This document shows, in pieces, positions 1 through 64,000 of a stretch of DNA of 64,000 bases (within the stretch, counting starts at the first letter, position 1; each line of letters starts with the position of its first letter). The translations under genes and the position numbers were made by a program. Below the pieces are notes generated by a model that was given only the letters and a program-made list of their open reading frames with translations, was not told the origin of the DNA and did not search any database. The DNA comes from Sanghuangporus weigelae (lineage: Eukaryota > Basidiomycota > Agaricomycetes > Hymenochaetales > Hymenochaetaceae): positions 1,984,001 through 2,048,000 of the forward strand of contig CP137318.1 of the NCBI GenBank assembly GCA_033182465.1, in the 5' to 3' direction.

Positions 1-1651
1 CTGGTGCCGTTGACTCGCCTTGCTCGGTCAAAAGACATGCGGGTGCAACGAAATGCTACGGGCGCTCTGCTCAATATGACGCACTCAGGTAGGAAGATGA
101 TGACAACAGTGATTGCATTTGCTCATAATGTACCACAGACGAGAACCGGCAGCAATTGGTCAATGCTGGAGCTATTCCAGTCCTTGTCAGTCTCCTGAAC
201 TCGCCAGATACGGATGTGCAATACTACTGTACTACAGCATTGAGTAATATTGCTGTAGATGGTACGTGTTTGCCTTATTCTCCGGGAGAATAATAACCAA
301 TGTGCATTATAGGGAATAACCGCAAGAAGCTAGCCCAGACAGAGCCGAAACTTGTCTCCAGTTTGGTTGCATTGATGGACAGTCCGAGTCTGAAAGTTCA
401 ATGCCAAGCAGCTCTTGCCCTTCGGAATCTCGCAAGCGATGGTAAGTCAGCCTGGGACATTATTTTGAGATTATTCCGCTAATTTACTCGGACAGAGAAA
501 TATCAACTGGACATTGTCAAGGCTGGTGGTCTTCCACCTCTACTTCGTCTACTTCAATCCGCGTTTCTTCCCCTCATTTTGTCCTCGGCAGCTTGTGTCC
601 GCAATGTTTCCATTCACCCTCAGAACGAATCACCTATCATTGAAGCTGGCTTCCTACACCCTCTTATCAGTCTCTTGGGTTTCAAGGACAACGAAGAAGT
701 ACAGTGCCATGCAATCTCCACTTTGAGAAATCTGGCCGCCAGCTCTGAGAAGAATAAGGGCCAGATTGTCAAGGCTGGTGCTGTCCAGCAAATAAAGGAG
801 CTTGTGCTCGATGCTCCTCTGAATGTGCAAAGCGAGATGACGGCGTGTGTTGCTGTCCTTGCTCTGAGCGGTATGTACGGATCGTTGGCTGTATATTCGA
901 TGCATACTTATTGTAACCCTTCAGACGAGCTCAAGTCGCAACTACTTGACATGGGGATTTGCAAGGTCTTGATTCCGTTGACGAAATCTAGCAGCATCGA
1001 AGTTCAAGGTAATAGTGCGGCCGCGCTCGGGAATTTGTCCTCCAAAGGTCTGTATGTAATTGCTTTTCTGAGTGGTGGAGCTGACTCGATTTTGTAGATG
1101 GACGAGCTGACACGGATGACTATTCGGCATTCAATGAAGTCTGGGACAAGCCTGATGGAGGCATGCATGATTACCTCTATCGTTTCTTGACTAGCCCCGA
1201 TGCCACGTTCCAACATATCGCTGTTTGGACGATTGTCCAACTCCTTGACTCTGGAGGTAAGATAAACGGATTTTAAGCTGCATTCAGAGCTGTGCTGACC
1301 GCTCTTGGCTTAGACCCACAACTCATCTCTAATATTCGGAATTCTGACAAGCTCCTGCCCCACATACGTGAACTTGCAGCCTCTCATTCTGCCTCGCCTT
1401 CGTCCTCGATGGATTCGCGTTCGCGCCGATCCCAGTCACAGTCGTATCAGGAGACAGAAACAGGTGACGGATCAAGCGAAATCCAGGTGTTGGCACGCAA
1501 AATCCTTGAGGCGACTGAAGCGGAAGCCATGCCGCTCTTGAGTCTCACGCCGTCCACTCATTCCGTCCCAAGAAATGATGGATTCGACAATCCTGATGAA
1601 GAACTGCGGAGAAGTGTTAGAGCGGCCTTCAGTGGTCATGACGGGCGGTAG
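1..1651 (+). CDS. VAC8: Vac8-type armadillo-repeat vacuolar protein (3' part, 5' end outside window)
   Basis: Successive exons encode armadillo repeats: the first reads ..[17 protein letters not shown], spliced to [20 protein letters not shown], then [14 protein letters not shown] and later ..[17 protein letters not shown]. The N-R-x-x-L/I..AGA-(I/V)..L..S pattern and the order of repeats match fungal Vac8, a vacuole-membrane adaptor for vacuole inheritance, nucleus-vacuole junctions and Cvt/autophagy. The gene is already in frame at base 1, so the N-terminal myristoylation/palmitoylation region and first repeats lie upstream. The last exon is a low-complexity Ser/Gln-rich tail ending in a TAG at 1649-1651; such a tail is longer than in yeast Vac8. 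At least six short introns (for example starting near 89 and 261) interrupt it. Family identity is strong; the exact splice of each exon is by eye. Confidence 0.88.
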
Positions 1652-2209
1652 CACGGTTTTCTTAGCGCCACGCTCCTTTCTCGTTTTCCTATAATGCCAA
1701 GCCGTCTTATTCTATTCGATCCTGTCCGTTCGTTTTAATTCTGTTGTACATGGTTGTGGTCGTGCTTGTTTTCTTTTTCTTCATTTACATCCCTACTTCA
1801 ATTCAGGACATTATTTTCCAACTAGCTGGATTCTGTGTTTATGTCCATATCACCGGCTGGCGGGAGATTGGTATTGCTTATTTATGTATAACCGAGACAA
1901 TGATAATATGAAGCGTATATGATATGATATGATATATTACTGCGTGGCCCCTTTGTGGTTTGCCGACATGAGGCCGGAGCGGTGTGACCACGTTCTTTTC
2001 GTAGCCCGCTGATTATTGTTCATCCTTCCCCACTTCTTTCTCACTCGAACTACCATCACCTTCTTTCGCTCCGGGGCTGAGCCTCGGTCTGCTTTTCTTC
2101 AATTTATATATCTAACAGCGATACGACGACAACTTGAAACCACCAGGACTGTATCGAACAGAAACTTTCGCTTAAGCGTAGACAGGAAAGCACTAGTACT
2201 AACGCGATC
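1652..2209. other. Spacer between VAC8 and GH16 gene, with a short pentamer repeat
   Basis: No gene is seen here. The stretch holds the VAC8 3' region, T-rich tracts, and a short ATATG/GATAT pentanucleotide repeat at about 1915-1938 in AT-rich DNA. The part after 1940 should carry the promoter and leader of the GH16 gene. Confidence 0.5.
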
Positions 2210-4130
2210 ATGTATCTACCTCCGGCTTTACTCCTTTTGTTATCTGCCCAGGTCGCTCCTGCGGCTTTCGCGTTCGCACCCCGCCGCTCCCTGGCGGATG
2301 CGACGGAGCGATTCCACACGTTTGCAAAGAGACATAGCGCACGGTTCGCGAGGGATCTCCGTGTCGTCTTCCAAGGGTTAGCTGTCGACCAAGCTGAATC
2401 GGACTCGAGTGCGTCTCATCGCGTGTATTGCGTTCGTCCGGATGACCTGTCGGCCGGTTTTGGCGGCAATGCGACCTCGACGTCTCCGGCAACGGGTTCT
2501 CCGTCGGCTAGTGGTACATCTTCAGGGGCGACGCCGACAGCCACCTCTCCCTGGACGTTAGTTGAATCGCATGTGAGTACAAATTTTGCTTCCGAAATTT
2601 TCATTGACGGGACTGAGCTAAATTTGCTTAGTCTGGTAATAACTTCTTTGACGGGTTTTCGTTCTGGGATCTCGCCGACCCTACCAATGGTGCGTCCGAA
2701 TCCATTGCTTGTACTGGGTGCTGCCCATTCATTCAACTTTGATTCTCGTAGGTGCCGTCGACTACCAGAGCCAGGAAGACGCTGTGAGTGAGAATTCTTC
2801 TATAAACTGTTTCTCCCGAGGCGCTTATCATATTGCAATTGTCATATTCAGCAATCAGGAGGGCTGATCGAGGTCAACGACGACGGTAACGCGGTCCTTA
2901 AAGTAGACACGACTTCGACGATCTCTGGAAACCGAAAGAGCGTCCGCATCACAACCGAGAACACTTTCACTGGTATGTAGGATATGTTGTTCGTTGTGTT
3001 AGCACGACTGCTCATGTCATGTCGACAGGTGGTATCTTCGTGCTCGATGCTATCCATATGCCCCAGGGTTGTGGAAGTTGGCCGTAAGTGTTACTTAGAT
3101 TGTAGAGATCGGAGCAGTCTAATGAAGCTATATGTTCAGGGCCTTCTGGTCGAATGGTAATTATCACTTTGTGTCTGACGGATGAAATTCTCAAGCATCA
3201 CGTCTTCTGGTAGGACCGAACTGGCCGACATTTGGTGAGATAGATATCATAGAGGTGCGTTTCTGAGATACGTATCGGGTGTCCTAAAGATCATGCTGAC
3301 GGGATCGATGCATCTAGGGTGTCAAGTGAGTATTGTAGCTCAGTACAAAGGCAAACGCATTCTAGCTGACACTATATGAAGTGACTATACCAACAATCAG
3401 GCCACACTGCACACTGCTTCGGGATGCCAGATTGCCTCAAACTCGACCACTCAGTCTCTCGGCATCACGTCAACCCTCGTTGGAGGCACGAATTGCGCTG
3501 CTTTGGAGACAAGCAACCAAGGTTGTGGCATGAGGTCCAATTCAAACACGACATATGGTTCAGGTATATGATCGATCATTCCAGGACCTGTGCCCCTCTA
3601 ATTTTTTACCTCTGTAGGTTTCAACTCAATCGGGGGTGGTGTATATGCCAGTGAGTCTGGAAATTCTCCGGCATACAATTAAGATACTGATCGTCCTATG
3701 CACAGTGGTCTGGGATGATGATGAAATTGCCGTGTATTTTTTCCCGCGAGGCTCTATCCCTCAGGACCTGACGGCTGAAGCTCCGCTTCCTGAAACCTGG
3801 GGCACACCAATGGCTCGTTGGCCTGCAAAGAACTGCGATTTGGACACATTCTTCAAGAACCATTCCATTATCATCAATACCACGCTTTGGTAAGTCGCTC
3901 CGATCATTCCTGTCCGTGTTCTTGGATATTTAGCATTGTGGAAATCTAGTGGTGACTGGGCAGGTGGTGTCTGGACCGCTTCCGGTATTCCGGGTCAAGA
4001 GACCAGCTGTGCTCAACGTACAGGATACTCGACGTGCGAGGACTTCGTACACAACAGCGGCGCATCATTCGGGAAAGCGTACTGGGAGATTTCCAGCTTG
4101 AAAGTTTACCAGACGACTCGACAATCTTAG
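2210..4130 (+). CDS. Secreted GH16 family endo-beta-1,3(4)-glucanase (laminarinase-like)
   Basis: Begins with a hydrophobic signal peptide (MYLPPALLLLLSAQVAPAA) followed by a Ser/Thr/Gly-rich linker and a GH16 jelly-roll domain. After splicing the catalytic strand reads FGEIDIIEGVNDYTNN: the ExDxxE signature supplies the nucleophile (first Glu) and the general acid/base (last Glu) of a retaining glucanase. Upstream are GGIFVLDAIHMPQGCGSWPAFW and downstream VWDDDEIAVYFFPRGSIP and CGDWAGGVW, all typical of basidiomycete laminarinases (Phanerochaete Lam16A type). Likely secreted or wall-bound, acting on beta-1,3/1,6-glucan. The active-site region is split into tiny exons of 17 nt (3140-3156) and 8 nt (3318-3325). 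Substrate is inferred from family only. Confidence 0.9.
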
Positions 4131-4446
4131 AAATGCATAATTACTTCGCATTGGAGGCGTATACCGTTCTATAAATTAATTTTACAGAGATAGAGATAGA
4201 ATAGACATGGAGTGTAGAGGGAATACGGTCGCCTGGAAGCTATAAAATGCATGAATATTTGTAAAGTTCATTGATCGGTCAGCAGCACAGCCACCAGAAC
4301 CCATCGGGATGATCATTGTCGTCATTTCCTTCTGCACTCAGTGATTGACCACCACCACTACAAAACATTTAAAAGAAGACTGGACTTGCGCGAGACTAGG
4401 AGAATTTCCCTAGCTGTATTGGCATCGAACCGAAGGGGCGCTCAAC
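4131..4446. other. Spacer between GH16 and ING genes
   Basis: About 316 bases with no gene. It holds the GH16 3' region (AT-rich around 4136-4205) and the short upstream region of the ING gene. No distinct motif recognised. Confidence 0.4.
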
Positions 4447-5804
4447 ATGAATACCACAGCGGTTGCAAACCAAGAGGAGGCTGCAGCTATTGCCGCAGAA
4501 TTCCTGTCAAGTAAATCGCACTTTACCTCTTGTCCTTTTGTATCGTTACTCACATGAGTAGGCCTTGACAATCTTCCGAACGAAGTACAGCACTTACTGG
4601 CTGAGATCAGACACAAGGAATCGCGTTCACATGGTACGCAGAATTATTACACTATTCGTCTTTCATCCAATCTAAATACATACTAGAATTGCTGCAAGAA
4701 GTAAACAAACTGACCGATCGCTTCTTCCGACATGCCCTGCGTAATCTAATCCCCAAAGAACCGAGGGAGAATGGGAAAGAGAAAGATTCAAAGGATGCAG
4801 TCGTCCAAGCTAGGGTGACATCCAATTTCGCTGAGCTAGACCAGCTCGCCCAAGACAAGATCCTGCTTGCAGAACGGCTCGTTGAAGCACTCAGCCGTGT
4901 CAGTGCACGGCTGGACCATGACCTCGGTAAGGTGCTACAACTCTCAGGAGAGCAAACACATGAGCAGTACGAGGTTCGCAATGGCTACGTTGTGGGGACG
5001 TTGCCTGGTGCGCCGGCGCCAATTACGCTGACTGCTAATACGAGCATATCTACACCTGTGCCACGTTCAGTTAGAGAAGTTCAAGAGAGCCTGAGGGCGA
5101 CTGTGACAAATGAGCTGGTTGCAAGCTCTCCTCCACCTTCCGGCTCCGGACAGGGACCACAGAAACGTGTGTCTCCAAACTATATGATCTTTGATTCTTG
5201 TTTTAACATTTAGCTTGCGTAGGTCGACGATTGAATACCGGAGCAGCGGTCGCGAGCATCAACACCAATGTATCCTCACGAGGACACACCCCGCAAGCCC
5301 GTTCTCGTCTTGCACAGCAGGTCCATCCTTCACCGCCTCCCCAAGCAGCGTCTTTGCGTTCTCGGCGCGTGAGAACACCTGCAAGCCACGAGGAGGACGA
5401 GGATAACGATCTTGACGCAGATGGTGAGGTCGATGATCAGGATGAATCTGGTGACCCCGAGGACAAGCAATTGTACTGCTATTGCCGGAAGATGTCGTAT
5501 GGAGAGGTCAGTGGACTGCACTTTCGAGATGTTTACGAAGTTAATGCTGACATCTTGTCTTCTCTTTTTCTTAGATGGTTGGTTGTGATAATGAGAACTG
5601 TCCTTATGAATGGGTAAGTTACATCCGTTGTGAAGCGATTCCATTCCGGTCTTCCTGATGACCAATTAAAATCTTTTCTTCCAGTTCCATATTGGCTGTG
5701 CGGGGTTGAAGCCACCGCTTCCACCTGTTTGGTACTGTGACGAGTGCTTGAAGAGTCTGGGCGTCGGCGGAAGTGGACCTCGCAAGGGTAGGCGAAAAGC
5801 ATAA
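4447..5804 (+). CDS. ING-family PHD-finger chromatin protein
   Basis: The N-terminal half (LDNLPNEVQHLLAEIRHKES, then ELLQEVNKLTDRFF) is the ING coiled-coil that holds these proteins in histone acetyltransferase or deacetylase complexes (yeast Yng1/Yng2/Pho23 group). The C-terminus is a PHD finger built from three exons: LYCYCRKMSYGE, MVGCDNENCPYEW (39-nt exon) and FHIGCAGLKPPLPPVWYCDEC, giving the C4HC3 zinc ligands and the conserved aromatic residues that cage H3K4me3. A basic tail (RKGRRKA) ends the protein. Between them lies a low-complexity linker with an acidic stretch (EEDEDNDLDADGEVDD). The start at 4447 is the first ATG and leads directly into the conserved helix. Which subunit type it is cannot be decided by eye. 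Confidence 0.9.
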
Positions 5805-6061
5805 TTGTGCGAAGACTTCAGTTCACCCTTTGTAATTATTGTACTGTTGCTCTCCTGTATAACCTACCCTGTGTTTCTAATGCATCTCGCCATTCTTGGC
5901 TAATGAAACGATGGATATATTCAGAATACGTTCAGATGACGATCGAACAAGGTGTAGATTACTCGATTGCAGACAAAAACAGATGTAGCTTGCCGATTAT
6001 TATATCGATGCCATGAAGATACTTGAAACAACAACAATGCAGTGAACACTCTATGAACGTC

Positions 6062-9000
6062 TTACGAACGTTTATTCTTCTTCTTAACGACCTTGAACGA
6101 TCCAAAGTCATTCTGTGGCTGCTTCGGTTGTGCTTTCACCACGTCAGCGAGTGATGCAGGCTTCCCGTTCGCGGCCTGGCCAGAAGAGCCCTTTGACCGA
6201 GATAAAACATCTTCCTTGCGCTTCTTGACGAATTCTTCCGCATAATCGCGACCATTCAGCGTGGTGCTGGCTCCGTAGACGGTCTCCGCGATGATCTCCT
6301 TGGTAGCCTTGTCGGGATCTAGAGGGAAAGAAAGCAGCATCTGCGCGATCTCTTCAACTAATTCAAGCGTTAGAAGGCGGTTAAGATCGCCTTAGTAAAG
6401 ACCTACATTGAACTGAGCTGTTGAGTCCCCTCAACGACTCTCTCATCCATTTCATAAACTCAAGAGATGGTACAGCAGGCTCCTCGTCCGTCCTCAAAGC
6501 AGGTGAGGTAGCCTTAGCTACGGCCTGAGAGCTCATCGTTCGATGAACCGCCGTGGAACGAGAGGAAGGGGCCTGAGCATTCGGCGTGGAAGCTTGGGCT
6601 ACAGCAGCGGGCCGGGAAGCCGCAACACTTGCTGCAGTCTGAGGTTTTCCACCAGACCCTACGACATGCCACACACCTCCGCTTGCTTGGGAGGCCATAA
6701 TAGGAGCCTTAGGGTGCATCTATAAGTACACCGATTCCCACTGATATGAACAAAATACCCACCTTGGCAATCGGTTGCTGTGCGGCGGCCCTCTTAACAG
6801 CGGTGGCAGCGGTTTCTCTCTCCCTTGCTACCTGCTTACGACGCTCCTCTTCTTCTTGGATCTCTTTCATTGTTTTCGCAGCGGGCTTCGCAGCATTCGT
6901 CCAAACTGGACCAGATGGAGTAGAGGAAGTAGGGGAAACAGGAGTTTCTTTCGCAGAAGGGACACCACTGCTTCGCGAACCGACCTGCGAAGTGGGCAGT
7001 CCCCAGGAGGCACTGAACTGTACCTCTTCAGTTGGAGAAGCACCACTTGCAGCTCGCGAAACACGCTCTCGTCCTTTGTCGGTATTCTTGCGTGTCTCCT
7101 GCCTCTTCTTTTCTGCCTCCTGGATTGTTCTCAGATTCATAGGCGCCGGTTGTTTAGTCTTGCCTTCGTCATCCGTGGCCCATGGCGCCTTCTGGGAGGC
7201 AGGTGGTGCACTAGCCGTTTTTGAGGTTGCAGTCGCAGATGTGTTTTGGCTGGTCTCAGACGCCTTAGGAGGTGTGGCCCTAGCCTTGCTCTTCGAGGTC
7301 GGCAGGCGAGAAGTTTCTTGGGCGCTGGCTAGGGGTCTACTCTGTACAGATGCTTCTGGAACATGTGAAATGATATCCATAGTTGTGGGAACCGAAGAGT
7401 CGACCTGAGAAGTAGCTGCCTGCTGTTCACTATGGTCTCCTGAGGCCATCAATCTTTGCTGTTCATTGTGCTGAGTGACGTTAGCAGTAGTTAAACTTCG
7501 CGATTCCTCTGTCATTTGACTCTGTCTATCCTGTCCAGCGGTTTGAGAAACTGATGCCCAAGAATCCTGTGGTTTATTCCAAGCTGGAACTTGCGGTTGC
7601 GGGGGAGACATGACATATGTGTTCTTTGCGGTAGGCATGTCAGCATCGAAAGGTCGGGGACGAGGAAGTTCATGAGGCTGAGAAGCACCCCAAGGAGACA
7701 GAGAAGTTGCAGACCTCGCTTGAGATTGCTGTTGGAAATTGGACGTATTTCGCATATTCGGTATCGATGCCGCTGGACTTGGCATCTGATCAAAACCACT
7801 AACAAAGCCGGTGTTCAGTTGCGGTAGGGGAGGCTGCCGAGGTGCTCCTTCAAACCTCCTAGAAGGAGATTCGTGCGGAATTTGATGAAACGCTTTCGAG
7901 ATGATTGTAAGACAATCTGTCCGCATTATAAGACAACGACTTACCAGTTCCTAGAGGCTCTGGCGGTTCATAAAACCTGTGAGAAGCCCCCGGCGACGCG
8001 AAGAAATGTTCCACAGGATTCGGACCCGTAGGCAAAGCATAAGACGATGGATCTTGACCGAATTGAGCATGTCGGAACGAAGGTGGCATTGCATCAAATC
8101 GTCCGAGTTGAGGAACATCTGGCGGACCGTTCCATCCTGGCGCAACATTGCTATTCGATAGCTGCCATGGAACATTCGCTGGTACATCAATAGAGGAAGT
8201 ACGGTTTGGCTGAGGAGCATCGTTGAAGGTTTGACGAACTGCATGTGGCATCGCCGGACTGCCGCTAGATGAATAGCTGCCAGCAGCACTAACTCGGCCA
8301 TTCAAAACTGCATCAAAGCGCTGAAACCGACTTCCGATAGCTATGGGATCGGGAGATATCGGTCCTCGTGCGAAGCTACCTCCAAGCGAAGATGAGGGAG
8401 AGCCAGTAATTGAGCCGTTGACATTAAAGGAATCAAGCGTATTATTATTCCCATACGATTGTGGACTGGACTGACGCGGTAGATCCACAAGTCCTGTGCG
8501 CTGCAGAATTGGGTTGAAAGCAGGTGCAGGAACAGGATGGCTAAGTCCAGGAGGGGGCAAGGCGTCAATCAAGGGCGAAAGGAAAACACGTTCCCCTTGC
8601 GCCCGACGTTTTATGTCTGTCAAAGGCGCAAATCCCGTGTCCATGTGAATCCTCTTCATCAGTAGGTTATCACTGAAGTAGCCCTGATCATTCCAGAGTT
8701 GCATCTGTTCCGCAGGGAAGGGTCCTATTCGACCAAGTTAGACCATAGAAGAAATGCGGTTCTTAAACGAGAAGATACCTTGCACTGTTCCTGACGGATC
8801 AATGTAGGACCATTCTACTTTTCCAGGCTCCACGTCGGTTGCTCTGGCATCGCTAACTTGATCAGTTTTTTGAGGACCGACTGCGTTGGTATTCAATGCC
8901 AAGTTATTCATGGTGCCAGTCACATTATCAATATCCTTGTCTGGATTCTGAGGTACCGCCACCTGGGATGTTGATGAATCTTGCTGATCAGGCGGTCGAT

Positions 9001-9982
9001 TTTCAGTGCCTTCCGTTTTCTCAGCGGGAGAATGCGTATTCTCATTTGATTCGGGCGGGGGCTCCTTCTGAATTACCTCTTTTTCATCTAGACGATCTGG
9101 AATAGGATGTCCAGAAGTAACACGCCTCTTCCCGCCTCCCCAAGCTGATTCACTTCCATTGAGGACGCCGTCAATAGCATTGTGCCCGCCAATACGCGTC
9201 CGCGGAGACGCGGCAGAAGGCGACACGAGATTCCCAGACGCACCCGACCACGATGTCTTGCGTGGCAAAGAAATTGGAGTTTGCTCTACGGGTATCGTAT
9301 ATAGTCAGTCGATGGAAGAGAAAGAAATGTAGAACGTGTAAATACCTGCACCATTGCTGTCTCCACGCCTTCGTCGGCTTAGCAGGCCCAAGCCGCTATT
9401 CAAGGTCCCGCCTTTGGAGCGGTCGCCTTGGGCCACGTAATCGGATGGTTGTCGCCGGCGATTTTCTGAGTTCAGCGAGGTAGCATAAAGCTATAAAAGT
9501 TACAAGACAAAACGGCTCAACGCGCAGCGACATGAAGCAGATCAAAAAATTCACGCCCACCTTCCTTTCCACCTCAGTAAAGTCACTTAAAGAAACCGGT
9601 TCACCGGAAGATTCTCTCACGACGCCGTCCCAGCGTTCGACCTCAATTGGCAGTTCAGAGCACCCGCCGAGGTCCTTGAAGACCTGAAGCATCTCGTCTC
9701 GTGAATACTTGAAAGGGTGGGCTATGTCGCGTTTGCCCTGGACGGGCGGGGCGTGAGGCGTGACAAGTGCAGAGTATGAAGTTGCTCCTGGAGGTGCTGG
9801 CGTTGTTCCATTAGAGGTACCTCCAGACGCACCAGACGGAGGAGGAGATGTCGCAAGTGGTTTGGCGGGCGCAGGTTGCTTGCGCATCCACTGGAATATC
9901 ACACCGTCAATTATACAACGTGTATTTTACAACGAACAGGTACTCGCACCTCAGGACCAAAACGCATTGCAGTAGAGGTCAT
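6062..9982 (-). CDS. GYF-domain protein (Smy2/Syh1/GIGYF-like)
   Basis: Large Pro/Gln/Ser/Ala-rich protein. The recognisable part is a GYF domain: VEWSYIDPSGTVQG, joined by splicing to PFPAEQMQLWNDQGYF. The W-x-Y-x-D-P-x-G..Q-G-P-F..M..W pattern is the proline-rich-ligand pocket of Smy2-type proteins, linked in fungi to mRNA turnover/translation control and ER-Golgi traffic. The N-terminus starts MTSTAMRFGPE and continues after one intron as WMRKQPAPAK. After the domain come long disordered segments, a charged coiled-coil stretch (EEEERRKQVARERETAAT) and a compact C-terminus ending KKKNKRS. The C-terminal region before the stop (DKATKEIIAETVYGAST..GRDYAEEFVKKRK) is also typical of fungal members. 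Function in this species is inferred. Confidence 0.87.
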
Positions 9983-10238
9983 CTTGGAAGATGTAATAGT
10001 CGATATTCAAAAGAGTTTTGAGGATATTTCGATTTGTTTAAGCCGTAACTCTGGTTGCACGAGGCTCGAGCCACGAGCTGGTCGCAAGTCAAAAGAGGTA
10101 GTATGTGCAGGGCCGGCTAACCCAGACTCAGCCGATTTTGATGTCACACCTTGAGCGACCTTGCAGCATATTTGATGTGTTTTTCTCATTATTACAAATG
10201 CTTGTACTGTACTAGTCTACGATATTGAAATGCAAATG

Positions 10239-11472
10239 CTATATAACATCAGTGTGTGCATCAAATGGGTGTCCGCTCCGATCAAATTCTATTGCTGTAC
10301 TGGCTTTGCCAATACTTTTCCGATTCCCTAAAGTGCCATTTAGCTCCTTGACAAGAAGAACCATAGTTCAAAGTGCTTACCTCAAAGCAAGTGATCATAA
10401 TACCGCATGCCGGAGCAATCTTTGCTATTCGAGGCGTGAGACCGGCAAAGAGACCCTGTACACCTTCTGTCCTCACTACCTCTCGCAGAACAGCTAGCGA
10501 ATTTGACGGCCCAGCAGCACCTCCAGACATAACGAACGCCTGTCTGCGCGTTTTCGCGGTGTCGAAAGGAGAAACGATAATCGCAGCGGTTGTCCCACTT
10601 ACGGCACCACTGACGAACGCAACCGGAGGTCCACTATGTCCCTTGCTTTCTATTTCACCTTTTAACCGCTCGTATAGAGCCCAGTAGATCCCGCTGAACG
10701 GAACATCTCGCCAGAGTGTGGGCCCAACTCCCCGCCATAAGGAAGGTAACCCTTGAGCTTTTGCAATACCACGCACAGAATTTAAGACGGATCGAAGAGT
10801 GTGTGGTGTGTCAGGAGAAACAGGAGTAGACTGGAGGTTGGTGCGGATGAGTTCTAACGGCGAAGCCAATGTCGAGATGGTAGTTCGTGCGATAACACCA
10901 GCGAACAATGGTGTTAGTGTCGGCCAAGGGGAAACAGAAGGCAGTACGTTTCGGAGCAAATGATCGTACGTCATCATATAAAAGGTCGAAGAAGGGACGC
11001 CTATCAACCTAAACCAGAAAATGAGGAAGAGCAGAAGGCTGCAGTAAGAACAAAACTCACAACGTAGTTCCTGCACCTTTCCATAGTCCCTTCAAACCCT
11101 CCGCTCTAACAACATGTCTGACAGCGTCCCAAAATCCGTTCACCCGTTCGGTACGCAGTACACCATGGTCCCAAATACATACGACTTCCTGTGACAATGG
11201 CCGAGCGTAAGAAGACATGTTGCGTACACAACCCAAAGGACTATTAGGTTGACAGCATCCATTCACAGGTATTCTAGACAACGACGAAGATCGAAGAGGC
11301 GGCTGCGTTTGCAACCTGGTTTTCACCACGTCGAACGGAGTCACTACAAGCGAAAGTTATGTAAGGAACTGCAAATGCAAAAAAAAATTGCACAGGTATG
11401 TAACATACTGGTGAGTGCGGTCAAGGTCGCGCCAGAGGCAGCTGCGACGAGTTTGGCATTGAACGGGTCCAT
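10239..11472 (-). CDS. Mitochondrial carrier, MTM1/SLC25A39-40-like
   Basis: Three carrier repeats are visible through their PX[D/E]XX[K/R] signatures: TPFDVVKTRLQ, SPLELIRTNLQ and SPFDTAKTRRQ, with SLWRGVGPTLWRDVPFSGIYW between. A Cys-containing loop after the first signature (NGCCQPNSPLGCVR) and GFWDAVRHVVRAEGLKGLWKGAGTTL match Mtm1 and SLC25A39/40, inner-membrane carriers tied to manganese/iron handling and glutathione import. The start is ATG at 11472 (MDPFNAKLVAAASGA). At the 3' end a GTAAGC donor after MITCFE splices to a short exon ending TAG at 10239-10241; without that splice, translation would stop at 10282-10284 instead. I prefer the spliced form because the donor is canonical and the exon is in frame. 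Confidence 0.85.
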
Positions 11473-11798
11473 TAAACATGAAGAGAAAACCCGCTCTGAC
11501 CACTGTTTCCGTCGCTATCGACGTTGTCGTGAACGTGGACAAAGCTGGAGAGTGTGAGAGATGAGACTGGCGAGCGGAGCCGGTTCCTCGTCATTCCATC
11601 GGCACGACACGACTTATCTGATTATCCTTTTCTGGACTTTGGTCTGCTTACGTGATTACCGTAGTCAAAAATTCTATATTTTCTCTGTCTGTGGTCAATA
11701 CATCCGAATCACGCAAGCTACTTAAGTGAGTTACAGAGAGGAAAGCATAATAAGCCTATACAAAAATCGCATGATATCCAACTTCAATCCCCAAGTCT
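11473..11798. other. Spacer between carrier and Pil1-like gene
   Basis: About 326 bases with no gene: upstream region of the minus-strand carrier gene and 3' region of the minus-strand Pil1-like gene. Nothing distinctive seen. Confidence 0.4.
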
Positions 11799-13629
11799 TC
11801 AGAAGTCCTGGTACGGAGGAGGGGTAGCGCCATCTCCATCCGCATCTTTGCTTCCGCTTCCCCAACCATCTTTTCTAGCCTGCTCCTGCTTAAGAAGTCT
11901 GTCTTTCTCCTCCTTTTCAAGACGTTTCTTTTCTTCTTCCGCGGTCTCGTACTTTTGAACCGGACCTTGTGCAAGACGCTCACGTTCCTCCTTCTGGAGG
12001 CGTGCCTTCTCTTCTTCAGCGGGCTCGAACCTCGGAGCAGAGGCCGTTGAAGATGGAGGAGGAATATCCGATCTCAAATCCTTCAGAGATCCGCTCTTGG
12101 GACCGGGGCCAAGAGGTCCGGCCGATACAGGCATGCCTGTCTCTGCAATCGTTGGCTCAGGAATCTGAACAGGAGATGTAGTTGGCTCTGCTGCAGGAGG
12201 CGATGTACTGGAAATAGTAGACGGCGCAGCAGCCACATTAGACGCGACAGGAACGGCCTCGCTATCCTTCGTGTTTACCGGAGAGGACCTTGGAGGAATT
12301 GGAGCGGGAGCATTGTTCAATGCCGTAGGGTTGACTGGTGGCGGGGATGCCTTCGGTGCCGAGGGCTGAGGTGGGACTGAATGAGGAACGGAAGCACTAT
12401 CATGCGAGGTTCCAGGCAGGCTCGGAGAAGCTATGTTCGAGAGCTCCGACGCATGCGTGACACCGAAGCTACGTGAATCTGACCGGTTGATGTCCGCGAC
12501 GGAAGGCTGGAAAGAGTGACTGATGCTTCCGGGCTTAAAGTTATCCAGTGCTTGCTGAAGTGACGCACGTGTCGCGGCTGTCGACTGGGCTCCAGTGTAA
12601 GGCTGGCTTTCCGACGGCGGAATAGATGGGAGAGCGTCGATAATTGAAGTGGACGCCTCCGCGAGTAGCACCAGCTTTTCACCATACTGCAGAAACAACG
12701 GAGTCAGTAAATAATAAAATGTCTGATAACGATACGAACTTCTCTGATTGCAGCCCATTTCGCCCGCTCAGATTCTCTGACTGCATTCCTCTTGAGGATT
12801 TCTATCGCCTTCTCGGCAGGCTCATCTTCAGCCTCCAGTCTAGCAAGCTGTTCTCTCAGATCGGCCAACCGCTTCTCAGATCCCTTCTGCATATCATGTT
12901 CGAGTCTCCCAATTTGAGTCTGGAGACCCGTACGGCTATTGCGTTTTGGCTCAAGTTCCTTTTCCGCATTACGCAGAGCTTTCATCGCGGAGCGAGACGA
13001 ATCCAATTGAGAGGCCAGAGTTGTAGATAATGCTCCATGAACGAAGTTCAAGTATGCGAGCCTATCCGTTACTGAATAGTACTTAGAAGTGGTCGTCGGC
13101 AAGGGTATGAGAATAAAACATACCATCTTTGAGATCCTCATCTTGGCCTTGTCCCCACATATACAATTCCTTGCTCTGAGACTTCGCATCTTTCTGCAAT
13201 CAACTAGATCAGACACAGTAGTATCGGCCTGTAGAGAAAGCAACGTACGGCTGCACTCTCGAAGTCAAGAACGACTCCCTTTTGAGATGTAATGATCCTT
13301 TGCACAGGTGAGACATTGCTAACGGAAGAAATGGCATGAGCACTGGGCGAGGAACAAAGGCGCATACATCCATCGAGAAGGGCGACTTACGCATACTGCA
13401 TCTGCAGATTTCTGAACTGATACGTGATACTTCCAAGCACCTGTGATTTGGCACCGATACCTCCCTGTGCTGCGGATTGATTTGCCGTTGGCTGCTCAGC
13501 AGAGTCCGCTCCGCCATGCTCCTGCTGTTTCTGTACTTTCGACTGTAGGTGCGATACCTGGCTTGAAAGCGGCGACTGCTCGTACACAGACTGTGCCTTT
13601 GTTGCTATGGACGAGAAAAAGCTGGACAT
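11799..13629 (-). CDS. Eisosome core protein, Pil1/Lsp1 family (BAR domain)
   Basis: The N-terminal ~270 residues form the Pil1/Lsp1 BAR-like domain: SQVLGSITYQFRNLQMQYA, then DAKSQSKELYMWGQGQDEDL, DRLAYLNFVHGALSTTLASQ, and QTQIGRLEHDMQKGSEKRLA with ADLREQLARLEAEDEPAEKA. These residues make the curved helical dimer that coats plasma-membrane furrows (eisosomes) with PI(4,5)P2. The C-terminal half is a long Pro/Ser/Ala-rich disordered region with a charged stretch rich in EEEKKRLEKEEKDRL, unlike the short tail of yeast Pil1. Introns are short. Start at 13629 is the first ATG (MSSFFSSIATKAQS); the stop is at 11799-11801. Family assignment is strong; whether it is the Pil1 or Lsp1 equivalent is not decidable. 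Confidence 0.88.
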
Positions 13630-13858
13630 GATGGTGGAATGGGGGGTGATGGGGACGACAGAGCTAGGTTATATATGAAGTGCTAAGTGACTGCGCCAAG
13701 CGCGTATCCCAACTGCGCGTCATAGACACGACTTCGACAAACACAGCCAAACATCGCATCTAACCAAACGTTCTCACACCGCCACACCATGCAGTGTAAA
13801 GCTAATAGGTAACTATTATACGAGGGTACATCCCGCAGCAATCTCACTGATATTAATC

Positions 13859-14135
13859 TACAACATCCAACTCAAAGAGAATAAAACCAATATTTCAAAC
13901 AATAATCTTTTTCGCCTTGCCCTTCTTCTCCGAGTCCTTGTGCGACAAGAATTCCACCTCTGTTGCTAATGGTCCAGCAAGCTTTTGGTTCTCAGCATAT
14001 CCAAGCACGCTTGTCTTGAAATGCCTTCCAATAGACTCGATTCTTGCCCGCAGCTTCTCATCGTCAGCCTGATTTGACGGAGCGAGGCGCGTCCAGATTG
14101 ATATCCGGTAAAACTGCGGACGCGTAGAAACGATG
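13859..14135 (-). repeat. Inverted repeat copy A: native 3' end of eIF4E
   Basis: 277 bases inside the eIF4E gene (last exon from IVSTRPQFYRISIW to the stop, plus about 36 bases downstream of it) recur in opposite orientation at 16165-16441. Reading both base by base I found no mismatch. Sequence similarity stops abruptly at both edges. Confidence 0.9.
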
Positions 14136-15064
14136 ACGCCAGTCACTAATGACTGCGGTGCGGACCCGTCGGGCACAGGTGCGGACGATTCGAATGTTTC
14201 TCCAATTGCAGCCAACATCTGTACACGTATGAACATCACACATCTCTTTTCTATGAACTAGCGGACTTACTGTATACAACCACATCTTATCAACATTGTT
14301 CCTGTTCTTGTCTTTTGGCAATTGAATGCTCCATTTCCCTCCGTACTTATTCTGTTCATCCTCCCAAGCTGGGATGATGCCCTCCTATAGACCTGTAAGT
14401 CGACATACGCTCAAACATCTAGAATAATCGGACCTTGAAGAGGTAATAGTTGGCTTTTTGCGGCAACTGCGATGGAGGTACTATGTTGTTGTACAAGCTG
14501 CCAACATTAACCATCAATTAATTGTCTTATTTTATCAAAAATGGTCCGGACGTACCCCCAGAATTCCTCCACGCTGTCGAAACTTATCACGCGTTTAATG
14601 TCCTCCATCCAGCCGGTCGCCGCAGCCGCAGCCGTGCCAGGCGTTTGTGGTAGTGGCGTCTGAGGCGCAGCAGTGACTGGTGTTTGCGGCAAGTTTCGTC
14701 CCTTTGTCGAGGGAGAATCGAACCAAAGCATCCATGGTGAGAAGAGAGGATGCTATCAAGGCCGTAACCAAGTGTATGGTAGGGCGGCGTCACTCAACTT
14801 GCAGTGACACAGTAGTTTAAGACGTACCTTGACATTGAAATTCGTCGGATCACTGAAGACAGTACGTATGCCTTCCGCCTGGGATTCCATATCCACCTCC
14901 TGGATTTCGCCGTCCTCGAGATTGTCACCATTTGTTGGCGAGTCCGACGAGTTCTTTGTTGTGTCATTGGAACCGTTCAAGTCTTTGTTTTCAGACAAAG
15001 CGGCGGAGAGTGCTGCTCTGGATGCCTGCATCGCAGAGGCTGGGAGCGAAGTAGCCGACGCCAT
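13895..15064 (-). CDS. Translation initiation factor eIF4E (mRNA cap-binding protein)
   Basis: After an acidic, Ser-rich N-terminus (NGDNLEDGEIQEVDMESQ) the cap-binding fold begins with FNVKHPLFSPWMLWFDSP, continues through DSVEEFWG, NNIVPPSQLPQKANYYLFKEG, IPAWEDEQNKYGGKWSIQLP and DKMWLYTMLAAIGE, and ends in a last exon running from the eIF4E core into FYRISIWTRLAP and a basic tail (KKGKAKKIIV). The tryptophans that stack on the m7G cap, the Glu that pairs with it (W-E-D-E) and the 4E-BP/eIF4G-binding Trp are present. Start chosen at MASATSLPAS (15064); an in-frame ATG further upstream (MCAVVILH..) is possible. An insertion of Ala/Thr/Pro repeats (TPLPQTPGTAAAAAT) follows the first core strand, which is unusual. 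The 3' end is duplicated downstream in inverted orientation. Confidence 0.92.
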
Positions 15065-16164
15065 GTTGACCGCCTTGCTGGGTAAGAGTATAGTATGCAA
15101 TATCACAACGGCGCACACGGTCGGTGGGGGCAGGCCTAGGGTGACGACAGATCGGCGAAACAGAGGATTTGTGGGGTGGGACCAAGCAAGAATACAGTAA
15201 GTTAAATGTGCTGAGCAGAACTAGAGTAACGATATGGGAAGCTGAAGCAAGCGCAGGGAAAGTGTTGATGAAGCAGAAAGGAGATGCTCTTTGTAGTGAC
15301 GGTACAGGTTCTTGTGAGATTTCTTCTGCAAAACTGGATCATCATCCTCGATCGCCCTTACGCCACATAGATTAGTCAGCCTTTGATGTCTCATTCACAT
15401 ACTCTACTCTCTTGCAAATTGTTCTTTCTTACACGAGCTCACTTGTATTTTTATACTTTCTGTGTTCGAAACAAAAGCCTCTGAACACAGTTTCTCGAGC
15501 ATTGAAAATGCACATGACCAACTCATACTCACTTTCTCACTGATGGGTGGGTGCCAGACGCGATGTCCATACAAGTCCTTCCTGCTGTGTTCTTTCAGTG
15601 TTGCAGAGCCTGTGTCTCGTTGCTTCGGTCGTCAACATTGATATGACGATCGACACTGTGATCTATCAAAAAACATTAACAAGTTCTCTCCTGGTATATC
15701 TGGTTTACCCGAATTTATGCAATGCATGGGGAGTCCGGACGGAGCAGATGATACGGCAGCAGGCGGTAGTTTGCTGAGCAATGAGAAAAACGCGATTGGT
15801 CCTTCTCTCCCATGGTAATCGCAATCGTCACTGTTCTCTTATTTTAAACCCATCCTTCTGATGAGAAAGCATCCAACTTACTCAGTCTTGTCATACAGCA
15901 AATCTATTGACGCACATTCTTGCCACGGGTGAGCCATAGGCCGCTTTGGACGGCGTAACCGATTCGCGGGAGGTGAAGGATTTTGCCCGGATCTCCTCTT
16001 TTGTCACTTCGCCGGCGTTCTCGGTTCAAACGCTTCTCACTTCCGTTGCTTGTGAGACTGTTTGCGACTCTCTGGTCTAGTCGATTGACGACCCGTATGC
16101 ACTCCCATCTCCTTTGTTACAGCAGGACTTGAGTCTGGCCCTAACGCAGAATGCGAACATTAAC
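15065..16164. other. Gene-free stretch upstream of eIF4E
   Basis: About 1.1 kb containing the eIF4E promoter and then DNA with no reading frame I could join into a protein. Only short frames without domain resemblance are present. No repeat family, tRNA or transposon ends were recognised. Confidence 0.5.
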
Positions 16165-16441
16165 CATCGTTTCTACGCGTCCGCAGTTTTACCGGATATC
16201 AATCTGGACGCGCCTCGCTCCGTCAAATCAGGCTGACGATGAGAAGCTGCGGGCAAGAATCGAGTCTATTGGAAGGCATTTCAAGACAAGCGTGCTTGGA
16301 TATGCTGAGAACCAAAAGCTTGCTGGACCATTAGCAACAGAGGTGGAATTCTTGTCGCACAAGGACTCGGAGAAGAAGGGCAAGGCGAAAAAGATTATTG
16401 TTTGAAATATTGGTTTTATTCTCTTTGAGTTGGATGTTGTA
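16165..16441 (+). pseudogene. Inverted repeat copy B: detached duplicate of eIF4E 3' end
   Basis: This segment encodes the same C-terminal residues as eIF4E (from VSTRPQFYRISIW through KKGKAKKIIV and the stop) plus the same ~36 bases after it, on the opposite strand, 2.03 kb from the native copy. It lacks all upstream eIF4E exons, so it is not a gene by itself, although an ATG a few codons upstream (MRTLTIVSTRP) gives an open frame. Identity to the native copy appears complete, including the non-coding part, which implies either a very recent event, gene conversion, or an assembly artefact. A 13-base string just at its left edge (AACATTAACCATC) also occurs at 14503-14515 inside eIF4E, which could be junction microhomology. 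Confidence 0.88.
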
Positions 16442-18673
16442 TTAGCATTCCATTATGGCTCTCTTCAACGACCACATCGTTACCAGCAGGAATATACCCC
16501 GACGTATTGGCATTCAAGCCACCTGTATTCTCGCAATCTATTTATTTATAGACATAAAGTTTCGGGATGCGTAAGCAATACCGGACTGGATATCAATGCA
16601 CCTTCTATATCTGCTGCTGAAAGCTCTGGCCTAGAAATGAAAGACAAGGATCCAGCTGACCTTCAAAATCAACCTTCTCGCGATCCCGTACGATTGAGTT
16701 ATGTCTTTTCGTAGCTGTGGCGCTTTCAACCCTGTACTCGCTGGTCGCTCGGTCTGGAATGGAGGCGCTCAGACGCTGTGTACACTGCGGTCTACTAAAC
16801 ATCTGAACAGATGACCATCCGGATTCCTGGATGGAAAGGTTAATAAGTTGTTCCCCTTGTTCTCGGTTTGAAGTTCGGAAAATGACTGGATATCCTTTTG
16901 AATATTGGTAGGTAACAAAATAACGACTATACGTGGAGATAGATACCATCGGGCATGAAGTTCTTCGCGGTAGCAAGTAATCGGCCAATTATCCAGTTGC
17001 CTCATACTTCTACAAGTAGCAGCTCTTGGACACAACTCCCTCCCCTCTCTTCTTAAAAAAAGCTTATTAAATTTCTCATCTCCGCGGAGTCTGAATATCC
17101 TATGACTTTCTCAAGAGTAATTCTGCCCCGAATGTGATTGCCTGCCATCGTTGTGCCTATCAGACTTTTTGGGAAGAATCTGAAGGGATGGGGGACGTAA
17201 TTCACGACCGCCGCTACGTCCATTATTGAAATGCTCGGAATAATACTTTCCCTCGAAAACCGTTAGAACGACATGTTCAAGGTCAAGGTGAAAATCAGCT
17301 TCGCCGAACAAACATTAATATTGAAAGATTCTCCATCCTCCCATGCATATGCCAGCGGATAAATTTTCTCGACACATTCTTTGGAATGGACTTTGTCAAG
17401 TTCGAGGATTACCTTCTTTTTCATTCCTTCCTTTTCTGATTAATTGCCTCTCGTCTCGGACATTCGTAAGTATCCGCACGATTGTGAAATAGCTGCACAG
17501 TACTAGAGCTTCTTGTATACTGGCTCGACGTGACTGCGACTAGTAGGAGTCATTGGAGTCCCGCGCATTAATATTGCATTGTCTTTTGCACTTTTGAAAT
17601 TTTGATTATTATAATATCTCCCCCTTTCTGCGGGTGGGACCGAACGCGGTGCAGAGAAGTTCTCCTTCTCCTCTTTCAAAGTTCAGGTTCATCACTGTCA
17701 TACAGACAGTCATGGGTAATGGGCGACTTTCTGCAATTGAGTGTTTAATTAACAACTACTGCTAATCATAATCTTTATCAAATACTTATCAAATCAAAAG
17801 TATGACCGGATCCGCCTGCTAAATAAGGCTTAGTTTAGAAAACATCCAGTGCCCATTGGCCAATCACTTCAATGTATCAATCTGTGTACGTACGGCAAGG
17901 AACCCAGAATGCATGTACATACAAGAGACGAGATGCTTAGAAGCACACGAAACTCGTCTATTCGTTTATTAGTCGGGGTGAAGTCTGGACTTTGATGATC
18001 TCTTTCATGAAATATCATCTGCAGAACGCGGTCGAATTCAGAAGTTCGCGTCGTAGATTCTTCAGCAGGAGTAATGTATATATTTCGTGCTGTAAGCGAA
18101 TGAGATCGAAGCTCAAGAAGTCAACGGGGAGTCGAGACAGTCGGCCATATGAAGAGCACGATCTGGAGTACACACATTTAATTGGGTTAGATGCACAGCG
18201 TTTACATCATCTAAGGGAAAGAAAGGAATGGAAGGAATATGGCACGTGGGCAATACTAATAATAAAATCCAGAGGCAAAACCATGTGGCTTTTCTTCTGA
18301 GTCGTACGGGCCACTATGGAATACGATTGGATGGGATGGAAAACAGGAACAGAACGCATGCAGCGAGAGCGGAGTAACTGAGATAGGGGTGGAAGGGCAA
18401 TACTACAGATGGTCGAGAAAATGATGAACTGAACATTGAACAACGCTAGAGCCGACATCAAAGAACCTTGGGAAAGGCTGATATGCAGATAAATCGGAGG
18501 AAGATAGAGAAATGGGAAGACAGAAGACGAAAGACAGAAGTTTATCTGTATGTCGTGTCGAGCACAATGCGTAGTTTCGCTATTGGACCGGGCTGCCGTT
18601 GGCCGTCAAATAGAAGAGGGAAGCCGTTGAGGATCAGGGCAGGCCGGATGCCGCCTCTAGTCCTGATGCAAGA
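16442..18673. other. Gene-free stretch between eIF4E duplicate and paralogue pair
   Basis: About 2.2 kb, fairly AT-rich in 17540-17900, without a frame that I can recognise or join to exons. The longest minus-strand frame (16605-16988) has no domain-like pattern. No terminal repeats or target-site duplications seen. The last part should contain the 3' region of the minus-strand gene ending at 18674. Confidence 0.45.
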
Positions 18674-20258
18674 CTAGTCGAAATTTGAATGCACCGGTCT
18701 GCCAGCGCCAGACATCTGATCGACGGTATTCGATATGGTATTGGATTGCCTGTTCACTTCGTCCCTGTTCACATTCGAGCTTGAATCAAACTGCGGTCCC
18801 GTATTCGAAGTTCGAATTGAATCATGCACACCCGTCTTTGGTGCGCACGTGCTGATGCCCATGAATGCGTTTGATGCCATGAAGGATAGAGCCGTCATAT
18901 CAGCGTCTGCGCCGAGTTGCGCCCGCAGCTCGTCGTACTGTCCGATAGAATTCATCGACACATCGGGGAGACAGATCAAAGAGAAGCACCTTGATTTCAG
19001 CTTCCCTTCTTTCCGCGTGCAACTTCGCGGTCGTATTCTTCAGATGCACGATCATGGTCTGAGTCGTTCCGGATCATTGGATTGAAAATCATTGTAAGAA
19101 GCGTTGACATTTTTAAGGTACAAGGGTACATACTCTGATGGAACGACTGGTGAGCCCACGACCGGAGGAAACACGCTCCATAGGAACAGGTTCATGGCCA
19201 GCAAGACGCAGTTGCTTGTGCAAGTAGATAACGTATTGCTCAAGACAATCGAGATACAGCCGTTTCTTGTCGTGAGTCGAAATGGTGTCACTGTTCAGTT
19301 CTGAGTTCTAGATACAATGTGAATGCGAGGGAATTGCTTACGGATCTGTTGGAGTAAAGCCGAGCCTTTCGGTCTCATGTACTAATTGCGCTTTTCGGCG
19401 CTCCACTCGTCGACGGTCCCTCTGTGCAGCTTCAGCATCGCGAATCGACAGTTCGCCGAGAAGTTCTACCGGGGTCGGGAATGTGTCGCTTGGAGGCACA
19501 AGCTTACCGCTGGTTTTGATATGTACTTGTGAAGTTTCCGGAGGAATCGCATCCGGGAGGTACGGCATTTCGCTAGGACGCCTGGCTGACGCGTCCAAAT
19601 CGGTTGAACATGAAGACGGAGGGGGGCCCGCGGGAACTTGGGGTATTGAAGGTACCTGCGGTACCTGTATTTGAGGGAAAGAAGGGTTGGCTGCGAAAGT
19701 ATGATTGTGCCACATCTGCGTTGATACCGAAGGTGCATGCAAAGACGAAGGCGCGCCTTGGGCAGAAACATTGCTAGCTTGCATACGTGCCATTTGGGTA
19801 GCCGTGAGTTCATCAAAGACCGCGTTTGGAAAACCGAAATGGTCTTTATCAAAGGGATCGATAATTGTGCCATGTGCGCCAGGTGCAAACGCAAGAGGTG
19901 ATTGGACATGTGCATTCGTCATGGCGTTGTCAAATGCCTGAACGGGATTGAAGAATGGGACAGGACGGGGAGAATGAAGGAAAACATTATGTTGAGCCGA
20001 GATGCCTTTATGATAGAAGCGCTGAGTGTGAACGGAGGAGGCATTGATTGAAAGTGGATTAGGATAGGGCGCAGAGCTCATACGTCGATCCCTCCTACTG
20101 GAGGGTACTACCCGAGGTATGACAGAATGATGAGGGTGGGGACGCGATAAGTCATCAGAAGGAATATCTGGGATGTAAGTGCTTGTTGTGGGACTGCTGA
20201 GGACGGTGGGTGCCCCATTTGAGCTGGGGATAAGGTGGTTGTAAGCGTGGACGAGCAT
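18674..20258 (-). CDS. Uncharacterised fungal protein, paralogue of the divergent neighbour
   Basis: Four exons join in frame (19342-20258, 19134-19290, 18990-19058, 18674-18937) to give 468 residues. The first exon is Pro/Ser/His-rich, ends with a basic Arg-rich stretch (AQRDRRRVERRKAQLVHE) resembling a DNA-binding or nuclear-localisation segment, and leads into the module HDKKRLYLDCLEQYVIYLHK..LAGHEPVPMERV..GRGLTSRSIR, then MIVHLKNTTAKLHAERREAE. The second and third exons match the neighbour's exons 3 and 4 in length (157 and 69 nt) and phase, and about 15 of 52 residues are identical without gaps. I do not recognise the family from characterised proteins. A regulatory role is possible given the basic stretch and predicted helices. 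Start 20258 (MLVHAYNHLIP) is chosen; an upstream exon cannot be excluded. Confidence 0.72.
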
Positions 20259-20774
20259 GGAGCAGGCGATGAGGAGGAAGACACTGGATGGGGCGAGATG
20301 AGACGAAGCGCGTATAAATAAGAAAGTATGGACAAGGTTATGTATGTTACCGTCGATGCAGGTAAAAGGCACAAGTCAAAGTCACGACAATAATAGGATA
20401 TGCGTGATTTCGTAAACATTTTGCTGAGTGGCGTTAGACAACTCCGAGTGTCCGGATTTGAATCTCAGATGCATAGTTGATCGCTTGACCGTCGTCCGAG
20501 GAGGAAGCAATTGCAGGTGCAAGTCAAGTGGTGGCCGTAATATAGTTATGGGTCCCTGTTTATGTCTATTGTCTTTCATCCGGAAGAAGTCGGCACCCCC
20601 GATCTTCAGCCTTTGCTTCCATGGCCTTCAACCAGGCAATATATTCTGAAAAAGGCAAGAACAGAACAGCTGAGCTCAAATATATGCTGTCGAATTATAA
20701 TCAATATCTACTGTCTTGCTTAAGCTTCCCCCTCTCGCTCTCGCTCTCTCAAATCTTCCCTCCTCGTCGTTACT
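20259..20774. promoter_or_regulatory. Shared divergent promoter region of the paralogue pair
   Basis: 516 bases separate the two start codons, so the promoters must lie back to back. The + side has a strong pyrimidine tract (CT/TCGCTC-rich, about 20717-20765) directly before the ATG of the right-hand gene, as is common at fungal transcription starts. Confidence 0.55.
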
Positions 20775-22621
20775 ATGATCTCCAACCAGTACTCAGATCA
20801 TTCCCGGTACTCCTTGGACAATTCCTCCCAGATCTTGAACGATGATTCACCAAAGTATCTTCTTAACGTGGTCTACGCTACGACAGCGACTTACTGACTT
20901 GTCGATTCCCTCTTACCAGTTGTATTGCTGTTTCTCAAACTGATGCGCCTCCTCATTATTTTGACGATTCCGGCTATTTGCATCTGCGTAACGTTTTGCA
21001 ACAAAATATGTCACTAATCGACCCGTCATCGCTGCCTCCGTCTGGGTTGTCGTATAGCAACCCCTCCTTACAGAGGAATTCGATGCGGCCAAATCCGCCT
21101 GCTCTTCACATCCTAAATAATATAGAAAGCAATGCGAATACATCAGACTCGGCGTATTCTGGGTATGATCAGTCGTCCGGATGCCCCTCGATTAACCTTC
21201 AAACTCCGGCTACGCCAGTGGATCAGGCATTTTACATGAATGGCTCTGGAGCGGACAGCATGACTTCATTCTCTCCCTCATCTACTACGAGCGGTGAACT
21301 CGACTCTGCGGAAGGCGTCTCTCCCCGAACGGCTGACACTCCATTGGCCGACGCGGATGGAAAAGAAGCGCTCCCGGATGTAACAAGAAGCGGCGGGGAA
21401 CGCGTCGAGCATAAGAAACGTAACTCCCGTCGCATGTGGACTCACTCACTCGAAAAGTATATTTTCACACCCCACGAAATGTGAGACGCATTGCTATCAG
21501 TCTGTGCCGTAAGACTGACTCAATTGCCTCCGTTTCTTATTTCACTCAACGATTCTCTTCCTGATTCTCGGAAATCATAATCTCCCATTCCTCCGTGATC
21601 GCACACTTGATCCATGCGTACGGTGAATTTCTTCACAGCGCTACGCTAGGGACTCCACACCGTCGTACTATTTACTCCGCTTCTCTAGAAGCGCACATCG
21701 ACCGCCTTCATAGCCAACTACTCGGTGTTGGACTCTATCCAGTACACTTTGATGACCTGGAAGTATACAGGGGACTCAATTGCAAAATCGCTAAGGTTAG
21801 TAGAGTTTCACTCTGACTTTATGCGAATAAACACCGCATATTCTTCTTCTACGCCACTGCCGTCGTGCTGGGATGCTGAGTCTCTGTTCCGAGCTTCCGA
21901 TATGACCATGCTGATCAGGAGATCCTGCGTTGATTCACGATTACGCCTACTTGAGCTTTGCTGTGTCTGGACCTGTAGATGTCCATCTTGGAGCCCCCCA
22001 AAACTACGAGACCTTACACGATACTTTCTTCTACTTATGTTGTGCTTAGATTCTCATTCTTTAGTTGACTCTGATTCACCCATTTCGTTGTGCATCCTGA
22101 TTCTGTGTTCCTTGATTCTCGTCATCACGCTAAGCTCGCATATATCACTGACGTACTGCTTCTTGACTTCTTATAGGGTATGGTCGCAGGGTTACAGCAC
22201 GACTATATTCAGGTCCGTACGCGACACCTCGAGATCGAGCGCGCGGTGAGTAAATGGCTTCGTCTTTTCCTTATATCGCTTCCATCCTTTTGCTTTGCAT
22301 AAATTTCCTCTGCATTCTTCCCGCTTTTTCTCTTGGGTTCTCCCTATTCGTAACTGAAGCCTCATACATTATCCGCTGCGATCTCCGCAGCGGCCTCCCA
22401 CGGCCTCCTGCTCATTTTTCTCTCTCGCGCACTGAGAAACTTACGCACTCCCATGACAGACAAATAATGCACGAGAAATGGCAACCGTGCGAGCCAATCA
22501 TGGCGTAAATGGGGCACAGAGCGATGGTCGAGGGATTGTAGATCAAGCTGATCAGACTCACGAGGATTCGATGGATGCGTCTACGGGTTCTGATACTGCA
22601 TTGTCCTCAGCGCATCCCTGA
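20775..22621 (+). CDS. Uncharacterised fungal protein, divergent paralogue of the left neighbour
   Basis: Five exons (20775-20854, 20920-21480, 21639-21795, 22177-22245, 22460-22621) join exactly in frame to 342 residues, starting MISNQYSDHSRYSLDN. After a Ser/Thr/Pro-rich N-terminus and a basic patch (EHKKRNSRRMWTHSLEKY) comes the shared module HRRTIYSASLEAHIDRLHSQ..GVGLYPVHFDDLEVYRGLN..IAK followed by MVAGLQHDYIQVRTRHLEIE, probably two helical segments. The C-terminus is acidic and polar. The intron between the two module exons is long for this window (381 nt). The fact that intron phases all agree makes the model credible. No characterised homologue recognised. Confidence 0.72.
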
Positions 22622-23344
22622 GCTTTTTCGAGGAGCGTTACTTATGATTCACTACCAAAAAGGTGCCAGTTCGGAATCGCCCCATTTATTGTTATTCGTT
22701 TTCTTTCAGATCATGCCGGTTCTTTTGCTTTATCGCTTGCTGTCGCATTGCATTACCATGAGAAGAGTTTGATTTGGATCAGCTCTTTCTTTTCGTATCT
22801 GGAGCTCATCGGCGCACGAGATCTCGGTCTCCGAATTCAGATGCTAGTGAAGAGCAGTAACTTTGTGACTGAATTGTGTGCTTCTTCGAGAACTTCGAGA
22901 AGTATATTGGATCTCATTTATCGTGAGCTGCTGTAGCGTTAGGCGTTCGATCGTTCATCAGGGTCTTCGAGCAACGTAAACTTTCTCAATAAGCCAGGGT
23001 GATCTCAGGCTGTTCGTACCGCCGCCCGTTTGCGAATCATGTTTTCATCATAACAAATACAACGAAATATTTTCGTACGGATGATCAGGGGGCCGTCAAT
23101 ATTAATGTGAAGGAAGGGGTCTTTCGGCGTCTAACACCGTTCTAGATCTGGTGGAATATTTTCATTTTCACATCAAATATTCCGGATTTTTTTTTGTCAT
23201 TCCTGATGTACTACCGAATTTGGAAACTTTGGGCTTGTTTGTATGATCGTCACAAGTCCCTACAACCTCGATAACATCATCCACCATCACGGTCTGTACC
23301 TCTCTTCTTTATCTATCCTCAAGCTTTGCAACTGGGCTACGACA
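22622..23344. other. Spacer before SPF30 with an AT-rich hairpin
   Basis: No gene is seen. It contains a perfect 9-bp inverted repeat (GGAATATTT / AAATATTCC) at 23153-23161 and 23175-23183 with a 13-nt loop, about 160 bases before the SPF30 start, followed by a T run. Confidence 0.45.
23153..23183. repeat. Perfect 9-bp inverted repeat, 13-nt loop
   Basis: Arms GGAATATTT (23153-23161) and AAATATTCC (23175-23183). It could be a hairpin, a palindromic protein-binding site, or chance in AT-rich DNA. Confidence 0.6.
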
Positions 23345-24187
23345 ATGGACAGAGTCGACGAGAAGGAACTCGAGGCGTACCAGGTGCAATTATCTCAGGC
23401 CGAGCTCGCACTGAAGGGCGATCCGGAGAGCGCTGAGCTGCAGGAACTCGTGTCCGAGCTGAAGACGCTTATCCAGCTTACTGAGGAGTCTATCCGACAG
23501 AAACAAATACAGGCCGCTCAGAGCAAGGCTGAATCGAGCCGCAAAGCCTCTCAAGCAGGTGCTGCTGGAAAGACGTGGTCTGCGGGTGACGAATGCCTTG
23601 CGAAGTATTCCCAAGATGGTCAATTTTATCCTGCACGAATTACGAGTGTCGGCGGCGCTGAAGACAATCGAGTGTACAGCATTGTGTTTAAGGGCTACAA
23701 CACGACGGAGCTCGTCAAGGCGAACGAGGTCAAGCCGCTCAGCGCGTCGTACCTTTCAGGCCCGGGACCGTATGGCGGTGGAGCCTCGTCGAGCGGCGCG
23801 GGAAAACGCAAGCTCACGAAGGACGAAGAAGAGGACCGCGAGCGGCGAAAGCGGCGGACTGAGAAGAAGCTGGAGCTGCGCGCCACGAAGGCGAAAGAGC
23901 AGAACGAGAAGAAGGCGAGCTGGCAGAAGTTTGCAAAGAAGGCTGAAAAGAAGGGTGTCCACATCGCGGGTGTCTCCGGCACAAGTATCTTCAAGACACC
24001 TGACAATCCCTACGGAAAAGGTGGGCGTAGCTTCGCCTCGGATGTGTTTATGCCTCTCGAGATTTGAGATTTTGCTAATAATTTTTTTATTTTTATAGTT
24101 GGTGTCACTGGAAGTGGCAAGGGTATGACGGAGAACAAAGAGAGGCCAAAGAACAAATTTGTGAAAGATGCGGACAACACCTCATGA
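23345..24187 (+). CDS. SPF30/SMNDC1-type Tudor splicing factor
   Basis: N-terminal helical region (EAYQVQLSQAELALKGDPES), then a Tudor domain: WSAGDECLAKYSQDGQFYPA followed by RITSVG..YSIVFKGYNTTELVKANEVKPL. Aromatic residues of the dimethyl-arginine cage (W, Y, Y) are present. A basic, Glu/Lys-rich C-terminal region (RERRKRRTEKKLELRATKAK) ends in GVHIAGVSGTSIFKTPDNPYGK and, after one intron, VGVTGSGKGMTENKERPKNK. This C-terminal pattern is diagnostic for survival-motor-neuron-related splicing factor 30, which helps recruit the tri-snRNP to the prespliceosome. The start is ATG 23345 (MDRVDEKELEAY), preferred over an upstream in-frame start because conservation begins here. Confidence 0.9.
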
Positions 24188-25602
24188 GAATGAGAAACGG
24201 GTTCAACCACATGTATGTCGGTCCACTGCTCTTCAGCTTCTTGTTTCGATACTCAACGCGTGACCCCAGCTATCTCTTGCGTTTTCTCCTCTAATCCTCT
24301 ATAAACGCCCGTCATTGACGATCTGTATCTTTTCAAAGGATGTATTATCATAGACGAACTATGACGAAGCGCAAGCAGAACCAGGTGGTTATGGCGACAT
24401 GCTGGCGGCGATACATCTATGGCTACGTCTATTTCTCTTTTGTTATGACAGGACAATTCCTCACTTTTTGTTGAAAACGTATAAGTAATCACAGCTTCGC
24501 ATTCCCGCTGCACACAGAGTTTCTGTGATGGTCGTGGATAACCGAGCTGCATTGCATGTGTATTTATGACACCGATAGATGTCCAATTACTTACTTTTCA
24601 GTCGTGTCGGAGAGCAGCGACAATCAGGATTAGCGGCAAGTTCCACTTGTTATTCAGTCTTGAACTCGGAAATAAGTGACACCTGTTCTTTGCTTGCTCG
24701 AACAACACCCAGTATACTTAGAGAATCACCGTCCTGCCGTTGTGGGATGTAAATGTAAAAGACGGGATTCATCGCAGTGAGTTGACGAACTATAATCGTA
24801 CGATCTGCCAATCACTGTGGATAGCTCCGCTGCCTCCCCCGCGTGGCGTTCAAGTTCGTTCCACCTAGCCTAGCAAACTGCCTTTTTCAATTTAATTCGA
24901 ACCGCACCACGTTCGAAAATCTGGGGTAATGTCTCACACAATCATCAAAATTCTGTGCTGTAACTACCATTACACTCTGATGGAAGTATCGAAGACATGC
25001 CGTATTCCCGCTCAGGTTACATTACTACCACAGTGCTCACAGTGGAGAAACGATCAGGTTCTGGTCCTTTTCGCAGTATTACGCTTGTCTGCCGCCGGTG
25101 CCCATAGATGTGGGTGAAGGACAAATGCTTCTTCAGCCACAGCTTCTCTTAGCTTCTCTCTTCGGCTTGCATGCTTCATTTTTCCGGCTTTAATTAAGGT
25201 TGTATCCTTTACTAGATTTATAATTCACAGAACTGCTGCAAGCGTTTCGGGTCATTCCTAAGCCCGTATCGTGTGATGCTTTGATTCTGCGCAAAAGAAT
25301 AATGTAGCATCTGTGGTGCGGCACAAGGCTGCGTAAACAACATTGATTTTAATTTGGACTGTACATGTGTCGAAAACTTCATGATTTTGTTTCTTCACGA
25401 GGTTCTGTCTACGTTACTTCTTCCGGATTAACTTCACTGCGACATCTTGTGCGTGAATGTGAATCTTTTACGTGCCACTTTCGTGGGTGGAGTTTTGTGT
25501 GACGAAAACGGAGCAAAATCTATCAGTCATACATATGATCAATACAACATCAAGAAAAGTATACGTGCGCTTGTGTAAAGCACAAAGATGGGGTGAGACA
25601 AG
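24188..25602. other. 1.4-kb convergent spacer without recognised gene
   Basis: It lies between the 3' ends of SPF30 (+) and RIO2 (-). Only short frames occur, none with a recognisable domain. Sequence is mixed and moderately AT-rich. No tRNA boxes or terminal repeats seen. Confidence 0.45.
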
Positions 25603-27668
<2,066 letters not shown>

Positions 27669-27866
27669 CCTTGAAATATGAAATGGTGCGTTGATCGTTG
27701 TAAAGGGTCAAGGTGAAGTTCTGGTTTTTAGATCGAAATTAGAATTGCAGGGAATTTTTGTTTGATGTCATGACTACACGTGACCAAGGATCGACGCGTT
27801 TGGATTTTGGATTTGATCAAATCTTTCTCATTCTCATTATTCATTACACTTCGGTTGCACAAAAGC
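27669..27866. promoter_or_regulatory. 198-bp divergent promoter between RIO2 and NAA40
   Basis: The two start codons are separated by only 198 bases, so both promoters must fit here. AT-rich stretches lie at about 27720-27770 and 27810-27845. No specific factor site is claimed. Confidence 0.5.
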
Positions 27867-28869
27867 ATGGAGGACGATTCGCTCACGAATCACTCTGCAA
27901 TAAGGAAGGCAAACGCAGTGCGTTGGAGTATATTTTGCAATGTATCCGTAGAGTCCTGACGGAATTCCTTATAGGCCCCATCAGGCAAAATCCAGGAATA
28001 TGTGGCAACCGAGCAGACCATTAAGAATAATGAGTAAGCTATAAGAAAATAGATTTCATGAACGAGTGGTCCTGAAATCTCTTAGATACTGCTTCATCGT
28101 ACGAAAGTCGTCTGAGCTGTCAGATCCATTAAAAGAGCGAATATGGACGATATTCGAGAACAACATGAAGTCGATGTGGGTAAGTTATAACCTTCTGCCG
28201 CGAGGCCACTCTCTCAATATTGTTCCCTCCAGATATGAAACTGGCAATGTGTTCCCGTGGGATCCGCCTGAGAAACGGAAACAAATGTTTCACGAGCACT
28301 CGCGTTTCCTTATGATAGGATCTGGTTCCGAATCCGAGTCAGAACGCGCGGACTTTTCGGTACGAGAAGAAGCAGTTCTCGCTTATTGTATTTTCCGCTT
28401 TGAAAGAGACGAAGGGAAGGACGTTGTCTATGTGTGAGCTTTGATGCAATAAGATACGATAATAAATTCTTATCATCTACGCAGATATGAGCTTCAAGCC
28501 AGCGATGTGGCGCGCCGACTCGGACTAGGAAGAGCTCTTATTGAGAACCTGGAATCAATCGGAAGAGGATTCCAGATGTCTCTAATAATGCTAACTCATC
28601 TTAAAGGTAGGACTTTTCCTGCTATCCGGATTCTAAGGAAATAAGCAGCTGAGTATCGAGTATCTTGTCAGGGAACGAGGCCGCTAAAGCGTTTTATGAC
28701 TCTCTTGGGTAAGCCATCCACGAATTCAGGATTGATTACCTCATAATAATCTGCTCCTAGCTTTGAGGTAGACGAAACATCTCCGGATTATGAGGATGAT
28801 CGTGCAGTTGAAGGTGGCATATCAGACGAGGGCTATTCGATTCTTTCGCGTCGAATAAAGACTCATTGA
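27867..28869 (+). CDS. NAA40: N-alpha-acetyltransferase 40 (NatD), histone H4/H2A N-terminus acetylase
   Basis: Exons join to MEDDSLTNHSAIRKANA, PSGKIQEYVATEQTIKNNEY, then SDPLKERIWTIFENNMKSMW, a segment with YETGNVFPWDPPEKRKQMFH, and the GNAT core: VLAYCIFRFERDEGKDVVYV, YELQASDVARRLGLGRALIE, LIMLTHLKGNEAAKAFYDSL and GFEVDETSPDYED, ending GYSILSRRIKTH. The R-x-x-G-L-G-R/K acetyl-CoA loop and the W..K..EM-like helix plus the Y-x-I-L-S-(R/K)-x end match Naa40. NatD acetylates the Ser1 N-terminus of histones H4 and H2A. The start codon is 27867; the first intron uses a GTGCGT donor, and all joins keep phase. Confidence 0.88.
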
Positions 28870-29075
28870 CCTTCGCAAGATCACTTTCTTTCGTAGATCA
28901 CTGTGTTTTTACCTTGCTATCGTCTTGAGATGTATATCGGATTAAATTATTCTCCAGTTACCTGTTTTCAATTTAAATCCATTAGTATTCGGAGCGATTA
29001 TGTAATACAAAACGACGGCTCTCCCACCTTCACGATCTGGCCAACTGCACGAACGACCAGCACATCAACACATCC

Positions 29076-29534
29076 ATGCTGACCACATCAGCGCGACGAG
29101 TACTGCGCTTGAAATATACGATAAAGCAACAGCGACGAAACGCTGGAGGTGCACCGCACTATAACGAACCTTCCGGTTACCTGTTTGGTGAGAAGGTATG
29201 CACACCTCTCATCCTTCAATCACACACAATCTTGCAATTAAACCTGACTTTCTCTCGATACGCAAGCCTCTTCCACCAGGCAAGTCACGCCAGAAGGAAG
29301 GCTGGGAAAATTTGTGGTATTGGGGCATGTTCGGAAGCATGGGTTTAGCTGCTGTAGGACTCTACTACAAGCCGGACACAAGGTGTGTAGCCATGTTTGC
29401 TTGGTTGTGTTCGCTCGAGCTGATGAAGCCGTGACTTGTGTGCATTCAGTATACAGAGCTGGGCCTTGAAGGAGGCGAAGCAACGTATGGAGGCGCGTGG
29501 AGAGAAGGTTGAATACAAGCCGTCTTCGTCTTGA
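29076..29534 (+). CDS. Mitochondrial complex I ESSS/NDUFB11-type subunit
   Basis: Short protein with a basic mitochondrial leader (MLTTSARRVLRLKYTIKQQR), then EPSGYLFGEK spliced to PLPPGKSRQKEGWENLWYWG, one membrane helix (MFGSMGLAAVGLYY) and, after a second intron, SIQSWALKEAKQRMEARGEK. The G-Y-L-F..PPG..W-E-N-(I/L)-W..G-M-F-G..YKPDT-S-I-Q-x-W-A pattern is that of fungal ESSS/NDUFB11, an accessory inner-membrane subunit of NADH:ubiquinone oxidoreductase. It ends SSS plus stop at 29534. Assigned from recognised pattern only. Confidence 0.8.
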
Positions 29535-29731
29535 CCCCGCTATACTATACCGTACCGCATTCCGGTCACCAATAATACTCAATGCTCATAGACAACAGAA
29601 CCACTTCTTTTGCATTTGCTTGCAATACACATGGATTACTTATTCAAGACGAGGCTTCTATGAATGTTGAATTCTCGGGCCAATACCTATTACTTGTCGT
29701 GTTACTCTACTCATACTGGTGCCACCCATGT

Positions 29732-30532
29732 CTAAGACGACTCGCAGTGCATTTTATACGCTTCTGCATCCATCAAGTCCTCGACCTATGAAGGGATCGA
29801 GATCAGCGAAGATGTGTAATTAGGAAACTGCTAACATACCTCGCTCGGGTTGGAAAGCTTGATCTTGCAAAGCCATGCTGGATCTCAATGTAAGAGAAAT
29901 CGCGGAGAAGAAATTAGACATAGACTGCGCCGGACCTTTGTCCTCCGCGGATTTGTTGATTAAACCAGGCTGGTCTGCAAGACCTTGGTTGATCTCTTCA
30001 ATAGTCCCAGACACAGGCGAATACTGACGTCAATTGAGCACAAGAGCATCGTTAGACATTGACAGCTCGAGAACAAATTGTAGACACTCAACGATATCAG
30101 AGGCAGCCTTCACACTCTCCACGGCACCAATTTGGTCTGAAGTCCGAGTCCGTGAATGAGTCGGAGACGCAGAAACATTTGCAAGTTGTGTGATAAAAAC
30201 TCACCGCCAGTAGCAACTGTCGTTCCGACACTAGGTAGCTCGACGAAAACAACATCCCCGAGACTCTCCTGAGCATAATTGGTTATAGAGACGGTTCCAA
30301 TATTCGTAGAGTCGTCAAAGACAATGGCTTCATGATCGCTCGTGTATCTTTTCGCTGTAAGAATAGTAAAAAAGTGGTGATTGTGGACAACTGTCAGATA
30401 GTATGAGACTATCTTATGCTAACTGATGAGTGTTCGCACAAAAGGCGATAGGCGCTGAGGACGCCTTGCAACTGCTAACGCAGGCGCACGAAGAGATGAT
30501 GAGCGCGACGCTGTTCGTAAGACGGAGAACAT
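29732..30532 (-). CDS. Glycine cleavage system H protein, mitochondrial
   Basis: Leader MFSVLRTASRSSSLRAPALA is rich in Arg/Ser. The mature part reads KRYTSDHEAIVFDDSTNIGT, SITNYAQESLGDVVFVELPS, GDQIGAVESVKAASDI..PVSGTIEEIN, GLINKSAEDK, then WLCKIKLSNPSEVEDLMDAE. The Lys in ESVKAASD is the lipoyl-attachment site; the whole fits the lipoyl/biotinyl fold of GcvH, which shuttles the aminomethyl group between P and T proteins. Introns: one 58-nt intron inside the DK/WLC join uses a weak donor (GTCCGG), and the last intron precedes VEDLMDAEAYKM. Start 30532 fits a normal presequence; an upstream in-frame ATG exists. Confidence 0.9.
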
Positions 30533-30769
30533 GGATATGGTTCGAGACGGACTCGGACGCGTTACGTTCCGCTCTCTCCATTTGTACGTACTACATAAGA
30601 AGTACGCTAAAATAAATAATGACAAAAGCACCGGCGCCGTGATTATTCAAGACTCTAGTAGTTGCACTCGAAATATCAATTCCGTGGAAAGCAATTTCTT
30701 GTAGCTAAAAATATAACTAAAATTGCATCCTCAAAAGAAAACAGAAATAAAGCTAGTACTAGTATGATC

Positions 30770-31896
30770 CTAGACCGTTTCGCCACTATTTATCTCTTCT
30801 GAGCCGACATCCGAGATCTTTGGCTGCCCATTCACTTGCGAAGGACTACTACTCGAACTCGGGGCAGGTGGCTCCGACGAACTGTTACCTGCGAGCTGCC
30901 AGGCTGGTATTGACGGTCGTCCGACAAAGCTGGGCAAGGAGGGTGACGGAGTAGTCGGATAAGTAGGCCCGCGGCTCATAAGAAGAGCTTTGAGGGACTT
31001 CAACTCCTGCTGAAGCTCGCCCAATGATTGTGTTTGGCTCTCTTTATTTTTGTCAATCATCTGCATGGGATTAAAACTTAGTCAGAGATTTAGCGGAATT
31101 TCAGCGGAGACAACATGCCTTAGGTAGCATTTCCCGAATGGAATTAATCTCCTCCCTTATCTCACGCATTTCATCCCGCGTTCGAGTCTCCCCTTCTCGC
31201 ATCTCTTTGACGCACGCGTCTACTTCCTGGGTTGTCTGATCAACTTTGACTTTCTGCTCCTCGACAGCCTGGCGAACTGCAGCTGTCTCAGCTTGAATTT
31301 CCTTCAGCAATTTCTCAGCCGCATCAAACTGTTCAGTCAGTGCATCCCTATCCTCCTCATACGCTGTCGATGTGGGTGGCCGCAAATGAGGCATAAGATA
31401 TTTCTACACTGACATTAGATCATGTATCTCCTTTATAGCGGATTCAACATACACGAGCCAAAGAGACTGCGCCAAACATGAAGCTACCGGATACGACTGC
31501 CATAATCTATAACCATGTCGAATATCAGATGTCATTCATACTTCATAGAAGAAAAAGAGAAACTCACAAAGTAATCTCTCCAATCTAACGGCTGTTGTGG
31601 TGGGGGTACAGATCCAAAAGCAGGATAAGGAGATCCATATTGATATGGAGAATAATACGGGGTAGCTTGCACGGCAGCATTCTGCTTGAACGACGCCTGC
31701 TTCATGACCTCCTCAATTTCTGAGGGAGTGAGTCCCTTGGCTTCTAGAAATTGGATTCGTTGTGTTAAGGAAGAGCCTTGAGTCTGAGTCATTTAATGAG
31801 AAAATTGGCCATCATTAGATGAGAGTATCATGCCTTTGGATCTGTTAGGAATGCCAGAGCATTTCGCAAGAGCTCTGCCCGCTCTGAGGACGCCAT
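30770..31896 (-). CDS. PEX14: Peroxisomal docking protein Pex14
   Basis: The N-terminal PEX5/PEX19-binding domain is split over two exons: MASSERAELLRNALAFLTDP then SLTQRIQFLEAKGLTPSEIE. A hydrophobic segment (DYF..MAVVSGSFMFGAVSLARKYL) follows a Pro/Tyr/Gln-rich linker, as in Pex14 of other fungi, then a long coiled coil (RDALTEQFDAAEKLLKEIQA ... EIREEINSIREMLPK) and a Ser/Pro-rich tail. Pex14 sits in the peroxisome membrane and docks cargo-loaded Pex5. The first intron appears to use a GC-AG splice pair (donor GCATGA after DPK, acceptor CTCAG), since no GT lies in the right place; the alternative is that translation starts in exon 2 (MTQTQGSSLTQ), which would lose part of the docking domain. 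Confidence 0.87.
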
Positions 31897-32057
31897 GAAG
31901 GTAAAGAATAATCAAAGAAACACGTCCCGAAAATCCATGTGAAAGTGGGAAATCCGCATCACTCACGTGCTAGCTCGTGGGAAATTACATAAGCGAAACA
32001 TAAAATCCTCTTTCCGGCACTTGACGATGTCGCGCATTCCAGCTTGCTCTCGACAAG
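31897..32057. promoter_or_regulatory. 161-bp divergent promoter between PEX14 and TUF1
   Basis: Only 161 bases separate the inferred start codons of the minus-strand peroxin and the plus-strand mitochondrial EF-Tu, implying shared regulatory DNA. Confidence 0.5.
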
Positions 32058-33989
32058 ATGCTTGGTCTTAGGCTGACGGCGCCAGCGGTGGGCTGCCATC
32101 GTCTTGTCTCTTCTTCCGGTGTGTTTCCCATCAAAATGTAAAGTATTGTGCTCAAATTTTGATTTTTTTTCTTTAGCTCTTAACCAAAACTTCAGACATG
32201 CGCGGTCATTCCGAAACATACTTTCTTCTTCGTCCAGTACTTCTTCTCTTCCGAGGACTTCTATTGGTTCTTTGCGTTAGTATTGCATTTTTTCCAGTTT
32301 ATCGTCCTAATGATTTTATTGAATAGTGCAACGTCGCGGATATGCGGAAACATCTACGAAGTATACGCGAACGAAGCCCCATATGAATATCGGAACCATT
32401 GGTCACGTCGACCACGGGAAGACTACTCTCACGGCTGCTATCACCAAGACTCTTGCTGAGACTGGAGGTGCAAAGTTCACTGATTATGCTGATATTGACA
32501 AGGCACCCGAAGAAAAGGCCCGTGGTATTACAATCAACTCGTCTCATGTCGAGTATGAAACGGAAGGGCGACATTATGGTCATATTGATTGCCCGGGGCA
32601 TGCGGATTGTAAGGTCGTTTGCTCTTCTTACCATTGAATTTACTCATCGGACACCGTTAGACATAAAAAACATGATTACTGGCGCGGCTCAAATGGACGG
32701 TGCAATCATTGTAAGTCTTTCCTCGAGTTTCACCGGTGTGTGCTCAGCATCTTTATGCAGGTCGTCTCAGCTACGGATGGCCAGATGCCGCAGACGCGAG
32801 AGCATCTGCTCCTGGCTCGCCAGGTCGGCATTAAGAAGCTCGTGGTGTTCATCAATAAGGTTGATGTGGTTGACGACCCTGAAATGCTAGAACTTGTGGA
32901 CATGGAAATGCGAGACTTGCTTTCGACTTATAACTTCGATGGCGAGAACACGCCAATTATTATGGGCTCTGCTTTAGCTGCTTTGGAAGGTCGCGACCCT
33001 GAGATTGGTGTTAACAAGATTCGCGAGCTCGTCAAGGCTTGTGATGAATGGCTTGAACTTCCGATTCGCAAGTCGCCCGCTTCCCTCCTTCTTATCTTTC
33101 TACTAACTTAGATTTCGACTAGGCGACTATGACAAGCCATTTCTGATGGGAGTAGAGGACGTGTTTTCGATTCTCGGTCGCGGAACAGTAGCCACTGGTC
33201 GTGTACGCTTCATATTGGTCTCTGCATCGGCTAAGGCTAATTTTTTCTTACTTAGGTTGAACGCGGTGTCGTTCACAAAGGTGATGAGATTGAAGTTGTT
33301 GGCATAGGATCCGGCTTCAAAACCGTCGTCACCGGTATTGGTGCGTATGATCTGACTTATAGTTTATAGCATCTGGACTGATTTAATCTGTTAGAAATGT
33401 TCCGTAAGGAGCTTGAACGTGTAAGTTCTCTAGGAATGGTTTCACGCATCGTTTCTGATTGATTTATGTCGTAGGGAGAGCCTGGTGACGACATGGGTGC
33501 CCTTCTTCGTGGTGTTAAGAAGGAGCAGATTCGCCGTGGAATGATTCTTTGTGCTCCTGGCTCAATGACTTCTGTCAAGAAGTTCCAAGCTCAGATTTAT
33601 GTATGTGAGGAAGTGATGTCTGTACAAGAGGTCTGACAGATTGTCTGGTTATATATCTAGGTTCTCACGAAGGACGAGGGTGGTCGTTACACTCCGTTCA
33701 TGGCCCACTACAGACCTCAGCTGTTCTTAAGAACGGCTGATGTCACTGTTTCGCTGGAGTTCCCGGAAGGTACCCCAGATGCAAGGGACAAAATGGTCAT
33801 GCCGGGAGACCACGTCGAGATGGTCTGCACACTCTTGTATGACGTGGCCGCCGATGTTGGCTCTCGTTTCACTCTTCGTGAAGGTGGAAAGACTGGTAAG
33901 GTTCCAGATGATTCGCAGCATGTCGAGAGGATACTGACATTTGTTCAGTTGGTACTGGTATTGTCACCAAGGTTTTGGAGACCGTATAA
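32058..33989 (+). CDS. TUF1: Mitochondrial translation elongation factor Tu
   Basis: The GTPase has all motifs: P-loop [10 protein letters not shown], switch [14 protein letters not shown] (G3) and INKVD (G4), followed by domain 2 ([20 protein letters not shown]) and domain 3 ([50 protein letters not shown]). Sequence [20 protein letters not shown] marks the mature start. The mitochondrial leader needs two upstream exons: [20 protein letters not shown] (from ATG 32058), spliced by a GTGTGT..TTTAG intron to [20 protein letters not shown] and then by another intron to [10 protein letters not shown]. Delivers aminoacyl-tRNA to the mitochondrial ribosome. The stop TAA is at 33987-33989. Divergent from PEX14 with 161 bases between the starts. 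Confidence 0.93.
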
Positions 33990-34246
33990 ATTTAAAACCA
34001 TGCATCTTTCTTTCATATACAATAATATATCAAGCATTTTGCGCCGTCATCCCCACTCTGTTTACTCTAATTAGACATTACGCAGTGCGCTGTTGTCGGT
34101 AGCTCCTACTAAATGCATTTCCTACGGAAGTAAGAGGCTGAGAAATTTTGAAGTGTCCGGTCCGTGATAATCGATATTACGTACGCGTCATTTAAACGTA
34201 GTAGTGCAAACTGTATACACACCGCTCTGGCGACTCGGACGCCGTC

Positions 34247-37237
34247 ATGTTCTCTTTCAGAAATGTGATGGAAAACCTAGCCCAGCCGCAACCTCAAACC
34301 CGTCCAAGCCATCCAGGCCGCTCAGAATCCCAGGAGGTCTCGCCAACCTCTCAAAGTGCTGGCGTAGATCGCCAACATTCACGCGGCTCACCATCTTTTG
34401 ATCTTACCAGCGTCGCGCAGTCGACGAGTCACCTAGCAGAGTCAGCATTCAGCAATCTGCGCAAGTCGTTGGCTACACAGCGCCCTTTCAACGTGGTGTC
34501 ACCTTTGGCGGAATCAGCTCGTGATGCCAGCACCTCTCCACGACCCGATCGTGAGCTTAAACCGGTGTCGAAGCCTAACCTTGAGGACAGGTTGAGAGCG
34601 TCTTTCACTATTGGAGATATATCAGGTTCACCGACACCGAATCCTTCGCATGCACCTTCACCCAGACCTCAGCAACCCGCAGCAAATGCTGTTCTCTCCC
34701 CGTCGTCCACGCCTCTTCCAGACTCTCCTCCAACATCTCCTCCGCCTATTGACCTCACTTCGCCTTTACAATCTGGTTCTCAAATTCCACCAGCAGGTGC
34801 AGACGACCATCCTCTTGCAGATCCCCTGACGGAAACTTCTATTGACAAGAGTCCTACGATTATGAAGAACAGAGGAATCAGGATTGCTCTTTCTCCCACT
34901 CGCTCGCGATATCCTGAGGCCGATGTGCCGCTCCCTCTGGCATCCCCCGTACCGACGAACCTATCTGCGTCCCAGTCATCTCAGCAATCTATATCACCAC
35001 TATTGGACGGCCCGCTACAGACCAACGGAGAAACAGAAGATTTGAAATCAAAACTGCAGCAGCTAGAAGCCCAGTCTCGAGGTCAGTCAAAGCCTGAATT
35101 ATACACTATATTATCTGCTAAGTCTATCAAATAGATGCTTCCGCCACTCTGGAAAGATTGACAAAAATGACAGATGCCGCGAATGCTGTTCTCATAGAGC
35201 TGACACCGTTGCTCGATATATCCGACATAGAGGGTCTGCGAACACACCTGCAGAATTTGAGATCGCAACGTAATGTATGTATTGTCACGTCTTAGTATGG
35301 TATCTATTCAAATCGGAATTTACAGTCTTCTGAAGAAGAGATAAAGCGGCTAAATGGCAAACTAAGTTGTAAGCTGTGCAATTGTTTATCTGAGAAGTGT
35401 CATCTCACATATAGTTCGAAGTATACGATGAGCGCATAGAAGAGCTCCGTGATACTCACCGACTGGAAAGTCGCTCACAAACTGAACTTGTCGATGATCT
35501 TCGCAAACAGCTAGAAGAATCTGAGGCGTTGTTGAAAGCCGCTCAAGTTGCGACGACTCAAGCAGAAGATGAGATACGAGCTCGACAAGCAGAAGCTGAA
35601 CAAGCTCGCACAGAAGCGCAGAAGCTCAGGGACATGGCGAAGGAGGAAGAAGAAAAACGGGTGAAGGCTATTAGTTTATTGAAGACTGTGCGTCAAAAAC
35701 TTGTCAAGACGGAGAAGGAGAGGGATGATGCTGCAAAAGAGATCGAGTTGTCCAGGGAGAAAGAGAGGGCATCAATCGAGCGCGAAAGATCGGAGAAAGC
35801 AAGGCTTGAGAAAGAAGTCGAGAATGTGCGGGCAGAGAAGGAGAGGGACGTAGCAGGCTTGAAATCCCACTTCGATCGAGAGCTATCAAGCGTGAAGGAA
35901 AGGCTGGAGAAAGAGTTTTCTACTCGAGAAGGACAGATTGAGCTTGAGGCAGCCTCAACCAAGGTAAGCACATATTTTACGAGGAAGGGCTTGTGCGTTG
36001 ATGTGTATTTCGTAGGCTTCTCTTCAGAAAGAGATTTCAACGAAGAATACTAGGATTCAAGCACTCGAGAATTCTGTCCGCTCGTTGAGCTCCGAACGCG
36101 ACTCGTTGTTTGATCAGCTGCAACTGCGCCAGGCCGAAGTAGAATCCTCACAGTCTATGCTCGAAAGTCTTCAGAGTTCTACAGCCGAACTGCAATTCCA
36201 ACTGAGGGAATCAGCAGATCGCAACTCCTTACTGGCGGAGGAGTTGACTGATGCTCAGCGAGAGCTTGAATACCGCACACAGCGACCATCTCTATCGAGA
36301 GAAGATACTGCACGAATCCGCTCCTCCACGGAAGCGAAGTATAAAGCGAGGATAAGCGAACTAACATCGCGCCTGGCGGAAGTAGAACGTGACAGAAACG
36401 ACATGGAGGCAGTATTCAGCCGAAACTTGCAACAAAAAACGCAGGAAATTGAAGTACTCAAAAAGACTGTTGAGGCTTCATCTCGGAATACTGGGCCCAG
36501 TGAGGAGGAAGTGATGGAGCTAAAACAGCAGATTGATACGCTTCGACACGAAGTTGCTGCCTACAAGGAGCAGGTATCAGATTTAGATCGCCAGAAGGAC
36601 ATAATTAACGACCTTGAGGTGATCTTCAAGTATGACATGTCCAATTCAACGTCTTACAACATATCCACAGGCCCAACTGCAAAGGCAGAGCACCGAATTC
36701 AATTCTCGCTCGGAGCAATACGAACGAGAGACTGCTGAAGCGAAGGAAAGAGAGCGTCAAGTTAGGGCTGCGAATAAGGTATGTGAAGTCATTTGTCCAA
36801 GGCGTTCCTTCTGATGCCTTTTCTTGAAAGACGCTTCGAGAGGAGCTGCGAAAAGTACAGAGTTCTGCTGCCCTCCTTGAACGGCAACGAAATCCCGGTG
36901 TTGGTTATTGGAGCAGCATTACCCGACACGATAACTCCTCCGAAGCCGTATTTACTTCTCCCAGTCCATCAACGTCGGAGCTACCATCTTCGCCTCGAGC
37001 GGGTTCTCCAGCGCCAACATCAAGCGATGAAGAAATAAATCTCGAGTACCTTCGAAACGTCATCCTACAATTTCTCGAACACAAGGAGATGCGCGTGAGT
37101 TTTCAATAATTGTTATTGACTGGAGTGGTTGCTGATGTTTGTCCGGCCGGCATAATAAGCCACACCTAGTTCGAGTGCTTTCCATTATTCTTCGATTTAC
37201 CCCGCAGGAGACCAGACGTCTGATGGCAAAAGTTTGA
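34247..37237 (+). CDS. GRIP-domain golgin (Imh1-like)
   Basis: Opens with MFSFRNVMENLAQPQPQ and a long Ser/Pro-rich segment, continues as an almost uninterrupted coiled coil (for example EEEEKRVKAISLLKTVRQKL and KERASIERERSEKARLEKEV; ARISELTSRLAEVERDRNDM), and ends in a GRIP domain: INLEYLRNVILQFLEHKEMR spliced to PHLVRVLSIILRFTPQETRR. The Tyr of the YxxN motif that contacts Arl1-GTP is present. Such golgins tether vesicles at the trans-Golgi under Arl1. Several short introns lie within the coil. The end is TGA at 37235-37237. Assignment is strong for the GRIP domain; the Imh1 equivalence is by analogy. Confidence 0.88.
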
Positions 37238-37626
37238 CCCATTTCGCATTTCGCATTCATTTTTTGCATTTGAGTAATTGTTCTCTTATTCTGACGCACG
37301 ATACCAATAATCGGACCTGCATGTCGTTACTCGCAGCTAGTTTAGCTAATTCTGAAAACATTGAAGTTAACTGGATAAAATAGATGAACACATGGACCCA
37401 CCAAATCACACGGATCAGAATGGTCCCTTCGACGACGACGCGTCGATCTAAATGCCGACTCTTTTTGACTGCCATGAAGACGCGTCGCCTGTGCCGGCCT
37501 CTTGAACTCCATCTATCCATCCAATCGGTGGCTCATGAACCAATATAAAAGTCTCGGCTGTGATCTTTGAAGATTCCAACAAGATCCTTTTGTTTCGGTT
37601 CCTTCCAAGTTATCTTTTCGTCCGCC
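37238..37626. other. Spacer between golgin and stomatin-like gene
   Basis: 389 bases without a gene, carrying the golgin 3' region and the upstream region of the SLP2-like gene. No distinctive motif noted. Confidence 0.4.
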
Positions 37627-38925
37627 ATGGGACTGCTTTCTCGACCCTCTGCACATCTACCTTTACGGGCGCTGAGATCTCCGACCAGACGTGTCCTACT
37701 CGGTCGGGCAGGTCAAGCTCGTACATTCTTTTCTATTATTCACCAAGGGTATGAGGGCTGGAGGTTGTCGTTTGGTCGGAATCCGGTCAAGCTCAATCCA
37801 GGGCTGAGACTGATGATCCCAGTCTATCATACGATACAGGAGGTCGACATGCGTGAAACATCGGTACGTCTCTGTTGCAGTAGTCCTAGTTTACATGCAC
37901 GACATGCTGATCATCTGTGCATGAATCAGGTAAACATTACGGACCTTACGGGCTTCACAAGCGACAATGTCCCTGTGCTCGTCTCTGGCTCGTTGTTCTT
38001 TAGAGTGAAGAACTCGTACGACGCTTGCTTCTCCGTGAGCGACTTTCAGAAAAACGTGGCGAACATCGGTACCTCGGCCATCCGTTCTGTTATTGGCCAT
38101 TTCACGGTGAGTATATACGGCTTTCTTGTCGGAGAGCATTTCACTAATCTGGCAGTGACTTGTCAAGTACGATGAAGTTATTGGAGATAGGAACAAGATC
38201 AACCAGAAGCTTCATGAAGTCATTGGAGAAAGCATCAGTGTACGTCCGTAGCATTCATTCTCACGTTCTACATTCTTAAGTATATTTTCTATGGATCAGA
38301 GATGGGGAGTTGCATGCACACGTTTCGAGATCCAGAACTTCCATCCTTCGAATCGGGATGTCGAGAAGCAGCTCGAGCTTCAGATGGCCGCTGAACGGGA
38401 ACGACGCAAGCAAATTCTCGACACACAAGCACAAGTAAATGTTGCCGAAGGGCACAAACAACGTGCCATCTTGGAATCTGAAGGCAGTAAGTAGAAGCGC
38501 TTCCACGAAATGATTGCTCCGGTCTCTTAACGAGTGAGACAGAACTACAGGCTACTCTGAATACATCGGCTGGACAAAAGCAGAAACTTATCCTTGAGTC
38601 CGAAGGTCATCTCGAAGCGGCGAAGAACGAAGGTCTAGCACTTGCAAGTCAGGTGGATATCCTTGCACAGTCATTGGTAGCTGAACCTTCAGCAAATCCG
38701 ACAGACAAAGACAGACGGGAGGCGCTGGATACTCTGCTTGAGCTGAGAAGGCTTGAGCAACTCAAGGCTATTGCGGCTGGCCATGGCAATTCGACATACT
38801 TCTTCGGAGACGCTAAAGGCACGGGAAGAGACGCGTATGATGTTGAGAACGTTGAGAAGTGGAAGAGGAGCCTCAGTGATGAGAAGAAAATTGCTTTTTC
38901 TTCTGTTGGGAGTGGAATCATATAA
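37627..38925 (+). CDS. Mitochondrial stomatin-like protein (SLP2-type SPFH/prohibitin-fold)
   Basis: Arg/Ser-rich leader (MGLLSRPSAHLPLRALRSPT) then FGRNPVKLNPGLRLMIPVYH and TIQEVDMRETSVNITDLTGF, the SPFH domain start of stomatin-like proteins. It goes on with NVPVLVSGSLFFRVKNSYDA, RSVIGHFTYDEVIGDRNKIN, EVIGESISRWGVACTRFEIQ and the helical part MAAERERRKQILDTQAQVNV with the repeat A-x-x-K/Q-..ILESEG (found three times here: AILESEG, LILESEGHLE). SLP2 organises cardiolipin-rich inner-membrane domains and proteases. The C-terminus (NVEKWKRSLSDEKKIAFSSV) is fungal-type. Introns are short and phase-consistent. Confidence 0.9.
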
Positions 38926-39111
38926 ATTTGCGGATTTAGATCTCCATTCCACTCGCTCGATACCGCGCATTGTATACGATACCAACCCCAACTCAATGTA
39001 TTTTTTATTTTTCACTATTTTTTTCGTGCATTTTCTCCTCGCATTACATAATAACGAAACCATTCTTCGCTTCGAAGAACGAAAATCACTCACCGGTGAC
39101 CGACAACTGGT

Positions 39112-41352
39112 ATGAGGCGTGCTCTTGGAAAATGCGTCCCCTCTCAGCTCGTTTTATTCGACTTCCTTGCGCCTCGACTCTACACGTCTTCAAAGACGCG
39201 GATTTTGACAGGAAGCACATCTCGTCCTTATCTTCAAGTATCGGCTGCTCGTAATATCTCTACAACCGCGAAGACACGCGCGACCGCAACGAAATCTTCG
39301 ATTCTCGATGCTGCAAGTAATTCAGAAGGCGATCTGAGCTACCATGCCGCGCATCTATACAAATGTGCCCTGGCTGGAGATATTCTTGAGGTGTGGTCTG
39401 CGTACGGACAGATTCATAGCGAGCATCGGCGTCTGGTGCTCGGACCTGAGCATTATGGTGCATTGTCTATGATGTTGGTTAAGAAATACGATCATGTTCT
39501 GTCTACGGCGGACAAGAGCGATGAAGAGCTACACGCGATGGAGGAACTTACGTTTGCTTGTGCGGGTGCCGGATACGTGGAGGGCCTGCGCCAGATGCTG
39601 GTCTGGCGCCTTGTGAGGTCGGAATCAGATAAAGTCATTAGTGCGTTCGAGCGTTTCGAACAAACCTTGCTTCTAGACGAGTCCGGTTTGGAAAAGTCGA
39701 CGACACCTCCGGACACGGACACAGTCGACGATGATGAAAACGAGGAACTAAGACTTGCGAATCCAGATATAAGCCGCCTGGACGTTGCGAACATAATGGC
39801 TGTGACGGTCGCAGCCTACGCAGCACAGGGACGTTTCCAGGATGCCGTACAATTCATCTTGCAGCATCCAACGTACCGAGTTACTGGCGACAATATGGAG
39901 ACGTTAGGGGAGGAGCTGAAAGCTTGCGGTATGGACCAAGGGCCACGAAGTGCCTTAGTGTCGACGACGCGGTACTACATTGATTCTGGTGGCTTGGCAC
40001 TACTGGTACAGCGGCCGGAAGCGTTCAAGGCTCATCTGCGTAACTTGGTGAAGGAAAGGAGAGTCGGTCATAGGTTGGACAAGCTCCGAGCTAGATTTAC
40101 AGCCGCGTTCAATGGCAAACATGCATGGGCAGCAGCAACAGAATCACAACAATCTCCTACGCGTCCAATAGTCGTTCCAGAGAAGATCTGGGGATATCTT
40201 ATTTATTCTTATATTGTCGTACGCAACGAAGATTCCGCGAGGGCGCTTTGGGCCGACGTCATCAGGTGGGGAAGGGAACCGGGAACGGAGATGTTTAACG
40301 CATTGTTGGAGGGCTATCGCGATGCAGGCCATTTGCCGAAGCTTCTGCATACATGGCAAGTGATGGAAAAGCAAGGTATCCCTTTCGATGCACGCTCCTA
40401 TGGTGCAAAGCTTGGGGCCCTTGTACTGGACCGGGACGCTGGACACTACTCTTTGACACTATTCGACGAGTTCAAAGCGACAAGGCCGAACGAAGAAGAT
40501 AGTTTATTCGTCTACAATATCGTCCTCAACAATCTGCTTCTTCGATACGAAAGGAAAAAAGCTCTCGCTTTGCTTGACGAGATGAAGAAACGTGGTCCTC
40601 AACCAGATATCGTTTCTTACAACACGTTTATTGCACACTATGCGAAGCAACCGAACTTGCAAGAGATCACGAAAGTTGTTCGGGAGCTCACAGAAGCCTG
40701 CGTCGAACCGGATGTATTCACGTTTACATCAATTCTTTCGGCGTTGTTGAAAACTCGGATTTCCAATGGTGCGGAACGTCTGCTGAGCATTATGGATATG
40801 ATGGGTGTGAAGCAGAATGTTGCGACGTACAGTGCGATTATTGATTCGCAGGTACGGAAAGGGACGAAAGTCGGCGTAACGGCCGCGTGGCAGGTTCTAC
40901 AGCAGATGGAACGCATGAAGGACGTTAAGCCGAACATAGTCACGTATACGTCGTTCCTTGCGGGCTTACATCGAAGCCGGGAGCTGGACAAAAATCTCAT
41001 TACGTCTATCTCATCGGACGTTGTGCAGACGATGACGAAACGCGGGATGCGACTGAAGCTAGGGACGTATCAAGTCCTACTGAAAGCGTGCTTGGAGAAC
41101 CCAAATGCAGAAGCGCTCGATTTCTTTATGGACTATTACAACATGATGCGGAGGAATGGGGTACCGCTCTGGCACGATACGTGGTATATTATTCTGGATG
41201 GGCTTGTTCGAAGGGAGGAATGGGAGTTGGGAAGCGAGATGAAAAAACAGATGCTAGACTCTGGATTCCAACCGATGTGGGGCGTAGCGAAGAGGATGAG
41301 GTTGATTGAAAGCTGGGAAGCGCAGAATGGGAAAGGACTAGGGACTTTATGA
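39112..41352 (+). CDS. Mitochondrial pentatricopeptide-repeat (PPR) protein
   Basis: A single 746-codon reading frame without introns, in contrast to its neighbours. The leader is mitochondrial in character (MRRALGKCVPSQLVLFDFLA). The C-terminal half contains 35-residue PPR helices such as PDIVSYNTFIAHYAKQPNLQ, EPDVFTFTSILSALLKTR, VKQNVATYSAIIDSQVRK and VKPNIVTYTSFLAGLHRS. PPR proteins bind organellar RNA, and in fungi most act in mitochondrial mRNA stability, processing or translation. The N-terminal half is helical but less clear. No SMR or endonuclease domain is visible. The target RNA cannot be inferred. Confidence 0.88.
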   Translation: MRRALGKCVPSQLVLFDFLAPRLYTSSKTRILTGSTSRPYLQVSAARNISTTAKTRATATKSSILDAASNSEGDLSYHAAHLYKCALAGDILEVWSAYGQIHSEHRRLVLGPEHYGALSMMLVKKYDHVLSTADKSDEELHAMEELTFACAGAGYVEGLRQMLVWRLVRSESDKVISAFERFEQTLLLDESGLEKSTTPPDTDTVDDDENEELRLANPDISRLDVANIMAVTVAAYAAQGRFQDAVQFILQHPTYRVTGDNMETLGEELKACGMDQGPRSALVSTTRYYIDSGGLALLVQRPEAFKAHLRNLVKERRVGHRLDKLRARFTAAFNGKHAWAAATESQQSPTRPIVVPEKIWGYLIYSYIVVRNEDSARALWADVIRWGREPGTEMFNALLEGYRDAGHLPKLLHTWQVMEKQGIPFDARSYGAKLGALVLDRDAGHYSLTLFDEFKATRPNEEDSLFVYNIVLNNLLLRYERKKALALLDEMKKRGPQPDIVSYNTFIAHYAKQPNLQEITKVVRELTEACVEPDVFTFTSILSALLKTRISNGAERLLSIMDMMGVKQNVATYSAIIDSQVRKGTKVGVTAAWQVLQQMERMKDVKPNIVTYTSFLAGLHRSRELDKNLITSISSDVVQTMTKRGMRLKLGTYQVLLKACLENPNAEALDFFMDYYNMMRRNGVPLWHDTWYIILDGLVRREEWELGSEMKKQMLDSGFQPMWGVAKRMRLIESWEAQNGKGLGTL

Positions 41353-41364
41353 TAGGAAATAGAT

Positions 41365-41684
41365 TTAATGTGCTGATGAGGACGCCTGTCCGAAGAAAAT
41401 GGCGCGACTGAAGCCTCCTAGACGAGTATAACGATCGTACACTGGTCGAATATGTGAATAAATTGAAAAAACACACGTATAGATAGATACACACGTGTGT
41501 GAGCCCACTTTCTTCCTAGCCATTTACCGAGGTAGGGTAGCAGAACGATTGAGAAGAGGAGCTGGAGTTGACGAAGGTTTTCCTCCCATTCCTGTTGTGC
41601 GATGCGGAGTTCCTCGTCTGTGTCGTAACCGTCGTCTGAAGCCGCGGATGAGGAATCGATTGAGGATACTGATTCAGAGCCCAT
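41365..41684 (-). CDS. Small outer-membrane protein, Mim2-like candidate
   Basis: Two exons (41495-41684 and 41365-41441) with a 53-nt intron give 88 residues: an acidic Ser-rich start (MGSESVSSIDSSSAASDDGY), DTDEELRIAQQEWEENLRQL, a hydrophobic helix LLFSIVLLPYLGKWLGRKWA, and RYTRLGGFSRAIFFG. This arrangement, an acidic patch, E-E-W-E-E-x-L..Q-L, then a single helix with L-P-(F/Y)-x-G-K-W-L-G-R and a C-terminal Y-x-R-Y-x-R-L-G, matches my memory of the fungal Mim2 family (partner of Mim1 in the MIM complex that inserts helical proteins in the mitochondrial outer membrane). The splice is needed to reach RYTRLGG; unspliced, the frame ends at 41418-41420. Confidence 0.68.
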
Positions 41685-41917
41685 GGCGGTGTGTATGTTA
41701 GTCACGGTGTTGTAGCAAGGTCCGAGCTCGTTTTTACGTCGATCAAATCAGGTGCCCGCTTTTCGCTCCAACTTCAACTTGAGTTCGCCACACTTTATTA
41801 GCATATACATTGTCACATCTTCACTCTTTCCTCCATCACCGGCGTCGTCGTCGACAATAGCTATAACGCTGGAGGCAGAGGCAACACGTACAACTAGACA
41901 ACTCCATCGCATGCATC

Positions 41918-44552
41918 ATGGATGGTCCTCCTCCCGCTGTGCCCGCAAAACCAGGGCGCTTGGTCGGTAATGCTCTCCTCTACGCTATCAGTATCTTTGC
42001 TAGTTTGGGTGTATTTCTGGTATGTATTTCGTTCGCGATTTCATTACAATCTGCCCTCCGTACTAACTGGATCCTACGCACAGTTCGGCTATGACCAAGG
42101 GTACGCTCGCCACAATGCAATTTACACGAGGCTAGCTGTCCATCTAAACTCATGTGCTCGTATTAGTGTCATGTCCGGTATCATCACCGGACCATATTTT
42201 CAAGCTTATTTCGCCCTCACAAAATTCCAGCTGGGGACGGTCGTCGCAATTCTAGAGATCGGCGCTTTAAGTTCGTAACTTTCTTCGCGAAGTCCAGAAA
42301 AAAATCAAATGATTCACGTGTCTTTTTGCTTGTAGTAACGTCTCTTGCTGCGGGACGTGTAGGGGACGTGATTGGGAGGAGGTTGACTTTGTTCTGGGGC
42401 GCTTTCGTCTTCACGATTGGCGGAGTAATTCAGTCATTTACCATAGGAGTTGAAATGATGATCGTCGGGAGACTCATCAGCGGATTTGGTGTCGGCTTGC
42501 TTTCGTACGTACAATTTCGTAGGTCAGCAGGTCCTGCTCCTAACCAAAGTGCTCTAAAAGGACTATTGTTCCGATATACCAGAGCGAGATTTCACCGCCG
42601 AATCATGTACGTTTCGAGATTATTGAGTGCTACTTTCTGTTTTGCTAATAGTTTACAGAGAGGCGCTCTTGCGTGCATGGAATTCACCGGAAACATCTTT
42701 GGTTACGCTTTCTCCGTCGTGAGTACACTAGCTGGATATCCCACTGAGCATGCACGTCTAAACATCTTCAGTGGACGGATTATGCTTGCTCATTCATAGA
42801 CTCCGATTACTCGTGGCGCTTGCCATTGTTTATACAATGCATTATCGGCGGTATACTCGCTGGAGGCTCCTTATTGATGCCTGAAACCCCTCGGTGTGTA
42901 GAAATCTCCGATCTTAGATACGGAAGAGTGTTGATCGCTTTGTAGTTGGTTGATTGACACTGACAGAGACGATGAAGGGATGCGAGTACTTGCTGATTTG
43001 CACGGAGGAGACCCGAATAATCCCGTTGCTCTCGACGAATACCAAGAAATTAAGGATAGAGTTATGGCTGAGGTTATATTTTCATTCTTTGATACGTTGT
43101 TGAATACGCTGACGGAAGACCGCAGCGTGACTCGGGAGAAGCTAGATCTTATGCTGTGATGTGGAGGAAATATAAAAAACGTGTGCTCCTGGCTATGTCC
43201 TCCCAGGCCTTTGCACAACTGGTACGCGTTTTGTTTCCTGCGCTCTATGTCGTTATTAACGGCTCGCACAGAATGGAATCAACGGTATGTACTTTCGCAT
43301 GCGGAGGACCTGTGCACTAACGGTTGCCCTTTCTGAAAGTTATTTCATATTATGCCCGTGAGTTCTTTTTAAAACTTATTTCTGCTGGTAGCTAACTCAT
43401 TGGTGATAGCTCTCGTTTTCGAAGGTTTGTGTATCTCAATAACTTATACTCCAATGATACTAAGACTATTCCGACAGAGGCGGGCTGGGTTGGACGGGAT
43501 GCCATTCTTATGGCAGGTATCAATGCTCTCATATATCTGCTGAGTACCGTACCGACATGGTTCCTTGTTGATCGCTGGGGAAGGCGAGCTATCTTGATGT
43601 CTGGTGGCGTAGTTGTAAGTCTATTCGTTGCTCATACTTCCGGGGCATTGAAATTGAACCGGAATTGAAGATGGCTATTGCGTTGATGATGACTGGATGG
43701 TGGATGTACATCGACGTACCCAACACTCCGCGAGCCGTCGTGTTCTGCGTCATTGTTTACAACGCTTTCTTCGGGTATAGTTGGGGACCGATCCCGTGGT
43801 TGTACCCGCCTGAGGTAAGGCTCACAGAGCCAGTGGCTGAACACAATGATTGATGCGTTGTTGTATTCTAGATAATGCCTCTCGCTGTTCGCGCGAAGGG
43901 TGTGTCTCTGTCCACTGCCACGAACTGGGCGTTCAACTTTCTTGGTTCGTGGGATTTTTGCGTGAACGGCCGAAGATGATCATTGAGCTCGCCCTTTCTA
44001 GTTGGGGAGAGTACTCCAGTCCTTCAAGCTGCGATTCGGTGGCGTCTTTACCCGCTGCTCGGCTTCTTCTGCACATGCAGTTTTATTCTCGGTAAGCGGC
44101 GTAGCCTGAATTCGCTTTTTGTCAGTAAGACTGAATTTGTTGATTTTCAGTTTATTACCGTAAGTAGAAATGGTCAAATCGTCTTCAAATGCTGACACTG
44201 TCATTTAGTCTATCCCGAGACGATGGGAGTACCATTAGAAGAAATGGATGCTGTATTCGGGGAAGGTTAGTTTGCATTTCACTCGGTCTATTCTTGGGTA
44301 TGTTTTTTGACTCAATCCTAACCAACAGAGGAGCGTATCGAACAAGAAGAAGAGATGGAAGAAGAGGAACTAGAGCGCTTGGCTCTTCTTTCTGGCAGAC
44401 GAAGGACTCTCAGTTTGCCCTTCAGTCACAATTACGGAGCTATCCCGAAACCGGCGACAACGACTCCTAGTGCAGGTCCGCCACCGTTGCCGCGCAGCAT
44501 TTCATGGCATGGAGAGCGACAGCCACTGAATCGAAATGATGATGATGAATGA
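41918..44552 (+). CDS. MFS sugar-porter family transporter (tandem copy 1)
   Basis: Twelve-helix major facilitator. After splicing it shows FGYDQG at helix 1 and GRVGDVIGRRLTLFWGAF (the G-R-x-G-R-R loop 2-3 motif), GRLISGFGVGLLS, PIYQSEISPP, RGALACMEFTGNIFGY, PETPRWLIDTDRDDEGMRVL, NGIN..ISYYA, DRWGRRAILMSGG, and NWAFNFLVGESTPVLQ with PETMGVPLEEMDAVFGE. These place it in the sugar porter family (proton-linked hexose or polyol transport at the plasma membrane). Exons include three consecutive micro-exons of 13, 18 and 15 nt (43272-43284, 43340-43357, 43410-43424). The long acidic/basic tail ends at 44552. No break was seen, so it appears functional. Substrate unknown. Confidence 0.87.
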
Positions 44553-45228
44553 CGGTGTAGCAACGTGCAGCATTTTTTTTATTGAGAATAAAGGGTCCTC
44601 CTGAGCTGTCTGAAGAATTCAGATCCCCCGAGGGCCGAGATAATCTCCTAGTAGATTGTTGAGCTAGCTTAGCTCCCCGCACTGTATCATGTAGTCCCAT
44701 CTGACAAGGCATTTGTTGCATAGCATTTGCATTTTTGTAATTATTTGATTCAATGGCGATCAGATTTTGTCCTGTCATTTACCTACTGAGTAAAAATATT
44801 TAAAAATGAATATTTCTCGCTTGATTTGTGGGGAAAGAACGGGAAGATCGACAGTGGATTGCGATTGGACTGGAAGCTGACGACGAGACGACGGGACGGA
44901 TTGGGTTCCACGTCCACGGCTTACTGCGCCGACTTGACAAAACCGTTTCATATCATCTTTACTTCTACACAAAATTATCTTTTTATACTGCTGTCGCAGG
45001 CGGGCGCGCTTTGATCGGCGTTCAACATCAAACAAACAACGACATTTCCACACGCTGGCATCGCCGCCCATACTGTGTTCTTGGCCGTCCCGCTCTACCT
45101 CTCCGCTCTCCGCTCTGGCTCTCGTATCCGAGCCGCATGCTACGTTGGCATCGCGCACAACTCTACAACAAAATCTTTGTCGTCGTCTCTAGCCCTAATC
45201 TAATTCAGGGGCAACACCGACGACGAGA
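44553..45228. other. Spacer between tandem MFS transporters
   Basis: 676 bases with no recognised gene. The first part, with a T run near 44573, is the 3' region of copy 1; the remainder (44770-45228) is the upstream region of copy 2. Confidence 0.45.
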
Positions 45229-47948
45229 ATGAAACACTCGACGGGGAGCAGGCTCGTCGGGCAACCTTTACTTTACTCTATATCCGCCTTTGCAAGCTTA
45301 GGCGTATTTCTCGTGCGTTTTTCTGTGTCTCGGAACTTGGAATTTGTCTATATTGACTAGCTTGGTCGTTCTGCAGTTTGGATATGACCAAGGGTTGGTT
45401 CCGGTCTGTAATGAAGTTGACCGCTTGGTCGCTGATGTGTTATGTTTTACGCCAGTGTCATGTCGGGGCTTATAACAGGTCCGTATTTCCTCAACTACTT
45501 CAACAAATTACAAGCTTTCGAGCTTGGGACGATGGTTGCAGTATTGGAGATAGGTGCCTTCTGTGCGTATTCACCCCACCTTCATCGTATCAGAAAATTA
45601 TTTGAAATTCGCTGACGTGGTTCGAAATGTTATAGTTACATCCCTCCTAGCCGGGCGCATAGGAGACATTATTGGGCGAAGGATGACCTTGTTTAGCGGG
45701 GCGGTGGTGTTCGCGCTGGGAGGTGCGGTTCAGACGTTCGCGACGGGGTACAATGTTATGATTGTTGGGCGGGTGACAAGTGGGTTTGGTGTCGGGTTGT
45801 TGTCGTGAGTGTCTTTGCTTTTGGGTGAGGTGAAGATAGTACCTCTGAGCTGATCTTGGTTATGTAGGACGATCGTGCCTATATACCAGAGCGAGGTTTC
45901 ACCTCCTACTCATGTGAGTTGGGCTACCTGTTCATCTTTCTTGGGTCTTACAAATCGTATATTTGTAGCGAGGCGCACTTGCATGTATGGAATTCACAGG
46001 GAATATCTTTGGCTATGCCATCTCCGTCGTAAGTGAAACAAAGCGAATGTGGTGTACAATGTATTCACCTGATCGCAGTGGGTCGACTACTTCTGCTCTT
46101 TCATCGAGTCCAACTTGTCGTGGCGAATACCTTTATTCATACAAGTCGTGATTGGCGTTATTCTGGCTGGAGGATCACTATTCATTCCGGAAAGCCCACG
46201 GTTAGTTTATTTCTCTTCATTTGCTGCAGACGCGTCTTCCTCATTCATGAACTTGTAGATGGCTAATTGATACTGGGAAGGATGACGAAGGCATGCGAGT
46301 TCTTGCCGATCTCCACGGTGGAGAGCTCGAAGACCGCGTGGCGAAGGCAGAGTTTCGGGAAATCAAGGATAAGGTCATGGCTGAGGTAGGTCTAGCTCAA
46401 GTTTTGATCAAGGGAGATGCGATAATGTGTAACGTGTAACTTCGCAGCGACATTCTGGTGCTAGTCGAAGCTACAAGGCGATGTGGAAACGTTATAAAAG
46501 GAGAGTCCTGGTAGCGATGTCTTCGCAGGCTTTTGCTCAATTGGTAAGGAGTCTTCATGCAAGCGACTATCAAGCTGCTCACGGTATTTATTCTTTTCAG
46601 AATGGGATTAATGGTATGGAGTCTGATTTATTACAGTCATTATTGAGATGGACTGACTGGCCACATTGCGTAGTTATTTCCTACTATGCTCGTGTGTACC
46701 TTCCATATTCTTACTTTCATTGAGCCTTCGCTGACCATCATTAAAAAGCTAGAGTGTTTGAAGGTAAGCCCGTCGCAGAGGCCTAGACAAAAATTTTGTT
46801 AACAAGCATATGCAGAGGCTGGATGGATAGGGCGGGACGCAATTCTAATGACTGGAATCAATGCGATTATTTATCTGCTTAGCACTGTACCGACGTAAGT
46901 TGATGCTTAAGCGTTTTCATATTAGATAGTCTGACATCAAGAAGTTGGTACCTTGTAGACAGATGGGGTCGCCGTGCGATTCTCTTGTCTGGCGCTGTCG
47001 TGGTAGGTGTTTTAGATCGAACGAGACTGTGGTTCACTCACAGTGTCTCTTTTGTGCAGTGCGCTGTGGCACTTGCTGCTACGGGGTGGTGGATGTGGAT
47101 CGACGTTCCACAGACTCCCAAAGCCGTCGTTGCATGCGTGATTGTTTTCAATGCTGCCTTTGGCTATAGTTGGGGCCCTATACCTTGGCTTTACCCACCT
47201 GAAGTAGGTGATATGCCGATTACCCGTGAATGCTTCTAATAGCATAATACCTAGATAATGCCGTTAAACGTCCGAGCAAAGGGCGTATCGTAAGTCTTGA
47301 TTTCATTCCAAGTATGTAAAACAATTGGCTGACGTCTGTTTTCTTTTTGAAGATTATCGACGGCTACGAATTGGGCCTTCAACTACCTGGTTGGAGAGAT
47401 AACGCCAGTACTTCAAGAGGTCATTGAATGGCGGTTATATCCCATGCATGGCGGCTTCTGTGCCGCGAGCTTCTTCGTTGGTGAGTTTTGCATCCTTTTG
47501 TATAGAAAATGGGTCACAGATACTAGTGCCTTCGCAGTCTTGTTCTGTAAGTCTATCTGGAATGCCCTTGGTTTATTTGGTACTAAGTGAGATTAGTCTA
47601 CCCGGAAACAAAAGGAATCCCATTGGAAGAGATGGACACCGTATTCGGAGAAGGTACATTATATCTTACTTGTCAGCTGCACCGTGCTAACGAGGCTCAG
47701 CAGATAGTAAAGACTCGGATGGCTATGCAATGGTGGATCTTCCGGAGCAAGTCGCACTTGTGGGTCATGGCGAACATGAACACGACGACGACGAAGCGAC
47801 TCTTGCTCCTCGAAAACATTCATTGGAAGAAGGAGTTAGTGTGAATAGCTCGGGACCTTGGAAGAAATACACCGCGATACATCGAGATATTACGAGTGGA
47901 CATACTAGTAGGAGTAGTTATGCATCGTTAGTAGGTGAAGAGCCATAG
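45229..47948 (+). CDS. MFS sugar-porter family transporter (tandem copy 2)
   Basis: Paralogue of the preceding gene in the same orientation. Signatures: FGYDQG, MSGLITGPYFLNYFNKL, GRIGDIIGRRMTLFSGAVVF, GRVTSGFGVGLLS, PIYQSEVSPPTHRGALACME, PESPRWLIDTGKDDEGMRVL, DRWGRRAILLSGAVV, WSWGPIPW-type loop (GYSWGPIPWLYPPE) and PETKGIPLEEMDTVFGE. Exon layout repeats that of copy 1: micro-exons of 13, 18 and 15 nt at 46601-46613, 46674-46691 and 46749-46763 encode the NGINVISYYAPRVFE segment. The cytosolic tail is His/Asp-rich (EHEHDDDEATLAPRKHS). Probably the result of local duplication followed by divergence mainly in the tails. The transported sugar is unknown. Confidence 0.88.
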
Positions 47949-48130
47949 TATATTATTTTCACTTCCATCGCAAATGTAATGCAGCCGCAAATTGTTTAGA
48001 GCTGCACGTGACTGATTATATGGTGATGATCGGCGGACGCGTCTAGAGTGGCGAGAGACCAGAGCAAGTTTAGCCACCTCACATCGTCATCCCACTTCAT
48101 CTTTTGGATCTCTCTCTTTCCAACCCAGAG

Positions 48131-51100
48131 ATGTCTGAGTTGTCCCCGTCCCCAGCAAGTAGGCCTTTTCTCTCTTCAATGCCAGTCTGTTGAATAACTG
48201 AACCTGTTGTGTGGCATTAGGTGCTGCGGAACCACTTTATCAAGTGAAACTCCTTGGGGCTCTAAGAACTGGTACACGCTTTGTAAATCGTGGGGGTATG
48301 CTACTGAAGTTTCAGTTTCATGTTATAGGTGATGCCGCTTCTATCACTCAACTGCTCTCTGAAATTGCGAGAGCCAAAAGACATAACTTGCATGACGACT
48401 TCGACGTTGGTGCCGCTGCCCTCCACCTTGCCATTCGATGCGCCTCAAGTAAATGCAGTATTTTCTCTCTCTTGGCGATATTGTTGCTCAACGGAACTAC
48501 TCTCATATAGCGGATACTATTGCCTTGCTACTCTCAAATCGCTCGATTTCACCTAATGCGGTCTATCCGCGCGGGTCAGGGACAACCCCATTGCATCTGG
48601 CTGCATCGATAGGTCGCGCGGACGTGGTGAATTTGTTGCTTGAGCAAGATGGGATAGATGACACACTTCGTGACGCGCATGGACGAACGTGCAAAGATGT
48701 AGCCCGTGGAAAAGAGGTGCATAAAGCTATCCGAGGTACGTCCTTTCTCCGAGGCGAGCACAGTTACAGCATTTGCTTACTTGAAGGGAATAGATTCAAG
48801 GTCGCTCTTGACGGCGTCGTACAGATCACTCTTGCATTCGTACATTGCATCATCACCAAATCAAGGTCCACCGCAAGCACTGATAGAGCTTCTTCATTCT
48901 CCACGGGTTCGCCTCGTCGACCTTTCGTATCTGGATCCTTCGACGGGACGTTCCTTGCTCCATGAAGCAGCGCGGCAAAAAGACCTCAGTCTGATCGACC
49001 TTAGCATTAAGGCAGGCGCGGATGTATTTGTTCGTGATAAGCGTGGCAAGTCCGTCATTGAGAGTATCCATGGAAGTAAAGACGACAAAGTGCGCGTGTT
49101 CCTCCGTCAATGTAAGTTGTAAATCTCTCCTAGTCTCTTGTGATGTCTTGACTAACTTTCTTTTTAGTTACGAACTATGACGCAAGTCTGTTGGATCAAG
49201 GGCCAACGGGTTCAGAGCAACCACATCTGAAAGGATACCTGAGCAAATACACGAACGTCGCAAGAGGTTACAACACCCGCTGGTTTGTATTGAAAAATGG
49301 TATCCTGTCTTGTGAGTCCTTTTTCAAGTAGCGTCGCCAATAGCTTATTAGACGTCGCGTAGACTATCGACATCAGGATGATGAGCAGGTGGCATCTCGT
49401 GGCTCAATTGCGATGAAGTCTGCCATGCTCAAGTATTCACCATCGTTCGACAAACTACGGTTTGAAGTACATTCTAGCCCTGGCCGTGGGCAGCAAAAAT
49501 GGTACATAAAGGGAAGCCACGCAGTGGAAGTCGGACGCTGGACGCACGCTATAGTCCATAGTATTGAGTTAGCACGACGCGATGCGGCCCATAGCCAATC
49601 GCAAAGCGGTAGCGACAGCGAGTCAGTCAGTCTTCGGCATCTTGGAGCGGATCTACGAACTTCCACTTCATCGCGAAAAGAAAGCAAAGACTTCGCATCC
49701 TCATCATCAATCCATGACTCGCTGGAGGAAAATGCGGCAGCGGCGTCTGTTAGCAATGTACGTGTAGATGATGTGGACGAAGACGAGGAAGACGATCATG
49801 TGGAGGACAGTTCATCAGATGCCGCTTCTCAACGCTCGCCACCTTATGATACGGAGTTTGCTTTGCATGGGAACACTACGGCTGCGCAAGTGGAGCTTAC
49901 AGGTCAATTGTTGGAGTCGTTTGTCCTACCTGCAGATGCTCCTAGAACTTTACAAGAAATCCGTGCAGCTCTCGAAGATTCTACAAAAACAGCAACCCGT
50001 ATGGTGAGCGAATATGTACGAATGGTGGCAGAGCGCGAGGAGTGGTGGCGAGAGAAGGTGGCTCGTGAGAGGGCGCGTGGTGCCCTTTGGGAGGAAAGCT
50101 TGCAGACAGTCGTTAAGGAAGGTGCGGCCCTTGAAGAAGAGCTTAGAAGCCGCGCACGAGTACGCCGGCGGTCCAGCCGAGGCTCGCAGGAGCGCTCAGG
50201 ACGGACAAGTATGGACATTGGCAGGTCGACTATCCGACTTCGCGGAAATGTGCAATCTGGAGTATTTCTCAGTCCTCCCTTCCGTCTGGAGCAACCTCCA
50301 CTTCCCGAATCAATCTCTGGATTGCCTGCAATATCCCCTCCAGAGGCTGCGGAAGATGAATCTCTGAAATATCCTCAACCGACCGTCGCGTCTCCTCCCG
50401 CGATTGTGGCAGAAGATATGGATGATTTGGTTTCGACGGATGAAGAAGATGAATTCTTCGATGCGATTGAATCGAACCAACTTCCGAATGTAATTGTCCC
50501 GGAAGCTCTCGTCAAGACCCCGCCCATGGATTTGGACACAATAACGTTTCTCGATTTAGAACAGTACTCAGGCTACTCCACGCCCCGTCAGAAGCTGCCC
50601 ATTGACCAGGACACGAGACCGCCGACAAGCTTATGGAGCGTCCTCAAGCATTCCATCGGAAAGGATCTTACGAAGATCAGTTTCCCCGTGTTTTTCAACG
50701 AACCTACTAGTATGCTGCAACGGATGGTATGGTATTACAATTCTCTAGATCTAAAGACAATACTGAAGTGTTCTACAGGCAGAAGATATGGAATTCTCTG
50801 AGTGTCGTACGTCTCCTCTCCTTTCTTCATGAACTATTTTGACCTGAATGTGCCTATAGTTGACGCAGCGGCGACCGAGTCCGACCGACTCAAGCGAATA
50901 GCATTCGTAGCAGCATTTGCGATGTCAAATTACTCCAGTACAGTCGGACGTATCGCGAAACCATTCAATCCAATGCTAGTACGTCGTGTTGTTCGCAGCA
51001 AAATGTCTCTTAGCTTACGTTTCATCAGAGCGAAACGTTTGAGTACGTCCGTCTAGACAAGAAGTACCGCTATGTATCGGAGCAAGTCAGCCACCATCCG

Positions 51101-52091
51101 CCCGTGTCGGCTTGTTGGGCAGAATCTCCTTTGTGGCACTACTTTGGCGAAATTGACGCGAAGAATAAATTCATGGGCAAGTCTTTTGAGATTCGCCCGA
51201 CCGGTATTGCGCACGTGGAGCTCATAATACCGGAGGAGTGGGGTAATCCAGACTATCCGAAAGCAAGAGCAAAGGGTCCCTTTGGCACGGGCAAAGTCGT
51301 GGAACACTACAGCTGGAAGAAGGTAACAACGAATGTGTCGGGATTCATCATGGGCTCACCTACTATAGATCACTATGGTGACATGACTGTGAGTATTCTC
51401 CACTTTCTTGAGGGTATTTTGTTGAAGTGTCTTGAAGGTGGTAAATCATAGAACGGGCGACACTTGTACACTGACCTTCAAGCCACGAGGATGGCGCGGA
51501 AAGGATGCGTATGAGATATTCGGACACGTAATGGATGCTGGAGGGAATGTGGCTTACGAGATAGCAGGTCGCTGGAATAGCCAACTGGTTGCCCGAGCAG
51601 TTGGGACTGGTTATGGTGTCCTACATCCAGATGTTGCGATTCAGCCGGCTGCGTCTCCGTCTTCACAAGAATTCATGCTGTTGTGGAGGAACACCGAAAA
51701 GCCTCCTGCTCCGTTCAACTTGACTCCCTTTGCAATCACACTGAACGATTTTCCGGACGCTCTACGTCCTGTCCTTTGCCCGACAGACTGCCGCCTACGA
51801 CCGGATCAGCGTGCATTCGAGCTTGGGAAGTACGAACGAGCGAATGAGTTGAAGTCGAAACAAGAAGACTTCCAGCGAGAGACGCGTCGCGCCCGTGAGG
51901 AAGGGCGTCTACCATCGCATCGACCAAGATGGTTCGAAGCAAAAACAGAGCCCGAAACGGGTGAACGTGTATGGGAACCTCTTAGGGCTGTAAATGGTGA
52001 ACTGGCGTATTGGAAGGAACGGGAGATTGTTTGGAAGGAGAAACGATCATGGAAGGATGTGGAGTGTATTTTTATTGAAGATGAGCCATAA
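48131..52091 (+). CDS. Oxysterol-binding protein with ankyrin repeats, PH domain and FFAT motif (Osh1/Swh1-type)
   Basis: The order of domains is that of yeast Osh1: ankyrin repeats (GTTPLHLAASIGRADVVNLL, TGRSLLHEAARQKDLSLIDL), a PH domain (LKGYLSKYTNVARGYNTRWF then VLKNGILSYYRHQDDE), a linker with a canonical FFAT motif (EFFDAIE within DEEDEFFDAIE, at 50451-50471), and the ORD lipid-binding domain with SDRLKRIAFVAAFAMSNYSS, PFNPMLSETFEYVR and the family signature EQVSHHPPVS. It should carry sterol and PI4P between ER (through VAP) and Golgi or vacuole. The ORD His-His pair that binds PI4P is present. Several short introns; the last exon ends TAA at 52089-52091. Confidence 0.93.
50451..50471 (+). 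other. FFAT motif (EFFDAIE) in the OSBP linker
   Basis: These codons give E-F-F-D-A-I-E preceded by an acidic stretch (STDEED), the consensus bound by the MSP domain of VAP/Scs2 at the ER. Confidence 0.8.
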
Positions 52092-52288
52092 GCTGGTGGA
52101 AGCGGTACTGTTGTTGTACGTTTTCTTCTAAACTATAGTATAATTTACAGATGGGACCACAAACTAGCACTAAAACACAGATACACGGCATAATAATTAA
52201 TTTCTTTTAATTTCATCTATTCTATGGCACGTGACCTATCTAGGCTTTTTGGTGCTCGCACGCATGAACGCGTTTCGACTTTCTCTCG

Positions 52289-54282
52289 ATGAATACCTTC
52301 CTGCACTCTTCCCACTGTCGTCGAAGGAGGTCTCTTGCCTTCATCTTTCCGTTCCTAAGGACACCAAATCTGCAATCAGCACGTTTTGCAGTGGGAGCAT
52401 GCATTCGTTTTTCAAGTCAAGGAGCAGCAAGCGTGCAAGCGGATGGCATCTCAAGAAATTCTTATGGCCTTCCTAAGGCCGGACGAGTTCCACAGGTGCC
52501 ATATGGCTTTCGTGAACTCGGCATTCGTGATGCTATTGCCAAGGCGATAAGCGATGCATTTCCGGACGTGCAGAGACCCACAATAGCTCAGGCTGAATTT
52601 ATACCTGCCATTCTTAGCGGCAAGGATGTTATTTTACATGATGACACGGGAACTGGAAAGTGCGTTGGCAACCGCTGATTCGATCTGTACTATTTTTACT
52701 GAAAACTCTGTTGCATTTGTGCGCTGCAGATCCTTTGGCTCTATCATTGCGTTACTGAATAAACCTCGTTCGAGATCTCATGGCCGGCATCGTGGAGGAT
52801 CATCCATAACATCACTAGTGATTGTCCCGCATAGAGATCTAGGCTACCAGATAATGCGTTGGATTGAGGCCATTCTGAGGCATTCGGGATCCAACCAACC
52901 TCCTACGGATGCAATTGCTCAATTGGTGGCTCGCAGTGATTCAATACCGATGGAAGAGCAGACGCACAAGCTTCGCTCTACTCCACCGCACATTCTAATA
53001 GGCACACCACAAGCGCTTTGGGAGATCCATGGTTCTGATCGAGGAGCTTTGCAACTTGAGAACGTGTCGACGGTTGTGGTTGATGAAGTGGATTATTTGC
53101 TGGATGTTCCGTCGCCGTATGTGCGAAAGTCGCATGAGAGCGCGGCCTGGAGAAATTTTAAGAAGCATCCGAGTCTTACACGACAGCTTCTGGAGGCACT
53201 CCTGCCCGAGCGCAAGCCCGGCGCCGTCCCGCTAGCTGACATCGACTATAATGACGATGGAAATGGCGACGTCGGAAGGAATAACCACAAGCATACTAAT
53301 GCGAATACTGGACGCCCTCTTCAGCTTGTCATGTCTTCAGCAACAGTCCATTCTAATCTCATTGACTATCTATGCGATGCACGTTGGTTGGGCGAAGACA
53401 AAGTCATTTTTTCGGGTAGAGAGCTTCTGAAAGCCAATGCACACATGCTCAGTCCTGAGAACTCATCAAAATCGGGAATCTTGCATCATGCTTTTGTGGT
53501 GCCACCAGATGGTAAACTACGGAATGTTGAATTCGCCACACGGCCGGGTGAAGATAATGATAATGAAAATGAAGATGAAGGCGAAGAGATTGAACCCACG
53601 GACTCGCGGGAAAAACTTCAGAAAATGCAAAGTACGTATCATGATTTGTAGTCCGGTCGAGTATGGCTGATTGTCGCTTCTACCCTTGCTAGGTGTTCCT
53701 CCGCAATCACCAACATCTTCAATGGTGATGGAAGCAATAGCATCTATTTTCGTTGTTGACGTTCCACATCTAGCTCTGTTAGTTCTTCCGACTAGTTCGT
53801 CCATTAAGAAAGTTATAGCAGAACTTGAAGACTTAGGCGTCAATGCACGACCACTCGACTTGCGGGCTCGGGAGATTGATCGGTTGGGTGGAATGGCCAG
53901 TCAGTTGGACGGGGTGCCTGTTCTGCTCGTAGCCACTCCCGCCACCATTCGCGGTGTAGACTTGCCGCAGCTCACGCATGTTTTTTGCGCTGGTGCTCCA
54001 GACACTGCAAGTGCGGATGTGTTCAAGCACGTCTCTGGCCGAGTGGGACGTTTTGGCCGAGAAGGCAAGGTACGCGAGTTTCGTTTAACGTTGCACTCTT
54101 CACAGACTTATACGTCTACCTTTTCTTAGGTGATGACGTTTGTGACGGAGCGAGAGATTGAACGACAAGACGGAGTTGTACGGACGACAAAAAATCCGGC
54201 CGGTTTGTTGAAGACATTTTACCGCAGACTGCGCATAAAGCCTGTCTGGTACGATCTTAGTGCGGCGAGTTTTGACAGCTGA
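52289..54282 (+). CDS. Mitochondrial DEAD-box RNA helicase (Mrh4-like, divergent motifs)
   Basis: The leader (MNTFLHSSHCRRRRSLAFIF) is basic and hydroxylated, typical of mitochondrial import. Helicase core: Q-motif-like RPTIAQAEFIPAIL, Walker A HDDTGTGKSFGS (completed across a 70-nt intron, 52660-52729), Ia LVIVPHRDLGYQ, Ib-like ILIGTPQALWE, motif II as VVVDEVDYLLD (DEVD in place of DEAD), motif III VMSSATVHS, motif V ATIRGVDLPQLTH and VI as HVSGRVGRFGREG (canonical HRxGRxGR). The resemblance is to Mrh4-type helicases used in mitochondrial large-subunit ribosome assembly. A variable loop rich in Asp/Asn (YNDDGNGDVGRNNHKHTNAN) lies between motifs. ATPase activity is likely but the substitutions are unusual. 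Confidence 0.83.
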
Positions 54283-54776
54283 ACGGTCTGTGAGAGCATC
54301 CTCGCTTCAAAGTCGGTGTTGGAGATGGTTCGGTATTCGGGCCTCTTTCGGTAGCCGGAAATAGCTCTTGATTCGAGCCGCAGGTCGAGACGGCCTTGTG
54401 TGATGGTACGGAGGGACGCCCACCAAAAAGGGATAATTCCATGGGTCAAGGTCATTTTGGCCGGGTGTTACCTAGTGACAGACAGGTAGAGAAGTACATA
54501 TATGCGGTGTCAGAGGTAGCCAAGAACATGGAGAAGATTCATTTGAGTATTTCCCCGACGCAGAGAGAAAGACAGTATTGAGGTTATAGGGTGAGGTTGA
54601 TGTGCATTGCGGGATAGGGGATAGTATTAATTATTATTTTGAGTACCCACGCGTCAGCCAGTTTGAGTTCACGGTCTTCGCTTGCCGCTCTCACTACCTA
54701 CCTTTCCTCCTTCCTACTCTACTCTTTCCTTCCTTCTTTCCTTTTCTTTTCATCTTATCTCTTTCCTTCGTTCACC
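54283..54776. other. Spacer between helicase and TMEM198-like gene
   Basis: 494 bases without a gene. A strong pyrimidine-rich tract (about 54695-54770, CTTTCCTTCC-like) ends just before the ATG of the next gene, typical of a highly used fungal transcription start. Confidence 0.5.
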
Positions 54777-57501
54777 ATGCGCCTCGTCCTGCGCAGCTGG
54801 TCGTGGTCGCCATTGTTTGCGATATGGACGTTGCTGGCTCTCGTCCAGTTCAGTCTCGTCACCGCTCAGTCCACTTCCTCGAACTCCAGCAGCGCTAGTT
54901 CAGCCACCTCGGCTTCCGTATCGGTCACGACAAGCAATGTAACCTCGACCTTCACAACCACTTCAAACGCGCAGACCAGCACAGGAGTTACAGTTATCCA
55001 GGTCACCTCCACTCTGACCCCGTCTGCTACGACCAGCGACAACGCCACCTCGTCTGCATCTGCTTCTGCTTCTGCCTCAGCTGGCCCTTCGCTGGACACC
55101 AAGATAGACCCGGGCTTTGGCGTGTTGGGTGCTATTCTCATCATCACAGGTCTTCCCAGTGCCTTCTGGGGTCATAAGAACAGGTGGTATGTGCTTCAGC
55201 CCTTCTTACGAAATCATCATATCTTCTTCCGTCTCACAGAATTTCACACAGGTCTTCCTTCTTTCTTATCGGATTCTACACATTCGCTCTCAGCTGTTTT
55301 GCTCTCATACTCAAGTTCGGCGTGCTAGAAGCCATTTCTCCCCCTGATGCAAAGCTTCGCGGCGTTTTCGTCCTTGCTTGTTCCATCGCGGGTATCATCG
55401 GTGGTGCGGTCGCCATTTTCTTCTGGCAGCAGGCAAAGTATTTCATTGGTGCTTGGGGAGGATTTGCGCTTGGCCTTTGGATTCAAACTTTCAGAGAAGG
55501 CGGGTTGATACGACCCGTAGGGTACAGGTGGATACTGTATATTGGTGAGTCCCAAGCGATCGGAGGCAAACGGCATTTTCCTAACGGAAGCATTTAGGCC
55601 TCGCTGTCGCGGGATTTTGCTTATGCACTCTCCCCAAAATCCACTATCATGTGCTCCTTGCTTCGACGGCGGCCGTCGGAGCGTCGGCTTTCGTTCTGGG
55701 CATAGACTGTTATACCACAGCCAACTTGAAGGAGGTGAGTTGTATGTACTCATACGAAAAGACTGTCAATACCGAACACTGCACTTAGTTCTACGTTGCA
55801 AATCTCGGCTTCAACTCGCTCTTCACAAAATTTGAGGAGAATGGGATACAGTTCCCGATCTCTCAATTGATGCAGATTGAAATCGGCCTTATTGCTGCAT
55901 TCACGCTTATGGGTGCAGCCGTACAGCTCCGGATCCTCAAAGTACTTCAGCGAAAGCTTAAGGAGATTGCCATGGAGCAAAAGAAACGCGATGAAGACCT
56001 GGAGAATCAAGCAGCGGCCCGATTCTCATTAACTGCGAAGGAGCTGGCCGAGTGGGAAAAGGAACACGGCAGAGTGTATTCGCACTTCTCTAGCCTGCCT
56101 CTCCTGAAGCATCAGGACGCCCAGTCACCGAATACCGAAGAAGGATCTACGTTGGTCATGGACGGACAGCGCCGCTCACGGTACCAGTCTGGGGTCTCCG
56201 AGTTCATGGTGGCTTCTGGACCCGCGGATGATCGGCAGTCTTCCGGAGCTCTGCCTGCTATTGACCTTGGAGGGGATTTGGAAGCCGACCTTGCTAAAGA
56301 CTTTGATACTGAGAGATCAAACTCCATTAGCTCCTCTAGAGGTTTGTCGCCGCAGGAACGGGAGGAATTAAAGAAGAAAGAGGACCTTATGGCAGAGATT
56401 ACAAATATAAGGAAGTCTATTGAGCAGTTACGTGCATCCACGCCGGGTTCTTCTGCTGAAGGTGGTTCGCATTCGCGTAATCCATCTTTTGCGTCTCGCC
56501 GGACGCTGAGCCTCGGACTTGCGGAAGCTTTGGATGGTCCTTCTCGCCCTCCGCGTGCCACAGATCCGCGTGCTCGCGTCCATTCTATGGACAGATTGTC
56601 GATGTCTCCTGACGCGTTCGCAGCAGGTACCTCTATCAATCGCCCATCCAGTGTACCTCTTCAAGACGATACGAACTGGAATGAGTATGTTCGAGAAAGA
56701 AAGCTGTTCCAGCCACCTTCTGGGGTCTCGGCTCCCATCGCACCAAGTCCTGTAGCGCCCATTCCGCAGCGTGCTCCCGTGCCAGTTCCAGACGCAGTCG
56801 CTGAAGCTTTGGCTCGTCGCCGGCAGCAAGAAGCTGCATTTGAAGCAGGTGAATTCGGGAGAAAGAGCCAGCATTTGCGATCAGCTTCTCATAACATGAT
56901 AGGGGATCGACCCTCATCCACTGTGTGGAGCTCGCAACCCAAGGCAGCAACAACGAATAGCAAGCCACCTGTCACCATTCTCCCACCTAAGAAGTCTGAA
57001 CCCGGCCAGAAATCTCGCACTCTTGCGCCTCGCGTTCATACCTTTGAGGAATTAAACGAACGTCATCGCGAAAAGATGCGCGATCTCCAAGCGCCACTCA
57101 GCCAAGCTGAACAAGAACACGCCAGACTTGCGGAGGCACGCAGCCGCTGGGAGCACTCAAAAGAAGTCGAAAAGCAGATAATGGCGAAGAAATTGGCGGA
57201 AAAGGAAGCGGCTTTGAAGCAGCGCCAGGAAGAAAAAACGAAGAAGCAAGGAGAGGAGTATCAACGTTCGCTCAGCGCAGACAAGCTCAACAAGCTTCCG
57301 GGTGCATTAGCTTCGTCTTCCAAACGCCAATCGATGATGAAGGTTGAAGACTGGAGGCGGTACCAGCAAGAGGTGGATACATCGCCGGCTCGATCAAAGT
57401 CTCCAACCAAACGCGATTCCACTGTGCCCTTCCCGGCGGCTCAGAGTGGCCGTGAACCGGGTCATCACCAATCTTCATCGACTGACCGACGACGGGGTTA
57501 G
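54777..57501 (+). CDS. TMEM198-like (DUF4203) multi-pass membrane protein with long cytosolic tail
   Basis: A cleavable signal peptide (SWSPLFAIWTLLALVQFSLV) and a Ser/Thr-rich, probably O-glycosylated stretch come first. Then about seven hydrophobic helices: GFGVLGAILIITGLPSAFWG, FFLIGFYTFALSCFALILKF, GVFVLACSIAGIIGGAVAIF, YFIGAWGGFALGLWIQTF, WILYIGLAVAGFCLCTLPKI, VLLASTAAVGASAFVLGI and LMQIEIGLIAAFTLMGAAVQ. This is the TM7S3/TM198-like fold found in many basidiomycetes. The tail of more than 500 residues is disordered, charged and coiled-coil near the end (HARLAEARSRWEHSKEVEKQ). Function is unknown; the metazoan TMEM198 relates to Wnt signalling, which fungi lack. Confidence 0.82.
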
Positions 57502-58285
57502 ATACTATAACTCCTTACTTCGATGTTTACGACGCCTTCCCTCTTGGACAATCCCACATCGGACCGCTGGTTGTACTCTTTAAAGGACAACCTTTTCATA
57601 TATCATCGCTACGTCCCTTGTCACGAAATCAGTGATTTCTTTTTATCCTTTATCCATCCCCTCTTCCCCCAAGCACGGACTTTGCACTGCTACAATGTTC
57701 TATCCACCGAATTTCAAAACGCTATCCTAGTTTTTTGACATCAATATCGTCAGCTTCCTCTTTGCTATCATTTCCTTTATGCACGCATTATCTACATCAT
57801 CATATCGTAGAATCACATAGTATCTTCGCATCGTGTATGCCCCGTCCCACTCTACGAACTTCGTATTTTGTGTTATTAATTACCGAGAGTCATGGACATT
57901 GCTTCGATCTGGTAGATCTGGTTTTGTATATATTTATTGTTTCCAACCGAACCGTCAGCGATTTGAGCATTGCCATGACCATTTACGATTGGTTGGGCGA
58001 ATCGGTATGTCCTTCCGATGTTCTGTAGAGCTGGTGGAGTAAGAAAAGTTGTACTCAGACCAATCTCTCTCTGCACCTCCGTGAAGCGTTACTACGAGAC
58101 TCATATACGACACTGAAGTACGGTTGTGATAGGTCAGTTCCCTTTTTGGTTTAGTGTCACCACCGCGCCGATCCCCCACAGTTTCATTGCTTGCTAGCTA
58201 CATGTAAGGAATGGAATGATGCTGACTCGGGTGGCTTTCCTCCCCCCTCTCTCTGCGACATAAACAACAGCCTAGCTAGCGTAGG
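57502..58285. other. Spacer between TMEM198-like gene and unknown gene
   Basis: 784 bases without a recognised gene. The 3' region of the TMEM198-like gene is T-rich; the rest is unremarkable and must include the promoter of the next gene. Confidence 0.45.
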
Positions 58286-59221
58286 ATGCTTGCGGAAGAA
58301 GCGATCACATCGTCTGCGCTGCAACGCTCAAAAACGGCACCCACGCCGCTAGTCTATTCACACGGAGTATCGGCGGCCCAATTGGGAGAAGTGCTGGTTG
58401 GCACGATCAAAGCATCATACGTGTCAGGCTACAGAACGAAGCCGAGCCTAGGTGCCTTCTTCCGTGCGAAGCCAGATGCGACTATCAACGGCGGCGCACT
58501 TGCGCATGGACTGGACTTCGCGCTCACCGCACAGACTCGTGGGGACCCGCCGCTCGTCAGCCCAAGACGTGACATAAGGGATAACCCATTCAACCTAGCG
58601 GACTTCTTTCCCTCGCGCCCTGGGTCACCAGATCATCCTGTTGAATGGGCTCGAAGCCCTGTCGCTGCTGAGGAAGGCGAAAGAACGGGAGAAACTATTG
58701 ATGCCGTCTGGAGAGACGCGCTTTCGGCGCGGTCGTTGTCGATGAACGCCCTGGATGAGTATGCGCGGGAGGTTATTGCAAAGGAAAGCAAGCTCGGGAT
58801 TTTAGGTCTAGGTAAGCATGGATCTCATCATCCGTGCAACCAACTGCTCCCTGAACTTACGTGACTGTGCTTCTCTAAAAATAAAAATAAAATAGCAAGG
58901 GTACCGTCGTTCTTGAAATCCATCAGAGAAAATTATTTTAGGCCTACGGAGGAAGAGGAGCATCAGGAGGGTGGCACCAATATTAGTGTGACTCCGTTCG
59001 AGGTGTACTCTACGGCGATAGACGAGCCATTCGACGACGACACGCTCTGCGAGACGATGCAATCGCGGCGTGTTGCTTCTTCGGAGCGGGAAGCTAACGC
59101 CCTTCCGGAACGTGTGCCTTCGCTAGGCTTATTCAGTCCAGCAACAGGATTGGAGATGGGGGAGGTGGAACTCGGTTGGGCGACCGCGTTGTATTCAAAG
59201 TTATTGGGTCCCGAGGTCTAA
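58286..59221 (+). CDS. Unrecognised fungal protein
   Basis: Two exons joined by an 84-nt intron (58812-58895) give a soluble protein of about 284 residues. It starts MLAEEAITSSALQRSKTAPT, has a conserved-looking SYVSGYRTKPSLGAFFRAKP and TIDAVWRDALSARSLSMNALD followed by a helix EYAREVIAKESKLGILGLAR, and ends with SPATGLEMGEVELGWATALY. No known domain, signal peptide or membrane segment is visible. Codon use and intron type resemble the neighbours, so I take it as a real host gene. I do not name a function. Confidence 0.68.
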
Positions 59222-59701
59222 ATTCCTGGGTATATGCGCTACACGCGTTCCGCAAATTTTCCCACAGTAACGCGTGTGAGGCTTCTGGGAAGCGTGTGTC
59301 CATTCATTCAATCAACATCATCAGAACAGGGGTTATTGGTCGTGTATTCTTAGCACAGGAACAAAACGAACAAAGCGAGGTTGGCCAACATACTACATGC
59401 TGTACTATTGCACTAGCACTTGTAATGTAGATACTTTCACATTCGTAGTATAAAATATAAAAGGTCACTGCTGGCAGAAAGAGGCAAGCTGATGGATGCG
59501 GAGTAGTGACGTGATGCCGGAGATGCCGGAGATGCCGAAAAAATAGGAGTCCGCGGGAATAGATATAGGTATTAGAAATGTCACATGTGACTGAGTCACT
59601 GTTATTAATGTGAATTCTTTGGGCATGTTGGTTCCACGCATCTCTCCCACACTCGGTCTGGAAGTCTCGCACGCTCCTCATACATAGAGTGTCCAACAGT
59701 A
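59222..59701. other. Spacer before CSL gene with a 9-bp tandem repeat
   Basis: 480 bases without a gene. A nonamer (GATGCCGGA) occurs three times in a row at 59513-59539, the last copy with one changed base (GATGCCGAA). Confidence 0.5.
59513..59539. repeat. Three tandem copies of a 9-bp unit
   Basis: GATGCCGGA at 59513-59521 and 59522-59530, and GATGCCGAA at 59531-59539, about 160 bases upstream of the CSL start codon. Could be a micro-/minisatellite or a repeated protein-binding site. Confidence 0.7.
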
Positions 59702-62184
59702 ATGCGTACACTTTTCGTACAGCAACCGCCCTTGGACGCCTATGTCCACGATCACCTCAACATGGCCGCCGTAGCAAATGCAAACAACGACCACATCCCA
59801 ACATCCCCCGACGACGCAGACGTCCAACATCCAGACCTCTCAATCCTCGTAAACTCCCTCTCCGCCTCTCCTGCTCCCAACCAAGGCTCAAATCCCGCGT
59901 CAGAACACCGTTCTGAGGACTTATCTAGGCCTCCCTCAACTAACCCGCCTGCAAGCTCGGCTGCTGCCGAACCACCCACTACTCTCCCACCTAGTGTACA
60001 GCAACAAGCTCAGATGGCCATACAAAGTATCCTCGCAACCGCTCAGCAGAAGGGATCGGGTCAGGACTCCGTCTGGAACATGAACAACGTGACGCTGCCT
60101 TCGAACGTAGATACGGCGCGTCAAAATGGCCAGGTAAGGGCTGTGTTTCAGATCAACGCTTTGTAGTGGTATTGTTGTGCTATATCTGACGCGTCTCCCG
60201 GTATACGCGCTTTATCGCGTCAATATAGCCTTCTACGAGTAAGCGACGCCTCGAGGACGCAGACGAGGAAGATCCACACGCGAAAATCCGTCGAACTGTG
60301 CAAGAACACGTACAGCACGATAACGAGCGATTATTGAACATGACGACGGTTGTGTGCCTGCACGCGGCCGTCGCGCAGAAATCCTACGGCAGCGAGAAGC
60401 GGTTCCTGTGCCCACCTCCACTTGTGCGTATAGAGGGACCGTTTGGCTTCATTCGCGACCAAAAGTTGGCCATGTCGATTGTGTCTGAACACGGAGAAAA
60501 GGGGCCAGAGACGGTACTTCCGCTAGAACCCAACGCAACTCCAAGCTTCAAGTTCCTGCACGTAACAGGAGCTGCAAAAGCGAAGAGCTTCAATTTAGCG
60601 TTGGAGATTATTCCTCCGCCTGCCCCGGGGATGATTTATGAGGACGGAGCCCGTCCGCGGCCCTGGGCAGTGTTTGAGTCGGCTCCGGTAACCATCATAT
60701 CAAAACCATCGAAGAAGACGGCGAAGACGCGTAACATATCGTCGTGTATACTTGCGGGTGGACCTGTGTCCTTATTCAACCGTATCAACTCACAAACCGT
60801 GCGAACAAAGTACATGACTATCGACAATGCGCATTTATGCGCTAGTAACGTCTCATGGTCTGCTTTCAATGTAAACGTGATAAGAAGACCTCAAGACTTA
60901 GGACCAGTGGGTGAGTTCAAAAGATCCGCCATTTGATATCATACGCTCAATTGCGCTTTTCTCAGCCGGACCGCAACCTGTAACATACGGGTCGGAAATT
61001 GTTCTCTCAGACTCCATGACAGGCATTGCAACCGCGCCATTGATCATTCGAAAAGTTGACAAGGGCAAGATCTCTCCTGAGGAAGGTGGACCTGTCAGTC
61101 AGATGCAAAAAATCGCGCTTCAAAGAATTAACCCAGACGGGACACGACATTATTTGAGCGCAGCGGGTCCTGTGCCTGGAACACCTGGTGTCGTCGCTCC
61201 CCCGGCCCCGGGTAACTCTGGATCCCACCATTTGCTATTCCAATCGCCGCGGACTCGTGAAGAAGTCAAGGATGGTATTCACACCGTTCACGATGAAGTT
61301 GACGATTACCTGTGTTGGACTATCGTGGGAATCTGTAAGTTGATTTCTCAGGCATTGCGCTCAGGGGTCACTTCTAACGGCTCTCTGTGCCCTTTTCAGC
61401 AAAGTTTCAATACACATTCTTTGATGCTCTGGGCCAGAATAACAAGATTCCTGAGATGCCGATTACGCCTTTCCCAACGCTTTTCCAGCCGCCCATATAT
61501 CGTCCACAGAACAACGTGCTGGATCTGACTGTGTCCAGTTTCTTCTATGAGAACCCTAAGACGGGACATCACTCGCAACTTGAGATCTGGCTGGGTGATA
61601 TTGGACCTTTGACTCATCGATTGAACAACGCCCCCACATCGGGACCGCTTACAAGTATCGCGCCTTTCTACGGTTCGACTGATCAACAGCCGCCTCCACC
61701 AGGCACACCGATGGCTGGTGTTGCTCCTCCAGCACCAGGGGTGCCTGCCCCTCCGCCGCCGCCGCCGCCTCCTCCGACCGTGCCTGCCCCTACATCGTAC
61801 ATCTCCTCAGGAGCATTGCACACGAACGTGACTGTCGACATGCCTCCCATTCAGCAAATCGTTAAGGCTTTACAGGACGAGGCGAGACGCGCCTACGGTG
61901 TTTCTTCAGACTCCGCAGAAGGTACAGAACATGAGGTGAACGGAAATAGTCCACCAGACGGACCAGTGAACATCGCGGGCAAGAGTCTTTCACTACTCTT
62001 TATCCGCGGCGCAGATGGAATAGGGTATCACTCGGGACGGTCGGTCACTTGCGAGAATGTGTTTTTGGAAATGAACAACCCAGTGAATCCGCAAGGCCCA
62101 CCGGGGGAACCTGCATGGCTAAGTGCGGCTCAGTCTGCTGCCGCCGATAGTAGCATGCACGGCTGGACACTTCGCGTTCTATGA
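59702..62184 (+). CDS. CSL-family (Su(H)/RBP-J/LAG-1) transcription factor
   Basis: Four exons (59702-60133, 60229-60910, 60966-61334, 61400-62184) join in frame to 755 residues. The RHR-N region has HAAVAQKSYGSEKRFLCPPP, the DNA-contacting signature of CSL proteins that read TGGGAA. The beta-trefoil part has AKTRNISSCILAGGPVSLFN and INSQTVRTKYMTIDNAHLCA with SNVSWSAFNVNVI; the RHR-C part begins GPQPVTYGSEIVLSDSMTG and includes WTIVGISKFQYTFFDALGQ. The N-terminus is low complexity, and a run of proline codons (61749-61779) lies in a long C-terminal insertion. Fungi lack Notch; fungal CSL proteins regulate adhesion, cell cycle and morphology. The start at 59702 could be shorter (a second in-frame ATG begins MAAVANANNDH). 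Confidence 0.9.
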
Positions 62185-62920
62185 TACCCTGTAGTTTGGG
62201 TGATTACCGCCCTCTCTCTGGCGCTGTTCTAACTTTCTGTGGGATAGGGAAGTGTTTGGATGATGTTTTGTGGCGTACGTTATTATGATAATGATGTTTT
62301 CGATTGGATTCTGTTATCGTTTTTACTGTTTTCTTTTCTATCTGAAGAGTGCTATCGACCTTTTTCTGTCTCTGTGGCTTACTTACGCGTTCTCTAGTGT
62401 TTCGTGTGTATTATACCACTGATTATATGTATGCTTTCGAATCGCTGGCAAGAAGTGCCTTACATGGTATGACGCGCGTCTAGACGGGACGCGTCGTACC
62501 GAGGGCACAGGGTGATCGGCGTTCGCGGTCATAATATACTTAGATCGTCGCTTTTTAAAAACAAATTTAAATCCATCTGCATGCATATCATTTTATTTCT
62601 TTCTCTCTCAGAGTACGCCTACACTAGATTTCTGTGTCTGATCCCCATTCTAACGTGAGTACTGTTTGATGTTGCTGGTCGAGCGGGAGGCGAGATTTCT
62701 CCATCCGTGGCGAACCCCAATCAATATCTGATGTGTGATGGATATTATATACTTGACGCATGTGCGAGGCGTCAGTGCGTGCAGCCCCTCTACCTCCACT
62801 TTCCACGTCGCATATATCTTTCTCGCGCGCATATACATACCTACCTCTGTTCTGTACTGATTCATTCTTAGCCCCTTCCATCCTCTTCAAGCGCCACGCA
62901 CATATCTTTCCTGTTAAACA
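62185..62920. promoter_or_regulatory. Spacer and pyruvate kinase promoter with CCAAT and TATA-like sites
   Basis: 736 bases: the first part is the CSL 3' region. A CCAAT box at 62717-62721 and a TATA-like stretch (ATTATATA, about 62744-62751) lie roughly 200 and 170 bases before the pyruvate kinase ATG, followed by a pyrimidine-rich leader (about 62814-62912), as in many strongly expressed fungal glycolytic genes. Confidence 0.5.
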
Positions 62921-64000
62921 ATGGCCGACCTTCCAGCTGTTACATCAACCCTCGAGTGGCTCTCGTCGCTCTCGCCCACCAACGCTTCCGTTCCGACAGA
63001 AGAGACGAAGTATCTGCGCAAAGTATGTCTCTGTGATTTTATCACTTATCCGTTATCTACTCATGGCTGATTGAATGGGAACCATCTTAGACGGCGATTA
63101 TCGCCACGATCGGTATGCGTGTTCTTCTTTGATGTGTATGAACAAAGGTTCTCAATGCTTTGTGCTGTTCGTTTGATGAATCGTAGGCCCGAAGACGAAC
63201 AGCGTCGAGAAGCTTGCCGAGCTGAGAAAGGCGGGTGTTAACATCGGTATGTGCATATCACTAGGATAGATTCATTCGTGTTGTTGTTGACTGATCCGCT
63301 TTTCAGTGCGCATGAACTTTTCGCATGGCTCGTACGAGTACCACCAAAGTGTCATCGACAACACTAGGAAAGCAGTCGAGTGTACGGGTGTTCTCGTTCT
63401 TTCTTTGAAGGCTTTGCTAATTTCAATGTACCAGTGGACCCGGAGGGCCGCCCTGTGGCGATTGCTCTGGACACGGTAAGGCGCAGAAAATCTCAAAAAT
63501 ATAACTTATGTTCCGATGATAAATGATGTCTTCCGCAGAAAGGCCCAGAAATCCGAACAGGCCTCATAAAAGATAATGCAGATGTACGTCACTGTTATAA
63601 TATTTACGCACATATCGTCGGCCGAACATGCGATATTATCAGATTCCCGTGAAGGCGGGCCATGAATTCGTGGTCACCTCGGATGAGAAGTTTGCCCAAT
63701 CTTCCGATGACAAGTTCCTTTTCGTGGACTATGTATGCGTACTTTCCTTTTCTTGCCTAGTGATGCGCCTGATAGACCTTGAATTAGAAAAATCTACCCA
63801 AAGTCACTGCGCCGGGCAAGCTCATTTATGTCGATGATGGTATCCTGACTCTTCTTGTCCTATCCGTTGACGGCCCCAACGTCCGAGTGCGCTGCATAAA
63901 CAACGGCACTCTCTCGTCTCGCAAAGGTGTCAACCTTCCGAAGACTGACGTTGACCTTCCTGCGTTATCCGCCAAGGACAAAGCTGATCTTCAGTTTGGT
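62921..64000 (+). CDS. Pyruvate kinase (5' part, continues beyond window)
   Basis: Starts [20 protein letters not shown] and, over many short exons, gives [79 protein letters not shown] and [27 protein letters not shown] and D-T-K-G-P-E-I-R are the active-site motifs; G-x-L-S-S-x-K-G-V-N-L-P leads into the barrel again after the B domain. It makes pyruvate and ATP from phosphoenolpyruvate in glycolysis. A 22-nt exon (63091-63112) encodes TAIIATI. The window ends inside the coding region, so the C-terminal allosteric domain is not seen. Confidence 0.95.

Follow-up and report, generated by a model that had tools for sequence, protein, structure and literature searches.

An identical inverted copy of the eIF4E 3' end beside the gene in Sanghuangporus weigelae, probably a recent partial duplication

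In Sanghuangporus weigelae, the 3' end of the eIF4E gene is present twice, as two identical arms in inverted orientation that enclose the 5' exons and the upstream region of the same gene. In the analyzed window, i.e., the whole stretch of 64,000 nucleotides from contig CP137318.1, and against a background known for 200 kb, this structure is real, perfect and locally unusual. The reading that we favor, with a probability of about 0.68, is an inverted duplication of part of eIF4E, recent and probably inert, that arose in the S. weigelae lineage, most likely via error-prone repair.

The inverted repeat and the eIF4E gene

A repeat search and a direct string comparison both yielded the inverted pair 13859-14135 and 16165-16441, in which 277/277 bases are complementary and the arms lie 2029 nt apart (Table 1). 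The preliminary description had reported a mismatch-free inverted copy that extends from the C-terminal codons through the stop to ~36 bases farther on, and both statements were confirmed, the arm containing exactly the final 79 complete codons with one additional base, the stop codon, and 36 bases past it. The arm consists of eIF4E exon 5 sequence, beginning 83 bases into this last exon, and of 36 bases past the stop, and not of element sequence. In the 33.87-Mb genome of 13 contigs, the 277-mer was reported at two places, which are the two arms (both candidates were scored, 2/2), and the spacer and the 2 kb to the right of the right arm at one place each, such place counts being lower bounds for repeats; identical inverted repeats (277/277) enclose this once-reported spacer of 2029 bases. 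These counts rule out a transposon or a multi-copy repeat.

A chance match is likewise ruled out, because, once the left arm is removed, the maximum length of exact inverted matches in the 64 kb is 15 bases, and that in five mononucleotide-shuffled windows is 14-17 bases, compared to 277. When 200 kb including the window were compared to themselves (blastn, E<=1e-5, low-complexity filter on), only one of the 18 self-matching pairs was inverted, namely, the 13859/16165 pair. Other repeats were noted in this region. The direct repeat 42559-43074 / 45866-46387 (~67% over 535 aligned columns) corresponds to two neighboring sugar-transporter-type genes, with Pfam Sugar_tr found on the ORFs 42167-42799, 43396-43668 and 46904-47239, and overlapping direct repeats of 64-84% identity at ~1,943,035-1,944,538 of contig C1 are perhaps a tandem-repeat coding region or a minisatellite. 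The window also contains an intron-free frame of 750 aa for a pentatricopeptide-repeat protein (39100-41352, plus strand; Pfam PPR_2, E=6.5e-38).

Table 1. Features of the eIF4E locus and its surroundings (window coordinates)
Feature	Position	Strand	Basis
Left arm, apparently the native eIF4E 3' end: 79 final codons with the stop and 36 nt past it	13859..14135	-	sequence; polarity from the eIF4E-PIL1 order of relatives
Right arm, identical inverted and apparently derived copy, 1.1 kb upstream of the eIF4E start codon	16165..16441	+	sequence comparison
eIF4E, five exons, 311 aa	13895..15064	-	hand-spliced; Pfam IF4E
Spacer, 2029 bases: eIF4E 5' exons and 1.1 kb upstream (putative promoter)	14136..16164	.	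one genome place reported
Predicted open frame through the right arm, 84 aa	16151..16405	+	translation
PIL1/LSP1 eisosome gene, same strand as eIF4E, downstream	11799..13629	-	Pfam Pil1; hand-spliced
Right flank, no gene recognized; would be the eIF4E downstream flank after inversion	16442..18200	.	ORFs, Pfam
NAA40-type acetyltransferase exons, ~12 kb from eIF4E	28069..28605	+	sequence comparison

The eIF4E gene itself was hand-spliced into minus-strand exons 15064-14828, 14752-14556, 14497-14434, 14384-14271 and 14218-13895 (stop included); its product matches the Pfam IF4E profile significantly (E=8.3e-48, residues 81-283), and is 98% identical to the eIF4E of Sanghuangporus baumii. Weaker protein matches on contigs C2 and C13 (39% and 38% identity) look like ordinary eIF4E-like paralogues with no relation to the repeat. 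It should be noted that exon 2 has a Met (14729-14731, minus strand) within a W-x-L-W-F stretch, where all 120 listed homologues (the best 120 of 927) have Thr; relative to a presumed ACG, the ATG found there would amount to a C-to-T transition in a CpG.

The right copy is not preceded by any eIF4E exons. An in-frame ATG, present by chance at 16151, opens a frame in which MRTLT precedes the last 79 eIF4E residues, 84 aa altogether. The four stop-to-stop ORFs of 102-127 aa in the right flank yielded no Pfam match (0/4), and a gene in this flank is unsupported. No RNA family reached the gathering score between 11 and 20 kb of the window.

Gene order in relatives and the native arm

The polarity of the duplication can be read from the neighborhood of eIF4E in other species, for which we inspected by eye the locus tags in 120 listed of 927 eIF4E matches and in 120 listed of 364 PIL1 matches. 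Among the matches listed, eIF4E and PIL1 tags are consecutive in 6 of the 7 species with tags visible in both listings, i.e., in Coniferiporia weirii, Phellinidium pouzarii, Tetrapyrgos nigripes, Hohenbuehelia grisea, Trametes cinnabarina and Tephrocybe sp. NHM501043; in the seventh, Hydnomerulius pinastri, the tags are not consecutive, but both proteins are on contigs equal in length. Locus tags are evidence for neighborhood and not for strand, which was taken from two annotated fusions, P0139 (Leucocoprinus) and P0188 (Psilocybe), where eIF4E is followed by PIL1 on one strand. The eIF4E-then-PIL1 order looks ancient in Agaricomycetes, and it indicates that the left arm is native and the right arm a derived fragment, with the locus now in its ancestral orientation. 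These two fused models, and the eIF4E-NAA40 fusion P0103, are probably gene-prediction errors that stem from the tight tandem order.

The neighbor in S. weigelae was recognized as PIL1 from one exon (Pfam Pil1, E=3.7e-15), and the hand-spliced protein agrees with S. weigelae LSP1 at 530/532 residues and with that of S. baumii at 500/531. S. weigelae has probably been assembled a second time, as the public LSP1 record, which differs at 2 residues, suggests.

Another change of order was found on the other side of eIF4E. In Coniferiporia (M0805_004211/004212) and in Phellinidium (fused model P0103), NAA40 is the direct neighbor of eIF4E, whereas here it is ~12 kb away, in the orientation opposite to that in the Phellinidium fusion, with four hand-read genes in between (window 15065-28605). 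Two of these, at 19.3-20.4 kb and 20.9-22 kb, gave no Pfam match in the ORFs tested, and the other two are an SMN-Tudor/SPF30-like gene and a RIO kinase. In S. baumii, LSP1 (ACEPAG_604) and NAA40 (ACEPAG_610) are on contigs equal in length, and the five numbers between them fit eIF4E plus the four hand-read genes, so that the same displaced order would be present there. Accordingly, the displacement would be older than the zero-difference copy, unless the copy has been homogenized, and, assuming the hand count of four genes, it seems to be a separate event. A tie between the right arm and the NAA40 displacement was set aside because the displaced order is apparently common to S. baumii.

Origin of the copy and rival explanations

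We propose that a 277-base segment with the native eIF4E 3' end was inserted, as an inverted copy, into the intergenic DNA ~1.1 kb upstream of eIF4E itself, most likely during error-prone repair, either by template switching, by end-joining of a captured piece, or through staggered breaks. The right copy would be either recent or still held identical by recombination, and it is probably an inert fragment, because it lacks preceding eIF4E exons and adds no more than an open frame of 84 aa. A side effect of such an event is that the locus could isomerize by homologous recombination with the eIF4E coding sequence unharmed. We infer the age of the copy, its repair origin, its inertness and the absence of regular flipping.

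The chance of zero differences in 277 bases is 0.25 at 0.5% divergence, 0.06 at 1%, 0.004 at 2%, and <1e-6 at 5%. Between S. weigelae and S. baumii, 31/531 LSP1 residues are different, and unconstrained DNA should have drifted by at least some per cent since these species split. The copy thus probably postdates the split, or it was homogenized. The ends of the copy are abrupt. The 600-base outer and inner flanks of the arms are no more alike than shuffled sequences (82 and 113 of the 200 shuffled versions reach at least the same score), and a wider duplication with eroded edges was not seen, the flanks being without residual similarity; such sharp edges are those that a single event would be expected to leave. 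Gene order in relatives and these unrelated flanks together fit a native arm accompanied by a truncated, derived copy.

Inspection of the junctions by eye recognized no microhomology or target duplication. A cDNA fragment is possible as the origin, because the arm is within one exon and would look the same with or without intron loss; no A-run or clear target duplication was seen by eye at 16442. Staggered breaks, known from Drosophila inversion breakpoints, leave the inverted segment flanked by inverted duplicates. An inversion of this kind would produce the same repeat; however, the eIF4E segment is in the ancestral orientation, unlike the Drosophila segments, so that a second flip would be needed. 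This re-inversion, if it happened, would itself be evidence of flipping, and nothing demands it.

The perfect identity of the repeat is equally expected from continuing gene conversion or recurrent inversion. An old inverted duplication held identical by gene conversion, without inversion, would account for the zero differences, which have a chance of <0.004 were the copies at least 2% apart; we nevertheless consider it improbable, since homology ends abruptly on both sides, with no eroded homology beyond. Another, weak argument against an old duplication comes from the 120 listed of 281 matches (proteins of ~75-238 aa), among which there is no eIF4E fragment under the name Sanghuangporus, although annotation may skip fragments. 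The three Sanghuangporus matches in that list are all NAA40, and the closest eIF4E-type match in it is P0246, with 78 aa and 94% identity over 38% of the query; the sources of the eIF4E-type matches listed are ena, jgi, lgn or ncbi. Where the preliminary description offered a very recent duplication kept alike by gene conversion, the recent duplication fits best and gene conversion is possible.

Inversion of the spacer was carried out in silico, and the coding sequence was re-read. After inversion of 14136-16164, the five-exon eIF4E coding sequence is letter-for-letter identical, on the plus strand at 15236-16405, and the earlier claim that inversion restores an intact, in-frame eIF4E with a different downstream flank holds geometrically. 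This survival follows necessarily when a gene's own 3' end forms the arm of a perfect inverted repeat, and it counts for geometry, and not as evidence of inversion. If the flip is real, the protein is unchanged and the downstream flank is new only beyond 36 bases past the stop, so that of the "two exchangeable 3' ends" proposed earlier the differing flank stands, whereas the coding sequence of both ends is the same. The eIF4E/PIL1 pair would go from tandem to head-to-head, which would bring the putative eIF4E promoter beside that of PIL1.

Inversion isomers, in which recombination of the arms flips the 2-kb spacer with the 5' half of eIF4E, whether at meiosis or on an evolutionary time scale, would give two strain types with different neighbors and the same protein. 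The perfect 277-base arms with a 2-kb spacer resemble the Sclerotinia MAT locus, and the eIF4E coding sequence survives the flip in silico; on the other hand, the one assembly has a single orientation, which is the one suggested as ancestral by gene order, and no switch was reported for the Saccharomyces flip/flop region, whose arms are 4 kb long, in ~53,800 mitoses and 950 meioses (PMC9731477). Isomers are, in our opinion, unlikely. Still more doubtful is the stronger version, in which the locus is a self-preserving isomer switch that places eIF4E in tandem or head-to-head with PIL1, changes its 3' flank, and makes expression differ between nuclei or strains.

Missed-adapter palindromes are not known to have a 2-kb spacer, and the 2.6-kb structure should fit within single reads, given usual read lengths. 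An assembly or library artefact could be suspected from the single assembly and from the 0.58% heterozygosity (with a single k-mer peak) that the genome report gives for a strain called monokaryotic; on the other hand, that report describes HiFi reads over 1 kb, Hifiasm assembly and short-read polishing, with 13 contigs, the longest of 4.49 Mb, and a total of 33.96 Mb (PMC10803629). The assembly or haplotype artefact that was considered in the preliminary description is weak for a HiFi-based assembly of a strain said to be monokaryotic (PMC10803629), and we regard an artefact as highly improbable.

Comparable systems and significance

The Sclerotinia sclerotiorum MAT locus is the closest known case. 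There, identical 250-bp inverted repeats flank 3.6 kb that are inverted in every meiotic generation, the arm is a fragment of MAT1-1-1, and the inversion, which was shown in progeny, truncates this gene, as reported (PMC3574095). Both loci have, in a fungus, a short identical inverted repeat that is a fragment of a local gene and flanks a few kb; in contrast to the demonstrated inversion of Sclerotinia, the eIF4E flip is known on paper only, would leave the gene intact, and concerns no mating-type locus. The flip/flop region of Saccharomyces chromosome XIV has 4-kb arms with two gene pairs around a 24-kb region with 15 genes, and both orientations occur across the genus, with flips over evolutionary time (PMC9731477). 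This system is similar in that an inverted repeat permits two isomers, with homogenized arms there and identical arms here, and it differs from the eIF4E locus with its 277-bp arms, partial gene and one orientation seen. These two systems bracket what could be expected of the eIF4E locus, which is like them on paper.

Among the papers searched, none joins eIF4E, an inverted repeat and invertibility, and none joins Sanghuangporus and eIF4E. A search for a human analogue, with IKBKG as the candidate, gave no usable parallel. If flipping is true, the locus would represent nuclear inversion unrelated to mating type, in which an essential gene is spared by construction, and an easy PCR assay could then measure how often inverted repeats recombine in a basidiomycete. 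If the structure is static, it would be a clean, recent, partial inverted duplication, the polarity of which is readable from gene order.
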